Shown here: positions 1 to 57,393 of the stretch, piece after piece
How the letters are laid out: every line of letters begins with the position of its first letter
How positions within the stretch are numbered: the stretch's first letter is position 1
NCBI GenBank assembly: GCA_020050685.1
Contig: JAGVKG010000047.1
Coordinates: 1 to 57,393, forward strand
Length of the DNA: 57,393 bases
Reading direction: 5' to 3'
From: Candidatus Obscuribacterales bacterium
Lineage (GTDB): Bacteria; Cyanobacteriota; Vampirovibrionia; Obscuribacterales; Obscuribacteraceae
The notes under the pieces: model-generated
Told to the model about the DNA's origin: nothing
The model's database searches: none
The model's input: the letters and a program-made list of their open reading frames with translations, nothing else
Made by a program: the position numbers and the translations under genes

Positions 1-98
1 CCTAACAAGCCAGGCTTTCCTTTGCTGCAAAACTTACGCGACCATTCTTATGCCACCATCTCTGAGAAATCTTCTGCCACTTTGCGTGAAAAATGACA
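1..98. mobile_element. Terminus of a probable insertion sequence (IS21-like?)
   Basis: Homology of the 282-bp repeats in the adjacent gene stops sharply at base 98/99. Read leftwards on the minus strand, the foreign sequence starts TGTCATTTTTCACGCAAAGT, followed by GGCAGAAG. A related motif recurs inside it (GTCGCGTAAGTTTTGC, about bases 25-40). A TGTCA terminus followed by internal repeated binding sites is typical of IS21-family ends, but no transposase is visible because the element runs off the window. The family call is tentative; the break in repeat homology is directly visible. Confidence 0.5.
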
Positions 99-3000
99 GG
101 ATCGGAGTTGCGTTAGATCCAATGTCCCCACTAGTAGAAGCGAGATTCACTGTCGTTCCGGTCAGTGTGAAATTGCCAGAACGATCTATCGAGCCATTTC
201 CATGTGCAGTTAGCTTCATTGTTCCCGCTGATGAATCAGCGCCCACAGTTATCGATCCATTGTTAGCAGTCGTTAGTTCAATTGTGTCAACGGCAATCGA
301 TGCACCCAAAATTACACTGTTCGTTTCGGCGACGAAGGCACTGCCATCTGTATTCAATATTAACGTTCCAGCGGATGTGTGGATCGACGTGGTACTCGAA
401 CCAATATCTCCATCGCCCGATGTGAGATTCACAATAGTACCAGCCAATGTAAAATTGCCAGAGCTATCTATCACACCACTTCCGTCTGCAGTCAACTTTA
501 TCGTTCCTGCTGATGAATTAGCTCCTACAGTTATCGATCCATCGCTTGCTGTAGCGAGCTCTAACGTGCCCGTAGCAGTTGATGCTCCTAGAACGACACC
601 ATTGCTCTCACTCACAAACACATTTCCTGCAGTTTGTAGCGTCAACATTCCAGCAGATGTCTGGATGGGAATCACATTGGATCCAATATCTCCAGTAGAG
701 CTAGTCAGTGTGACACTGCTTCCTTGAACAACACCGATCAGTGATCTCAATATTCTTCCGCTACCACTCGCGTTGATTATCGTCGCACCATTGGCTGCAC
801 CGATAATCCCACCCACTGTTATATTTCCATTCGAAGGAGTAGTTGTATTGACAGTTACCTGTGGTGCAGATATTGAACCATTAAGAAGCACCGCTCCTCC
901 AGCATTAATGATTAGGTTTCCGTCGCCTAGAATTTGTCCCGTGCTAGCCAAAGTTAGAACAGGGCCGCCCAGGGTGCTTGAGATATTGACTGCTCCACTT
1001 GGTGAATCTGTAAATACACCATTACCCTCAACAATTGCCTGACCTGTATTACTAGCCGAACTCAAACCAACATTGACGGCATTGGTACTTTCACTAAATC
1101 CGGTAAACTCGATCGTAACGCCATGTGGAATATTGAGAGCCGTGAGCGGTTCCACGAGATTAATAGCGCCTAGTATTAGATTGCCGCCAGTTGCAACACC
1201 GCCGGAAATTTCCAATGTCCCACCGAGAAAGCCAATAGCCTGATATCCGGTAATTATGCTTACAGCATCCGAATTGGTCAGATCAAGGCTTAAAATTATT
1301 GGATGAACATTTTCACAGTCATCGCACAATTGATCAGATACATAAATTGATCCGCTAGCCTGAAGAATCAGATTGTTCGCGCCTGGAGCCCTTACTACCG
1401 CCAATGGTTGAATTGCACTAGTACCTATATTGCCACCAGTTGTTTTGAGAATGATTACAGGACTTGCAATAGCTGTCGTGGTCATCTGCGCGATTACGGC
1501 TCCTTTAGCTGACAGCGAAAATATCGAACCTGCACTGGAGGATGAGACATCATTGCTAAATAGAACCTTATCCCCACTCACTGGATTGCGCAGCCAGACT
1601 GATCCCGATGCCTGCGCGATAAGAAATAAGTAGTCTGGCGCGACATAACTAGCCACATTTAACGGTGTTACCACAGAGCCAATATCGCCAGCTAGCGCAG
1701 TAAGAGTGACATCGTGAGAAAAGATACTTCCCTCGCCCCGAATATTTCCATTGGCATGAATTTCTACTCCGCCAGGTCCATTAATGAGTCCATTGACGAG
1801 GACATCACTGCTTGCACTAATTACTAGGTGACCATCACTGATGATGTTTCCATTAGCGCCTACAGTTAAAACAGGACCAGGATTACTGCTCGAAATATTC
1901 ACAATAGCTTTGGGACCAATATCAAAATGCTGTATTCCATTGACCACTGCTGATGCAGAGGTACTTGACGCGGTAAGGTCTATGTTGATTGGTGAATAGT
2001 AATGGAATCCCCTAAATGTTACGGATACACCTTGGGGGATATTTAACGCATCGATACCTTCATATAGATTAGAAGGTTCCACTACGAGGGTACCGCCAGT
2101 AGCTATGCCTCCCGAAGTGATTAAATGACCTCCTATGCCGTCATTTGCCTGTCCAGCAAGAATAGCATTGACGGTCGCAGGATCAGTTAGATCGAGACTT
2201 GATAGCAAAAGTGGATTGTACGAACTTACTGTTTCGATATGAACGCCACCGCCAAGTGAAATATGACTTGCGTCAAGGTCTCCGGTGTCAAAAATTATAT
2301 TGTTAATGTCAGCAGCTATCGTATTGTCTGGTGATGATGCAGATATACCATTCTCGCCGAAAAAGACATGACCACCTCGGGAGCTGCTTGATAGTACGTT
2401 AGAGGGTGTGCTTCCAAAGACCGGCTGAAATGGTATTGCTCCCCCTACACCAATGAAAATATCGCCAGGATCAGACTTATCTGCTAGCACAGTCATGCTT
2501 GCATTGGCGCCAATCAAAATTGTCCCATTAGTATCTAAATTGCTAAGAATAATTCCGTAATTGGCTGCAATCTGCGCATTGGGAGCTACCAGAATTGCGC
2601 CGAAATAGGTTTGCATTTGGATAGCCGATGCCGAAACATCATTAAGTGTGATACCAGATTGCGATACAACTCCAAAAAGGTTTCCTGCTGATGAATCACT
2701 AACCACAACAAGATCGCCGGTAAGTGTATCAACGACACGCACATTTGCATAAGCGTGACCGGTTAAATTAAGCGTCCCGGGTCCACTCAGACTGCTTGCT
2801 ACCACCATCAATGCATTAGGATTGCTAGATCCCTGAACGGTACCATGCACGCTAGTCAAATTCATGTTTGGGCTAGCGATGATGGCCAGTGTTTCTAATG
2901 ACAGCAGATCTCCTCCGGCAAATATATTCAGGTTCGATGCTGCGTAAACGTTGCGGTTAAGTTGAATGCCTGCAGTGCTGTCTTCGTTCGGCAATCCAGG

Positions 3001-4731
3001 AATTATGTAGTGATTTCCTACAGTAGATCCATCGGCATTGAACTCTAATGGCGAGCCGTTATCTGTTGCTACTGGCTTGGTCGCCATAGTGATTGTTCCG
3101 CCGGCACCGTTTACCAGAATCGGTCCGGTTGTTATACCAGTGCCGGATTGTGCATCAGCAACAATCACAACTTTGCCAGCGCTTCCATTTATAACAATGG
3201 AGCCAGAGGAAGGAAGTGTAATTTTGCCCTTTGATGCACCGTCTCCGACGGCAGCCAAGGTGATTGTGCCACCGGTCGATGTCCCGGAAGCATCAATCAG
3301 AGTTGATTGTGTGCTTCCGCTCAAATCGATATTGGCACCCGCACCATTTTCCACATCAACAAAAATTGTTTTGCCGCTAGGTACGGCATTACCACCGGAA
3401 GGAAGTGTGGATGAGTTCGTACATGTGTCACATGGAGTAATGACTGCACCGGCAATGAGAGTAATGTTCTTGCCATTGGTACCATCAGTAGCTGAAATCT
3501 TGCCATTTGTACCAGCAGTAATATTTCCCGAGGCAATGATTGCGATTGCTTCACTGGCGCTCACTGTTCCCGTAATTTGAATGTTGCCACTGGCATTATA
3601 GAAAGTTGGATCTATAAGGTTCAAATCACCAAGCAGTAAATCGCCTGTTGCCGCAGAGATATGTGCGCCATAGCCAGTTGAATTTACAACACCGGTTAGT
3701 TGTCGGACATCCACATTTGTGACACCGTTACCTGTATTGAGATTCAATGTCTTCGAAATAAGATCGCCACCTGTCAAATTAGTGTTAGCGGCTCCAACGT
3801 AATTTGCATCACGCAAATTGATTGCGCCGGTTGGTGCAAGGATTTGTCCGCCGAGGTTATTGATGTTCATATCTACGGCTGTCACAGTGTTGAAGTTGGC
3901 ATTGCCATTTAAGGAAGCCATTGCGCCGCTGTTCACAACGTTTGGCGACCAGACATTCATGTCACCCATTGCGTGCATAAGTGCTGGAGGGCGGCCGGCT
4001 TGACCGGCGTTTGTGATTGTGCCACCAGCAGATAAATTCAGATCGCCGGCGCTGATGATTCTGCCTTCGTTCACTAAATTATCGACAGCACTCAATGTCA
4101 TGCCGAGGTTTGGTACAGAGTTGCGTCCCATCGGTCCTTCGGCCATTGATGTGATCACGCCAGTTGTTTGGTTGAAAATGTTTTGTGCGTTGAATGCTGC
4201 GTTTGTTTGGGCAGAACTTGATGAGAACGCGAAGATTCTTCCGGAGTTAACTAGATCACCAGAAAACGACAATGAAGCCAACGCGCCAAAATCCTGTACC
4301 AATTTCACGCCGACTGGAATCACTAAGCCAGTTAATTGCGCAGCCATGTCTGACGAAAGAGTAAATCTTCCGCGCACAGCGTTACCATCCGCACCAAGTT
4401 TCAAACTCTGAATGCCACCACTCATTACCTGCGACACAGCCATCAGCTCTGCAGGAGTGAGGACATCGCCGGCTCCAACTGAGCGAACAGCACCACCTAC
4501 ATTTATATTTACCGTATTGGCAAGACCAAGTGCACTAGCAGAAAGAGATCTCGTCGTTGAAGAAAGATCCATGTTCACAGCTTCAGTCAGTCCACCACCA
4601 CTAGCCACACCTGCAGCAGCAGCGGCAGCAGCTCGTCCTTGTCCTCGCTCCCACGCCAGCGCTGGGCTGACACTACTTAGCACCAAGGATAGACCAACTA
4701 AAACCGTACAAACAAAATTCCTAACGCGCAT
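34..4731 (-). CDS. Large exported beta-helix repeat protein, 3'-truncated by insertion
   Basis: A 1565-residue exported, FHA-like or adhesin-like protein of unknown ligand. The ATG at 4731 is preceded by GGGAG five bases upstream and gives a clear signal peptide ending near SPALA-W. An Ala-rich stretch follows, then a head module (INVGG..R.VGAGD.LTP, about residues 75-170) shared with the upstream paralogue. The rest is Gly/Ser/Thr/Asn-rich short-strand repeats typical of right-handed beta-helices. Two copies of an LDLT/NIPxGV module lie at about 1810-2212 and 890-1295, and two and a bit 94-residue tandem repeats starting GDIGS lie near the end. The third repeat is broken at base 98, and the last ~20 residues (FTQSGRRFLR...) come from the inserted DNA. 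No anchor or translocator domain is visible. It is probably co-transcribed with the paralogue ending at 4768. The original C-terminus is lost. Confidence 0.8.
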   Translation of the reverse strand: MRVRNFVCTVLVGLSLVLSSVSPALAWERGQGRAAAAAAAGVASGGGLTEAVNMDLSSTTRSLSASALGLANTVNINVGGAVRSVGAGDVLTPAELMAVSQVMSGGIQSLKLGADGNAVRGRFTLSSDMAAQLTGLVIPVGVKLVQDFGALASLSFSGDLVNSGRIFAFSSSSAQTNAAFNAQNIFNQTTGVITSMAEGPMGRNSVPNLGMTLSAVDNLVNEGRIISAGDLNLSAGGTITNAGQAGRPPALMHAMGDMNVWSPNVVNSGAMASLNGNANFNTVTAVDMNINNLGGQILAPTGAINLRDANYVGAANTNLTGGDLISKTLNLNTGNGVTNVDVRQLTGVVNSTGYGAHISAATGDLLLGDLNLIDPTFYNASGNIQITGTVSASEAIAIIASGNITAGTNGKISATDGTNGKNITLIAGAVITPCDTCTNSSTLPSGGNAVPSGKTIFVDVENGAGANIDLSGSTQSTLIDASGTSTGGTITLAAVGDGASKGKITLPSSGSIVINGSAGKVVIVADAQSGTGITTGPILVNGAGGTITMATKPVATDNGSPLEFNADGSTVGNHYIIPGLPNEDSTAGIQLNRNVYAASNLNIFAGGDLLSLETLAIIASPNMNLTSVHGTVQGSSNPNALMVVASSLSGPGTLNLTGHAYANVRVVDTLTGDLVVVSDSSAGNLFGVVSQSGITLNDVSASAIQMQTYFGAILVAPNAQIAANYGIILSNLDTNGTILIGANASMTVLADKSDPGDIFIGVGGAIPFQPVFGSTPSNVLSSSSRGGHVFFGENGISASSPDNTIAADINNIIFDTGDLDASHISLGGGVHIETVSSYNPLLLSSLDLTDPATVNAILAGQANDGIGGHLITSGGIATGGTLVVEPSNLYEGIDALNIPQGVSVTFRGFHYYSPINIDLTASSTSASAVVNGIQHFDIGPKAIVNISSSNPGPVLTVGANGNIISDGHLVISASSDVLVNGLINGPGGVEIHANGNIRGEGSIFSHDVTLTALAGDIGSVVTPLNVASYVAPDYLFLIAQASGSVWLRNPVSGDKVLFSNDVSSSSAGSIFSLSAKGAVIAQMTTTAIASPVIILKTTGGNIGTSAIQPLAVVRAPGANNLILQASGSIYVSDQLCDDCENVHPIILSLDLTNSDAVSIITGYQAIGFLGGTLEISGGVATGGNLILGAINLVEPLTALNIPHGVTIEFTGFSESTNAVNVGLSSASNTGQAIVEGNGVFTDSPSGAVNISSTLGGPVLTLASTGQILGDGNLIINAGGAVLLNGSISAPQVTVNTTTPSNGNITVGGIIGAANGATIINASGSGRILRSLIGVVQGSSVTLTSSTGDIGSNVIPIQTSAGMLTLQTAGNVFVSESNGVVLGASTATGTLELATASDGSITVGANSSAGTIKLTADGSGVIDSSGNFTLAGTIVNLTSGDGDIGSSTTSIHTSAGTLILNTDGSAFVAETNSVILGASIAVDTIELTTANNGSITVGADSSAGTMKLTAHGNGSIDRSGNFTLTGTTVNLASTSGDIGSNATPILSFFTQSGRRFLRDGGIRMVA
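99..690 (-). repeat. 282-bp (94-residue) tandem repeats in the beta-helix gene
   Basis: Units beginning with the GDIGS coding motif occur near bases 678, 399 and 117, spaced 279-282 bp. Each carries the same order of motifs (TSAG.L.L, VVLGAS, GSITVG..SSAGT, GNFTL.GT). The third unit is interrupted after about six codons at the insertion junction. Confidence 0.8.
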
Positions 4732-4767
4732 TTTTACTCCCACCAAACTACCCTATGTAATTCCAAA

Positions 4768-7700
4768 TCAAATAGCACCAATATCCAACGAACTTTCTTC
4801 GTAATCACCCGTGTCAATTATTTGCTCGTCTCCACTCCCAGAAACTTGAGGCAAATAAGAAACTTTAGACGCGGCAGCAAACCCTGCTGTGTTCATTTTT
4901 ATTTCCGAGCCAGACACAGCTCCCAAGTTTCGGATAAGCACAACACCATTTTCAATTTCTATAAAGTTATTCGCAGGGGTTGGCAAGAACGTCACACCAC
5001 TTACGTTGATCTTTCCTTTTACTGAAGAACCAACTGATGCCGTTGTCCCACCTGCAACTATCGACGGTGGAGTCGGACGAGCCTTGAGTTCAGCAGCAAC
5101 TTGGCTCGTTGTGGTTCCGGCCAGAAGTTCAATGCCACCACCGCCACCGCTAGTGAAACCTTTGGCAGTGAATGTGTTTCCAAAATTATTGGGACCTATC
5201 GGTGTACCGCCGATGATACTATGACTGGCAATCACGCTTATGCTGCCACCGTCTGCCACATAATTCGAAGAGTCACCCAGATTAATATCTCCAGCCAATG
5301 CAACTAACTTTATTCCTGAGCCAAGCGAGTAAAGGAAGTTCGTCGTACCAAGAGTAATAGAATCGCCGGAAATGCTAATAGATCCGACCGTCTTCACCAT
5401 AGATTGCGAAACCAAGTTGTTGACATAAACGGATCCAACAAACTTAGCTCGCGCGCCGGCGGCGAACAATCCGTTCAAGGATACATCTCCCAAAGATTGA
5501 AATAACATATTGGAGCCCGAACCAAAATTCTCGACTTGCTCAAGAACTATGCCACTTGCTCCATTGACTGTCAATTTGCCAACGACAAGCATGATATTGC
5601 CGCCACCAATTGAAACATCTTCAATCATGCCTTGACCAGTAGAAACACCCGCATTAAACGTCAGATCTTTGTCGACGATAAAATTATTCGTATTGTCCAA
5701 GAAAATATCGTGCTTAGAATTGAACGTGACTGATTTCACGCCCTGGCAAGCAACACTGGAAAGTAGCAAGTCATCACCGCTATTGATTATCAAATCCTGA
5801 CCAGTAGAAACTGCCCCAGTAATATTTACCGTGGAAGAAAAGTTAAACGTAGCAGTGGTGAAGGCATACAGACCATTCAGGACGGTAACACCTTCAAGGC
5901 TAGGTCCGTTGATGACCAAATTACCATTTGTCAATTTCGATGAGCCAATAATGATCTTGTCTGCAATCATCAGCACGGCTAGATCAACAATCTTTCCAGG
6001 AACCTCAGGAATTAGGTTCTGAATTTTGATCGTGCCAAGATTGGTATTTCCCCTGCCGGAAATGATCGAAACACCGCCAAGCGTTCCGTCTTCTCCGCTA
6101 TCAATTGGTGAATTGCCACCCAAGGTCAAACTGACGGAGCCTTTATCCGCTGTATTACGCAAGACCAGCGATCGGCTCGATATTTTTCCGATATTAACAA
6201 TGGACAAAGTGTTAGCGCCTATGATTTCCAGCCTTTGTGTATCATCCGATCGTAATCGTCCCGTGGGCGCAATTGACAAGGAGGTATTTCCCAAATCCAA
6301 CCTGGCGGTAGAAGAAAACGGCGGTGTGGTAGTGTAGGAGCCGACAAAATCGAGTATGCCGGTTATCGTTGCTGTCTTCAGCGATGGCGACATAATCAGT
6401 CGCGTACTTGCTTGAGCGTCTGTCAAAATAATCCCTACCGCCATAGCAAATTCTTCGCCGCTTACACCGGTGCGTATATTGAATGCCGTCATTGGTCTGT
6501 TGAATTCCAGACCCGGAATCAAAATTGAGTTAGGAGCAGTATTGCCAGGTAATGCCAAATTTGATGCAGCACCACTTGCGGTAAGTCCAATTGTTTGAGC
6601 AGTGCCTCTGGTAATTTGATAAACAGCCAGCGCTTGAGCAGGAGTTAGTTTTGTCCTCGGGGAATTTATGTTTAACGGATCGATAAGAAGATTCACCGTT
6701 TTGGTTACACCATCTTGAGTTATTTCAACTGAATCAGCACCTTGTGCATCGACAGTGATTTTTCCCTGGATCTTTTGTCCGAAGACACGTGATGTAGAAA
6801 GCGTATCAGCAGGGCCACCAGCAACGAGTGGTCCGGCTGAACCGTTAACTGATGCATTGCCTATTTCAAACATCGCACCAGGCAAAGCATATTCGCTGGC
6901 AACTGAAGAACCAAGATCAAATGCCAAAGGTATCGGTTGACAATCGAAAGTCTGAATGATTATCAATCCGCTTTCTCCGTCAGCACCGCCACCGCTTCCT
7001 TTGCCGCCAAGAGTTATAACGCTGCCACCACTAGATCCTCTAATTTGTACAGTGCCAGCATCAAGTTCTACGGCACCACCAGCTCCGCCTACTTTCATGG
7101 CTCCATTGCCGGCACCACCTTTGACGCTCACCATGCCACCAATGTCTATATAACCAATGCGTTTAGTAACGTCCACATCGAACTCAAAACTGGGAGAAAG
7201 AAATACGATTGTTCCTCCATCGGCACCATTCTGATTATCTGTGGCTGCACCACCTTGGGAAAGTACACTGCCTTTAATCTTGGTGCCTGCAGCTATAAGA
7301 ACAATGTTTGCGCCAGCGCCTGGCAAATGCGCGCCGGATTGCTTGAGTCCGCCTGCGTTAATAGAACCACCAACGCTAAATAATGAATCCGAACATTGCA
7401 TAGTGATCTCGCCACCACCATCTTGCCCCAGCGAGATGATGTCGGATGTAATGGTCATGCCTGTTAGTGCAGCTATAAGTATATTTCCACCAGTGCCAAG
7501 CGTGCCGGTCGCATTAACACTACCATTGATAATCCCAACTCCAGTTAGGGCGCCAGCTGTGATTGCGCCGCCAACTTCGCCTTGGGCACTCAGCGAGCCA
7601 CCAACGAAAAGTTCTCGAACCGCACCAATGGCAATTTCACCGGCAGTAAATCCTTGATCAACGCTATTTTTTGCATCGGTGATCACTCCACCGCGAATTA

Positions 7701-10131
7701 TTACTTCCACGCCGTGCATCAACACCTTACCGCCACCACCAGGTCCAGAGGTATTAATCGCTCCTGTTTCGACTCCCATTAGCTCAGAGGTCAAAGTTAC
7801 TAATCCACCAGTGCCAAATTGCTTTTGCCCACTCAACATATATGACGAAGCAGTAGCGGAAACTGTACCGCCTATCTGAATTGCACCATCACTGGTAACC
7901 GAGATATTGCCACCAGATATGATGCCATTGGCATTTATACCTTTTGCCACTCGTGCAGTTCCAGTCTCGGTAACAATGGTGACATCGCCAGCTTCTCCGG
8001 CCGATGAACTGGTAAATATTCCACCAATTGGATTTAAGGAGAGCACTGACTTTTTCGAATAGACATAGCCAACATTTACACCGCCATTTCCCGAAGAGCT
8101 AAGTGAGACATCTCCACCTCCCAGCTTACCGGCGGCCGTAATATTGCCCAGAACATCTATACCTTCGGGAGCGTCAATTGTCACGTTGTTACCGGTGGCA
8201 TTGGTGCCCGTTGTGGTGATATTACCCATGACCATGACAGACGATGTCGTGCTAGAAAGAGCCACTTCTCCGCCATCCAGTGGTGAACCGGCATTGATTA
8301 GACCAACGACTGCTAATAAACCAGGAGCATTTATAGTTACATCGCCAGCACGAACGCCTGCTGATGTATTGATATTGCCATTTCGGAGTATTGAGTCGCC
8401 AATCAACACCGCTGTACTGGCAGAAGGTGTGCCGCTAATGCCACCGCCATCTTGAGCCAGGGTACCATTGTGAAAATGCATTGTCGCATCAATATCAGGT
8501 GTAGCGCCGGCGATGTTAACGGATCCGCCAAAACGGCTTCCACGAGTGTCGATGCCACCACAGACACAAATTTCGCCTCCATCTCCTTGAACAACAACGT
8601 TCCCGCCATCGAGTTTACCTGAGCTTGTATTGATGCCACCAATTCTGATCAGACCAGATGAATCTTCACTACCTGAATGAGCATAAATGTGTACATTACC
8701 GCCACGGAATGCGCCAGCTGAAACAGTTTTGATTTGCACCAACTCCAGACCGATGCCTCCACCCTCGTCCGATGCATCGGAAACAGAGTAAGTAGTAGTG
8801 CTGTTAATGTCTCCATTCGGACCAGTGCCAGGCGATATCGTGTAGCCGGCCATAATATAAAGATCTCCGCCGCGACCGGTCTTGCTCGATAGATCTATCA
8901 AGTTAACCGTTTCGTAAGCCACGATATTGGTCTTTGCCAAGATCGCCACATCTTGGCCGGGATAAGAAATATTTTCGCCAAGCAGCACATCGCCACCGCT
9001 ATTGACGTAAGTGGGGTCTCCAGTTAATTCCATATGACCGAGCGATAACCGCCCATCAGCCACTTCCACGTGCGCGTCTCCAGCCGTAACATTTATCGTA
9101 CCGTCAATGCGATTCACCTTCAGATCGACAAAACCATCACCACCAAAGATGTTCATGGAATTGGCGGCAAAGTTTCCGCCGTAAACGTTCGTGAGATTCT
9201 TGGCGGTGAAGCCAACATCGCGTAAAACGATCATGCCTTGATTGGCGGAAACACTGCCACCAACATTGTTAACCACTAAAGACTGGCTAGATGCAGAATT
9301 AAAATAAACATTGCCGGACAGTGCTGAAATGTTTCCGGAATTTGTCAACTTGCCGGCATTGCTATAAAGCAAGACACCCTGCCCACCAGAAATTGTTGCC
9401 GGCGTAGAGTTACCACTCAGATTGGAAATTTCCCCCGCCGCATAGAGCGACAAAAACCCAGATGCACTAATTGTCCCGGAATTGCTAATGTCGGATGCAG
9501 AAAACAAAGTCATATTAACTGGACGCTCAGAGCCATCCTGCCCAGTGACCAGACTGCCGCTAACCAACACATTCCCCGCCCGAATATTCACCATATTTTC
9601 GGGATTATTTCCCAGACCCATCACGATGCCCTGCGCAGAAAGCGTCTGGGAAACGTGCAAATCAGAGGCTCCAGACAAAACTGCCATCACCGCTTCTGGC
9701 ACAACCAAATTTGAAAACCTAGACGTGTTCAAGTCGGAAACAGAAAAACTTCCGCCGATAGCCTCGCCCAAAGAACCAAGGGTTAAGTTTTGCGAATTGC
9801 CCGTGATCACCTGGGCTAATGCCACAAACTCCGATGGCGTCAGCAAATCACCGGCACCAACCTGACGGCTCGCCCCGCCCACATTAATGCTGGCCTGCGC
9901 GAAACTGCCAAGCATTGCCTGGGTTACGGCAACCGAAGCCACAGTGGACGCCAAATCCAAATCGAGGTGCCTGCCCGCTGCTTGACGAAAGGCTGCCGCA
10001 TTGCCAGCGAATTGCGCTTGCGCCTGGCGCGCTTCCCGCCTTTCAGCAAATGTGCCTTCAGCAAAAGCCAAAGGCGCAAAAGTCGGCAAAAGCAACAACA
10101 CAACTGCCACAAGAACAAGGGCTTTGTTCAT
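4768..10131 (-). CDS. Large exported beta-helix repeat protein with two head modules
   Basis: A 1787-residue exported protein. It starts at ATG 10131 with a signal peptide (hydrophobic core VLVAVVLLLLPTFAPLA, cleavage near AFA-E). The head module INVGGASRQVGAGDLLTP lies at about residues 80-100 and matches the paralogue that follows. Glycine-rich beta-helix repeats (GG.V...S..G.I...G.I.) follow to about residue 1100. A second, diverged copy of the head module (LTPAQALAVYQITRGTAQ, near base 6640) then starts a further beta-helix segment, which suggests an ancient fusion of two such proteins. The C-terminus is short, acidic and non-repetitive (about residues 1765-1787), with no autotransporter barrel, LPXTG or dockerin. 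The stop is 36 bases from the next gene's start, so the two are probably one transcript. Role: cell-surface or secreted structural protein or adhesin (inferred from architecture). Confidence 0.8.
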   Translation of the reverse strand: MNKALVLVAVVLLLLPTFAPLAFAEGTFAERREARQAQAQFAGNAAAFRQAAGRHLDLDLASTVASVAVTQAMLGSFAQASINVGGASRQVGAGDLLTPSEFVALAQVITGNSQNLTLGSLGEAIGGSFSVSDLNTSRFSNLVVPEAVMAVLSGASDLHVSQTLSAQGIVMGLGNNPENMVNIRAGNVLVSGSLVTGQDGSERPVNMTLFSASDISNSGTISASGFLSLYAAGEISNLSGNSTPATISGGQGVLLYSNAGKLTNSGNISALSGNVYFNSASSQSLVVNNVGGSVSANQGMIVLRDVGFTAKNLTNVYGGNFAANSMNIFGGDGFVDLKVNRIDGTINVTAGDAHVEVADGRLSLGHMELTGDPTYVNSGGDVLLGENISYPGQDVAILAKTNIVAYETVNLIDLSSKTGRGGDLYIMAGYTISPGTGPNGDINSTTTYSVSDASDEGGGIGLELVQIKTVSAGAFRGGNVHIYAHSGSEDSSGLIRIGGINTSSGKLDGGNVVVQGDGGEICVCGGIDTRGSRFGGSVNIAGATPDIDATMHFHNGTLAQDGGGISGTPSASTAVLIGDSILRNGNINTSAGVRAGDVTINAPGLLAVVGLINAGSPLDGGEVALSSTTSSVMVMGNITTTGTNATGNNVTIDAPEGIDVLGNITAAGKLGGGDVSLSSSGNGGVNVGYVYSKKSVLSLNPIGGIFTSSSAGEAGDVTIVTETGTARVAKGINANGIISGGNISVTSDGAIQIGGTVSATASSYMLSGQKQFGTGGLVTLTSELMGVETGAINTSGPGGGGKVLMHGVEVIIRGGVITDAKNSVDQGFTAGEIAIGAVRELFVGGSLSAQGEVGGAITAGALTGVGIINGSVNATGTLGTGGNILIAALTGMTITSDIISLGQDGGGEITMQCSDSLFSVGGSINAGGLKQSGAHLPGAGANIVLIAAGTKIKGSVLSQGGAATDNQNGADGGTIVFLSPSFEFDVDVTKRIGYIDIGGMVSVKGGAGNGAMKVGGAGGAVELDAGTVQIRGSSGGSVITLGGKGSGGGADGESGLIIIQTFDCQPIPLAFDLGSSVASEYALPGAMFEIGNASVNGSAGPLVAGGPADTLSTSRVFGQKIQGKITVDAQGADSVEITQDGVTKTVNLLIDPLNINSPRTKLTPAQALAVYQITRGTAQTIGLTASGAASNLALPGNTAPNSILIPGLEFNRPMTAFNIRTGVSGEEFAMAVGIILTDAQASTRLIMSPSLKTATITGILDFVGSYTTTPPFSSTARLDLGNTSLSIAPTGRLRSDDTQRLEIIGANTLSIVNIGKISSRSLVLRNTADKGSVSLTLGGNSPIDSGEDGTLGGVSIISGRGNTNLGTIKIQNLIPEVPGKIVDLAVLMIADKIIIGSSKLTNGNLVINGPSLEGVTVLNGLYAFTTATFNFSSTVNITGAVSTGQDLIINSGDDLLLSSVACQGVKSVTFNSKHDIFLDNTNNFIVDKDLTFNAGVSTGQGMIEDVSIGGGNIMLVVGKLTVNGASGIVLEQVENFGSGSNMLFQSLGDVSLNGLFAAGARAKFVGSVYVNNLVSQSMVKTVGSISISGDSITLGTTNFLYSLGSGIKLVALAGDINLGDSSNYVADGGSISVIASHSIIGGTPIGPNNFGNTFTAKGFTSGGGGGIELLAGTTTSQVAAELKARPTPPSIVAGGTTASVGSSVKGKINVSGVTFLPTPANNFIEIENGVVLIRNLGAVSGSEIKMNTAGFAAASKVSYLPQVSGSGDEQIIDTGDYEESSLDIGAI

Positions 10132-10434
10132 TTAGGTATACCCTGCACTGGCTCTGCCAGTCCCAACCCCGGCAAACGGTCCGCCCTGACCATTTGAAAT
10201 TGACGCATATTCGTAAGGTGCTGCATTCTAGCTCCATGCAGTTTACGCGCCATTCCATAAAAGGAAGACGGTAATCAGTTTGCCCCTACGTTATTAAGAT
10301 CATACGCCAAGTAGCGCCAAATTTACAGCCTTCCTCATGACATTTTTATCTAAGCTTCCCCCCAGCCTCATTTCATCTTAATTCTCATATCTCCAAATAG
10401 ACATTTACCTCAAATAAAAATATGGCAAATCAAG

Positions 10435-10612
10435 CGAAACCTTTGCCAGCCCGCCGTGTAAACATATTTGGAAGCATGGATTAGCAACCCCTATGCATGC
10501 TTCCACAATTTAAGCCAAAAGAACGAAACCTTTTTGGACCAGTTGTGTATACGAAAACGGAAGCATGCCAAGTTACCCTACGGATGCATGCTTCCCCTAT
10601 TTAAGTAGACAA
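10435..10612. repeat. Two ~89-bp tandem repeats carrying GGAAGCATG/CATGCTTCC inverted repeats
   Basis: CGAAACCTTT occurs at 10435-10444 and 10524-10533. Each is followed at matching distances by GTGTA, GGAAGCATG, an ACCC-containing spacer, CATGCTTCC and TTTAAG. The inverted-repeat arms are 10470-10478/10496-10504 and 10559-10567/10587-10595, with 17- and 19-nt spacers. The arms are conserved while spacers drift, as expected for protein-binding sites or hairpins. A duplicated operator for the flanking operons is the simplest reading. Confidence 0.65.
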
Positions 10613-10745
10613 GACCAAGTACATATGCAATCCCGCGCAGAATGTACGACGCTCACGGAGTGAGAAAGGAGAGGCTTTTGGAGTCCACTGCAAAGTTGTT
10701 TTAGATCGAAAGGTCTCGGAATAAATTTTGCTCCGGAGTTAGGTC

Positions 10746-10791
10746 ATCGCTATTCCAGGTGCCGCATGTGCCCGCGGCACCTGTTAGCGAT
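10746..10791 (+). promoter_or_regulatory. Stable leader hairpin upstream of the sigma-factor gene
   Basis: CAGGTGCCGC (10756-10765) pairs perfectly with GCGGCACCTG (10774-10783) around an 8-nt loop. The stem continues below a small bulge with ATCGCTA (10746-10752) pairing with TAGCGAT (10785-10791), giving 17 base pairs. No U-tract follows, so it is not a standard terminator. The ribosome-binding AAGGAG (10799-10804) starts 8 bases later, so the hairpin could affect translation initiation or mRNA stability of the sigma gene. Confidence 0.6.
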
Positions 10792-10810
10792 CACTATTAA
10801 GGAGCTCGAT

Positions 10811-11431
10811 ATGTTGTCACTCTTGGCAAACAAAACCGATATCATATATTTTGCAATGGACAACATGGCTCATCTGGACGACAGCGCGCTCATAAGCCTC
10901 ACGCTTGCAGGCGACGAGAAAGCATTCGAAGTCTTGGTACGAAGGTACCAACGGCTGGTTTACAACGTGCTTTATCAGATGACCTACTCGCACGAGCAGG
11001 CGTCTGATTTAACGCAAGAGACTTTTCTCAAGTCGTTTAAGTCGCTTTCGCGGTTTCACCGGTCTGCCAGATTTAAACCTTGGCTACTTAAAATTGCTAC
11101 CAATTCGGCTCTAAACTTCATCCGGGCGCAAAAGCCTCAAGATTCGCTTGAGCAATTGCTGGAAGACGATCCGGCGCAAGAGCCCATGGCATCCGACAAT
11201 GTAGAAGAAAACATTGCCAGAAAGTTTGACCAACGCCAACTGCAAGAGGCGCTCGGCAAACTTTCTGTTCGTCATCGGCAAATGTTTGTTCTGCGTTATC
11301 AATTTGATTTAGCGTACGAAGATATTGCAGAAATCACGGGCGAACCAAAGACAACTATCAAGTCTTTGCTGTTTCGTATACGTGAAAAATTAAGGTCCCT
11401 GTTACTTGGCGGTATACAGGACAAGGTCTAA
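10811..11431 (+). CDS. ECF-type RNA polymerase sigma factor
   Basis: A 206-residue sigma-70-family ECF sigma factor that would direct RNA polymerase to a small regulon. Region 2 is clear (LVRRYQRLVYNVLYQ, then DLTQETFLKSFKSL, then RFKPWLLKIATNSALNFIR; about residues 40-115). Region 4 is the HTH near the C-terminus (LSVRHRQMFVLRYQ, DIAEITGEPKTTIKSLLFRI; about 150-200). There is no region 1.1 or 3. An in-frame ATG at 10766 lies in the leader hairpin loop and lacks a ribosome site. The ATG at 10811 has AAGGAG 6 bases upstream and was chosen. It is followed by a zinc-type anti-sigma gene, the usual partner, so activity is probably set by release from that protein. The target promoters cannot be read from this window. 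Confidence 0.9.
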   Translation: MLSLLANKTDIIYFAMDNMAHLDDSALISLTLAGDEKAFEVLVRRYQRLVYNVLYQMTYSHEQASDLTQETFLKSFKSLSRFHRSARFKPWLLKIATNSALNFIRAQKPQDSLEQLLEDDPAQEPMASDNVEENIARKFDQRQLQEALGKLSVRHRQMFVLRYQFDLAYEDIAEITGEPKTTIKSLLFRIREKLRSLLLGGIQDKV

Positions 11432-11466
11432 GAAATTAGACACGATTGGGCGGTTAGGAAACGGAT

Positions 11467-11904
11467 ATGAACACAGACAATCAAAACACATGCAAGGAAA
11501 TACGCTCAAAGCTATCGGCGCTTTGGGAGATTGGGGATGAGAAACCTGATCAAGTGATGGTTTTTGCGGTGGAACGTCACTTGGCTGAATGCGACAGGTG
11601 TCGCGGCTGGAAAGAAGAAATGGAGTCGATTGCCAGCTTGGCCAAAGCCATGCCGCAATTTGATGTGCAGGAAAGTCTCACCCAAAACATTATGCGATCC
11701 ATCAGGCTAGCACCTGTCAGTCGCCCATCGCCAGCATTCATATTTGTGTTTGCTTGCACATTCGTTATTGCTATCTATTGGCTCTACGCGCTTGAAAGTA
11801 CAAACGGTTGCTTAGCCTGGTCGATTTGCTTAGCAATTGCATTTTCAATTCACACACTCACTAGCTCAACACCGGTTCCGGCATATGAGGGAAGTGAATT
11901 CTAA
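11467..11904 (+). CDS. Zinc-type membrane anti-sigma factor
   Basis: A 145-residue putative anti-sigma factor. The N-terminal cytoplasmic part has ZAS-like spacing: Cys9, then His38-x3-Cys42-x2-Cys45 (HLAECDRC), the pattern that binds zinc and holds an ECF sigma factor. Two hydrophobic stretches (about residues 80-100 and 107-125) anchor it in the inner membrane, with a short tail. It starts 35 bases after the sigma stop and its stop overlaps the next start as TAATG. The sensing signal is unknown. The zinc motif and gene order make the role fairly secure. Confidence 0.8.
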   Translation: MNTDNQNTCKEIRSKLSALWEIGDEKPDQVMVFAVERHLAECDRCRGWKEEMESIASLAKAMPQFDVQESLTQNIMRSIRLAPVSRPSPAFIFVFACTFVIAIYWLYALESTNGCLAWSICLAIAFSIHTLTSSTPVPAYEGSEF

Positions 11905-12650
11905 TGCGTACGATTGCCCTGTTTATTTTAGCCATCGCGATGTTCATGCAAGTGATCTTCGCACCGTTGCCGCCGCCGGATTTGGGTGCGCATAATTCTG
12001 GCTCGTATAGCGATGCGTCCAATCGAGAGCATTTTGTCAATTCCACAATCGGTCAATTGTTTCACCACTTACCAATGCCGGAAATCATTGCGGAAAAACC
12101 ATTGAAAGGAAATGTGCGGCACTTCCCAGTTTTGTACTGGCGACTCTGGGCGGACAAACAACAAGATCCGGTATTTGCATTTCTGATTCTGATGGCGGTG
12201 TCTAACTTAGTTTGGTTCTTGTTACCAAAATCTCTAACTGGTGCGGCACAAGCATTAGGCAGAAATTTCTGGAGCTCATTTGCTCACGGGCTTGTGGCGC
12301 TTTGCGGCACATTGCTTGCGATTCGTGTTTTGTTTATGTCCGTGGTCGGCTCTCCGGTGGGATACTTTTTAATTGCCGCAATTGAAACCGGCTTTTTCTT
12401 AGGCGTTTCCGTTTCCGGTATGGTAATGGGCAGAGCCATTCTCCACAAACTCAACTTGCTAAAATCCGAAGAGAAAAACACAGCCAAAGAAAGAGCCCTG
12501 TATCTTGCTTGCGGCATGGCCATCCTTAGCTTGATGCTCCTAATTCCCGAACTCGGCGAAATCCCCAGGCTCGGCACCAGACTGGTATCACTCTACTGCA
12601 TCCTCGGCATGGGTGCCTTGATACATAGCAAGTTTCACAACAACAAATAA
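11904..12650 (+). CDS. Multi-pass membrane protein of the sigma operon
   Basis: 248 residues, no family recognised. It has an N-terminal hydrophobic segment (signal or anchor), a polar region (about 25-90, rich in His/Asn/Pro), then about five further hydrophobic segments (roughly 92-112, 125-145, 150-175, 195-212, 220-238). The ATG overlaps the anti-sigma stop by one base (TAATG), so it is almost certainly translationally coupled. By position it may take part in sensing or be the membrane partner of the anti-sigma factor. That is inference only. Confidence 0.6.
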   Translation: MRTIALFILAIAMFMQVIFAPLPPPDLGAHNSGSYSDASNREHFVNSTIGQLFHHLPMPEIIAEKPLKGNVRHFPVLYWRLWADKQQDPVFAFLILMAVSNLVWFLLPKSLTGAAQALGRNFWSSFAHGLVALCGTLLAIRVLFMSVVGSPVGYFLIAAIETGFFLGVSVSGMVMGRAILHKLNLLKSEEKNTAKERALYLACGMAILSLMLLIPELGEIPRLGTRLVSLYCILGMGALIHSKFHNNK

Positions 12651-12765
12651 TCTGGCGTACCTGCGTAAATATCCCAGTGAAAGCCAATGATTCAATTTGC
12701 TTAATAACTGTTGGTCACTCATAATGGATTCATTCCCAAATGCCAACTAGCGGTGCTATTCAACC

Positions 12766-14106
12766 GTGAAGCTTTCTGCCAATGCAATCAAACTTTGTCT
12801 AATCGTACCGAGCGTATTGGTTCTTATTGGCGTTGCACTTTTAGTTGATCCAAAGACGGCATTGCGTCTGACACCAACCGCCCTTTTGCAATTTGGGGCG
12901 AATTTTGCGCCTTACACGTTGGCACTAAATCAATACTGGCGCGTGATCACCGCCGGCTTTGTGCATCACGGACCGATTCATTTTGGCTTGAATATGTGGG
13001 CGCTCTTTATGCTCACGCCCATGCTTTATGGATTGGTCGGCGGTGGGCGATGCCTGTTTGTCTTTCTGCTCTCTGTTATTGGTGGTTCGCTTTTTAGCAT
13101 TCTTTGGGATCCGACAATCATTAGCTTTGGCGCATCAGGCGGCATCTTTGGCATGTTGGGATGTTATGCCACTTGCTCATATCTGAAGACAAAATTCGGA
13201 GCATCGAACTCGAAACAAGTTTCCGGTTTATGGATGTTGGCTGTCGTTATTTATTGCGTGTTGCTCGGAATGATCACACCTGGCACGGACAATGCCAATC
13301 ATCTTGGTGGATTGCTGACCGGCTCGCTTTTGGGAATATGGTGCGGAGCCGCAACACTAGAGAGAATCAAATGCCAACAACTATCGAAAGTATCCTTGGC
13401 CTGTTGCATCGTTCTCTTAGTTTGCTTATTTGGTATTGAGAAGTTCACCATGGGTAGCAATTCCCGGTTGCAGTCCCTGGCAGAAGAACAGGAAGCAATT
13501 GAGTTGGAATCAAAGCATGATTATGCACATGCGCTGCGCGTCTTGAATCAGGCGATTGCCCGAAGTCCAGAGGAGATGTCGCTCTATGCCTCACGCATAA
13601 CTATTCTCATTGAACTCAAACAGTTCAGAGAGGCACTTGCTGATTGCGACCACGTGCTCTCGCAGAAGAGCGATGACAGAGCCGCCTTGTTGTGCAAATC
13701 AATCGCACACCACAACTTGGGCGAAGACAGCACGGCTGTAGACGATTTAAAGTCCCTGATCAAGCTCGACCCATCCAAGCCTCTCTTGTACAACAACATA
13801 GCTTGGAGCCTCATCGCCATGGGGAAATACGATCAGGCACGTGCATACATCGACAATGCCATCGCCATCGATCCGAACCTCGCCACGGCTCACGACACCA
13901 AAGGCGTATTGCTAACTTGCACAGGCAAGCTGCACGAAGCATTAGCTGAAATTGACCGTGCCATTACCCTCAACAAAAGAGACGGTGCAGCCTACTATCA
14001 TCGCTCAATCGTCCTCAGCAAACTCGGCGATAGCCAAGCCGCAGAAAACAAAAACAAAGCACAAGCGCTAGGCTACAAACCCGAACCCTGGGAAACTCAA
14101 CAATAG
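12766..14106 (+). CDS. Rhomboid intramembrane serine protease with C-terminal TPRs
   Basis: 446 residues. The first half is a rhomboid: WRVITAGFVHHGPIHFGLN in the second helix, the catalytic serine in FGASGGIFGM (Ser124) and the catalytic histidine in NANHLGGLL (His179), with six or so membrane segments to about residue 225. Rhomboids cleave other membrane proteins inside the bilayer. The second half (about 235-440) carries five to six TPR-like helix pairs (for example NNIAWSLIAMGKYDQARAYI), a scaffold for substrate or partner binding. GTG at 12766 is the first start after an in-frame stop at 12748 and puts the first membrane segment at the N-terminus; no good ribosome site is visible. It lies downstream of the sigma operon but with 115 bases between, so it may be separate. 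Confidence 0.85.
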   Translation: MKLSANAIKLCLIVPSVLVLIGVALLVDPKTALRLTPTALLQFGANFAPYTLALNQYWRVITAGFVHHGPIHFGLNMWALFMLTPMLYGLVGGGRCLFVFLLSVIGGSLFSILWDPTIISFGASGGIFGMLGCYATCSYLKTKFGASNSKQVSGLWMLAVVIYCVLLGMITPGTDNANHLGGLLTGSLLGIWCGAATLERIKCQQLSKVSLACCIVLLVCLFGIEKFTMGSNSRLQSLAEEQEAIELESKHDYAHALRVLNQAIARSPEEMSLYASRITILIELKQFREALADCDHVLSQKSDDRAALLCKSIAHHNLGEDSTAVDDLKSLIKLDPSKPLLYNNIAWSLIAMGKYDQARAYIDNAIAIDPNLATAHDTKGVLLTCTGKLHEALAEIDRAITLNKRDGAAYYHRSIVLSKLGDSQAAENKNKAQALGYKPEPWETQQ

Positions 14107-14156
14107 GGTTTCACTCAAGATCATTCGTTGATTCTTGTGGCTACAAGCGGAAGGAC

Positions 14157-14185
14157 TTGACAAGATTATGCCATAATGGCATAAT
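14157..14185 (+). promoter_or_regulatory. Sigma-70-like promoter and overlapping operator of the higBA operon
   Basis: TTGACA at 14157-14162, a 17-base spacer, and CATAAT at 14180-14185. The spacer and -10 are covered by an inverted repeat, ATTATGCCA (14165-14173) and TGGCATAAT (14177-14185), separated by TAA. Autorepression by a HigA-type antitoxin through such an operator is known for the family, so this is the likely binding site. Confidence 0.7.
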
Positions 14186-14212
14186 TAGAATCAGGATGCT
14201 GGAGGCATACCT

Positions 14213-14494
14213 GTGCTCATAATCAACAGATCGGAAATCGACATGTTCGTGACAAAACACTCTAACGCTCGTAAGCCGTTTGCCCAGTGGGTTCAGAAAA
14301 CGCAGGAATCCGAATGGAAAAACTTCGCCGATCTCAAATGTACCTTCAATAGTGCGGACTACAAAAGTGGATTCGTAATCTTCAATGTCGGTGGCAACAA
14401 TTATCGAGTACAAGCAGAAGTTTTCTATGACCTTCAGCAAATTCACATCTACCGAATTGGAACCCATACAGATTATGATAGGTGGCAGCTATGA
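14213..14494 (+). CDS. higB: HigB-type mRNA interferase toxin
   Basis: 93 residues, the usual length for the HigB toxin family (RelE fold). These toxins cleave mRNA, normally at the ribosome. Family features visible are KPFAQWVQKTQESEWKNFAD, then FNVGGNNYRV and the C-terminal IGTHTDYDRWQL, which contains the conserved GTH..YD. The start is GTG at 14213 with GGAGG at 14201-14205, seven bases upstream. The toxin gene comes first, the order typical of higBA, and its TGA overlaps the antitoxin ATG (ATGA). Expression is probably driven and repressed at 14157-14185. Confidence 0.85.
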   Translation: MLIINRSEIDMFVTKHSNARKPFAQWVQKTQESEWKNFADLKCTFNSADYKSGFVIFNVGGNNYRVQAEVFYDLQQIHIYRIGTHTDYDRWQL

Positions 14495-14913
14495 CAGGCA
14501 CAATGAAAGCCAGCAATGCATACATCAAATTAGTTAAGCGATTCCCTCTCAAGCCTATTCGCGATCGTGAAACTTTCATTTACGCGCGAGAAATATTTAA
14601 AGAGCTAGGTCTAAAAGGTCTTTCGCGCAATCAAGATGAAACTGATTACCTCATGATGCTCGGACGTTTGATCGCAGATTATGAAGCGCAACACTTGCCA
14701 CAACCAAAGAAAGTCATGGCACCACACCAAGCATTAGCTTCATTGATGGAAGATAACAACCTCTCTCAGACGACACTTGCCCAAGCTATCGACACAGATC
14801 AAGGACACCTCTCAGCTTTTCTGTCCGGCAAACGAGGCATGAGCGTCAATGTCATTCTAAAACTGGCAGACTATTTCAAGGTCTCACCACGACTATTTAT
14901 GTCCCAACAATAA
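14491..14913 (+). CDS. higA: HigA-type antitoxin with C-terminal HTH
   Basis: 140 residues. It neutralises the preceding toxin and probably represses the operon. The N-terminal half (KRFPLKPIRDRETF and onwards) is the toxin-binding region seen in this HigA subtype. The C-terminal half is an XRE-type helix-turn-helix (NLSQTTLAQAIDTDQGHLSA, then FLSGKRGMSV, about residues 85-130). ATG 14491 overlaps the toxin stop by four bases and is preferred over an in-frame GTG at 14482 inside the toxin gene. It matches the HigB_toxin/HigA pairing. Confidence 0.85.
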   Translation: MTGTMKASNAYIKLVKRFPLKPIRDRETFIYAREIFKELGLKGLSRNQDETDYLMMLGRLIADYEAQHLPQPKKVMAPHQALASLMEDNNLSQTTLAQAIDTDQGHLSAFLSGKRGMSVNVILKLADYFKVSPRLFMSQQ

Positions 14914-14930
14914 ATTCTCGGGAGGGGCAT

Positions 14931-15347
14931 ATGCGGAAATTAAAAACAACACAAGACGAGCCAACCTTTGAATGCGGGTCAGAAAATACTTTTGTTGATC
15001 TCGGCTTTCCCGAGGAGAAAGCAGTGAATATGCTTGCTCGGGCAGAACTGATGGGAATTATTAGGCAAACCATTCGAGACAACCAATGGACACAGCAGGA
15101 AGCTGCAGCAGTTCTGAAAGTAAAGCAGCCTAGAGTCGCTGAAATCATGGGTATGAAAACTCAGCATTACAGCGTTGAGCAACTCATTACATTCTTAACT
15201 AGGCTCGGCAAACGTATTTCTTTTTACGTTGAAGGCAATATACCTGGTCACTGGCATCAATACTTCAAGTTCTTGAAGCAAATTGAAGTGCCAGCCGATT
15301 TCATGGCAGATCGATTGGATAGACCTCCTCAAAAGCGAAGAACGTAG
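14931..15347 (+). CDS. XRE-family HTH protein, third gene of the toxin-antitoxin operon
   Basis: 138 residues with an HTH domain of the HTH_37 type: NVFxDLG-like start (FVDLGFPEEKAVNMLARAEL), then NQWTQQEAAAVLKVKQPRVA and YSVEQLITFLTRLGKRISF. Such proteins are usually antitoxins or regulators of RelE/HigB-type toxins. It starts at ATG 14931 with a strong GGGAGGGG, 17 bases after the antitoxin stop, so it is in the same operon. No second toxin follows. It may therefore be an extra regulator of the module, or an orphan antitoxin kept beside it. About 40 residues past the HTH are unassigned. Confidence 0.75.
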   Translation: MRKLKTTQDEPTFECGSENTFVDLGFPEEKAVNMLARAELMGIIRQTIRDNQWTQQEAAAVLKVKQPRVAEIMGMKTQHYSVEQLITFLTRLGKRISFYVEGNIPGHWHQYFKFLKQIEVPADFMADRLDRPPQKRRT

Positions 15348-15386
15348 CAACATTGCAAGCCTTTGAGGGGGTCGACAAGAGTTTTG

Positions 15387-15449
15387 ATAACGTATACGCC
15401 GTCAAATATAACCTATACACCGTCAATGATAACGTATACGTTATCAACG
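15387..15449. repeat. Three 21-bp tandem repeats with an 18-bp perfect palindrome
   Basis: Units at 15387-15407, 15408-15428 and 15429-15449 share the pattern ATAAC(G/C)TATAC, then a TCAA near the end. The last unit with one flanking base forms GATAACGTATACGTTATC (15428-15445), a perfect 18-bp palindrome. Every unit keeps the half-site ATAAC. The array lies between the end of the HTH gene and the end of the convergent biosynthetic operon. It is probably an array of protein-binding sites; it is too short for a CRISPR array. Confidence 0.75.
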
Positions 15450-15470
15450 CAAATCGATGCCCGCTCCGAG

Positions 15471-15938
15471 TTAAGCTGACAAGGCTTGTAAAACCGGCAG
15501 CTTCAAAGTGTAGGTGCGGTAGGCTTGGTCTTGTTCGTAGCCTAGGGACTCGTAGAGTTTTTGGGCTTTGGTGTTGGTGTGGGCAGTTTGGAGATCGATG
15601 GCTACGGCGCCGAACTCAAGCGCGAATTTTTCGGCGGCTTTCATCAAGAGTTTGGCGATGCCGTTTTTGCGGTACTGATCGTCGACGAAAAGATCGGATA
15701 AATAAACCACTGGTGCCATGGAAAGGGATGAGACTGTGGGATAGAGTTGCGTGAAGCCGACGGCTTTGCCACTTTCATTGACAGCAATGAAAATTGTCGA
15801 GCGATTGCGCATCAGGTTTTCGCGCAGAAAAGCACGGGCTCTTTCTGGTTGTGGTTCTTGTTTGTAGAAATCGCGATAAGCGTTGAATAGTGGCAGGAGT
15901 GCCTCGACATCGCTAAGTCCAACTTTTCTAATTTCCAT
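15471..15938 (-). CDS. GNAT-family N-acyltransferase of the hydrazine-type cluster
   Basis: 155 residues, a typical single GNAT domain that moves an acyl group from acyl-CoA to an amine. Visible are the beta4 strand and acyl-CoA loop (VVYLSDLFVDDQYRKNGIAK; the Q-x3-G-I/A motif) and the C-terminal YESLGYEQD. ATG 15938 has AGGAG seven bases upstream and overlaps the oxidase stop by one base (TAATG). It is the last gene of the cluster operon. In triacsin biosynthesis a GNAT enzyme succinylates hydrazinoacetic acid, so acylation of a hydrazine product, either as a step or as self-protection, is a sensible guess. The actual substrate is unknown. Confidence 0.8.
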   Translation of the reverse strand: MEIRKVGLSDVEALLPLFNAYRDFYKQEPQPERARAFLRENLMRNRSTIFIAVNESGKAVGFTQLYPTVSSLSMAPVVYLSDLFVDDQYRKNGIAKLLMKAAEKFALEFGAVAIDLQTAHTNTKAQKLYESLGYEQDQAYRTYTLKLPVLQALSA

Positions 15939-17011
15939 TAGTTTTCTCCTATTATTTTTACAACTTCTTTGGCAAATGCTGGGGCTATCTTGATGCCACC
16001 ACCGCTCATTCCTGTTGCGAGCACGAGTCCGGTTGCATCGTCGGCACGTTTGATCATGCCGCGCTCGTCTTCAGTAAATGCATCGTAACTTCGTTTTACA
16101 ATAGACATTTGTTTGTCGTTCAACCAAACGAAACGATTCCTTAGTAGCGCGTCAAGCTTCTGAGAAGCAACGTTATCTACAACGTGATCATATTGAAATT
16201 CATTGACTAATTTATCGTCGCGCAAAAATCCAGCAATTGCATTGCCGCTCGGCAAGGGAAACAGGTAGACACCGGAAACCGCATCGAGAAACGCCGTGTC
16301 CAAATGTTTAGCTGCACCCTCATAGATATTGTATTGAAATGATTTAGCGGAGATCTTATCAAGGTCAGTTGCACTTGGTTCCAGCAATTGGTTGCTCCAA
16401 GCACCAGCAGCGAGAACTACATTTTTGGTCTCGATGATGCCACTTGCTGTACGGACACCGGACACTTGCCCATCGACAATCAGGATTTTTTCAACTGGTG
16501 TGTTTTCAAAAACTTTGCCACCATTTCTCACTGCCGCCTCTACCCACGAGCGACAAGTTAGTTTGGTATCAACATTGCCGGCATTCGGCTCATAAACAAA
16601 AGCAATCTCGGCGTCTGATTCGATTGACTCTCGTAAAGTTGTCGTTGGTGGCAGGCTCGATAACGATATTGTGTAGCCGCTATCCTGCAAGGCTCTGATA
16701 CCACTGTCAACTTTGCTAGCAAAGTCCAGAGATACTAATGCCGCGAATCCGGTTTTAGTGAATCCGCAAGAACCGCCCACATCCGCTTCGAAATTCTGAT
16801 AGTAATCAAAACTTTCCCGCGTCAGTTTGCCTATATAAGGATCGCCAACGAACTTGCGAATGAATCCGCCCGACTCACCGGTCGTACGCCCACTAATCTC
16901 GCCACCTTCGACTAAAACAACTTTACCGAGATTAGCCCTGGAAAGTTCATAGAAAGTAGCAGAGCCAGCAATGCCACCACCAATTACAACAATGTCCGCC
17001 GAATTTTGCAC
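15938..17011 (-). CDS. DAO-type FAD-dependent amine/amino-acid oxidase
   Basis: 357 residues in the glycine/D-amino-acid oxidase family. The N-terminal FAD-binding motif is DIVVIGGGIAGSATFYELSR (about residues 6-25). The TTGESGGFIRK segment and the C-terminal GLVLATGMSGGGIKIAPAFA, which closes the flavin site, follow. GTG 17011 was chosen because AAGGAG lies six bases upstream; upstream TTG codons overlap the cupin gene. In known hydrazine pathways a protein of this family (Spb39, Tri27) oxidises the lysine-derived hydrazine at a C-N bond, releasing hydrazinoacetic acid and an aminoadipate semialdehyde. Its position beside the cupin, hydroxylase and MetRS-like genes supports the same job here. 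It could instead oxidise another secondary amine. Confidence 0.85.
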   Translation of the reverse strand: MQNSADIVVIGGGIAGSATFYELSRANLGKVVLVEGGEISGRTTGESGGFIRKFVGDPYIGKLTRESFDYYQNFEADVGGSCGFTKTGFAALVSLDFASKVDSGIRALQDSGYTISLSSLPPTTTLRESIESDAEIAFVYEPNAGNVDTKLTCRSWVEAAVRNGGKVFENTPVEKILIVDGQVSGVRTASGIIETKNVVLAAGAWSNQLLEPSATDLDKISAKSFQYNIYEGAAKHLDTAFLDAVSGVYLFPLPSGNAIAGFLRDDKLVNEFQYDHVVDNVASQKLDALLRNRFVWLNDKQMSIVKRSYDAFTEDERGMIKRADDATGLVLATGMSGGGIKIAPAFAKEVVKIIGEN

Positions 17012-17021
17012 AGCTAGCTCC

Positions 17022-17363
17022 TTACCAGTAAATCGAAGCAATCACCAGAGGCTTATCCGATTCATTGCGCACTTGATGTTCTTTGAACGAAGCAAAATAG
17101 AAAACTTCTTGTTCGCGCACTGAAACAGATTGCCCCTCGTATTCCAAGATGCCTTCGCCCGAGAGAATTGTCCAGCACTCTTCTACCTTGTGCTTATCCA
17201 AAGGTGTGATGCAGCCAGGCATAATCATAAATATGGTCGACTTGAAGGGAGGACGTGCTTCCTTAGCTTCAAAATCAAGCGGCTTTACTTCCACACCTTG
17301 TGAAATTCGCTCTGATTCGGCAAACGTAAGTTTTGGACTGATTAAATTACATGCGAGTGACAA
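17022..17363 (-). CDS. Small cupin, proposed N-N bond-forming partner
   Basis: 113 residues, one cupin barrel. Motif 1 is PGCITPLDKHKVEECWTILS (metal ligands probably the His of DKH and a Glu of EE) and motif 2 is FASFKEHQVRNES (His). It starts at TTG 17363 with GGAGG nine bases upstream, overlapping the hydroxylase stop by 17 bases; the next gene follows after 10 bases. In Spb40 and Tri28 a cupin domain is fused to a MetRS-like domain, and together they join N6-hydroxylysine to an amino acid and rearrange the product to a hydrazine. Here the cupin is a separate chain, so I infer it acts with the MetRS-like protein encoded two genes upstream. A cupin alone would be uninformative; the context carries the call. 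Confidence 0.75.
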   Translation of the reverse strand: MSLACNLISPKLTFAESERISQGVEVKPLDFEAKEARPPFKSTIFMIMPGCITPLDKHKVEECWTILSGEGILEYEGQSVSVREQEVFYFASFKEHQVRNESDKPLVIASIYW

Positions 17364-18744
17364 ATCTCGACACCTCCGCGTGATGTGGCATTTGCTTTAC
17401 CACAGGGTACGATGGGCAGGCTGCTTTCTGCATCGGCATTTGCGAAGGCAAAGGAACAGTCTCTGTACTCGCCCAATCAAGTGCCGCACTTTCGTCAGAC
17501 AAATCGTATACCGTTTTCTCCATCAAGCTATTGATGATGGTGGCACTCCGCCACGCCATCAAGCTCAGGTTCGGATCGGCAACGCCATGACTATGCCTTG
17601 CTGCATTTTGCACGTAGATCCTATTTTGATCTGGACCATCCCATTCAATCGAGAAATCTTGATTGACTTTGAACTTGCCATTTTCCAAAGCAATTTTGTC
17701 GCTTAAGCCAGACAAGTAGGATGGGAATTTCCATTGGTATCCCGTGCAAAGAATGACGATGTCTGCATCAACAAGTCTCGCGGCTGCTGTTTGTTCATCG
17801 GCAAGCACAAGTTGTCTTGAGCTTCCCGAATCAGTCATGTCCAGAAGTCTGTGGTGCGAGAAGAACTGCACTAATTTGCCCCGCTGCTCAATGCACTCCA
17901 AGACATAAAGTCTTTGGTAAATGGCATCAAGAAGATGCATGGACACACCATCGCTTGCCAATGTTTGATCTTCAACCAGCTCCCTCTTCTTTTCCTGGGG
18001 CAAGCCATAAAAGAATTCACTGTATTTTGGCGTGAATAATTCATTAGCAAACACAGAATCATCAATTGGGGCAAACTGAGCACGCTTGGTCACCCAAACA
18101 ATTTCTGATGGCAACTCATTGCTGTCTGCCAAAAGTTCTTGCACGATTTCGGCACCACTTTGTCCGCCACCGATAATCGCGACTCTTTTGCCTTTCCATT
18201 GCTTGGCGTGCACAAGAAAGTCCTTAACGTGGAACGTCTTGTCGCTAAGTAATGGTCTGGCAAAATCCGGAACATTGGCGGTCAGCCCATTGCCGAGCAC
18301 CAAGTGTTTCCCGCGAATCACTCGCTTGGATGTCTGCATTACAAAGCAAGACTTTTTGAATTTGATGTCTTGCACGTTTTCACCAAACACCATGTTCGGC
18401 AAAGACTTGCTCACCCAATCCAAGTACAAATTAAATTCCATTCTCAACACATGATTGAATCGTGCATTGATGAATCTGTAGAGCCGCTTACTTTGTTTCA
18501 AGTAGGCTAGGAAAGAATATGGATTGGTTGGATCAGCCAAAGTGACCAAATCCTTCAAGTAACTAACTTGAATTTCCGCATTGGGAAACAATTGTCCGGC
18601 GTGCCAAACAAAAGATTCGCGCCCATCAAAGAACTTGCTAGTAACTTCACCGTGTGGTGAGAGCAATGCTGCCAAGCTCATGTTGAAGGGACCTATCCCC
18701 ACACCAAGCAAGTCGACAGTTTCAAAATCGTTATTCACTATCAT
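17347..18744 (-). CDS. L-lysine/L-ornithine N-hydroxylase (flavin monooxygenase)
   Basis: 465 residues in the IucD/SidA/PvdA family, which uses FAD, NADPH and oxygen to hydroxylate the side-chain amine of lysine or ornithine. The FAD motif is LLGVGIGPFN near residue 12. Next come the family's WHAGQLFPNAEIQVSYLKDL and DPTNPYSFLAYLKQ, the NADPH motif RVAIIGGGQSGAEI (about 180-195), and ILCTGYQWKFPSYL and LSLMAWRSATIINSL near the end. Start: ATG 18744, AGGAG upstream, four-base ATGA overlap with the MetRS-like gene. Lysine is favoured as substrate because the neighbours match hydrazine clusters that begin with N6-hydroxylysine. A hydroxamate siderophore is the alternative, but no NIS synthetase, NRPS or TonB-dependent receptor is nearby. 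Confidence 0.88.
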   Translation of the reverse strand: MIVNNDFETVDLLGVGIGPFNMSLAALLSPHGEVTSKFFDGRESFVWHAGQLFPNAEIQVSYLKDLVTLADPTNPYSFLAYLKQSKRLYRFINARFNHVLRMEFNLYLDWVSKSLPNMVFGENVQDIKFKKSCFVMQTSKRVIRGKHLVLGNGLTANVPDFARPLLSDKTFHVKDFLVHAKQWKGKRVAIIGGGQSGAEIVQELLADSNELPSEIVWVTKRAQFAPIDDSVFANELFTPKYSEFFYGLPQEKKRELVEDQTLASDGVSMHLLDAIYQRLYVLECIEQRGKLVQFFSHHRLLDMTDSGSSRQLVLADEQTAAARLVDADIVILCTGYQWKFPSYLSGLSDKIALENGKFKVNQDFSIEWDGPDQNRIYVQNAARHSHGVADPNLSLMAWRSATIINSLMEKTVYDLSDESAALDWASTETVPLPSQMPMQKAACPSYPVVKQMPHHAEVSRFVTRM

Positions 18745-20369
18745 GACGCTACTCCTGCAAATGTTTGTGTGTTTACTACATGTAGATTCTGACCAAGTCC
18801 GAGTGGTTTGATCTGGCGCGTATTGATCAAGACATTGCGTTGAATTGGTTGGCTGGGCAATTCTTGGAAGTTGAGAATTGTTGGTTCGCCAACATAACCA
18901 AGTGCTGTCCAAATTGTTTGCGCCAATTGCGGCATAAACGGAGCAACCAAGAGCACAAGACCTTTCAACCACCAGAAGTATTCTGCTGTTGTTTGATCGA
19001 GCGCACTTCCTACCGCCAACCATTCGTCAATCAAAACTGTCGCTTGATGCGGTTGGAAGTTAGCAGGGTCCAAGTAATTTGCTTGCTTGGATGTGAGCTT
19101 TTCCAATTTCTCCGCCAAAGTAGCGTTGAAAGTAGTTTTCACAGTTGCCGGCAAATTAGCTAGCGCCTTGACCACAGAATTGGCTACCCAGTTTACAGTT
19201 TTGTTGTAATAGGCAAGAAACTCATCAGCAACAAAATTGCCACCCTGATTCCGAACATCAATGGTCGATAAATACAATCGAACAATGTCGCTCGAGGCAC
19301 CATCGCGATTGATAATCTCATCAACCCAAATCGCGTGGCGACGGCTGGTAGAGAATTTACTGCCGTCAAGATCATAAAAATAGTTGACCAAGTAATAGTC
19401 GAACTGTTTATATTCTGGGCACCCTGCAGTGACGCCTGAGAAACTGCCAAGAAATGGGACAGCGTTGTCAATGCCGAAACTAGCGATGGTAGTGATTTGT
19501 GTATCTTTTGTATGATTTGCTTGCTCAAAAACATTTTTACTAGAACCGAGAAGTTGTCCGGCAATTTCGCCAAGCATTAGGAAATATGCAAAAACAACTG
19601 AGTAATTGAACATCCGACTGTCGGCATCTTGTCCGACCACTGGCATACCCCATTCGGTGCTTGCCGTTAACCTGATCAGTCCGCCTTGTCGTTCCAAAAA
19701 TTGCTTATAAATGTTTTGAATTTTTTGGTTGACGCCTTTGGCGGTCAGGTCTGCAAATGCCGGCAGTTTCATAAAGAGGTTTGTCACTTGCTTCTGAATG
19801 CGGCGGTCGCTTTTTGCTCCCGCGTTTGCTTCAAGCACTTCTTCCGGGCGAAAGTGAGCACCACAATCTTCACAGAAGTAACCAGCAACGCCCTGCTTAC
19901 AGTGCGGGCATTTACCCGTCAGCCAACAGCCTGTCATGTATCTGTTCAAATCAAAATCCCAAGTCACAGATTCCTTTACGGCAGTCGTGGCACCATTTGC
20001 TTGCAACTGAGCAAGAATTTGGTTGTGCCATTTTTTATAAGTCTGGCTCGCTTTGTCACTTATGGGATTGACGAACTGAGCCACATCGATATTCATCGAT
20101 TTGAGGTCGGCTGTAATCATCTCGTGATATTTATTGCAGACTTCCGCCGGCGTCAAACCTTCTTTGGCGGCTTGTCCAGTCACGTAGGAATCGAAACTGT
20201 CCGTACCGGAAAGAATCACAGCCTTGTGTCCATTCAGTCTGAGGAAGCGCGCCAGCACATCCACCGTCAGGTATGGTCCACCAATGTGTCCTAAGTGCAG
20301 CCTGCCATTTGGTGTTGGCACCGATGGTATCAGTAGGAAGTTTCTTGACTTTGTGGAATTGCTTATCAT
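18741..20369 (-). CDS. Methionyl-tRNA-synthetase-like amino-acid activating enzyme
   Basis: 542 residues with the class I synthetase core of MetRS. HLGH (residues 25-28) is the HIGH motif. CPHC and CEDC zinc knuckles lie at about 150-175. The STEWGMPV segment follows, and KFSTS (about 337-341) stands where KMSKS should be. A helical region resembling the MetRS anticodon domain follows, without a C-terminal tRNA-binding domain. A housekeeping role is unlikely: the gene sits inside a seven-gene biosynthetic operon and overlaps the N-hydroxylase by four bases. In hydrazine biosynthesis (Spb40, Tri28) a MetRS-like domain adenylates an amino acid such as glycine and passes it to N6-hydroxylysine, after which the cupin part forms the N-N bond. 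I infer the same reaction here with a separate cupin. Start: ATG 20369, AGGA just upstream. Confidence 0.85.
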   Translation of the reverse strand: MISNSTKSRNFLLIPSVPTPNGRLHLGHIGGPYLTVDVLARFLRLNGHKAVILSGTDSFDSYVTGQAAKEGLTPAEVCNKYHEMITADLKSMNIDVAQFVNPISDKASQTYKKWHNQILAQLQANGATTAVKESVTWDFDLNRYMTGCWLTGKCPHCKQGVAGYFCEDCGAHFRPEEVLEANAGAKSDRRIQKQVTNLFMKLPAFADLTAKGVNQKIQNIYKQFLERQGGLIRLTASTEWGMPVVGQDADSRMFNYSVVFAYFLMLGEIAGQLLGSSKNVFEQANHTKDTQITTIASFGIDNAVPFLGSFSGVTAGCPEYKQFDYYLVNYFYDLDGSKFSTSRRHAIWVDEIINRDGASSDIVRLYLSTIDVRNQGGNFVADEFLAYYNKTVNWVANSVVKALANLPATVKTTFNATLAEKLEKLTSKQANYLDPANFQPHQATVLIDEWLAVGSALDQTTAEYFWWLKGLVLLVAPFMPQLAQTIWTALGYVGEPTILNFQELPSQPIQRNVLINTRQIKPLGLGQNLHVVNTQTFAGVAS

Positions 20370-20416
20370 TGTCCTGTACCTATAAATTGTGTGATGTGGG
20401 GAGAAAGACTTTTGTG

Positions 20417-21745
20417 TTATGCGTATTGCTTTCGATGTTTTGGAATTAGCTCAAGCTGCGCATTGTGTTTAATCGTCTCCGGTTTTCGCAGCCACTCGCC
20501 TTCGCTGCCACCACGCCAGAGAACCACGCCTGGGCGGAAACGTATAAATGAATAACTAAATGCCATGCAGTAGGAGCCAACTCCGGCGAATAACAAAAGA
20601 TCTCCCGACTTAAGCGCCGGCAATGGCAGCGGCGTATGCAATTGATCTTTTTGATTGCATGTCGGGCCAAACAATTGCGTTTGCCGAATGTTCTCGACTT
20701 GGGCAAAGCACTTTACTGGGAAATCGTAGACATAGCTTGTCGCCAAAGTGTTTATGCCGGCATCGCAAATCACTGCTGCCGAATTATCATCCGCCTCCGG
20801 TCTCCGTCCAACCACAGATGTAAGCAATGCACCAAAGGCTTCAAACAAAGTTCTGCCTGGTTCAAAGATCAACATCGCTGGTTTGGCAAGACTATTGAGA
20901 TATGGCAGCAAGGGAGTGATAACGGCTTCAGCGTATGCACCTGCATCCGGCAAAGGAAATTCAGTTATCTTGTTTTCGCCCGTGCTCTCTTCAATGTAAG
21001 GGGCAATGCCAGCCAAGCCACCACCAACATCGATCCAACTAAGCTCGATACCAAATACATCTTTAAGCTCAAGGGCAAAATCATTGAAGAGTTGTCCAAG
21101 CTTAGCAAAGTAACTCAGGTCGCGAATATTGGTGCCAATGTGCGAGTGCAATCCGCTGAGAGAAAGATTCGGCGATTCAATAATCCGCTTGACCAAGGCC
21201 AGCGTTTTTGGATTCTGCAAACCGTTCGTCACCGGAAATCCAAATCTATTCCAAGGCATTCCCGCATCCGGAAAATGCACCCGCATGCCAATGCCAACTT
21301 TTGTCTGCAATTGCTCAGCAATTTTTTCAATCCGATCAATTTCATCTTCATGATCGCAATTGATAATCGCACCATCTTCAATTGCTTGCACAAGTTCCGC
21401 ATCCAACTTCATTGGTCCATTGAAAATAATTTTCTGCGCAGGCTCTTTCAATCCTCTTGCCACTTCGTACTCAATACCGGAAACAACTTCTGCATGTGCG
21501 CCTTCTGCATGCAGCAAAGCCAAAAGGCCAGGCACAAAATTTGTCTTGTAAGAAATTGATATCAAAGAATTCGCATATAGTTTCTGCGTTGCGCCCTGCA
21601 AAGCTTGGAGTCTAGCAAGCACTCCAGCCTCATCGATAATAAATAAGGGCGTGCCAAACTGCTCCGCAAATTGCCTAGCTACACTCTCGTCAAATTGAGA
21701 GAAGGCTTTATTTGCTGGAACCTGTTGTAGTAGTGTGTTGTTCAT
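20417..21745 (-). CDS. PLP-dependent amino-acid decarboxylase (LysA/ornithine type)
   Basis: 442 residues, fold III group IV decarboxylase. The PLP lysine is Lys67 in ISISYKTN. HSHIGT, DVGGGLAG and EPGRTLFEAFG bind the cofactor phosphate. FGPTCNQKD stands for the CESxD motif with the catalytic Cys and Asp kept, and GVGSYCMAFSYSF replaces the usual GAY loop. Relatives decarboxylate diaminopimelate, ornithine, lysine or carboxynorspermidine. It overlaps the GntR gene by 38 bases and lies 47 bases before the MetRS-like gene. It may decarboxylate a lysine-derived or hydrazino acid intermediate, or supply a precursor. Substrate cannot be read from motifs. The departures from consensus (CNQKD, GSY) argue against simple lysine biosynthesis. 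Confidence 0.82.
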   Translation of the reverse strand: MNNTLLQQVPANKAFSQFDESVARQFAEQFGTPLFIIDEAGVLARLQALQGATQKLYANSLISISYKTNFVPGLLALLHAEGAHAEVVSGIEYEVARGLKEPAQKIIFNGPMKLDAELVQAIEDGAIINCDHEDEIDRIEKIAEQLQTKVGIGMRVHFPDAGMPWNRFGFPVTNGLQNPKTLALVKRIIESPNLSLSGLHSHIGTNIRDLSYFAKLGQLFNDFALELKDVFGIELSWIDVGGGLAGIAPYIEESTGENKITEFPLPDAGAYAEAVITPLLPYLNSLAKPAMLIFEPGRTLFEAFGALLTSVVGRRPEADDNSAAVICDAGINTLATSYVYDFPVKCFAQVENIRQTQLFGPTCNQKDQLHTPLPLPALKSGDLLLFAGVGSYCMAFSYSFIRFRPGVVLWRGGSEGEWLRKPETIKHNAQLELIPKHRKQYA

Positions 21746-22502
21746 GATTAGAAGTCTTGTTCGTCTTGTTAGTTGATTTTTCTTTTGACTGAGATTTAGA
21801 ACGCGAACCGGAAACGCCTTGTTTGTCTTTCAATACGTCAGCAATATATTCTGCGGAACCCATATAGTTGGCTGTGGAAATCTTGCAAGCCTCTTCAATG
21901 TTGCGAGCTAATACTGCTGACATCAATCGCTCATCATCATTCAAACATCGCATCAATACCGCTTCGTCATTATGGTGAGCATGCAGGCAAACTACGCGGT
22001 AGCGCGCTGCTTGGTCGTACATCATGTCGCGTATCTTCAATAACCAGGGAGAATTGCATCCTTTAACCAGAGCATAGAGAAACTCTTTTTGCAGTTCGTC
22101 CCATTTATTAGGATCGACATTTTTGTTGATGCGCGGATCAATATATTTAGAGAATCGATGCCACGTAGCTAAAATGCCTGCTTCCCATTCGTCATCGCCA
22201 TTCTGAATCGCCAGTTTCAGCGCTAGACTTTCAATGTGAGCACGTATGTTGTATATATCGTACAGCTCTTCCAAAGAAAGCGGCGCGACATAAAAACCAC
22301 ATTGTTCTTCTACATTTACTAATCCATTGGAGGCCAAGCGACAAAGCGCCTCGCGCAACGGACTGCCACTGATACCATAACGCTTCTTCAACGCTTCCAT
22401 CGGCAACTTTTCATTTGGTGCCAATAGGCCTGTGAGAATGTCAGCTTGGATCTGTTCCAGTACCACCGCTACTTTGGTTGGCTTTCTAGTTTTTTCAACC
22501 AT
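21708..22502 (-). CDS. GntR/FadR-family transcription regulator of the cluster
   Basis: 264 residues. The N-terminal winged HTH is clear (ILTGLLAPNEKLPMEALKKR, GISGSPLREALCRL; about residues 20-70). The rest is a helical FCD-type effector domain (about 85-225), which normally binds a small carboxylate with a metal. The last 40 residues are an unusual Ser/Thr/Lys/Asn-rich tail that overlaps the next gene. ATG 22502 was chosen over a TTG 12 bases upstream; GAGG lies about 12 bases before it. It heads the biosynthetic operon and lies divergent to the ATP-grasp gene, so it probably represses both promoters until an intermediate or substrate binds. Confidence 0.82.
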   Translation of the reverse strand: MVEKTRKPTKVAVVLEQIQADILTGLLAPNEKLPMEALKKRYGISGSPLREALCRLASNGLVNVEEQCGFYVAPLSLEELYDIYNIRAHIESLALKLAIQNGDDEWEAGILATWHRFSKYIDPRINKNVDPNKWDELQKEFLYALVKGCNSPWLLKIRDMMYDQAARYRVVCLHAHHNDEAVLMRCLNDDERLMSAVLARNIEEACKISTANYMGSAEYIADVLKDKQGVSGSRSKSQSKEKSTNKTNKTSNHEQHTTTTGSSK

Positions 22503-22783
22503 GTCTCTTATCAACCTCTAAATATGGGCGGCTTCGTTCGATGGGAATACAATACTCGGATTTTCGACAATTTGCAAATTATCGATTATTTAGTCAACTT
22601 TCGATTTATTGCCACATGTCTCTGTTATGCTGTCTAAGCTCGGGAAAGCCCAGCTGATTGCACTTTACACGGAGGAAGCTTGTCGGGACGCAATCCTTAT
22701 ATATGACAAACAGCTATGAAAGACAGCTGTCATCCTGAGGAGCATGCAATGCGACGAAGGACCTCTCATGATCGAAAATTCCC
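22503..22783. promoter_or_regulatory. Divergent control region of the biosynthetic cluster
   Basis: 281 bases between the GntR start and the ATP-grasp start. AATTTGCAAATT (22569-22580) is a perfect 12-bp palindrome about 67 bases upstream of the regulator gene and is a candidate operator. GACAGCTGTC (22722-22731) is another palindrome. A dispersed-repeat fragment occupies 22728-22768. Promoters for both directions must lie here, but no -35/-10 pair is convincing. Confidence 0.45.
22728..22768 (+). repeat. Fragment of a dispersed repeat (second copy near 28932-28971)
   Basis: About 41 bases starting GTCATCCTGAGGAGCATG match, with about three differences, the reverse complement of 28932-28971. 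Here only one arm of that inverted-repeat element is present, ending 15 bases before the ATP-grasp start. This points to a mobile or recombining repeat that left a half copy in the promoter or leader. Confidence 0.7.
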
Positions 22784-24091
22784 ATGACAAGCAACAATGC
22801 CAAGATGAAAACATTCATTATCCTGCAAAAAATAGTTCTCTTCAGAGCCGACTGGAGAAACCTAATTCCATCTGCGCAATCTTCCGCAGAAAATCGCGAC
22901 TACCGCATCATCTTATTAGTGCACGAACCTACGTACGAAAAACTTGCCGAATCACAAAAGCATTGTTTTGAACATATATTTAGGATCAAGACTTTTGATT
23001 TTGAGAATGTCAAAACAACTGTGCAACAAATCATGAGTGAATATCCAGGAGAAACGCGCATCATCACAAACGATGAACTGTGCATTGATTTGGCCGCAAA
23101 CGTGAGAGCGGAATTGTCGCTGCCTGGTGACACACCTGAGCTTGTGCAACCTTTCATCAATAAAACTGTTACCAAGGCGAAGCTTGCCTCAAGTGGTATC
23201 AGATTGCCAAAGTTCATTCATTTCGATCCGAAAGCTTACGCGGCAGATCAGGTTGGTTATGTGTCAGAAATTGAATCCACTCTCAAGTTTCCCATTTTTG
23301 CCAAGCCAATTAACAGTGCGGCAAGTCAGTGCACAACTTTGTTGACGAACTTGCAAGAGTTAATTGGCTGGTGCCAAGTTCATCAAGCCGATGATAATTT
23401 CGAGCTGGATGAATACATCGAAGGGGTGCTCTTCCATTGTGAATCTGTAATTAGGGACAACGAAATTGTCTTTGCCCAAGCCGGAGAAAATGCGCATCCT
23501 TGTTTTGACTTTATGTCTGGCAAAGTCACAGGCAGCATTGCCTTGCCGGATGATGATCTGATGGGCAAGCAAATTCTTGCATTCAATAGACAAGTTATTA
23601 CCGCACTAAAGACATTGCCGAATTGCGTCACGCATTTGGAAGTATTCAGAAAGCATGATGGCGAATTAGTGTTTCTAGAAATTGCTTGTCGAGCGCCAGG
23701 TGGAATGATAGTGCAAATGCACCAGTACCATTGTGGTATCAACTTCGAAGAAGCACACTTCCGCATGCAAATGGGATTGCCATTCGATGCAAGCATCACC
23801 CCAGGCCCAAATTACGCCTGGGCATGGTTCCCCAATGAACCTGGCACAGTCGCAGGCTTCGCATCTCTCCCCATAAAAAGCGATCACCAAATCACCTGGA
23901 AAGTAGAAATCGGCGACAAACTTACAAGTGCAGAAAGCTTAGTAGATTACGCCGGCGGCGTCATTTTGTGGAACGACAACTACGACGATCTACGAAATGA
24001 TTTCACATCCCTAACCAACTTCCCAACACCATTCATCTTGACCGATGAGCGATCGCTCGTTATATCCGCCGTAGGGGTCAGGCATGCCTGA
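22784..24091 (+). CDS. ATP-grasp carboxylate-amine ligase, divergent member of the cluster
   Basis: 435 residues. ATP-grasp enzymes form an acyl phosphate and couple it to an amine (peptide, amide or similar bond). Visible are KFPIFAKPINSAASQ (ATP-binding lysine and loop, about 165-180), ELDEYIEGVLFHCESVI, and VFLEIACRAPGGMIVQ with the metal-binding Glu and following Arg/Gly (about 300). An N-terminal pre-ATP-grasp fold is present. ATG 22784 is used; MKTFII at 22805 is an alternative, and neither has a strong ribosome site. It reads away from the GntR operon across a shared control region. It would fit amide coupling of a hydrazino acid to another amino acid. The stop codon lies inside a palindromic repeat, so the last residues may be acquired sequence. 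Confidence 0.82.
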   Translation: MTSNNAKMKTFIILQKIVLFRADWRNLIPSAQSSAENRDYRIILLVHEPTYEKLAESQKHCFEHIFRIKTFDFENVKTTVQQIMSEYPGETRIITNDELCIDLAANVRAELSLPGDTPELVQPFINKTVTKAKLASSGIRLPKFIHFDPKAYAADQVGYVSEIESTLKFPIFAKPINSAASQCTTLLTNLQELIGWCQVHQADDNFELDEYIEGVLFHCESVIRDNEIVFAQAGENAHPCFDFMSGKVTGSIALPDDDLMGKQILAFNRQVITALKTLPNCVTHLEVFRKHDGELVFLEIACRAPGGMIVQMHQYHCGINFEEAHFRMQMGLPFDASITPGPNYAWAWFPNEPGTVAGFASLPIKSDHQITWKVEIGDKLTSAESLVDYAGGVILWNDNYDDLRNDFTSLTNFPTPFILTDERSLVISAVGVRHA

Positions 24092-24143
24092 CCCACACGA
24101 CTCACAAGTTGATTAACGCGGGCGAGGCATGCCTCGCCCCTAC
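24071..24143. repeat. Pair of 20-bp GGCATGCC palindromes, REP-like, between convergent genes
   Basis: GGGTCAGGCATGCCTGACCC (24075-24094) and GGGCGAGGCATGCCTCGCCC (24120-24139) are each perfect palindromes. They are enclosed by GTAGGGG (24071-24077) and CCCCTAC (24137-24143). The TGA of the ATP-grasp gene (24089-24091) lies in the first palindrome. The structure looks like a dispersed extragenic palindrome and could also end transcription from both sides. Confidence 0.75.
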
Positions 24144-24175
24144 GCAACTAAATTCCCAGCTCCGGTGGTTTTAAA

Positions 24176-25405
24176 TTAGAACGTCACCGGCATGGATTTG
24201 ACGCCGCGGAGCGAGAAGGGGGTTTTGTATTCTAGCGAATCGACGTCGACGGTTAACTTGATATTCGGGAATCGCTTGAGCAAAGTTGAAATTGCTATGT
24301 CGCCTTCGTTCCAAGCAAGTGCCGCGCCAAGACAACGATGAATACCATAACCAAAAGCAACGTGCTTGTTTTCGGCGCGTGCCAGATCAAGCGTATCGGC
24401 ATTGGGAAATTGCGCCGGATCACGATTTGCTGCACCAATTAAAACAACAATCAGATCACCTTTGCGGACTTTCTTGCCACCAACTTCAACATCTTCCAGT
24501 GCCAAGCGTCTAGACATTTGTACAGGGCAGTCGTAGCGCAAAAACTCATCGACTGCTGTTTCGATCAAGGCGGGATTTTCCTTGAGCTTGGCAAACTGCT
24601 CAGGATTATGGAAAAGTGCCAGCAAAGAATTGCTGATCAAATTGACAGTCGTTTCATGACCTGCGGCCAACAGCAAAATTATATTTGCGACAATTTCCCC
24701 ATCAGTCAAATGAATGCCATTTTCTTCAGCATTGGCAAGCGCTGAAATCAGATCGTTTTGTGGATTAGCCTTTCTCTTCTGCAGCAAAGGCATCACATAT
24801 TTCCTCAGCGCCTTGGCAGCAAACATCGCCACTATCAATTTACCGGTACCAACATTTGGATCAAGTACGCCGGCAATATCACGCGACCAGATATGAAAAT
24901 GATCGCGGTCTTCTTCCGGAACACCAAGCATGCGAGAGATTACCGTGATCGGCAAAACAAAAGAATAATCCGCGACAAAATCCATATGCCGCTTTTTCTC
25001 AACCTTGTCCAAAAGATCATTGGCAATTTTCTCAATTTCCGGACGCATCTCCGCCACCATCTTAGGCGTGAATGCCTTGTTAACTAGCGATCGCAAACGC
25101 GTATGCTCAGGAGGATTTTCATTGAGCATGTTGTTCGTATAACCTTCCAGTGACGGAAAAAACTTCATGCCAATCTTTTTCAGAAGCGGGTTTCCGCTCC
25201 ATTCATTTAAACGCTTACCAAAACGTAAATCATGAAGAATAAAATGCACGTGCTCATAACTAGTGGCAATCCAATAACCACCCTTCTCACTCCAATGTAG
25301 TGGATCAGATTTGCGCAATTCGGCAAAAATCGGATACGGATTGGCAAGAAATTCCTTGCTTACCGAAAGCAAGGGATCAGTCACTTGTTGCGTTTGCACT
25401 GGCAT
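24176..25405 (-). CDS. Cytochrome P450
   Basis: 409 residues, a soluble bacterial P450. The I-helix oxygen-binding motif AGHETTVNLI, the ExxR in VDEFLRYD, and the haem loop FGYGIHRCLGAALA with the cysteine near residue 358 are all present. It resembles class I enzymes of the CYP107-like broad group that need ferredoxin partners; none is in the window. ATG 25405 has AGGAG seven bases upstream. It lies 15 bases after the DUF3370 gene on the same strand, so it is probably in that transcript rather than in the hydrazine-type operon, though it is next to the ATP-grasp gene. It may tailor the cluster product or act elsewhere. Substrate unknown. Confidence 0.9.
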   Translation of the reverse strand: MPVQTQQVTDPLLSVSKEFLANPYPIFAELRKSDPLHWSEKGGYWIATSYEHVHFILHDLRFGKRLNEWSGNPLLKKIGMKFFPSLEGYTNNMLNENPPEHTRLRSLVNKAFTPKMVAEMRPEIEKIANDLLDKVEKKRHMDFVADYSFVLPITVISRMLGVPEEDRDHFHIWSRDIAGVLDPNVGTGKLIVAMFAAKALRKYVMPLLQKRKANPQNDLISALANAEENGIHLTDGEIVANIILLLAAGHETTVNLISNSLLALFHNPEQFAKLKENPALIETAVDEFLRYDCPVQMSRRLALEDVEVGGKKVRKGDLIVVLIGAANRDPAQFPNADTLDLARAENKHVAFGYGIHRCLGAALAWNEGDIAISTLLKRFPNIKLTVDVDSLEYKTPFSLRGVKSMPVTF

Positions 25406-25420
25406 TATCAATCTCCTACT

Positions 25421-27061
25421 TCATTCAGTTTTAACGGTCAACACTTGCGGCGGCGTTGAATCAGGGGGATAAAGGAACTCAATTGAGACAATTCGCTTTT
25501 CTTGCGGTGCCATATTCAGACGAGCAAGCGGTGGACCGTGCTCACCTCTGTTCAAAACAAGATGTATGTATTTGGTTTGAGCCTTATTGCCATCATCGCG
25601 ATAACGCACACGCACCGTACCACGGAAGTATGGTCTAACTTGCGGCGGCTTGTGAAAGGACAGCCCGGTTTTATCGTTCAAGTTCAGTGGCGACTGAATC
25701 GAAACTAATACACGCTTTGGCAAATTGGAATCATTGAAGAGCGGCAACATCAGTTGATATTGAACACAGTAATTCCCGTGTGCTGCATATGCCGTATCCG
25801 GATTGCGCACCACCAGTGGTGCACTCTGCACTTGCCCTGTGCCAAACGTGCCACGTTCGACTGTGCTCAAGACATAAGAAACTTGCTTACCAGAATCCGG
25901 AACTGAAAGTCTATCGCCAGGCGAATCAACTATTCGTGTCCGCCAATGAGTCCCGCGTTGAATGCCGGAAGCCCTACCGTACAAATATGTAGAAGTGGTA
26001 TCAGCCGGACTTGCCGCCGCTTCTCGCGGTCCAGCAAAATCGCCTCCCTGTAAAAGACCTTGCCATTCTCCTAAAGTCGGTTCGCGCTCAGTCTTATCAC
26101 CAGCTTGCTGGGCAAACATTGCCAAAAGCGCAACGTACACGCTGCCATCAGTCTTGACTCGCAATAAACCGGAGCGTCCATTCAATGGTGGCACAAGTCC
26201 TTTTACTGAAATTGGCAAACTGGCAAGTATGCGGCTTTCACCAGGAGGAATTTCCACAGCCTCGTCAAAAATTGCCTGACGCTTTTCGCGCAAAAGATCG
26301 TCACAAACACGATCGCCAGGTCCGGAAAAAATTGTCCCCTCAGGATTTTCAATTTGCGTTACCATCGGTGCAAATGGTGCATCTGGCTGACTGACATAAC
26401 TTGCACCTTGCTCAACGCGCACCTTCTCCGCTTTGTCCGTAGGATTATTTACCAGTATGCCAATGTAAAGCGTTTTGGTATCAGATTGACCAATTTTGTT
26501 ATTGATGTGATGAAAGAAAATATCGAAGCGTCCATTCAGTTTGGCACTAGTGTGCGCCTTTTCTTCATGCATGCCTGTTGCCGGAAAAGTAGAAAACAAA
26601 ATACCTTCGCTCTTAATCACTTCCGGGCTGTTGCTATTGATCATAAGCGTTTTGTTCAGACCACCAGGCAGTGCTCTAACTTCTTGCGGCTCGTAAATTA
26701 CAGTCGGAGGTACTGATGGTTGCGAACTAGCGGGAGAGACAGTAGGCGGTGCCACCGGTGCCGATGGTGGCAATGCTTTTGTTTGAGATGCCGCAGACGA
26801 TTTTTGAGATTGGACATTTGTTGATTCAGGTGGAGCAGTTCTTGTTGGTTTGGCAGTCGGTTGCGGCTCTATCTGAGATTTCGCTTGCCGGGAAGTAGTT
26901 GCAGGTTGAGCAGTGGTGACAGGTTGTGCAGTAGTAGCTTGCGGAACCACTTGAGTCTTTGTTGGTTGAACAGCTGGCGCAACAACTGCTGCCTGCATCA
27001 GCACGCTCTGAGCAGTCAGAATTTGCACCAGTGACAATAACCGATTCAAACAGCACTCCAT
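25421..27061 (-). CDS. Exported DUF3370-family protein
   Basis: 546 residues. A hydrophobic N-terminus (possible signal sequence, to about residue 27) is followed by a Pro/Thr/Gln/Ala-rich linker (about 28-120). A long domain matches DUF3370, a family known mainly from cyanobacteria: EVRALPGGLNKTLMINSNSP, then EGILFSTFPATGMHEEKAH, GRFDIFFHHI, ASYVSQPDAPFAPMV, GPGDRVCDDLL, and PPGESRILASLPISVKGL. Function of the family is unknown; the export signal suggests an envelope role. ATG 27061 has no clear ribosome site and could be wrong by some codons. The P450 gene follows after 15 bases. Confidence 0.8.
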   Translation of the reverse strand: MECCLNRLLSLVQILTAQSVLMQAAVVAPAVQPTKTQVVPQATTAQPVTTAQPATTSRQAKSQIEPQPTAKPTRTAPPESTNVQSQKSSAASQTKALPPSAPVAPPTVSPASSQPSVPPTVIYEPQEVRALPGGLNKTLMINSNSPEVIKSEGILFSTFPATGMHEEKAHTSAKLNGRFDIFFHHINNKIGQSDTKTLYIGILVNNPTDKAEKVRVEQGASYVSQPDAPFAPMVTQIENPEGTIFSGPGDRVCDDLLREKRQAIFDEAVEIPPGESRILASLPISVKGLVPPLNGRSGLLRVKTDGSVYVALLAMFAQQAGDKTEREPTLGEWQGLLQGGDFAGPREAAASPADTTSTYLYGRASGIQRGTHWRTRIVDSPGDRLSVPDSGKQVSYVLSTVERGTFGTGQVQSAPLVVRNPDTAYAAHGNYCVQYQLMLPLFNDSNLPKRVLVSIQSPLNLNDKTGLSFHKPPQVRPYFRGTVRVRYRDDGNKAQTKYIHLVLNRGEHGPPLARLNMAPQEKRIVSIEFLYPPDSTPPQVLTVKTE

Positions 27062-27111
27062 GACAATTGGACTGGTATCAACTTGACTAGATCACAAACC
27101 TTGCATCAAAT

Positions 27112-27140
27112 GGTCTAACTCAAGTCAAATCAATTAGACC
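27112..27140. promoter_or_regulatory. Inverted repeat between divergent DUF3370 and TPR genes
   Basis: GGTCTAA (27112-27118) and TTAGACC (27134-27140) are perfect inverted arms with a 15-base spacer, in the 138-base space between two divergent genes. This is a plausible operator for a dimeric regulator; no regulator is identified. Confidence 0.35.
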
Positions 27141-27199
27141 ACAGCAATAAGATATCATTAGAGATCATAATAACGTTGATGCCAAAATTGGAGCAAATG

Positions 27200-27868
27200 A
27201 TGCCATTAAATTGGAAAACAACCGCGCCTGCTTTTGCCGCCTCATTAATTCTTCCGGTTTCCCTGTCACAACTCTTTGCTAGTGCCGGCTTCGCGGCAAA
27301 TACCGCTGTCAAACCAAGCCCTTCAGCTAAAGCAAGTCCGACTAAACCAAGTCAATCGACCAAACAGACTCAAGTTATCAAGCCAATTCAGTTGCATGAA
27401 TCAGCCGAATCAACCAAATCAGCACCGCCGACACAGTCAACTCCGCCCACTGAGCCGGGGCCATCGGCAGCCGTAATGGCCGATCCTGGCTATGAGCACT
27501 ATGCAAAGGCAGAAAGTTTTGGGCGAAGCGGTCAGTATCACGACGCGGTGCATGAATACAATGAAGCCATTAAGGTAAGTCCCAAGTTTGCACGCGCTTT
27601 TTATGGTCGCGGACTTTCGTATCAATTGATGGGAATTACTGACAAGGCTATGGAAAGCTACAACCAGGGACTCGAAGTAGATCCGGAAAATGCTAAGCTC
27701 TATAACAATCGCGGCGCGCTGTATTATTCACAGAAGCAATACGATAAAGCACTTGAAGATTTGAAAAAGGCCGCAGACCTTTTTGGCAAGCAAGGAAATT
27801 TCCGCCAAGCGCAAAATCTCAAACCAATCATCGAGCAACTTCAAGAAGCAGTTGAGGCACTGAAATAA
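27200..27868 (+). CDS. Exported TPR protein
   Basis: 222 residues. A signal sequence (hydrophobic stretch to about residue 33, cleavage near GFA-A) is followed by a Pro/Ser/Thr/Gln-rich linker (about 35-100) and three TPRs (about 105-205; for example ARAFYGRGLSYQLMGITDKA and KLYNNRGALYYSQKQYDKAL). TPRs bind peptides or partner proteins, here in the periplasm. ATG 27200 has GGAG six bases upstream and is preferred over ATGs at 27179 and 27197. The stop overlaps the next start as TAATG, so the two are coupled. No enzymatic domain is seen. Confidence 0.75.
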   Translation: MPLNWKTTAPAFAASLILPVSLSQLFASAGFAANTAVKPSPSAKASPTKPSQSTKQTQVIKPIQLHESAESTKSAPPTQSTPPTEPGPSAAVMADPGYEHYAKAESFGRSGQYHDAVHEYNEAIKVSPKFARAFYGRGLSYQLMGITDKAMESYNQGLEVDPENAKLYNNRGALYYSQKQYDKALEDLKKAADLFGKQGNFRQAQNLKPIIEQLQEAVEALK

Positions 27869-28698
27869 TGCGGCGAGCGATAACACTAAGCATGCTTTGG
27901 CTCGCTACAGCATGCGGACAGGTTTATGCGCAAGCCAATTACAGTCAACAATATTTTGAGAACAAGTTGAATCAGTTTGATGCGCAGTCACCAGCGCCAC
28001 CGCCTGTCAGCATGCCTCAGCAAGCGATGCCAAATTATCCAACACAAAATTACCAAGGACAATATTCTGGAACGCAAGGCGCACCAAATTATCCGCAGGC
28101 AAACTACCCACAAGCAAATCCGTCAGCCCCTCAAAATTGGTCAACATCACAATTACCGAATCGAGCATCATTGCGAACGATGTTTCAGCGCGCGCTGAAT
28201 TCACCAACAAATAATTATCCGGCTTATCCACCTCCACAGAACCAAGCGAACTTTATTCCCAGTATGCAGCCATCGCAATACTATCCACAACAAAGTAGTA
28301 TTCCTGGCCGGCTCTCGCGCGCTCAAATCATGCGCTATTTCTTTGATGGTAGCTCAGGTCCATCACCGGGTTGGGGAACGTCAGCATCCTCAGGTAACTC
28401 CGCCTATGCACAAGACGTTCGCTCCAACGAACAGATTGCTCAGAACGAAGACGACATGGCACGCTCTTCCCAAGGACGCTCCCAGTACGGTTCATCGTAC
28501 GACAGAAAACAAGCAGCCGAGCAGGCCCAGTACCATGCAAACGCTGCCCGCAACGCAGCCGACAAAGCTTACTCCGAATCAGAAGGCGGATCAGAAGAAA
28601 CTCACGATTATGCATCCCGTGCCCGCAACTACGCCAACGATGCTCAATACCAAGCCGACCGCGCCCGTTCAAATGCAGATAGTTACACCGGTCAATAA
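27868..28698 (+). CDS. Exported Pro/Gln/Tyr/Asn-rich low-complexity protein
   Basis: 276 residues. A signal peptide (cleavage near VYA-Q, residue 21) is followed by a Gln/Pro/Tyr/Asn-rich region with NYP..NYQ-type repeats (about 40-150) and an Ala/Asp/Arg-rich helical tail with repeated NAAR/YADDA-like heptads (about 210-270). It starts in a one-base overlap with the TPR gene (TAATG). No family recognised. The composition suggests a flexible secreted or surface-matrix protein. Confidence 0.65.
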   Translation: MRRAITLSMLWLATACGQVYAQANYSQQYFENKLNQFDAQSPAPPPVSMPQQAMPNYPTQNYQGQYSGTQGAPNYPQANYPQANPSAPQNWSTSQLPNRASLRTMFQRALNSPTNNYPAYPPPQNQANFIPSMQPSQYYPQQSSIPGRLSRAQIMRYFFDGSSGPSPGWGTSASSGNSAYAQDVRSNEQIAQNEDDMARSSQGRSQYGSSYDRKQAAEQAQYHANAARNAADKAYSESEGGSEETHDYASRARNYANDAQYQADRARSNADSYTGQ

Positions 28699-28702
28699 GC
28701 AA

Positions 28703-28878
28703 TTATTGATCTGGCTGTGTATCGGGATCTTGCTGAAATCCTGAACTAAGATTTGGACGCGCGACTCCCTCGCGTAGCTGCGAGAGTACTACCTTTGCCA
28801 CCAAAGGAACAGCAAGAATTCCTCTGTCAACAAAATCTACTGTGGTGATAGATTCATGTGCAATTCTCCATTGAGAAA
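28703..28878 (-). pseudogene. Possible 3' remnant of a lost gene
   Basis: The minus strand is open up to the stop at 28703. It encodes about 55 residues of natural-looking composition (ESITTVDFVDRGILAVPLVA, then KVVLSQLREGVARPN). No start with a ribosome site is present, and the dispersed repeat at 28885-28971 lies directly upstream. The ITTV...A...L..L..G pattern faintly recalls the end of LacI-type regulators, but this is weak. It could be chance. Confidence 0.25.
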
Positions 28879-28884
28879 CATGTT

Positions 28885-28971
28885 GTCGTCCTGAACAAAG
28901 CGAAGGACCCCTCATACTTCGCCAAGCGGCTTGAGGGGTCCTTCGTCGCATTACATGCTCCTCAGGATGAC
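28885..28971. repeat. Dispersed inverted-repeat element (MITE/REP-like)
   Basis: Outer arms GTCGTCCTGA (28885-28894) and TCAGGATGAC (28962-28971) match at 9 of 10 positions. Inner arms GAAGGACCCCTC (28902-28913) and GAGGGGTCCTTC (28933-28944) are perfect, around a 19-base loop. Its right half is repeated at 22728-22768. It lies between convergent genes and may also act as a terminator. No coding capacity of its own. Confidence 0.75.
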
Positions 28972-29008
28972 ATATTATTAGCACGCTCCGAAGGATGACA
29001 AACGATGA

Positions 29009-30091
29009 TTACCTGCGGCGACCACCACCGAAGCCACCACCTTCACGTCCGCCACCGAATCCACCTTCGTGTCGGCCGCCAAATCCACCTTCACCGCCTT
29101 CACGTCCACCGCCATCGCGATGACCCATCAAGCCGCCACCTTGGTTGCCACCATCACGCTGAGCGCGATCGCCTTGACGCCCTTGCTGTTGGTCTTGATC
29201 TTTGCGTTGTTGGAAGTTCGACTGATCTTGCGGATTGCCGGAATACATGCGTCCGCCACCTTGTCCTGGTGGTGGGAAGCCGTGATCCTGTCCGGGGTAG
29301 AAGTGGTGATTGTTAACTTGGTTCTGATACCACTTGTGCTGATTGTTCCACTGATTGAAAGTCGGATCGTTTGTATTATTTACTGTAACCTGACGTCCGC
29401 CGGCACCATAATAATAAGGTGAACCGCCACCATAACCACCACCATACATTGGTGTTCCATAAGGCACACCATAACCAGTCATGGCATTACCAAGCATTGT
29501 GCCGGTCATTGAACCAAGCATGGTACCAACGCCTGCACCCAAGCCAGTTGCCATAGCACTTGAACCACTGCTTGAGCTGGAGCCAGATCCGGAACCACTG
29601 CCAGTCGAAGCATCATCTGATGGTGCATTGGTGATATTGATGTTTGGTTGTGTTTGTTGCTGCTGTCCATAATACGGCGAAGCACCATAAGGCTGTCCAT
29701 AAGGAGCGCCATAAGCTTGCTGCTGTCCATAGGCTTGACCATAAGGCGACTGATATTGCGCATAACCAGAATAAGCGGCAGGCGGTGCGGATAATTCCAC
29801 TTGCTGACCGTTCTTATCCACGTACCAAGTGCCACCATGTGTGCCCTGATAAATAGCGACATCACTGCCAGTCACACCAGCGCCCGGCAGCCCAACAGCC
29901 TGACCGTACTGATTCAGATAATATTGTTGTCCATTTGGCGAAGTAACGGCATGAAAGAGCGTCATCGATACATTCGGATCACCCATGCTCTCTTGCGCCA
30001 CTGCCATAGGTGCAGCGACTGCCCCACATAGCGAAACTACCAGAGAAAGTTGCACAAACACTTTTGCCAACCCTGCTTTTCTTGATTTCAT
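29009..30091 (-). CDS. Exported Gly/Gln/Tyr-rich protein with RGG-like tail
   Basis: 360 residues. The signal peptide has a hydrophobic core and cleavage near PMAVA-Q. A short globular part (about 30-100; YYLNQYGQAVGLPGAG and TWYVDKNGQQVEL) is followed by a Tyr/Gln/Pro-rich repeat, a Ser-rich linker and a glycine-zipper stretch (TGLGAGVGTMLGSMTGTMLG, about 190-215). The C-terminus is Gly/Arg/Gln-rich and ends with GGxGGG/GGR repeats. ATG 30091 has AGGAG six bases upstream. Glycine zippers insert into or cross membranes in other proteins, and RGG-like tails bind nucleic acid or polyanions; neither role is shown here. It is a likely envelope-associated or secreted protein. Confidence 0.75.
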   Translation of the reverse strand: MKSRKAGLAKVFVQLSLVVSLCGAVAAPMAVAQESMGDPNVSMTLFHAVTSPNGQQYYLNQYGQAVGLPGAGVTGSDVAIYQGTHGGTWYVDKNGQQVELSAPPAAYSGYAQYQSPYGQAYGQQQAYGAPYGQPYGASPYYGQQQQTQPNINITNAPSDDASTGSGSGSGSSSSSGSSAMATGLGAGVGTMLGSMTGTMLGNAMTGYGVPYGTPMYGGGYGGGSPYYYGAGGRQVTVNNTNDPTFNQWNNQHKWYQNQVNNHHFYPGQDHGFPPPGQGGGRMYSGNPQDQSNFQQRKDQDQQQGRQGDRAQRDGGNQGGGLMGHRDGGGREGGEGGFGGRHEGGFGGGREGGGFGGGRRR

Positions 30092-30653
30092 CAGCAAACT
30101 CCTTGCAAACTCTTGCAACCCCGGTCGCCAAGTGGAGCCCAATTCGCCCGTCCACAGACCGATTTACCAAAACGATATAAAACTATAGCAGCATTAATTC
30201 TATCCCGATCGCTATGGGCTTCGTATTTCCCCTGATTGTCACAGAAAATTTATTGAATACGCCTTAGAAGCGCGTAAGACGTAATCAACTTTTAGTCAGT
30301 TAAAGCAGATTCAAAAAACAGTGTTGCGCCATGTTGCGTAAGTACATTTTGCAGCACGTTCTCAGTACATTCCTCAGGAAAATAAAAATGAGCATTGGCT
30401 GGAAATTTGCTTGCCGCTACGAGTTCGATATTGTTGAGCATCAAGTTTCGGAGATCAACACCTTCAAACAAAACATTTAGTTGATCACTAGGAACCCAAA
30501 TGAATGCGGGAATATCGAGTCCATAATACTAATCCGAAGTACTAATCTGAGACTAAAACAAAATCCGTAAAAGCCAATAGTTAATCTTCGATGCTCGAGA
30601 ATCCCCAAGAGAGATAATACTCCAAAATCGTCCGGCTTGTATAATCTTGCCAG
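30092..30653. other. Gene-poor region before the tRNA
   Basis: 562 bases holding the upstream region of the Gly-rich protein gene (30092-30240), a decayed minus-strand coding stretch (30292-30528) and a tRNA leader with TATAAT at 30640-30645. Nothing else is supported. Confidence 0.5.
30292..30528 (-). pseudogene. 5'-truncated gene remnant
   Basis: The minus strand reads open for about 78 codons to TAA at 30292, with composition like a real soluble protein (IPAFIWVPSDQLNVLFEGVD, then LVAASKFPANAHFYFPEECT and HGATLFFESALTD). It begins right after an in-frame TAG (30529-30531) and has no ATG, GTG or TTG near its 5' end, so the start has been lost. A shorter reading from ATG at about 30441 would give about 49 residues without a ribosome site. 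No family recognised. Confidence 0.4.
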
Positions 30654-30726
30654 GCGCCCATAGCTCAGCGGATAGAGTACTTGGCTTCGAACCAAGGTGT
30701 CGGGAGTTCGAATCTCTCTGGGCGCG
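30654..30726 (+). tRNA. tRNA-Arg (anticodon TCG)
   Basis: A 73-base cloverleaf. The acceptor arm is GCGCCCA/TGGGCGC, the D arm AGCTCAGCGGATAGAGT, the anticodon stem CTTGG/CCAAG around the loop CTTCGAA (anticodon TCG, reads CGA), and the T arm contains GGGAGTTCGAATCTCTC. The discriminator is G and CCA is not encoded. A TATAAT at 30640-30645 lies 8 bases upstream of the mature 5' end. Confidence 0.95.
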
Positions 30727-30893
30727 AAGTTTAAATTGTAGATTAAATATACGCCGACGGAACAGTTTTGGAACTTTGGCCAAGCTATCCCGTCACTTTT
30801 CAGCGACAAACAAACTGGGCAACAGGCAAGCACATTTCAAAGCTTGTCAAATGGGCTGTTTTGTAAATTCTGACCTAAGTAGGGAGGTTCAAT

Positions 30894-32408
30894 ATGAAAA
30901 CTCTAGAAAAGGTCCTCCGAAATTCAGCGGTACTGCTTGCCGTTGGTCTATTTGCGTTTGCACTTTCAGCAAAAGCTGAAATTCTCGTCGCAGAAGTAGT
31001 CCGTCCGGCAGGCAATGTAGTGATCTACAACACATTAGATGCTTCGGGCAGTGTGCTAGATAGCTCCGGCAAAATCATCGGGCGCGTAGTAACTGTACCA
31101 GTTGCTACAACGCCTACGTTTTTGACCGGTACCGTACAAGTTTCCGGGGACATTGTTGATATAAATGGCAGAGTAATTGCACATGTGACAGAAGGCTCGC
31201 CAATTGCTACCGGCTCAATCATTAGTGGCACGGTAAATTCTTCCGGCTTCATTGTGGATGCTGGTGGACACGTGGTGGCATTGGCTAGCCCGGCAAGCAC
31301 AGTAACTAAGACTACAACTTTAGTTACGCCGAGCGAAATAACCAAGACTACAACTTTAGTTACGCCGAGCGAAATAACCAAGACTACAACCACGGAAGTC
31401 GTAGGCACCAGTTTTGGTACGATGAGCGATGTCCTGGCAAATGCATTGATTGCCAGACGCGGAGAACTGTCTGCTTCTATTGATCAAGCATTAGCATCAG
31501 GAAAGTTGACGGCGATACAAGCCAGTGATTTCAGAGCCGAGCTTGATCAAATAGCCCGCTCAGAATCCACTTGCAAGCTTACCGGTGGAGTAATGACCTT
31601 TGATGAAGGCATTCTGGTTGCGCGTCAATTGGATTCTATGAGTCTGCGTTTTGCACAAGCCACAGGATTCCCAACTCTGACAGCACTAGTGATTGTTGAA
31701 CCGGTTAGTGGTGTGGCAAGATTTGCAGTAGCACCAACCATTCTCAAACCGGCAGTCGCTATCGCAAGTGAGCCAGTAGTTGGAACAACTGCGGTCACCA
31801 CCACAACCATACCAGGTGGTGTGACTGTAACCAAGACAATCATCAAGGAAATCAAATCCAATCCAGATTTATTCATTATGACCTTGGACACACGACGCAG
31901 TGAATTAGAAAAGTTGATTGCTCACGGAATTGCCACCGGCAAAATCTCCCAAGCAGAAGCTGATCTACTAAGAGCTGAATTGGACACTTTAGCAGCGCTC
32001 GAAAGAGACTCTAGAGTAAAGGGTGTTGTACTCTCATCCGGCACAGTAGCAGTGATTGCTGCCAGGTTGGATGTGTTGGGCATACGCCTTTCCAATTTGC
32101 TTGGTACAACCGTTGTACCAATTATCACAGGCGATCGTTTCATTGTCTTCAATGGACAAATCGTTCAATTGGATGAGATGACCATGCGCAGAGCTGGACT
32201 GGAAGCTAAAATAGCTACCTCGCTTGCAGCAGGCAAAATTTCACCTGCACAAGCAACGGTACTTAGAGCTGAACTTGATACCATTGCCATGGTAGAAGTT
32301 CGCTATCGTCAAGCAAACGGCTTGTTTACCGATAAGCAAGCACGAAGCTTGTTCGTAGCTTTCGATCGTGTTGGCTCCAAACTTGATTCTTTCATTGCTA
32401 GCCGGTAA
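30894..32408 (+). CDS. Exported protein with three helical LRAELD repeats
   Basis: 504 residues with a signal peptide (cleavage near SAKA-E). After a beta-rich segment (about 30-125; repeats of GTV..SG.IVD..G.V.) there is a Thr/Ser-rich linker made of a 12-residue tandem repeat. Three related helical modules follow (about 175-275, 320-410, 425-504). Each starts RR.EL...I..AL.SGK.T and continues with LRAELD.IA and a ...R....... helix; the three LRAELD-type motifs are FRAELDQIA, LRAELDTLA and LRAELDTIA. ATG 30894 has GGGAGG upstream. No named family recognised; the modules look like a helical pair that may bind a ligand or self-associate in the periplasm. A clear terminator follows at 32472-32501. 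Confidence 0.8.
   Translation: MKTLEKVLRNSAVLLAVGLFAFALSAKAEILVAEVVRPAGNVVIYNTLDASGSVLDSSGKIIGRVVTVPVATTPTFLTGTVQVSGDIVDINGRVIAHVTEGSPIATGSIISGTVNSSGFIVDAGGHVVALASPASTVTKTTTLVTPSEITKTTTLVTPSEITKTTTTEVVGTSFGTMSDVLANALIARRGELSASIDQALASGKLTAIQASDFRAELDQIARSESTCKLTGGVMTFDEGILVARQLDSMSLRFAQATGFPTLTALVIVEPVSGVARFAVAPTILKPAVAIASEPVVGTTAVTTTTIPGGVTVTKTIIKEIKSNPDLFIMTLDTRRSELEKLIAHGIATGKISQAEADLLRAELDTLAALERDSRVKGVVLSSGTVAVIAARLDVLGIRLSNLLGTTVVPIITGDRFIVFNGQIVQLDEMTMRRAGLEAKIATSLAAGKISPAQATVLRAELDTIAMVEVRYRQANGLFTDKQARSLFVAFDRVGSKLDSFIASR
31308..31391 (+). repeat. 36-bp perfect tandem repeat in coding sequence
   Basis: 31308-31343 and 31344-31379 are identical 36-base units beginning AAGACTACAACTTTAGTTAC, followed by a 12-base partial third unit. 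It encodes a TPSEITKTTTLV linker repeat. Perfect identity implies recent slippage and probably length variation between strains. Confidence 0.85.
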
Positions 32409-32471
32409 TACGAGCCAGTAATATAAGAAAGAATAGATAGGAACACGAAAGCATAAATTGCTTTAGCGCAG

Positions 32472-32501
32472 AAGCCCGAGTAGCCGCCAACGCTCGGGCT
32501 T
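32472..32501 (+). terminator. Rho-independent terminator of the helical-repeat gene
   Basis: AAGCCCGAG (32472-32480) pairs perfectly with CTCGGGCTT (32493-32501) around a 12-base loop. It is followed by TCCTTTCATACTTTTT on the plus strand. It lies 64 bases after the plus-strand stop and just beyond the end of the convergent minus-strand gene. Confidence 0.8.
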
Positions 32502-32515
32502 TCCTTTCATACTTT

Positions 32516-32839
32516 TTATGATGTTCTTGAAACATCTGGCAACGTGCTAAACAGTGTATTGGTATGATAATTGCGAATGAAATCGAGCAACTCTGCAACA
32601 CCTTCTGACTTATCAGGATTTGGCAGGCGAGCGATCGTTGTTTGGTCTGCACATTCCACCGCAATTGTTGTCGTCCCCGTTGTCGTCTGTAAGATGGATG
32701 GCGAGCCTACCAAAATATCGAGATTGTCTAATAACGCACGCAATTCGGCGTAGTCTTCTGCTATTAGCTCTGCGCAATCAACTTCGTATCTGCAGGCCCC
32801 CTGTCCTGGATCTAAATAAATTATCCTTTTAATTTTCAT
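32516..32839 (-). CDS. Small protein of unknown function
   Basis: 107 residues, no signal or membrane segment, no family recognised. It starts MKIKRIIYLDPGQGACRYEV and looks like a small alpha/beta protein with a Thr-rich strand (ILQTTTGTTTIAVE). ATG 32839 with GGAGA eight bases upstream was chosen over a TTG six bases earlier. It follows the four-helix-like gene after 21 bases on the same strand, so the two are probably one operon. Confidence 0.6.
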   Translation of the reverse strand: MKIKRIIYLDPGQGACRYEVDCAELIAEDYAELRALLDNLDILVGSPSILQTTTGTTTIAVECADQTTIARLPNPDKSEGVAELLDFIRNYHTNTLFSTLPDVSRTS

Positions 32840-32860
32840 TTGCAAATCTCCATAACTTTT

Positions 32861-33109
32861 CTATGAAACTTTCAAATGTCCGTGATTGTTCATCAGCCGA
32901 CCCATATGTCCTTTCAACAGTTCAATATGTTGTTCATCGTCATGCTTCATTTGCACAACCAATTGTGTCAACCTGGTATCATCTCGAACATCATTTAAAA
33001 ACCGCTCGTACGCCTCTATATTCCTTATCTTCTTGTGCAATATTGCAATTAGATGTTTGGCAGGCTTACTGAGAAATTGTTTTGACTTTGATAACGATCG
33101 CCAATTCAT
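32861..33109 (-). CDS. Small helical, ferritin-like-looking protein
   Basis: 82 residues, predicted all-helical. The segment NIEAYERFLNDVRDDTRL...MKHDDEQHIELLKGHMGRL resembles one half of a ferritin/rubrerythrin-like helical hairpin (an acidic residue and later E..H). Only part of a di-metal site is present, so metal binding is uncertain. ATG 33109 has AGGA upstream. Probably co-transcribed with the next small gene. Confidence 0.55.
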   Translation of the reverse strand: MNWRSLSKSKQFLSKPAKHLIAILHKKIRNIEAYERFLNDVRDDTRLTQLVVQMKHDDEQHIELLKGHMGRLMNNHGHLKVS

Positions 33110-33187
33110 AAAATACCATCCTTGGCTTTCAAGCTCTGCGGCTTTCCAGCTACTGAAACTTTAGCGCACTAAACTCTTAGCAATTAT

Positions 33188-33421
33188 CTACTGACCGGCA
33201 TGCTGTTTTGCTAAAAAGCCAAACCATGTGGCCAGGGTCCAAGCGATAATTGCCGCAAATATACTCACTGTATACGGCACGTCAAACGAACCAATCGTGA
33301 TACCAAAGTTCGTGATCAGACGCAGAACTTGCACGGTACCAAGCAGGGCAAAGAAGAATGCCCCAACAGTTAATGCTGCACGCTCATCTTTACATAAATT
33401 GGTTGTTTTCAAAAATTGCAT
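33188..33421 (-). CDS. Small two-helix membrane protein
   Basis: 77 residues with two hydrophobic segments (about 17-38 and 45-70: VGAFFFALLGTVQVLRLITN; VSIFAAIIAWTLATWFGFLA) and a short basic N-terminus. ATG 33421 with GGGGAGG eight bases upstream was chosen over an in-frame GTG inside that ribosome site. No family recognised. Confidence 0.65.
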   Translation of the reverse strand: MQFLKTTNLCKDERAALTVGAFFFALLGTVQVLRLITNFGITIGSFDVPYTVSIFAAIIAWTLATWFGFLAKQHAGQ

Positions 33422-33526
33422 ATTCCACACCTCCCCGGGTGTCTGAGCGGTCCTTGTTAATTATTAGAAGGGAGAATGTGCCACGATGTTCCCAAAATGC
33501 CATTAAAATGAGGCATTCCAGCCTTT

Positions 33527-34249
33527 TTAGCTATTATTCTTGCTGTCGGCAGCCAAAATAGACTGTGTTTCCAGTTTGGCTTCTGCCTTGGAGATAGCAT
33601 CGACTCTATTTCTGAGCGCAGTTAATGTTTTCGGCAATTCAATTTTAATACCCTGACGCACCAACCATTGCGGCAAAAAGAACTCCGGTTCGACCAACAT
33701 GCTGAATGTTACTTCGCAAGCAGAGCCATTAGCAGTTGGTTTGATTGACCAATTGCCGGCAAAGTTTTTGAAGCAACCTTCGATGCGTTTGAATTCCACC
33801 CGGCTACAAGGCTGATAGAAAGATTCCACTGTATAGCCAATGTCGGGGAAAGGAAAACAGTTGATACTTGCCTTGACGCGAGAGAAATTAGGCTCGTCAA
33901 CTAAAACATCAATTTTGCGCACGCGGGGAAAAATTGCATGCTTATATTCATAAGGATTGACGATGATTGGCCAGACCTCTTCAGCTGGTCGTTCAATTAT
34001 GATAGTGCCAACCATATACTTATTGGCACCGACATCTTGCGTCCGCAAAACCACTTCACCGCGGCTTAAGGCATGTTCATTTGCCTTTGAGTGAGGCTTT
34101 AATTCAATTTTGCTCGTCCCTTGGACGGATGAAATCTGGTTTGCCGACATTGGCACAGACAGATTTTTTGCTTGACTGGGAATAAAAACAATTGAGGAAA
34201 GTCCCAACATAATCCCCAAAAACACGCTTACGCCACGCGCATGAACCAT
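33527..34249 (-). CDS. Exported SRPBCC-domain protein
   Basis: 240 residues. The signal peptide (VSVFLGIMLGLSSIVFIPSQ) is followed by a START-like SRPBCC domain (about 75-215): IIIERPAEEVWPIIVNPYEY, RVRKIDVL, GYTVESFYQPCSRVEFKRIE and NFAGNWSIKPTANGSACEVT. This is the polyketide-cyclase/coenzyme-Q-binding type that holds a hydrophobic ligand in a deep cavity. An exported form is common in cyanobacteria. ATG 34249 follows a GGGAGAGG stretch. The ligand is unknown. It is divergent from the TPR gene at 34379. Confidence 0.78.
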   Translation of the reverse strand: MVHARGVSVFLGIMLGLSSIVFIPSQAKNLSVPMSANQISSVQGTSKIELKPHSKANEHALSRGEVVLRTQDVGANKYMVGTIIIERPAEEVWPIIVNPYEYKHAIFPRVRKIDVLVDEPNFSRVKASINCFPFPDIGYTVESFYQPCSRVEFKRIEGCFKNFAGNWSIKPTANGSACEVTFSMLVEPEFFLPQWLVRQGIKIELPKTLTALRNRVDAISKAEAKLETQSILAADSKNNS

Positions 34250-34378
34250 TCGCGATACCTCTCCCGCTCCGCCCCGTCTGACATAGGTAACCTGGACGCC
34301 GGGGTTCAACTAATGTTCCCATGCGTGATCTTGGACAATGAGCTATGCTATTTTTATTGGCTTTTGGGGCGGGCACAC

Positions 34379-35320
34379 ATGCTCAGATTCAGTTGGTCAA
34401 TTTTGTTGTCAGCCATGCTTGCCTTGCCGGCTTTGTCTCAGGCTGCCTGGGCAGAAACCCCGAAAGCAGCGACTTCGGAAGATGCCGCCTTAGCCAAATA
34501 CGAACGGATTATGTTTGGCCATCACAAACAAGTTGGCAGCCCAACTGAGCGGCTGGATGCAATTGAAGGTTCACTGTTTGGCAAGCGCCAAAAGGGTACG
34601 ACCGATCAACGCTTGCAAGCGATTGGCAAAATGTTGGAGCCACAAGTGCACCATGCTCATTCATCAGCATCGAGCGCACCACCTATTGCACCACCACATA
34701 GCGCAAATCATACCGCCCACGAAGTAACAAACGTCTCTACCAATTCGCAAAAGCATGTCGAACATGCACAACATGAAACTGCAAGCTCTGGCAATTCTGC
34801 CACCATGCAAAAAGGCCACGTCAGCATTATGGAAGAGAAGGGTGACAACGTGACTGGATTAATGGATAAAGCAATGAAAGCCTATCAGACTGGTAACAAC
34901 ATCGAAGCAGCCAGACTTTTCAATCAAGTAACTATTATCGATAACCAAAATGCCGATGCGCATTTCAACTTAGGTGTTCTGGCTGAACGCAATGGAAATT
35001 TACCACAAGCATTGGCACGATACAAAGCCGCACTGGCACTTAATCCGCAAGAAGGTGAATATCAAAGTGCTGTCGAGGCAACCGAACGAAATTTACAAGC
35101 AAGCACCACTTTCAACCAGACTCGCCTGTCACGCGCAACGCAACCGCAAAACACTTCCGCAATACTGCCAGTATCAACACCAAGCATCACACGCGAAAAG
35201 CGTCATTCATCAATGGGACGTGTGCTCGGTACATGTGCCGCGGTTGGTTTAGGAATTGCGGGCAGCGCCGGCGGTGTAGATATTGCCTGCCCTGTGTGCC
35301 GAATCTTGCGTTTGCACTAA
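34379..35320 (+). CDS. Exported TPR protein with FG-repeat head
   Basis: 313 residues. The signal peptide (LLSAMLALPALSQAAWAE) is followed by a head motif of two related turns (YERIMFGHHKQVGSPTERLD; then LFGKRQKGTTDQRLQAIGKM) and a His/Ser/Ala-rich linker. Two to three TPRs follow (about 165-255; AARLFNQVTIIDNQNADAHF, then NLPQALARYKAALALNP). A Gly-rich hydrophobic stretch near the end (AAVGLGIAGSAGGVDIA) may be a membrane or zipper segment. ATG 34379 is the only start that puts the signal peptide at the N-terminus. The next gene follows after four bases. Confidence 0.75.
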   Translation: MLRFSWSILLSAMLALPALSQAAWAETPKAATSEDAALAKYERIMFGHHKQVGSPTERLDAIEGSLFGKRQKGTTDQRLQAIGKMLEPQVHHAHSSASSAPPIAPPHSANHTAHEVTNVSTNSQKHVEHAQHETASSGNSATMQKGHVSIMEEKGDNVTGLMDKAMKAYQTGNNIEAARLFNQVTIIDNQNADAHFNLGVLAERNGNLPQALARYKAALALNPQEGEYQSAVEATERNLQASTTFNQTRLSRATQPQNTSAILPVSTPSITREKRHSSMGRVLGTCAAVGLGIAGSAGGVDIACPVCRILRLH

Positions 35321-35324
35321 TTCT

Positions 35325-35744
35325 ATGTTGATAAAGCAATTTAACTACAAGAAGGTTTTTGTCTCGCTACTACAAGTGATCATTTGTGGTGGCATGGTGT
35401 TGATCAATGCAAATGCTGCTCGTGCCACTGAATCGATAAACACACCACATTGCTCCACCGAATCAAAGATTACCACCACACGTCTTCATCGAGAATCTAA
35501 TACTAGCTCAAATGATGTCTCAGGTATTAGTGCAGGTGACGACTCGTGTACAAGCGCGTTTGTAAACCCGCTCGCTGGATTTACAAATAGATGGCAAACA
35601 AAACTTCTGCACCACAATTTTTGCCCCATGCTCACGTGCCATAGCTCATGTGCGGCAAGTGACAATCCATGCGGTTATGCCATGTTCTATGGCAGCATAA
35701 TGAAAGCGCAAGAAGGCTGCGCATCAGGACACCACGGTCAATAA
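35325..35744 (+). CDS. Small exported cysteine-rich protein
   Basis: 139 residues. A signal peptide (VFVSLLQVIICGGMVLINAN, cleavage near ARA-T) is followed by a mature part with eight cysteines (HC, SC, FCPMLTCHSSC, NPCGYAM, GCAS). The pattern suggests disulfides in the periplasm or outside the cell. ATG 35325 lies four bases after the TPR gene stop; no strong ribosome site, so translation is probably coupled. No family recognised. Confidence 0.65.
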   Translation: MLIKQFNYKKVFVSLLQVIICGGMVLINANAARATESINTPHCSTESKITTTRLHRESNTSSNDVSGISAGDDSCTSAFVNPLAGFTNRWQTKLLHHNFCPMLTCHSSCAASDNPCGYAMFYGSIMKAQEGCASGHHGQ

Positions 35745-35748
35745 AATT

Positions 35749-36072
35749 TCAGTCCTTTTTGACCGTGAGATAAATTGCCGCACAAAAGGAAATCAGAACT
35801 AAGCCCATAGCTAAATTCATGATCGCACGCACAAAATACATAATGTAAGGCGGTATGGCGAAGTAAATTATGGAAAACATAAATGGCATGATCAAAAAGC
35901 AAACAATGCCACCAACAATAGCGAAAAGCCACAACCATTTTTTCAGAAGCTCGTCGTCGGAGATGTCAGCCAAGTATTTCATCTTTTGAGGATCGTTAGC
36001 AGCGCGAGCAATTTCCAACTCTCGCAAATGCGCCACGACAAAATTCTTGTAGTCCTTTAGTGAATCGCTCAT
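35749..36072 (-). CDS. Small membrane protein
   Basis: 107 residues. An N-terminal acidic helical region (about 1-45) is followed by two hydrophobic segments (about 46-70 and 75-103). ATG 36072 has a G-rich ribosome site. Convergent with the Cys-rich gene; no family recognised. Confidence 0.65.
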   Translation of the reverse strand: MSDSLKDYKNFVVAHLRELEIARAANDPQKMKYLADISDDELLKKWLWLFAIVGGIVCFLIMPFMFSIIYFAIPPYIMYFVRAIMNLAMGLVLISFCAAIYLTVKKD

Positions 36073-36209
36073 TAACCCCCCCTGGCGGCCGCTGCCAACA
36101 TTGTTCCACGCCGCAAGAAAGCTTCCCTTTATCAGCCACTTTGGTAATCAAGGAGTTTGTCGACTCTGTTTTAGTGGAATCTAGTTATCGGATACCAATA
36201 GAACGGTTT

Positions 36210-36743
36210 ATGCTCAAACCATCTACAGTCCTGAAAATCTATTACGCCGCGGCTTTTGCAATCGGCATCGGGTTGAGCTTGCTCATTGGTACGCAATTGC
36301 ACACTCATGAAATTGGCCTCCGCGGTGCCGCGCTGACAACACTTTGTTGGAATGTCGCGTTCATGATGATACTGCCCTTGGTGCTCGACTGGAGCCAACA
36401 TCGCTACTTCAAGGCCAAGTTCATGCAAATGGAAGAAATCGCCAAATGCAATCCAGAGCTGGCGTCCTTGCTGCAAAGCAAATGTCAAGAACTCGCTTTG
36501 CCGAAATTGCGTCTAGCAGTTGTAGATGGTCCATGCAAAGAAGTTTTTAGCTACAACCTTTGGGGACACAACCCACGTTTGGTGGTGCCCAAGACTGTTT
36601 TAGATCCCAGCGAAGCAGCAAACGTGTTGCCCAGCGTAGAGGCAGAGCTCGGTGTCTTCGTTAATCAAGATCAGACGATAATGTTTCTGATATTCGCTTC
36701 CGTGCAGGTTCTACTCCAGCAAGTTGTCTTGTGGATATTGTAA
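36210..36743 (+). CDS. Degenerate M48-like membrane protein lacking HExxH
   Basis: 177 residues from ATG 36210 (the open frame extends upstream to 36060 but gives an unlikely N-terminus; no ribosome site is convincing, so the start is unsure). Two membrane segments are followed by a soluble part like the front half of M48/HtpX peptidases: LRLAVVDGPCKEVFSYNLWG, NPRLVVPKTVLDPSEA. Where these enzymes have HELGH, this protein reads AELGVFVNQD: the Glu stays and both zinc-binding His are gone. It ends after one more membrane segment, without the third metal ligand. It is either a pseudoenzyme or a decayed gene; the frame is intact, which favours a kept, non-catalytic protein. Confidence 0.55.
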   Translation: MLKPSTVLKIYYAAAFAIGIGLSLLIGTQLHTHEIGLRGAALTTLCWNVAFMMILPLVLDWSQHRYFKAKFMQMEEIAKCNPELASLLQSKCQELALPKLRLAVVDGPCKEVFSYNLWGHNPRLVVPKTVLDPSEAANVLPSVEAELGVFVNQDQTIMFLIFASVQVLLQQVVLWIL

Positions 36744-36774
36744 ATACACTGTATTTCGTTGGAACAATCGCGAT

Positions 36775-38430
36775 TTAATGTTTTTCTTCAAATGAATCGG
36801 ATTGGAAGGCATCAAATCTTGCCCCTTCTTTCCAAGCATCCGGTTCAAGGCCGGCTTTCTTGGAAAGTTGAGACAAAGTGGTGCTCAAGTCCCAGCCGAA
36901 ATCAATCGGTACGGACGGCAGGAAAACCGATTGCGCCCCTTCCTTATATAAGACAATTCCATCGCGTCCCAAAACAAGGCTTTCATAGCCGGTAATGCGA
37001 TGTGGTGGCGTCAAAACATTTATGTCGATGAAAATGTCCTTGAGCTCTTCCGGTTTAACTGAATAAAAACGATAATCAGTCGAACAGGCGCTCACGGTAT
37101 TGTCAATCACGGCTTGATACAAGGGCTTAAATGGCCAAATATAACCAATGCAGCCGCGCAATTCTTTTTCCGAGCTGCGTTCATCATGACCAGTCTTCAG
37201 TGCATCGCCGGTTGGCTTCTTATACAAAGTAACAAATGCACCCATGAGCTTTGTCATGTTTGGTGTAACAGTGATACCAAGCTCTTGCGGAGTAGGTGCT
37301 TTCTTTTCTTGCACGTACATCTCAAGTGTCCGGCGTGCCAATTTCAAAAGATCCTGTTTTTCTTGGGCAGTCAATTTGCCTTCCGCAGCTGGAGCAGAAG
37401 CCTGAACCCAAGGCTTGCCGGAAAATGCAATTGCCATGTAACTAACAGAATTGTCTTTGTCGGATAGTGTAGTGTCTTGTGAGGTGTAATACTTCAACAA
37501 GGTGCAGTGCGACTGCTTAGGAAGCATAGAGAGCAAAACCGCTAAAGGATAGAAACCGCATATTGTATCTTTGGTTTCCTTTTGAAAATCCATAAATGCG
37601 TGTGCATCTAATTTACAAAGACAAGCCAAAGCCTGCTTATCTAAATTACGCACATTTTGTTTGATGTTGTCTTTGAAAGGTTGATAGTCGTAACGCGGAC
37701 CATAATGGGTAAAATCGGAACTCACAATTACCAGATCATCTTTATCAATATAACGTTTCAAAATTGCGCCGAGCATAAATGCTTCAGTATCATCAGATAA
37801 TTGCCCAATGACGATTGGCACAATCTTCACTTCGCCAAATACCTTGTAGATATACGGCAATTGCATTTCCAGCGAGTGTTCCATACGATGTACATCAGGC
37901 ATTTTAGAAAACAGACTGTAGTGTCTCAGTTCTGATACCACTTGCTTATCAACATCCAAATCACCAAACGGTGTGGCAAACGTTACCGCCTGAGGCAATG
38001 CAGCACCGCGGAATCCCACGTAGTGACTGGGGCCAAGCAAAAATACGCGCTTGACGTTTGGCCTTCTGGCGCACTTATAAGCATAAGCTGCCGCTTGCCC
38101 GGAATAAGCGAAACCCGCATGGGGAGCCACTATTGCCGATACAGGTTGAGTAATTGGCGAGTCACTTTCACAAATCAGCGAAACCGTTTTCTGATCAACC
38201 AGAGGATCTGCCTTGGCTAAAAACGTGTCCAGTTCAGATGAAAGCCTTTCCGGATCGGCTTCATACCAACTGCCGGCAAACTGCAAGCGGCGTTTGCCTT
38301 CAATTCCAATTTGCGCATACCCAGCATCTGCCGTCATAAAAATTGCCACCAACTGCAAAACAATAGTTGCAATTATAAGTTTTTTGAATTGCTTATTATG
38401 ACTATTGTGATTGTCCTGTCTCACCATCAT
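36775..38430 (-). CDS. Exported MEMO1-AMMECR1 fusion (AmmeMemoRadiSam proteins B and A)
   Basis: 551 residues. A basic N-terminus and hydrophobic core (KKLIIATIVLQLVAIFMTAD, then AGYA-Q) look like a signal peptide. The MEMO1-like domain (about 45-345) keeps the family's metal-site landmarks: VAPHAGFAYSG, LLGPSHYVGFRG, EHSLEMQLPYI, SSDFTHYGPRYDY and ICGFYPLAVLL. The AMMECR1 domain (about 355-540) has ELRGCIGYIWPFKPLYQAVI and the DINVLTPPHRI segment. The two families are often neighbours of a radical-SAM gene and presumably act together; function is unproven. None of that radical-SAM gene is in this window, and export of this pair is unusual. ATG 38430 overlaps the TonB-domain gene by 29 bases. 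Confidence 0.85.
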   Translation of the reverse strand: MMVRQDNHNSHNKQFKKLIIATIVLQLVAIFMTADAGYAQIGIEGKRRLQFAGSWYEADPERLSSELDTFLAKADPLVDQKTVSLICESDSPITQPVSAIVAPHAGFAYSGQAAAYAYKCARRPNVKRVFLLGPSHYVGFRGAALPQAVTFATPFGDLDVDKQVVSELRHYSLFSKMPDVHRMEHSLEMQLPYIYKVFGEVKIVPIVIGQLSDDTEAFMLGAILKRYIDKDDLVIVSSDFTHYGPRYDYQPFKDNIKQNVRNLDKQALACLCKLDAHAFMDFQKETKDTICGFYPLAVLLSMLPKQSHCTLLKYYTSQDTTLSDKDNSVSYMAIAFSGKPWVQASAPAAEGKLTAQEKQDLLKLARRTLEMYVQEKKAPTPQELGITVTPNMTKLMGAFVTLYKKPTGDALKTGHDERSSEKELRGCIGYIWPFKPLYQAVIDNTVSACSTDYRFYSVKPEELKDIFIDINVLTPPHRITGYESLVLGRDGIVLYKEGAQSVFLPSVPIDFGWDLSTTLSQLSKKAGLEPDAWKEGARFDAFQSDSFEEKH

Positions 38431-38974
38431 TTGTTTGTGCCTTTGACACCGGAGCACTTACCGGCACCATTTTCATTCCCATAGTCGAATTTGCATCACC
38501 GTGGGGATCATAGGTGGAATCGAAATTGATAATCAAGCGGGCAGCCGGCGAACCTGATGGCAAGGGATCAAGCGGCTGCATTTGGCCAAAGGCCGACTTT
38601 GCCACTTCTTCTGCTTGAGAATTGCTCGGGCTTGAAGTAGTAGTGACTTCCGAAACCTGTCCATCTTGTCCAACCAATGCCTCTAAAACAACATGGTTCT
38701 TACCAGTCACGAGCATGGCATCCCATTTGGGATAAAGTCCTTGCTGCAATTTTTGTGTGTAAGCATTGTATGGTGCGCTCAGGTCACAACCCCTTTTGGC
38801 ACCACTTGCCGGCAAGGTATTTACCTTGGCAGCCGGTTGGGTCTTTGCCGCGCCCTTTTTAGCAGTGGTCGAGCCGGCACTGGCAGACGGCAGACCAACA
38901 AATACATCAATATAATCCGTCGCGAGCCCAAGACCGAGTAATAAGAGTGCAGCTAATGTTAATTTGCCTCGCAC
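38402..38974 (-). CDS. TonB C-terminal-domain envelope protein
   Basis: 190 residues. An N-terminal hydrophobic segment (LTLAALLLLGLGLATDYIDV) serves as signal or anchor, then a Lys/Ala/Thr linker and a TonB-type C-terminal domain (about 68-155; YTQKLQQGLYPKWDAMLVTG, ALVGQDGQVSEVTTTSSPSN, ARLIINFDSTY). TonB-type domains span the periplasm or bind envelope partners. ATG 38974, followed downstream by the MEMO1-AMMECR1 gene with overlapping ends, so probably one operon. No ExbB/ExbD or receptor nearby, so a classical energy-transducing role is not supported. Confidence 0.75.
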   Translation of the reverse strand: MRGKLTLAALLLLGLGLATDYIDVFVGLPSASAGSTTAKKGAAKTQPAAKVNTLPASGAKRGCDLSAPYNAYTQKLQQGLYPKWDAMLVTGKNHVVLEALVGQDGQVSEVTTTSSPSNSQAEEVAKSAFGQMQPLDPLPSGSPAARLIINFDSTYDPHGDANSTMGMKMVPVSAPVSKAQTNDGETGQSQ

Positions 38975-39084
38975 GTGTCCTCCTCAACTTTCGCTTAATC
39001 TTGATCGGTTGCCAACTGTCGCTCCTGACTTAATTAATAGTTTACATCCTAAAGATCGCAATTGGCTGCTTAAGCTTAACTGGT

Positions 39085-40305
39085 TCACGTATTGTGATTG
39101 TCCTTGCTATGAAAAATGCCAAACGAGGATGTGTAGCCATGCAAAAATGTTTTGCCACCAACCGGACCAATTTCACCGTTGCAGAAAAATCCGCCCAGGG
39201 GAATTTCACCCAAATATTCACGAAAACAATCGCTATCATGATTGGGCTGACCATATAAATATTGTCCGCGCCCGAGGCAGGAAAAAAGCAAGGCCCCGCA
39301 AGCCTTTTCCGGATGTTCGTCTCGATAGCGTTTCAACACGGCACGTAGATCGTCTGCCGATGTTGCCGCATCCCTAAGCTGAAATTGCAGAGTGCGCTCG
39401 GTGCGCAAAAGTTCGCCAATTACCAGGGCACCGGAATTTGGCTCAATGCCCAAAATATTGCGAATCAGGAAATCGCCTGGCTTATGCAAGTCCTTAAATT
39501 CATCCATAACCAAGCCAACAAAAAGCGAATTGTGGGCCAACTCTTGATCTTGCGGTGGCAGTTTTTCTAAAACATCATGCAGGGCAATCACGGCTGGATT
39601 GCCATCAATTTCATATAAAAGATTCTGGTGGCAACGTGTGACTCGCATGGGCTTGCCAATTGGGCGGCAACCTTGAGCAACTACAGTCTTGACCACGATA
39701 TTGCCGGAAAGTGCCACGCCCACCATGCCAGAGCGGTAGGTCTTGCCATTTAAATAGAGCGCATTGTCGCCAGGCTCATTGGCACCACTGGCTAGTCCGC
39801 CAATTTTGGTTGCCTGAGGAAAAGCATAGTCTAGCCCCTGGACCAAAACATCGATGCGAAAAGAAAAAGGATCGGGCAGAAGCACAAAAGCGGGATCTTG
39901 ATTTGGCTTGGTATCAACAAGCTTTTCCCAATTTACTTGCGGATCGTCTAAATCCGGCAACTGTTCGTTTTCAAAATGGAAGGCTTTTATATCCACACCG
40001 GGCAAGATAGCTGCAGTCAAAGCAATAGCCGGCATCTGCTCAACTTCCTGCCAGTTACCGATTAGTCCTCCGGCAGAACATCCAATTAAGGTCTTGGCTG
40101 GCAATTTTGCCCGAATTGCCTCAGGCAAGTCATCGTAATAGTTTATGAAATGGGGAGAAATAAAGGCAATGAGCAAATCCGGCTTCTGTCCGAGAAGAGC
40201 CGTAGAGATCTGGTCGCAGCATTCATTAACAAGCTTGGCAAAAGAGGCTTGTCCCTCTTTTGCTTGGGCAATTGCCGATGTAAACTTCATTTCCCCGTCT
40301 GCCAT
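39085..40305 (-). CDS. FIST-domain sensor protein
   Basis: 406 residues. A FIST N-terminal domain (about 30-225; IAFISPHFINYYDDLPEAIR, LIGCSAGGLIGNWQEVEQ, KIGGLASGANEPGDNALYL) is followed by a FIST C domain (about 235-395; CGALLFSCLGRGQYLYGQPN and GEIPLGGFFCNGEIGPVGGK). FIST proteins are thought to sense small ligands, perhaps amino acids, and are common in cyanobacteria. No signal sequence, kinase or cyclase domain; it acts alone in the cytoplasm here. ATG 40305 (no strong ribosome site). The TonB-domain gene follows after 110 bases. Confidence 0.85.
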   Translation of the reverse strand: MADGEMKFTSAIAQAKEGQASFAKLVNECCDQISTALLGQKPDLLIAFISPHFINYYDDLPEAIRAKLPAKTLIGCSAGGLIGNWQEVEQMPAIALTAAILPGVDIKAFHFENEQLPDLDDPQVNWEKLVDTKPNQDPAFVLLPDPFSFRIDVLVQGLDYAFPQATKIGGLASGANEPGDNALYLNGKTYRSGMVGVALSGNIVVKTVVAQGCRPIGKPMRVTRCHQNLLYEIDGNPAVIALHDVLEKLPPQDQELAHNSLFVGLVMDEFKDLHKPGDFLIRNILGIEPNSGALVIGELLRTERTLQFQLRDAATSADDLRAVLKRYRDEHPEKACGALLFSCLGRGQYLYGQPNHDSDCFREYLGEIPLGGFFCNGEIGPVGGKTFLHGYTSSFGIFHSKDNHNT

Positions 40306-40373
40306 ATTGTAAGTGTATCGCTTTTAGCCCAGGGGAATAGTGGGCAGGCAGAGAAAGTCAATTAGTTTTGAAA

Positions 40374-42296
40374 TTAAGCCACATGTACACGAGGTCTGGT
40401 TCTCGGATCAGGCTCTGCCTCTCGCAAAATTTCACGGGTGACCGGGGCTGTTTCACCCTCACCTAAAAATATATATTTCAAAACGTAAAGAAGCGGATTA
40501 CCTTCTGTCCAACCTAAATACAAGTGCGGCGATTGTTTGGACTTGTTACGAATGGCAAGCATCAGTGCCGCGATAGCATTGGGAACAGCAGGACATTCAC
40601 AGCGGAGAATGCGAAATGGTCCGTCGGTAATTCCTTCAATTTCTAATTCATCTTCAGTAAAGTCTGAGGCATCGCCGCGATGCACCTCTAAAAAAATTAT
40701 GGGCTTGTCACCTATATTGTGCAACTGTTTTGCTTCCAGGAATTTTTCCTGATAGCTAGCCGGACTAGTCGGATCATGACCAATAATGCGGATAACGCCT
40801 TTGCCATCTTCTTCGAAAAACTTTTCGGCAGCGGCATCGAAAGTAACTTTGTCCACGCGTAGCTCGGTGCTACGTAATACACGTGATATCAAAGATGTAA
40901 TCAAAATTGTCAGAATGAACAAGGAACCGATCTTCAAGCCATCAGGTCTTTCAATACAATTAACCACAGTGGTGTAAAAGAAAATCAAGGTAATTGTCAG
41001 AAATGCCAGGCGCTTTAACCAATTTTCTTTCCAGACGGAAAGGCAAACGGCAAGTGCAGCTGAACTAATTAAGACTAAAACACCGGTTGCGTATGCGCCA
41101 CCCTGCGCATCAACGTCGGCGTGAAAAATTATAGTTATGATAAAAGATACCAAAGTGAAAAACAGCACAAGCGGGCGCATGGCGCGTGCCCAGTTTGGTG
41201 CCATGCCGTATCGCGGCAAATAGCGAGGCACCAAATTCAAAAGCCCCGCCATTGCTGATGCACCAGCGAACCAAAGAATTAAAATCGTGCTTAAATCGTA
41301 AAGCGTACCAAACGCTGGTCCTAAATATAGATGAGCAAGATAAGCAAGAGCCCGTCCGTTCGCCCCGTGACCAGGTAGGAATTGTTCCGCTGGTATCAAC
41401 AAGGTTGTAACAAAGGAACTGCAAATCAAAAATAAGCTCATGATGGTGGCAGCCGTAAGCAAGAGGTATTGCGTGTTGCGAATACGACCTTTGGGACTTT
41501 CCTCCGTATCGCTGTCATCACCGCGTACATTTGGCATAACAGCCACGCCGGTTTCAAAACCAGAAAGACCAAGAGCAAGTTTGGGGAAAAGCACAAGAGA
41601 AACGCCAATCATGGTGGGAAAGGAATGATACTGAGCAAATAATGCGTGAGACCAGTTTTGTGCCACCTGTGGATTAGCAGCTAAATGCATGACACTGCTG
41701 ACAATAACAATGGCATTAAGGACAAGATAAGAAGAAACAAGCACAAATGAAATACCAATCGCCTCGCGGAATCCCATGAGAAATATGGCCGCCAAGACAG
41801 TGAGCAAGGCAATCGTCACAGTCATGCGATGTTCATGCACAAATGGTGTCAAAAGGGGATTTTGCACCAAGTGGGTTGCCGCGTCCGCTGCCGAAAGAGT
41901 AATCGTAATGACAAAATCCGTAAAAGCAAAACCAAGCACACAAAGCAATAGTGTTTTGCCACGCCATCCTGGCAAAAGTTTCTCAAGCATGTAAACGGAG
42001 CCCTGACCGTGAGGGCTCTTTTTAGCCACATGTCTATAAACAGGTACAGCGCCGAAAAGCGTCAAGGCGACAAGAATTAAAGTGGCCAGGGGCGAAAGCA
42101 AACCAGCGGCCAAAAAGGCAATGCCTGGCTGGTAACCAAGAGTAGAAAAGTAGTCGACACCGGTCAGGCACATGACCTTCCACCAGGCATCCTTGTCTAT
42201 CTTTTTTATTGGCTCAGTCTTTCTGGATCTCCCCCTGGCTCCTTCAAAGAACCAGCGATTGAATCTTCCAATTAGTTTGACTGATGACAATGGCAT
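40374..42296 (-). CDS. APC-superfamily amino-acid permease with cytoplasmic C-terminal domain
   Basis: 640 residues. Twelve or so membrane segments to about residue 475 carry APC-family landmarks: [20 protein letters not shown] in the first helix, [18 protein letters not shown] and [19 protein letters not shown] soluble C-terminal domain (about 485-640; [57 protein letters not shown]) follows. Amino acid or polyamine import by proton symport is the usual role; the substrate is not clear. ATG 42296. The 175 bases before it hold no recognised riboswitch. Confidence 0.85.
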
Positions 42297-42471
42297 GAAT
42301 TTATTCTAGTACATAGGAATTGATCTGCTACCACAATTCATCTACCCAAATGCCTTATCTGCAAACGTGTGACGATAGTCTGATGACCAGACAACCAGTA
42401 ATCAATTTTAAGGCAGAATATTATGAGTCATCCGTCCAAGGTAAAAGCCCTTGTGGGAGATTGTCTAGTGC

Positions 42472-45400
42472 TTATTTAGCAGTTACCGAATAAGGACCAT
42501 GATTAGCTGTGGTTTGTGCCAAGCAAGCAGCCATCTTAATCAGTTTGTCGGCAATCATTCGATCGTTTGGATCCTGACTCTTGAGCAAGTCGGCAAGTAA
42601 TTTGGTGTTTTGAATTAAGGAAACAATCGAGTATTCAGAACGAGAAATTGTATGCTTGGTTTCCAGATCGAAAAGTTTGACACGACGGCGAGCCACTTGA
42701 TCGTGTTTCAGCTCAGTAGAAACAACATTGCTGCCGGCACCAACGATCAATTCGTGACCAGCTGAGCAACTTGTCATTTGTTTGCCACTATAAACCTTGA
42801 TAGACTCGTTGTTTTCTTCCCAGAGATTACGCACCTTCACGGTATTACCGTCATGGATAATCAAAGCAATTGTGCCTGGAGCAATGGCAACAGTATGGCT
42901 GTCGCATTTGATGTAAGTTGGCTTTTCAGCGTCAATTAGAAGTTCGCCTTCGGACAACCTCATCACACCGGACTGTTCCAATCTAGCCGTTGTGTGCTTG
43001 GAGTACTTAAACAAAGCATTTTCGTTAACCAATGTGCGCATTCCGGTGATAGCGCTTGTGAGAATATTATTCGAGGCAACATAATTTACCGGCGTGATAA
43101 TTGGTTTGTCGCCATTGTCTCGGCTGGATTGATAGACAGTTGAATTAGCGCCAATGCCATTGGCAATTGCCGACTTTGTCGTTAAATTGTTTGGATTAGC
43201 AAAGGTAAGATTTGGCTTGCCATTCTTGCGGCCCAAGTTACCTGGTTTTGATTCCGGTGCTTGGGTAATTGTCGACTGATTCATTTCCTGTTTGACTTTA
43301 TCTACTTGCCTACGCACAGCAAGCCATTGATCACCGCTATGGCAATTAATCAGAAGTTCCTTTTCTGCCATCTTCTTGCGATCAAACTTTTCTTTGCGCA
43401 CTTGCATGCTGGCAATCATCACTTTGCCACCTACTGGTTCTCTGTCAACACCATCCATGGCAATCAATTCTTCTTCTTGGGCAGAAGCATCCGCAATGAC
43501 AATTTCTTCACCAGCAGATGCTGAGAAGTTTCTGTTGGCACCATCAGCAAAGAAAGCCACATTGGTATCTCCACCGGCTAAATTAGCAACACGCAGGATT
43601 CCTTGAGCAGTGGTTTCCACAACAGCCGCACTATCCGGCGGAATTTGTACATTGGCACCTTTAGTGGAAACAATACAAACTTTGGAGGCAGTCATTGCCA
43701 CCATGCGTCCTTGCTTGAGATCGAGCGTATGATCGCCATTAGGTTGAAACTCAGTGCCACCACAACCAAATATGATCGAGTCATCATAGCCAAAGACAAA
43801 CGGTTGGCAAGGCTGACTGACATAAACCCATCCGCCTTGCTCTTGCTCGGCCAAAAGTGGAATTTGTTGAATGGTTGAAGTTGAGGCATTAAGCTCATTA
43901 GTTGTGGTTTGCTGGCCGGTCTGCGTTTGATCGGTTGGAATGATAATTGGGTTGGTTATGGTCGGGGTTGTGGTTGTCACCGTTGTCACTGGCGTCATGG
44001 TTGTTGTGGTACCACTGCCACCGCCGCCAACCGCTGGCGGAACTGGAACTGGAATCAGGGCCGGTCCAATTACAAATGAACCATAACCTGTACCACCAAA
44101 TATGATTGGTCCTGCCGGATCAAAGGAGACTACGCCACCATTAACGGAGAATGTATAATCGGTAGCCGTGATACTGGCACCAACCTTTGCAGCACCAGCA
44201 ATCAACATTTCCACGGTAGCACCATTGATCAAGTTGGCGCCGAGCTCGAGGTAAGTACCTGTAGTATCAACACCGGGATCGATTGTTATTCTGCCTGCTG
44301 TCGTGCGTCCATGTTGCAGATCGCTGACAAAAGTATCGACATTTGCTACAGGTACACCAGCATAAGCAATTAAGCCGCCGCCAACAAAGTCGCGAATCGT
44401 CAGACCATCAATTACCGTAGTGCCGGCAACTGTATAACGAGCCACAGAGTTAATTTCCGTATCGGTGAGATTACCGAGGAAGATGCCACCAGTGGCTAAG
44501 AAACCAACATTACCACCTTGGGCGAATATGACATCTGTGTCACCGCCAACACCTTCACTAGAACTTGAGATATCGGCGGCAGAGTTAAATACAATGCTTT
44601 CACCAAAACTATTAAGGGTGAGATTATTGCCTAGGAAAATATTACCGGCTGTCGACAATATGTTGATACCACCAGTACTAGTGATGGCAGACATGTCATA
44701 GTCGTCCATATTGATGCTTGCCTTATCTACAAGCGGGCTAATTTTACCAGCTTGAATCAAAGTCGTCGGGAAGACTGCACCGAACTGACCAATTCTTACA
44801 CCAGAGCCAGCACCACTATCAGTACCAATTAAATTCACATCCTGACCAGCAATGAGAGAAATTACTGTTGCTCCCGCAGCAACAGTCAACGGTCCATCGT
44901 TAGCAGTAAGGGTAATTGATCCATCAGTAGCAGTAATGTCACCAGCGGCAAATCCGCCAGCAAAGGCAACCACTGGACCGTTGGTTGTCACAGTAAAGTC
45001 ATCCAAGGCAGTGCCAGCAGCTGTGCCAGTTATGGTTCTTTGCGAGACTGTTACCGATCCGGCAACTGCACTAAATGTGCTTTCACCAAATGCAGAAAGT
45101 GTACCAGTGTTAACTGACACTGTATCTCTAATAGTTAGATCGCCGCCCGCATAAGTAACGTTCAAATCTCCCAAGCTATCAATGGCACCATCATTAATCA
45201 CAAGAGGCGTTGTGATATTCAAATCACTGCCTAACGTACTTGTGCTAATACTTCCTCCAGCCGGCACAAATACATTGGCACCAGTACCGGTGGCAACTGT
45301 TATGTTGACCTCACCGACAGTCGCCTCAATTGTACCAACGGTGAGAGTGGTATCACTACGAGCCAAGCTTATGGTGACGGAATCATTCATCGCATTTACT

Positions 45401-48400
45401 GGAGCAAGCAGCTCGCCGTCCGCATTACCAGTAACCGCAACACTACCTCCAAGCATAGCAACAAAGTTTATTGCTCCTGGGGTTCCCAATGCTGAACTTG
45501 CATCAAGGCTATCATTAAGGGAAACATTGACGTTTCCAGTCACGTTTTCAATTGTCACTACACCACCAGCACCAGCTCCGCCACTGGCTGCCAAAATTGA
45601 TCCTTTGGCACCATTGGTCGTCGAGCCGGGTGCAGCGAAATCAATCAAGAAACTTTCCGATAGGGCTGAGCCATAACTAATTACAATATCACCAGCACTA
45701 CCGGTATCGGCAGCAGAAGTATTAATTGCTGCACCTAGACCAGAGGCACCATTAATAGCCACCAATCCACCGGGAGCGCTAAGCGTCACATCGCCAGCAG
45801 ATCCAGAACCGGCTGCACGAGCGCTAACAAAGCCGGTCCAGTTGATGTCGCCGCCTGTCGAAGTAACCACTATATTGCCACCATTGCCGCTGGCTGATCC
45901 ACTAAAGGCATTGATTCCTACGTAAGAGCCGACAAGTAGTCCACCACCAACAATGTCCGAAGCTGCAGTCAGGGTTATATCGCCAGCATCGCCGCTCGCT
46001 GCACCACTTAACGATGCTGAAGCAACCTGCCCAACTGTAATTGCACCACCAACATCAACGAGAATGTCACCACCGTCACCGGAAGTTGGTCCACCCCAAG
46101 TAGTAATACCAAAATCTGCACTTATTCCAGTTGCCGTGAAGTCACCTCCGGCAGTCACTAATACATCGCCACCATTGCCAACTGTCGCTCCGACCTGGAA
46201 GAGAGCCTGTGCTTGAATGCCACCATCATCTAGAGTGATATCTCCGCTAACGGCAGAAAGAGTAACATCGCCAGCATCGCCTACACCACGGAAACCAGAC
46301 TGAACATTGTCAGCGTCAATTGAACCTGCCGTGCTGGTGATTGTCACGGTGCCACCATTACCGGATGTTGTGCCACCGAAGGCGGTCAGCGCCCCAACAA
46401 TGGTAACTGTGCCCGCTCCAGTCAAGGTAATGTCCCCTGCCTTACCTAATGTTGGTGCCGTGGTATTGATAAAACCTGTAGTAATCGTGGAAGCAGCGCC
46501 ACTTCCACTGAGAATAATGTTGCCACCCGCACCAGAAGTTATTCCACCTGCAGTTTCAACAAAGCCAGTAGAAATATCACCGAAAGCCGTTAGGCTAACT
46601 GTGTTGCCACTACCAGCACCAGCCGCAGAAGCATCAACAAAGCTAGTGGTGAGGGAACCTCCTGCGGACAGCAGGGTGATTGTGCCTGCATTTGCACCAA
46701 CACCAGATGAACGCAGGTACGTCATGGTTATGCCATCAGGAGCACTGAGATCGATTATGCCACCGGTGCCGCCTCCAATCGCAGAACTATCGACAAAGGA
46801 AGCCGTGATTGTGCCGGTTGTAGTTGAAACTGTTACCGTCCCACCAGCACCAGATGTAATACCACCCTGTGCTCGGTAGCTTGAGCCGACTATACCAGTG
46901 CCTGCACTGACAAGTATGTTGCCGGCATCACCAGAGCCTTCCGCGCCAAGACCAACTGGTGAGGCTGAACTGCTGACAAAGCCAATCTCTAATGAACCAG
47001 CTGAAGTAAGGGTAATATCATTACCATCGCCGCCGGCAAAGGCACCTTCCGCTCTAAAAGTAAAGGAGCCAAATGCAGAAGCGGATATACCCAGCGGAGC
47101 AGTAACCGTAATTGTACCGGCATTGCCAGTCGAAATACCAGAATCAAATGCCGATGCAGAACTATCAATGAAATTGAGTGGACCAAAAGCAATGAGAGCA
47201 CCAACATCAGAGGTGACACTAATAACACCACCACCACTTGCCCCAGATAGTCCGCCTATTGCGTTTACTGAACGGAGGGTAATGTCAGAAGCAGCGTGGA
47301 TAGTCACATCGCCACCGATGCCTGAGCCCAGGGCAGCTGAATCAATAAAATCAAAGACCGAAACAGTGCTGCCTGTAGAATCAAGGCTAATTGCGCCACC
47401 ATTGCCTGATACGGCTCCACCACGCGCTTGCAGAATAAGAGTGTCAATAGCGCCGGCGGCTGTAAGACTAATGTCACCAGCACGACCAGAACCTAACGCA
47501 TCAGTGTAGATATTTTCAGCACTAATAGTCGTACCCGCGTTCAGGACTAAAGAGGACGCCGGTCCAGGAAGTACTGGGGTTGTGACAATGTCAGAATCAA
47601 TGGTTAGGGAAGAAGCAGCATCAAAAGTTACAGTACCGGCGGTTTGAGAAGGACCAGAGACAAATGTTGTGTTAAAGGAACCAGCTGATGCCACTGTCAA
47701 AGAGCTGGTGCTTTGAATGGTAATTGCTCCGGCAGTGGAAATCGGAGTAGATGAGATTGTCCCCGAGCTATCAAATGTGCCACCATTTACATCCAGAGTA
47801 ATTGCTTGATTGGCAGCCAGGACAAATCCGGCCTCCAAGGTTGTACTTGATTGATTGGAAACTATGCTCAATGGACCGCCAAATAAATTCAACGTGCCTG
47901 GTCCACCGCCGGCAACTTTGCTAAAGCGCAAAGCTTGACCGGATGTAATTGGCTCAATGGAAATTGATCCACCGCTGGTTGATACAGTGCCTTGAGCGCT
48001 GCTGCCAACTTGCAAGGTTAAGCTGGCCGATGGATTAATATTCAAGCCTGTGTCAAAGGAAATATTTGATGAACCGGTTGCAGTAATACCTGCCGGGCTC
48101 AAAGCTCCACCAAGGAAGGCAACGGTGTCAGCATGGACAAATAACGGTACAGAGTCATTAATGGTTTGCATTGCGCCATTGGCAAATGTAATCGTGCCAC
48201 CAGGATCAGATTTAAATTGAACCATGGTGGAAGCCGCGCCGGCAGTGAATGTTTGCTGCCCTGCAAAGTAGATAAATGTATTGGCTGTGGATTGCACAGT
48301 TATGGAAGTCGCACCGCCGCCAGTGGCAGTAATATTTCCTGTACCACCAACAAAGAGTCCAGCACCACAATCTTGAATAAGAATTTGGGCTGCCGCACCG

Positions 48401-51400
48401 GATGAAGTGAGAAGATTATCGTTGATAAAGGCAGCCGTGGTAATGGTTATATCACCACCAGCAGAGACAATACCAGTTGGTGCAATTTCAAATGTAGTTG
48501 CACAACAGGTTGCCGTGAGACTGCCACCAGCATTAACCAGACCTTCGACAAGAACCCCATTGGAATCTGGGCTTGTGCTGTTGATGCATAAATCACCTGT
48601 TGCACTTAAGAGTCCAGTTTCAGCAATGTGCAAGGATGGTCCAGATTGATTGGAGGTAACGGTGATACCGCCCGAGGCGCCAGTAAAGTTTTGTGTGCCA
48701 CTAATCAGAACAATCTTAGTTGTACTTGTGCCAGTAATATCGATTGTCAGTGGCGCAGCACAAGTAAAGTTGTCCATTGTTACTACTACGCCATCGGGAA
48801 TATTTTGCGCAGTAATTGCGCCAGGGACAAACTTAGTCGGATCAAGAGTCAAAGTTGTACCAGGCTGGGCAATACCCGAACCATCAACAATCAATGTACC
48901 CGTGATAAAACCAAGCCCAATATCATACTGAATAATCGTCGTCAAAGCAGCACTAGTTAGATCTAAACTGTCCAATAAAATTGGAGCCACAACACCCGGT
49001 GCCTGAGCATGTACTACCGCACTCGGTCCAATCGTGATTGAAGCTGCATTTGGTAAGGCATTATATTGAGCGACAGCGCCATCAGCAATTGTTTCATTGG
49101 TTGGTGCACCAGCTAATGCATTGATGTTATTGGTGCCGAGATAAACCTGACCACCATTGATTTCCGTTTGAACCATGTTGGCGTTGACATTTTCTGCCGG
49201 TGCTCCAACCGGACCAAGCGTGATGTAAACATTGCCTAGTCCTGGAATAAGACTTTGGGCATAAGTAAGAGAGTTATTGCCAATGACGATAGTGCCATCT
49301 GTCACATCATCAACTTGATAAGTGATATTGCCGAGAGTAGCGAGAACTTGAGCACTAGGCACAACCGTTAGACTACCAACTGTTGTCGAAACGGTATGAG
49401 CCAAAATTGAGCCAGCCGTGGCAGTGAGGTTATTTGTCAAAATTGAAGATTCAGCCGTGATTGTAATTGCTGTACCGGTAACAGATCCACTATTTGTATA
49501 AGTGCTGAGGTTAGCGGTCATTGTCACTGTACGGTCGGAGACCACGCTCAAACTAGCACCCACTGTGGTTGGTGCAGACGTTGAATTGGTGGAAAGTGGT
49601 GCTCCTAATAAATTCAAAGTAGCAGTGCCCACGCCTGCCCCCTTAGCAAAGCTCAGGGTCTGACCGGCAGTACTAGTTTCAATTAAAATTGCGCTACCAC
49701 CATTTGTAGAAATCGTACCAGTGCCACCATCTTCAACTGCAATCGTCATTGTATTGGCAGCATTGGTATCGCTTGTGTTTCTGATTGTGATTGCCGAAGC
49801 ACCAGTAGCAGTTATATTTGAACCACCAAGTGCGGCTTCTCTAAAGGTAAGGTTGTCCGTGTCAATTAGAAGTGGAGCACCAGCGGCGAGAGTCACAGTG
49901 GCACCATCGTTGACATTGATAAATCCGCCGGCATTTGAATTCGATATAAATGTATATGAACCACTGGAAGAGCCGGCATCGAATAAGAGATCACCATCAA
50001 AGGTAACCGGTTGTCCAAGATTACCACGCACGGTAATGCCAGTCGCACCACCACCTGTAGTTGTCACATCACCTGTACCATGCACAAGAATTCCTGTGCC
50101 GCAATCTTGAATAAGAATTTGCGAAGCCGCCCCAGACGAAGTTAGCAAACCATCATCCAGGAATTCACTTGTATTGATTGTGATGTTACCGACTGCCGAG
50201 ACAACACCGGTTGCACCAATTGTGAAGCTGCCGGGGCAGCAAGTGGCTTGCAAAGATCCGGAAGCGGTAATAGTACCTTGCACATTAACGTCACCAGAGT
50301 TAAGTACCAGAGGCGCACCATTGGTAATAGTTTCAGTCACACCAGCATTTACAAGTATTGCACCACCGGGATTAGTTAAGAAGGAAACCAATCCGGAGCT
50401 CGAGCCGGTATTAAATATTTGCGAGCCGGCAAAAGTAATATTTTGACCGGGGGTAGCTTGGACAGTAATTGATGTCGCACCGAGTCCTGGTGTAGTGATA
50501 TTGCCGATGCCACCACCCGGTGCTTGGCCAACCACTATGCCTGTGCCGCAATCTTGAATCAGAATTGCCGAACCAGCAGCTGTGCTGGTCAAAAGTCCGG
50601 AGTTCAAAAAATTGCTTGTGCTAATAGTGATACCATTCACGGCTGATACCACACCGGTCGGGTCAATCGTGAAGTTGGTTGCACAGCCAGCGACAGTCAA
50701 CGATCCACCGGCAGTCATATTGCCTTGCACTAAAACACCATTCAAATCCGGGCTTGTGCAATTGACACATAAATTACCATCGGCGCTCAAAAGACCGGTT
50801 GGAGTAATTTGTAATGATGGACCGGCTTGATCGGATGTAATTGTCAGTCCGCCCGATGGTCCTGAGAAGTTTTGCGTGCCGGAAATTATGGCACTCAATG
50901 TAGTACTGGATGCGGTGATATTTATTTCAAATGGTGCGGCGGAGGTGAAGTCCTCCATGGTCACATCGACACCTTGAGGAATATTTTGAGCGGTCTTTGG
51001 CTGAAGAACAAAGTGCGTTGGATCTAATTCTAAAACCGTACCGGGTTGAGCAACGCCACCAACAACTATCAAAGTGCTGTTATCGATGAAGCCAATGCCG
51101 ATATCATATTGAATGTCAGCCACCAAAATTGGATCAGTTAAGTCCAAACTGGTCAGCAAGATTGGTCCGACCTGACTGCCCCCATTGGGTGGGTCTAAGA
51201 AGGCTTGCGTACCATTGCCCATCCAGACATTACCATCAAGGGAAATGGCATTGAAAGCCAAACTGCCGGTGTTGAAGATCACACCTTGTGTATTGAAGAA
51301 GACTAAGTTCTGTGGTGGCAGAACTTCAATGCCATTGGTGCCATAAAAGACTTGTCCGCCACCATTCATATTGATCACGCCCAGATCAAAAGCTGGCGGC

Positions 51401-54400
51401 GTACCGACAACCGGTACTGCTGGCGGCGGGCCGATGACTATATAAATTTGACTGCCGGCAGCAATCAAGACTGCACTGTCACCGACACTAATCGTGCCAT
51501 TAGTTGTATTGTCATTTTCAATCAGCAAGTTGCCATTGCCAGCAATGACCGAAGCCGAATCGCCAATCGTCAAACTTGTGCCTGGAGTAGAACCGGTAAT
51601 AATTGATATTGCCGCCAGGTCAGTAGCTACACTACCAAGTATGCTCAAGCTACCGGCTGTGTTGATACCAATATTGCCGCTTGTATACATCATGCCAATC
51701 GATACGGCACCGGCGCTAGTACTATTGATCATAATGTCACCAGTACCGAAAGCAGAAAGAGTTTGAGCATTAGTTTGCAAGGGCGAACCAATAGAACCAA
51801 TGGCATTGCCGGCAAACAAGGACAAGCCTCTACCGGAAATTACACCAGCCGATTGGGCCACACTACCGGTAGAAAACGCCGATAGTGCCACCAAGCCAGC
51901 CGTGCCACCACCGAAAGGCGACGCCGATACATTGCCGGAAAGTGAAATTCCCACTGGTCCACCACTGATGACGATTGCATTGTAACCATTGTTCTGATAA
52001 GCAAGTGCGCCACCAACATTATTGTTAGCCGAGAATGCGCTGAGGAAAACATTGCCGGTTGCCATAATTGGCACAATCGTACGGCTATCGCCACCCAGGT
52101 CCAAAGTAAGTGAAACCGGTGTCAATGATGTACCAATTGAAGTCAATACACCTGGTTTGAGATTGACTGAACCGGCGGTAACTGTCAAAGTTGTATTGGC
52201 AGTGATATTGGCAGAACCAGAGCCACTATAGAATAGGTAAGCATTTGGTGTGGCAGAAGTACCATTGCTGCTTGTACGCGTAAAGGTAATGAAGGCACTC
52301 GATGTAGGAGAAAAACCATTGACGCCAGCAGAATTAGCACCAAGGATGATTTGACCATTAGAGCCAACTGTCGCTGAAGCAGAGCTTGTATCGATAGTAC
52401 CAAGTGAAACAGCCGCGAGATTGCTCGAGCCCGATGAAGCAAAAATATTTCCAGCAATACCGGTATTGCCAGAGTTGGATGTATTAATGCCGAGCGTGGT
52501 AATTGTGCCTTGAGCTTGCAGACCGACTGAGCCGGATTGAGATTGTCCGGAATAAGTATTAATCGAGCCATTAACTGTGACTGAGCCAATTAACGAAGCT
52601 GCTACAACATTGCCACCATTGCCTGCACTGCAGCAGTCAAAGGTAGATGTAGTAAATATGCCACCACTTGTAATGGATCTATAAGCAAGCAAAGTAACCA
52701 GTGCACTATTGCTGGCGCCTACCGAGGTTGCTGTAACTCCTTCAATATTGATTGCACCACCGGCAGTAATCGAAACTGTACCGGCATTATTACCGCCACA
52801 GCAGGCAGATGTATTGATAGCACCGACCGAAATATCGGACAAGGCAGACAAAGTTACACTACCGGTTGCACCACTGGCATTTGTACTAATGCTGCCTGTG
52901 GTAATAGTCAATCCACCACTGGCAATCACATTGCCGCCAGCACCAGTTGCCGTTATGTTGCCAGTCGAAATGGATGTGTGTCCGAGGAAAATTACAGAGC
53001 CGGCATTTGTGCCGGAAGTGTTGATATCGCCAAGCGAAACATTGTAAGCAGAAGCTAAGGTCACAGTGCCACCATTTGTACCGGAGGCATTAATGCTAGA
53101 ACCAAATATGGAAGAGCTGGCAATCACACCAACCGAGCCAGCAGTTTGTCCGCTTGTGTTGATATCACCTATCAAAGCATAACGTCCGGAAGCAATTGTC
53201 ACCTTTCCGCCGGTACCCGTAGATGATGTGTTTATGTCACCAGCTAAGACATAGGAAGAACCACCATAAATTGAGACAAAGCCGGCAGTCACGCCACCAC
53301 AGCAATTAGTCTTGCTTGTATTGATGTCTCCCGTAATCACCCGGTTAGTAGCAGTAAGCGTGACACTGGTATTTGTATTGCAACAGCCATTGCCATAAAT
53401 ATCTTGCGTGATTAAACTGTCGCCAGATTGCATAAAGATGATTGCACCGGCTCCCACGTCAGACAAATTACCCCAAATATTCAAGCTCTTGGTCGTAATC
53501 ATATTTACTGGAACAGAATTGGCAAGCGTCACACCACCGAAGGCGGCCAAGTTAACGTTGTCTGCCAACAATTGTAGTGCCGACGTTAAGGTCAAAGCAC
53601 CAGGCGTTACTGCCACTACGTACTGAGTGCCGGAAGCAGAATTAAATGGACCAGTAACAGCAATAGTTCCTAAAGTTAACAAAGCAATGTTTTCGGTTGT
53701 GGTCTGCGAGAACGATGACAAATAAATTGAATTGCCAGCCGTATCCACAGCGCCAATGTTTATTGGTGCAACTAACTGCGTGTCACCACCGGTACTAAGG
53801 GCCACAGCAATTGGCGAGCCACTAGTGCCACTAACGGTTTGATAACCACCAGGACGGATATTAATAGAGACAGTTGGCGTGACGTTTAAAGCGGTTGGCA
53901 CCGTAGCAGATGCACCAAACAAGCCATAGCTGAATAACGTACCGGCAGTGCCACCACTTTGAGTGGCTGTCATGCCGGTAGTATCAATGTTCGATGGATT
54001 AAGGGTTGAAAAAGCAAGCGGTGATTCGGAGAGCAAAATGATATCGCCGGCAATATTGCCGCCACCCGGTGCGGCTGCAGAGGTATTAATTGTCGTTCCG
54101 GAAGCATCAATTGCCGTTGCACCGGTGCCGCCACTAGAGATAAACAAAGAACCACCCAGTGCACTGGCACTGCCTGCCGCAGTTGCTTGAGCTGAAATTG
54201 TAATTCCGGAGATATCAATTGCTCCGGATGAAACAATCGAGACTGGGCCGGCATGACCATTTGCAGATACAGCATCTGTCGTTATCGCTCCGCTGACCGT
54301 CAAATTGAAAGCAGCATTAGTCACGGCCGAGTTGACCAGCATGACAAGCCCGCCTGCTTGTTCTCCATGAGTATTAATCGAGCCAACTGTCAAAGCGGCA

Positions 54401-57393
54401 TGATTTGTGACATTACCAGTGGAAGCTATGACATAGCCGCCGCTACCGAGAGCATCAGATGTGTCCACATCTCCCAGACTAATTCCGTCGGTGGAAATAA
54501 CAGTTAAATTGCCGCCGCCATCGCCATTGGAAACAATATCTTCCGTGCGAATTGCTCCATTGGTGGCATGGAGCATAATAGATCCACCTTGACCGGTGCC
54601 ACTACCGCTGGCAATCAGTGTGCCTGCTATATCAATGGTTCCAGCTTCAACAAACAAGTTGCCGCCTGGTTTATCGATAACCGCAGGCGTTCCAGTTATG
54701 ACGCTCGCGCCTAATAAGTTAGAGGCAATACTGACGTCTGAACCGGCATCGACTCGCAAATAGGCAGTGATTGTCACTCTGGCAGTTGAGAGAGCATTAA
54801 ATCCTGCCGGTGTTGTTACATCAAACTGTACTGCAGCAATTGTTCCCACAGCGTTCACATCCGAATTGTTCGTTAGCTTCAAGGTAGCGACAAACGATTG
54901 ACCGACTAAATTTAGAGCCGCAGAAATGTTGTTGATAGTCGCGTTACCATTAACATCACCGACAGTTAAGTTAGTGGCAAATGTGTTGAGATCAATAATA
55001 CCGGCATTACCGTTAATTACCAATGAATTGGCCATCACTTGACCAGTACCGTCTATTGAACCAAAGGTCGATCCCAAAATAACCGTACCGCCGGAAACCG
55101 GTCCAGCAATATTTAAATTAGCTGCGGAAGTAAGCCTAAATGTGCCCGCACCACCAGCTGCGCCGAGATTGACATTTTGATTCGGAATTAAACTGTTAAC
55201 ATAAGCGCTACCACCAGCGAAAGCAACCAGCTCTGGTGAATTAACACCGACAGGGGTGGCAGGGGCACCAATGTCACCGGCGCGACTGTAAAGAGTCGTG
55301 CTACCACCAAAAATAGTGCCAAATGTGTTAACCGAACCAGCTCCAAATGCTGCCAATGTTACGCCGCCGTTTGAGCCGACATTTTGGTGTCCGGCAGAAA
55401 CATTTCCATTTACCGTAACGCCTTGCGCACCACCGGAAATTGCCATGACCGTGTAGCCGTTATTTTGATAATAAAGCGTGCCACCATTGTAATTGTTGCC
55501 GTTCACATTATTGAGGTAAATGTCTCCTGCGGCAACAATCGGAACGATAGTGCGAGAATCACCATTGGCATCAAACGTAATAGAAACAGGTGTACCGGAC
55601 GTACCCACCGATGTGAGAACACCAGGATGAATATTTACGCCAGCAGAAGTGACGGACACCGTGGTATCGCTTGTGATGCTGGCAGGACCTGAGCCACTAT
55701 AGAACAAGTAAGCTTGTGGAGTCGCTTGGGTTCCATTGCTGCTTACCAAAGTAAAAGAAATGTTGGCATTGCCGGTTGGTGACAAACCGTTTGAGCCGGC
55801 AACATTTACACCTAAGAATATTTGACCATTGGCACCAACGGTGGCAATGCCGGAACTTGTATCGATTTGGCCAAGCGAGATAGCTCCGGCTGCCGAAGAC
55901 CCGGACGAAACATAGATGTTGCCGGCCACACCACCAAGGCCAAATTGTCCAGCGTTAGATGTATTGATGCCATTAGCAGAAATTGTCGAGGCAGCTGTCA
56001 AAGATACTGAGCCGGACGTACGTTGGGGAGTATTGACATTTATTGATCCATCAACAGCTATTGCGCCAGTTGTGCTAACAATTACTACATTGCCACCACC
56101 GGACGTTGAACAACAATTGAAAGAAGAAAGTGAATGTAAATCACGGGTGGCAACTGAGCCTGTAGCGAGAATTTGTATATTACCGCCTTGCCCTGGTCCA
56201 CCAAAAGCACTAGTGGTCAGATTGCCAGTCAAGACAGATGAACCGGACATCAAGGAAATTGCACCAGCAGCACTGCCGCCGCAACAGGTTGTGGCAGTCA
56301 GATTGCCAGTTGTCATTGCCGCTGCGGACAATAACTGAATGGCACCACCGGCGGCACCACTGTTTGTAGTTGAGGAATTAATATCGCCGACAAGCAAAGT
56401 GCCACCACTCGTCAAAACTACATTGGCGCCCGTGGCAGCGGTAGTAGAAATTGCCCGCATGGACATCGAATCGGAAGAAACCATGGTTACGGCAGAACCG
56501 GATGTGGTGACATTCAAACCAGAAATAGTTGAACCGGAATAAGCAGTGACTTGAGCTTGACCGGTTGTGATGCTGCCAATTGCCAATGCCGCTCCGGAAT
56601 TAAAACCAATCGAGCCGCTGGTCTGGCTGCCAGAAGTTGTAATATCACCAAGAGCCAAAGAAAGTCCGGCGCCAATAGCGACACTGCCGGCAGTGCCAGT
56701 TGAAGTGCTATTGATTGTACCGGTAACCATGTGACCCTCTGCCGCAGATAAAGCAACATTGCCGGCAGTAACACCACCGCAGCAATTAACTGTTGTGGTG
56801 ACAATATCACCAGCAAATACGTTTTCTTGTGCTGCCAAGGTCAGGCTTCTTGCATTGCAGCAGCCATTGATATTCAATCCTTGCGTCGTGACATTGCCAC
56901 CGGCTTGCAACAATACATTAGTTGGTCCAGCACCAGAGTCGGTGAATGCGCCATAGATGGCCAAATTGCCGCTTGAATTGACATAGAAGCTTTGCGCATT
57001 GCTAAATGTCACACCGCCAAATGTCGCTAATTGGAAATGATCCACATTTGCCGTAAAGCCAAGGTTGGTGGCGAGAGAAGAATTATTCAAAGTCCCCGGC
57101 GTAAACATCATGTAGTAATCTGTGCCACCATTAGGAGCAATATTGCCGGAAGCCGAAATTGAACCAGCGGAAACAAGCAAAATATTATCCAAACCAGCAC
57201 CAGAATTTGAGCCTTGCGAAATTGTCGATACATATAATGAATTGCCGGAAGTATCGAGCGTGCCGATATTAATTGGCACAGCCAACTGGGTATCACCACC
57301 GGTGGTTAACGTTAAGGCAATTGGTGAACCTGAGGTTCCAGAAACAGATTGATAACCACCCGGCCGAATATTTATGGCTGCAGTCGGTGTAAC
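42472..57393 (-). CDS. Giant exported beta-helix protein with vicinal cysteines and C-terminal FecR-like segments (5' end beyond window)
   Basis: At least 4973 residues; the frame is open to the right edge, so the N-terminus is missing. The protein is Gly/Ser/Thr/Ala/Asn-rich and built of short beta-helix rungs. From the visible N-terminus: two homologous segments offset by about 3.5 kb with NIRPGGYQ and PGVLTS modules and conserved CC pairs. Next come two LDLT/NIPQGV modules with ILIQDCG repeats (51170-48340), a long Ala/Gly-rich part (GSG..GDITLTAAG), and a Pro/Thr linker (about 44050-43890). Two FecR-like segments end it (43830-43480: LKQGRMVAMTASKVCIVSTK; 42975-42680: GELLIDAEKPTYIKCDSHTV). 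FecR-type folds in signalling bind carbohydrate or envelope partners. No beta-barrel, TPS or sortase motif is visible. It is a likely surface or secreted structural protein or adhesin. Stop at 42472. Confidence 0.82.
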   Translation of the reverse strand, partial: VTPTAAINIRPGGYQSVSGTSGSPIALTLTTGGDTQLAVPINIGTLDTSGNSLYVSTISQGSNSGAGLDNILLVSAGSISASGNIAPNGGTDYYMMFTPGTLNNSSLATNLGFTANVDHFQLATFGGVTFSNAQSFYVNSSGNLAIYGAFTDSGAGPTNVLLQAGGNVTTQGLNINGCCNARSLTLAAQENVFAGDIVTTTVNCCGGVTAGNVALSAAEGHMVTGTINSTSTGTAGSVAIGAGLSLALGDITTSGSQTSGSIGFNSGAALAIGSITTGQAQVTAYSGSTISGLNVTTSGSAVTMVSSDSMSMRAISTTAATGANVVLTSGGTLLVGDINSSTTNSGAAGGAIQLLSAAAMTTGNLTATTCCGGSAAGAISLMSGSSVLTGNLTTSAFGGPGQGGNIQILATGSVATRDLHSLSSFNCCSTSGGGNVVIVSTTGAIAVDGSINVNTPQRTSGSVSLTAASTISANGINTSNAGQFGLGGVAGNIYVSSGSSAAGAISLGQIDTSSGIATVGANGQIFLGVNVAGSNGLSPTGNANISFTLVSSNGTQATPQAYLFYSGSGPASITSDTTVSVTSAGVNIHPGVLTSVGTSGTPVSITFDANGDSRTIVPIVAAGDIYLNNVNGNNYNGGTLYYQNNGYTVMAISGGAQGVTVNGNVSAGHQNVGSNGGVTLAAFGAGSVNTFGTIFGGSTTLYSRAGDIGAPATPVGVNSPELVAFAGGSAYVNSLIPNQNVNLGAAGGAGTFRLTSAANLNIAGPVSGGTVILGSTFGSIDGTGQVMANSLVINGNAGIIDLNTFATNLTVGDVNGNATINNISAALNLVGQSFVATLKLTNNSDVNAVGTIAAVQFDVTTPAGFNALSTARVTITAYLRVDAGSDVSIASNLLGASVITGTPAVIDKPGGNLFVEAGTIDIAGTLIASGSGTGQGGSIMLHATNGAIRTEDIVSNGDGGGNLTVISTDGISLGDVDTSDALGSGGYVIASTGNVTNHAALTVGSINTHGEQAGGLVMLVNSAVTNAAFNLTVSGAITTDAVSANGHAGPVSIVSSGAIDISGITISAQATAAGSASALGGSLFISSGGTGATAIDASGTTINTSAAAPGGGNIAGDIILLSESPLAFSTLNPSNIDTTGMTATQSGGTAGTLFSYGLFGASATVPTALNVTPTVSINIRPGGYQTVSGTSGSPIAVALSTGGDTQLVAPINIGAVDTAGNSIYLSSFSQTTTENIALLTLGTIAVTGPFNSASGTQYVVAVTPGALTLTSALQLLADNVNLAAFGGVTLANSVPVNMITTKSLNIWGNLSDVGAGAIIFMQSGDSLITQDIYGNGCCNTNTSVTLTATNRVITGDINTSKTNCCGGVTAGFVSIYGGSSYVLAGDINTSSTGTGGKVTIASGRYALIGDINTSGQTAGSVGVIASSSIFGSSINASGTNGGTVTLASAYNVSLGDINTSGTNAGSVIFLGHTSISTGNITATGAGGNVIASGGLTITTGSISTNASGATGSVTLSALSDISVGAINTSACCGGNNAGTVSITAGGAINIEGVTATSVGASNSALVTLLAYRSITSGGIFTTSTFDCCSAGNGGNVVAASLIGSVTVNGSINTYSGQSQSGSVGLQAQGTITTLGINTSNSGNTGIAGNIFASSGSSNLAAVSLGTIDTSSASATVGSNGQIILGANSAGVNGFSPTSSAFITFTRTSSNGTSATPNAYLFYSGSGSANITANTTLTVTAGSVNLKPGVLTSIGTSLTPVSLTLDLGGDSRTIVPIMATGNVFLSAFSANNNVGGALAYQNNGYNAIVISGGPVGISLSGNVSASPFGGGTAGLVALSAFSTGSVAQSAGVISGRGLSLFAGNAIGSIGSPLQTNAQTLSAFGTGDIMINSTSAGAVSIGMMYTSGNIGINTAGSLSILGSVATDLAAISIITGSTPGTSLTIGDSASVIAGNGNLLIENDNTTNGTISVGDSAVLIAAGSQIYIVIGPPPAVPVVGTPPAFDLGVINMNGGGQVFYGTNGIEVLPPQNLVFFNTQGVIFNTGSLAFNAISLDGNVWMGNGTQAFLDPPNGGSQVGPILLTSLDLTDPILVADIQYDIGIGFIDNSTLIVVGGVAQPGTVLELDPTHFVLQPKTAQNIPQGVDVTMEDFTSAAPFEINITASSTTLSAIISGTQNFSGPSGGLTITSDQAGPSLQITPTGLLSADGNLCVNCTSPDLNGVLVQGNMTAGGSLTVAGCATNFTIDPTGVVSAVNGITISTSNFLNSGLLTSTAAGSAILIQDCGTGIVVGQAPGGGIGNITTPGLGATSITVQATPGQNITFAGSQIFNTGSSSGLVSFLTNPGGAILVNAGVTETITNGAPLVLNSGDVNVQGTITASGSLQATCCPGSFTIGATGVVSAVGNITINTSEFLDDGLLTSSGAASQILIQDCGTGILVHGTGDVTTTGGGATGITVRGNLGQPVTFDGDLLFDAGSSSGSYTFISNSNAGGFINVNDGATVTLAAGAPLLIDTDNLTFREAALGGSNITATGASAITIRNTSDTNAANTMTIAVEDGGTGTISTNGGSAILIETSTAGQTLSFAKGAGVGTATLNLLGAPLSTNSTSAPTTVGASLSVVSDRTVTMTANLSTYTNSGSVTGTAITITAESSILTNNLTATAGSILAHTVSTTVGSLTVVPSAQVLATLGNITYQVDDVTDGTIVIGNNSLTYAQSLIPGLGNVYITLGPVGAPAENVNANMVQTEINGGQVYLGTNNINALAGAPTNETIADGAVAQYNALPNAASITIGPSAVVHAQAPGVVAPILLDSLDLTSAALTTIIQYDIGLGFITGTLIVDGSGIAQPGTTLTLDPTKFVPGAITAQNIPDGVVVTMDNFTCAAPLTIDITGTSTTKIVLISGTQNFTGASGGITVTSNQSGPSLHIAETGLLSATGDLCINSTSPDSNGVLVEGLVNAGGSLTATCCATTFEIAPTGIVSAGGDITITTAAFINDNLLTSSGAAAQILIQDCGAGLFVGGTGNITATGGGATSITVQSTANTFIYFAGQQTFTAGAASTMVQFKSDPGGTITFANGAMQTINDSVPLFVHADTVAFLGGALSPAGITATGSSNISFDTGLNINPSASLTLQVGSSAQGTVSTSGGSISIEPITSGQALRFSKVAGGGPGTLNLFGGPLSIVSNQSSTTLEAGFVLAANQAITLDVNGGTFDSSGTISSTPISTAGAITIQSTSSLTVASAGSFNTTFVSGPSQTAGTVTFDAASSLTIDSDIVTTPVLPGPASSLVLNAGTTISAENIYTDALGSGRAGDISLTAAGAIDTLILQARGGAVSGNGGAISLDSTGSTVSVFDFIDSAALGSGIGGDVTIHAASDITLRSVNAIGGLSGASGGGVISVTSDVGALIAFGPLNFIDSSASAFDSGISTGNAGTITVTAPLGISASAFGSFTFRAEGAFAGGDGNDITLTSAGSLEIGFVSSSASPVGLGAEGSGDAGNILVSAGTGIVGSSYRAQGGITSGAGGTVTVSTTTGTITASFVDSSAIGGGTGGIIDLSAPDGITMTYLRSSGVGANAGTITLLSAGGSLTTSFVDASAAGAGSGNTVSLTAFGDISTGFVETAGGITSGAGGNIILSGSGAASTITTGFINTTAPTLGKAGDITLTGAGTVTIVGALTAFGGTTSGNGGTVTITSTAGSIDADNVQSGFRGVGDAGDVTLSAVSGDITLDDGGIQAQALFQVGATVGNGGDVLVTAGGDFTATGISADFGITTWGGPTSGDGGDILVDVGGAITVGQVASASLSGAASGDAGDITLTAASDIVGGGLLVGSYVGINAFSGSASGNGGNIVVTSTGGDINWTGFVSARAAGSGSAGDVTLSAPGGLVAINGASGLGAAINTSAADTGSAGDIVISYGSALSESFLIDFAAPGSTTNGAKGSILAASGGAGAGGVVTIENVTGNVNVSLNDSLDASSALGTPGAINFVAMLGGSVAVTGNADGELLAPVNAMNDSVTISLARSDTTLTVGTIEATVGEVNITVATGTGANVFVPAGGSISTSTLGSDLNITTPLVINDGAIDSLGDLNVTYAGGDLTIRDTVSVNTGTLSAFGESTFSAVAGSVTVSQRTITGTAAGTALDDFTVTTNGPVVAFAGGFAAGDITATDGSITLTANDGPLTVAAGATVISLIAGQDVNLIGTDSGAGSGVRIGQFGAVFPTTLIQAGKISPLVDKASINMDDYDMSAITSTGGINILSTAGNIFLGNNLTLNSFGESIVFNSAADISSSSEGVGGDTDVIFAQGGNVGFLATGGIFLGNLTDTEINSVARYTVAGTTVIDGLTIRDFVGGGLIAYAGVPVANVDTFVSDLQHGRTTAGRITIDPGVDTTGTYLELGANLINGATVEMLIAGAAKVGASITATDYTFSVNGGVVSFDPAGPIIFGGTGYGSFVIGPALIPVPVPPAVGGGGSGTTTTMTPVTTVTTTTPTITNPIIIPTDQTQTGQQTTTNELNASTSTIQQIPLLAEQEQGGWVYVSQPCQPFVFGYDDSIIFGCGGTEFQPNGDHTLDLKQGRMVAMTASKVCIVSTKGANVQIPPDSAAVVETTAQGILRVANLAGGDTNVAFFADGANRNFSASAGEEIVIADASAQEEELIAMDGVDREPVGGKVMIASMQVRKEKFDRKKMAEKELLINCHSGDQWLAVRRQVDKVKQEMNQSTITQAPESKPGNLGRKNGKPNLTFANPNNLTTKSAIANGIGANSTVYQSSRDNGDKPIITPVNYVASNNILTSAITGMRTLVNENALFKYSKHTTARLEQSGVMRLSEGELLIDAEKPTYIKCDSHTVAIAPGTIALIIHDGNTVKVRNLWEENNESIKVYSGKQMTSCSAGHELIVGAGSNVVSTELKHDQVARRRVKLFDLETKHTISRSEYSIVSLIQNTKLLADLLKSQDPNDRMIADKLIKMAACLAQTTANHGPYSVTAK
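48340..51170 (-). repeat. Two LDLT/NIPQGV modules with ILIQDCG beta-helix repeats
   Basis: Module copies lie at 50765-51170 and 48580-48985. Each encodes SLDLT, then NIP.GV.VTM..FT, then ISGTQNF.G.SGG, then TGLLSA.G.LC. Each is followed by rungs with TCC/GC..F.I..TGVVSA and ILIQDCG.G (three copies in all, near 50530, 50100 and 48370). The LDLT/NIPQGV module is also present twice in the gene at 34-4731. Confidence 0.75.
51760..57393 (-). repeat. Long-range internal duplication in the giant gene (about 2.1-kb homologous blocks, offset 3.5 kb)
   Basis: Block A (57393 to about 55250, partial at the window edge) and block B (about 53884 to 51760) encode the same module order: NIRPGGYQ, TQL..PINIG, NGCCN, NCCGG, CCGG, (F)(D/N)CCS, PGVLTS, SRTIVPI and YQNNGY. 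The offset of equivalent motifs is nearly constant at 3480-3510 bases. The 1.4 kb between the blocks is not duplicated. Confidence 0.75.

Follow-up and report, generated by a model that had tools for sequence, protein, structure and literature searches.

The product of the operon described here is very probably an ATP-dependent hydrazine synthetase of the split, two-component type that follows the reaction scheme proposed below, with its zinc cupin and its MetRS-like component made as separate proteins. It lies in a 57,393-nucleotide stretch of DNA (the window) from a Candidatus Obscuribacterales bacterium (contig JAGVKG010000047.1) and runs entirely on the minus strand in the order GntR, decarboxylase, MetRS-like protein, flavin-dependent N-hydroxylase (NMO), cupin, DAO-family oxidase and GNAT, with overlaps of a few bases between several adjacent genes (Table 1). 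As an earlier note on this DNA had stated, separate genes for the cupin (113 aa) and the MetRS-like protein (542 aa) flank the N-hydroxylase gene; they are two ORFs about 1.4 kb apart rather than a single polypeptide. Homologous operons with the same gene order were found in other genomes, which excludes a chance arrangement. The cupin starts at TTG 17363, with GGAGG nine bases 5' of the TTG. The NMO ORF as called from 19023 is too long, and the likely start is ATG 18744, leaving 465 aa, because this ATG overlaps the stop codon of the MetRS-like gene (ATGA) and is preceded by AGGAG. The ATP-grasp-like protein and the cytochrome P450 beyond the operon are a possible tailoring ligase and a possible tailoring enzyme, respectively, and the cluster membership of both is uncertain; ATP-grasp genes recur in related clusters.

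Table 1. Genes of the putative hydrazine synthetase operon and its neighbours in the window
Feature	Coordinates	Strand	Family evidence
GntR/FCD regulator, first operon gene	21708..22514	-	PF00392 + PF07729
PLP decarboxylase, alanine-racemase fold, nearest FigC/FslC N-citrylornithine decarboxylase	20417..21745	-	FslC model 308 bits
MetRS-like amino-acid-activating component, 542 aa	18741..20369	-	NF008863 610 bits, cut-off 551
Flavin-dependent N-hydroxylase (NMO), probably L-lysine N6-hydroxylase, 465 aa	17347..18744	-	PF13434 E 2e-99
Free-standing zinc cupin, 113 aa, component that forms the N-N bond	17022..17363	-	Cupin_2 PF07883 E 2e-14
FAD-dependent amine oxidase (DAO family), candidate hydrazine-intermediate cleaver	15938..17041	-	PF01266 E 3e-46
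GNAT acetyltransferase, last operon gene	15471..15938	-	PF00583 E 4e-20
ATP-grasp-like protein, divergent from GntR	22784..24091	+	weak Dala_Dala_lig_C
Cytochrome P450	24176..25411	-	PF00067 E 7.5e-35

The best PDB match of the window cupin is 5UQP (E 1.8e-13), renamed RHS1 by Zhao 2021 and biochemically proven to be a standalone, zinc-dependent N-N-forming cupin (PMC8664883). The zinc ligands of RHS1 are D63, H65, E69 and H103, and replacing any of the four by Ala abolishes activity (PMC8664883). They align with D56, H58, E62 and H96 of the window cupin, which thus carries the complete ligand set; of these, H58, E62 and H96 occur without exception in the 97 related cupins. The cupin and MetRS-like trees are congruent (mirror-tree Spearman rho 0.74 for 59 loci, with none of 2000 permutations as high), also among the split loci alone (rho 0.55 for 30 loci, again 0/2000). 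Since the two trees agree, the cupin groups with the N-N-forming cupins and not with unrelated families, a grouping that the earlier note had named as a counter-argument. The window cupin is therefore a member of the N-N-forming cupins that co-evolves with its MetRS-like partner, and the note's placement of the pair in the hydrazine-forming family holds.

The MetRS-like protein keeps the ATP motifs HLGH and KFSTS intact, as the note had read them. KFSTS is no peculiarity of this protein, as nearly all of the 60 family members compared contain it. KFSTS was also considered as a mark of lost tRNA function, which was rejected because the annotated MetG of Acaryochloris has it too. Where the note spoke of zinc knuckles, a single Cys4 site (CPHC...CEDC) is kept and the second knuckle is absent. 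In the AlphaFold model (pLDDT 89, pTM 0.91), the helical C-terminal domain is retained (helices 381-489), in agreement with the note, and aligns to MetRS structures over its length. Both phmmer (E 1.6e-36) and Foldseek (E 1e-32) gave 9L8V as the best match, an entry described as the PyrN C-terminal domain with bound glutamyl-sulfamoyl-adenosine. In the alignment, the methionine pocket (Tyr15, Trp253 and His301 of E. coli MetG) is replaced, and the protein thus combines a MetRS-like domain and preserved ATP motifs with the loss of this pocket, as expected of a hydrazine synthetase. The pocket stretches differ both from the glycine type (azaserine and N-nitroglycine loci) and from the glutamate type (Rhodococcus jostii RHA1), suggesting from the residues that the amino acid activated is probably not glycine or glutamate.

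The NMO clustered with these two genes is a flavin N-hydroxylase that could serve as the source of the hydroxylamine. Its aligned substrate residues, K64, N234, N392 and S394, are the same as in lysine-type homologues and match the sets of the RHA1 lysine hydroxylase and of the azaserine and N-nitroglycine loci; in the NMO tree it likewise falls with these and apart from the diamine hydroxylases. In DesB, the carboxylate-binding Lys of SidA/PvdA and their Asn are missing, and an Asp is present that would repel a carboxylate (PMC8009421). FbsI and DfoA resemble DesB at the aligned substrate positions and the Robbsia homologue carries the diamine residue set, giving a diamine signature (Ala/Ser, Leu, Asp, Gly) common to all four, whereas the window NMO keeps Lys64, Asn234 and Ser394 and has no such Asp. 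The kept carboxylate-binding residues and the NMO tree make L-lysine, at N6, the likely substrate. Two observations count against the lysine model: the overall phmmer scores are nearer to diamine hydroxylases (227 vs 171 bits), and the position equivalent to PvdA/SidA N275/N323 is not Asn. A diamine substrate, suggested by these scores, was dropped after the residue comparison and the NMO tree. The decarboxylase scores 268 bits to 7kh2, with the next match at 124. FigC, of the rhizoferrin pathway, decarboxylates ornithine only once it is conjugated and not free ornithine (PMC7857480), and by analogy the window decarboxylase may act on the hydrazine product.

The proposed pathway is based on gene content, homology, conserved catalytic residues, operon conservation and co-evolution, all from this analysis; its reaction steps follow those of characterised homologues, and the tailoring order and the product are speculative. 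The NMO would hydroxylate an amino acid at its side-chain amine, most likely N6 of L-lysine, to give a hydroxylamine. The MetRS-like protein would turn a second amino acid into its adenylate and, with no tRNA involved, pass the activated amino acid to the oxygen of the hydroxylamine, so that an unstable O-acyl ester forms. The zinc cupin would capture this ester, and N-O cleavage and N-N coupling via Glu62 would yield a hydrazine joining both amino acids. Subsequently, the DAO-family oxidase probably cuts one C-N bond of the hydrazine adduct, and, once the two amino acids are conjugated, the FigC-like decarboxylase probably strips the alpha-carboxylate from the lysine part. Acetylation of the product may be the role of GNAT, and GntR would regulate the operon.

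Two other readings of the gene set were weighed. The same split synthetase could use an N-hydroxy-diamine partner, with the decarboxylase acting first (lysine/ornithine to cadaverine/putrescine) and the NMO afterwards; the decarboxylase gene lies directly upstream, the overall phmmer scores favour putrescine/cadaverine hydroxylases, and diamine partners are known for the hydrazine synthetase family (PMC11705231). We consider this order unlikely, given that the NMO sits in the lysine-type clade with its carboxylate-binding residues kept and without the diamine signature, and that the decarboxylase is nearest to FigC, which acts on conjugated ornithine. To the other reading, a second, stress- or antibiotic-resistant MetRS that charges tRNA, with a cupin belonging to something else, we give almost no credence. 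The NCBIfam name is indeed methionine--tRNA ligase, and the fold and the helical domain are as in MetRS, but the replaced methionine pocket, PyrN as the nearest structure, the constant linkage with NMO and cupin across several phyla and the congruent cupin tree all speak against it. Nor is the protein the housekeeping MetRS, which would be the main MetRS gene with its methionine pocket intact, because a separate and better metG match is present elsewhere in the genome on contig C34 (235 bits vs 129 for the window protein).

The earlier note took the characterised enzymes to be single chains, which is outdated. According to Zhao 2021, these enzymes are in some cases made as two standalone proteins, and pairs of this kind were tested there (PMC8664883); RHS1 and its MetRS-like partner have been characterised, and so has Afn8/Afn9 of albofungin, another standalone pair (PMC11705231). 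The two-gene form thus has known and tested examples in other bacteria and is not a discovery here. A predicted contact between cupin and MetRS-like protein is not decisive, because the domains of PyrN work in trans when separated (PMC8664883). The model of a fused relative (pTM 0.85) does not show whether the two domains dock, as the cupin accounts for a small share of its residues. A profile from a small alignment retrieved 80 loci, and a single-protein contig search retrieved 0. Among 103 related loci, a non-random sample, 50 were split and 46 fused. In MetRS-like trees rooted on one or on five MetRS sequences, the deep lineages are split and the fused proteins fall together in one nested clade, with 3-4 changes of state on the tree vs 20-28 with shuffled labels. 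The cupin is N-terminal in all 46 fused proteins, with a gap of 9-21 residues between the domains, as expected from one fusion.

The split state is thus most likely ancestral to the fused state, as the note had proposed, a conclusion of moderate strength, since the branches near the root are long, the sampling is biased and the support is moderate. The reverse course, in which a fused ancestor existed and the window lineage separated the domains, is distinctly unlikely. Re-splitting apparently occurred inside the fused clade (L065/L072/L101 and L088/L096) and the root rests on long branches; however, rooting on five MetRS sequences leaves several deep lineages all split and the fused proteins in one clade, and no member of the window clade is fused. 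The ancestral split form does not make the window arrangement a picture of how the fusion arose, another suggestion of the note, because the hydroxylase gene lies between the two parts. That role fits the sister of the fused clade (support 93/86; L011, L013, L014, L023 and L025), in which the cupin gene is directly upstream of the MetRS gene, overlapping it or within about 30 bases of it. Such lineages are a plausible fusion precursor, since the loss of a stop and a small frame adjustment would join the genes, whereas the order MetRS, NMO, cupin of the window, Legionella and Corallococcus cannot be that precursor.

The host assembly is 4.2 Mb in size and 98.7% complete, and no photosystem II was found in the host genome, so that the host is probably a non-photosynthetic cyanobacterium of Obscuribacterales type. 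The MetRS-like gene was found in three of the 53 genomes of the host's order; the order matches include L027, placed in the window's own family, and L055, from Candidatus Obscuribacterales. The window was the sole match when the NF008863 profile was searched over 386 sampled genomes of the phylum, and the operon is patchy in the phylum. Outside the order, its closest relatives are Legionella and one gammaproteobacterial MAG, which suggests that the operon spread by horizontal transfer. The window, L027, the gammaproteobacterial MAG (L029) and Legionella form one clade (support 100/100), and GntR lies upstream of the MetRS-like gene in all of these and in L055. The MAG has the same order GntR-DEC-MetRS-NMO-cupin-DAO, with the DAO (41%) and the decarboxylase (57%) in the same operon positions, and in this branch the FigC-like decarboxylase occurs in the window and in this MAG. 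The Legionella locus reads GntR-MetRS-NMO-cupin, without a decarboxylase, and a GNAT gene also comes after the cupin. The Legionella NMO has Asn in place of Lys64, a substitution hinting at a changed substrate.

Tentatively, and with more doubt than confidence, we propose that the Obscuribacterales-Legionella branch could be a hydrazine pathway with a function of its own, in which the MetRS-like protein would activate an amino acid new to the family and the FigC-like decarboxylase would act on the finished N-N conjugate to give a decarboxylated amino-alkyl hydrazine. Legionella, with its Lys-to-Asn hydroxylase and no decarboxylase in the operon, would start from another precursor and arrive at a related product. 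The literature searched contained no biochemistry on the window's clade and no characterised product. The new parts are the host, a distinct branch that it shares with Legionella and the evidence for the two-gene form before the fused form. They extend the N-N bond-forming enzymes by a branch found in non-photosynthetic cyanobacteria and Legionella, and the rooted tree also points to the gene arrangement from which the fusion plausibly arose. Automatic annotation can label such enzymes methionine--tRNA ligases, and free, separable components lend themselves to combining MetRS-like specificities and cupins in biocatalysis.

Among known systems, FigC/FslC is the nearest solved relative of the window decarboxylase, but its pathway (rhizoferrin) differs, and we infer the substrate of the window enzyme. 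A review lists Cor1-Cor2, from another species of Corallococcus, as a characterised hydrazine synthetase (PMC11705231). The Corallococcus loci compared here, which were not accession-matched to Cor1-Cor2, have the same order MetRS-NMO-cupin and belong to the same large split clade as the window; they are about 34% identical to it and, among relatives for which tests are likely to exist, the nearest, and no GntR or decarboxylase was found at these loci by similarity. Spb40 (s56-p1) and Tri28 (triacsin) share the two catalytic domains and the associated NMO and FAD oxidase, but they are fused and of the glycine type; they were compared via fused glycine-type homologues (azaserine and N-nitroglycine loci), and the pocket of these homologues differs. 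PyrN (pyrazomycin; 9L8V) has the same fold over its full length, with HLGH, a KFST motif and the Cys4 zinc site, whereas it is a single chain with an N-terminal cupin and a glutamate substrate, and it is about 22% identical to the window protein in the fold alignment. R. jostii RHA1 (RHS1; PMC8664883) likewise carries its cupin, MetRS-like protein and lysine N6-hydroxylase as individual genes of one cluster, with the same Asp/His/Glu/His zinc ligand set and NMO substrate residues identical to those of the window. However, its MetRS-like protein is only 27% identical to the window protein and has a glutamate-type pocket, its gene order (cupin, another gene, NMO, MetRS) is unlike that of the window, and it carries a saccharopine-dehydrogenase where the window has the DAO and the FigC-like decarboxylase.

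Two NCBIfam equivalog models named 'methionine--tRNA ligase', NF008863 and NF008861, matched all 12 of the hydrazine synthetase family members tested, and hydrazine synthetases can therefore receive the name of MetRS in automatic annotation. The MetRS-like protein of the window scores above the NF008863 cut-off, and a family member from Robbsia is annotated as MetRS.

Beside the operon, the ATP-grasp-like gene, which is divergent from the GntR regulator gene, and the adjoining cytochrome P450 gene may belong to the cluster; ATP-grasp genes are found again in clusters related to that of the window. The 1787-residue ORF found elsewhere in the window had no Pfam match.

Features of the window and of related loci
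Feature	Sequence	Coordinates	Strand
MetRS-like gene	Window	18741-20369	minus
ATP-grasp-like gene and adjoining P450	Window	22784-25411	
ORF, 1787 aa	Window	4768-10131	minus
MetRS-like gene and adjoining KamA radical SAM gene	L022, Klebsiella plasmid	4703-7452	
RHS1-like cupin	L009, Nostoc sp. UHCC 0926 plasmid	7986-8339	
N-hydroxylase (NMO) split over two ORFs	L024, Rhizobium etli CIAT 652	3474-4766	
Fragmented MetRS-like gene	L016, Leisingera S132	6315-7252	

The Klebsiella plasmid locus is without a cupin, and the tblastn search that found it also matched 188 Escherichia plasmids. On the Nostoc plasmid, the cupin adjoins genes for an FAD oxidoreductase, an NRPS adenylation protein and a PLP decarboxylase, and no MetRS-like gene is present in the stretch. 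The Rhizobium and Leisingera copies are apparently broken.

Another relative, L027 (SBAT01000214.1), comes from a MAG titled Chloroflexi and is apparently identical to a contig in G435, a genome with a MetRS-like match in the order-wide search. G435 is assigned to the family of the window itself, which is Obscuribacterales-like, and the Chloroflexi title of the L027 record looks wrong.

The operon also occurs, in the order GntR, MetRS-like, NMO and cupin, in eight genomes of the Legionella group (Legionella and Fluoribacter; L028, L030-L035 and L059), in most of which it is followed by a GNAT acetyltransferase gene. Several of these operon-bearing species show blue-white autofluorescence. In the NMO of this group, the carboxylate-binding Lys is replaced by Asn.
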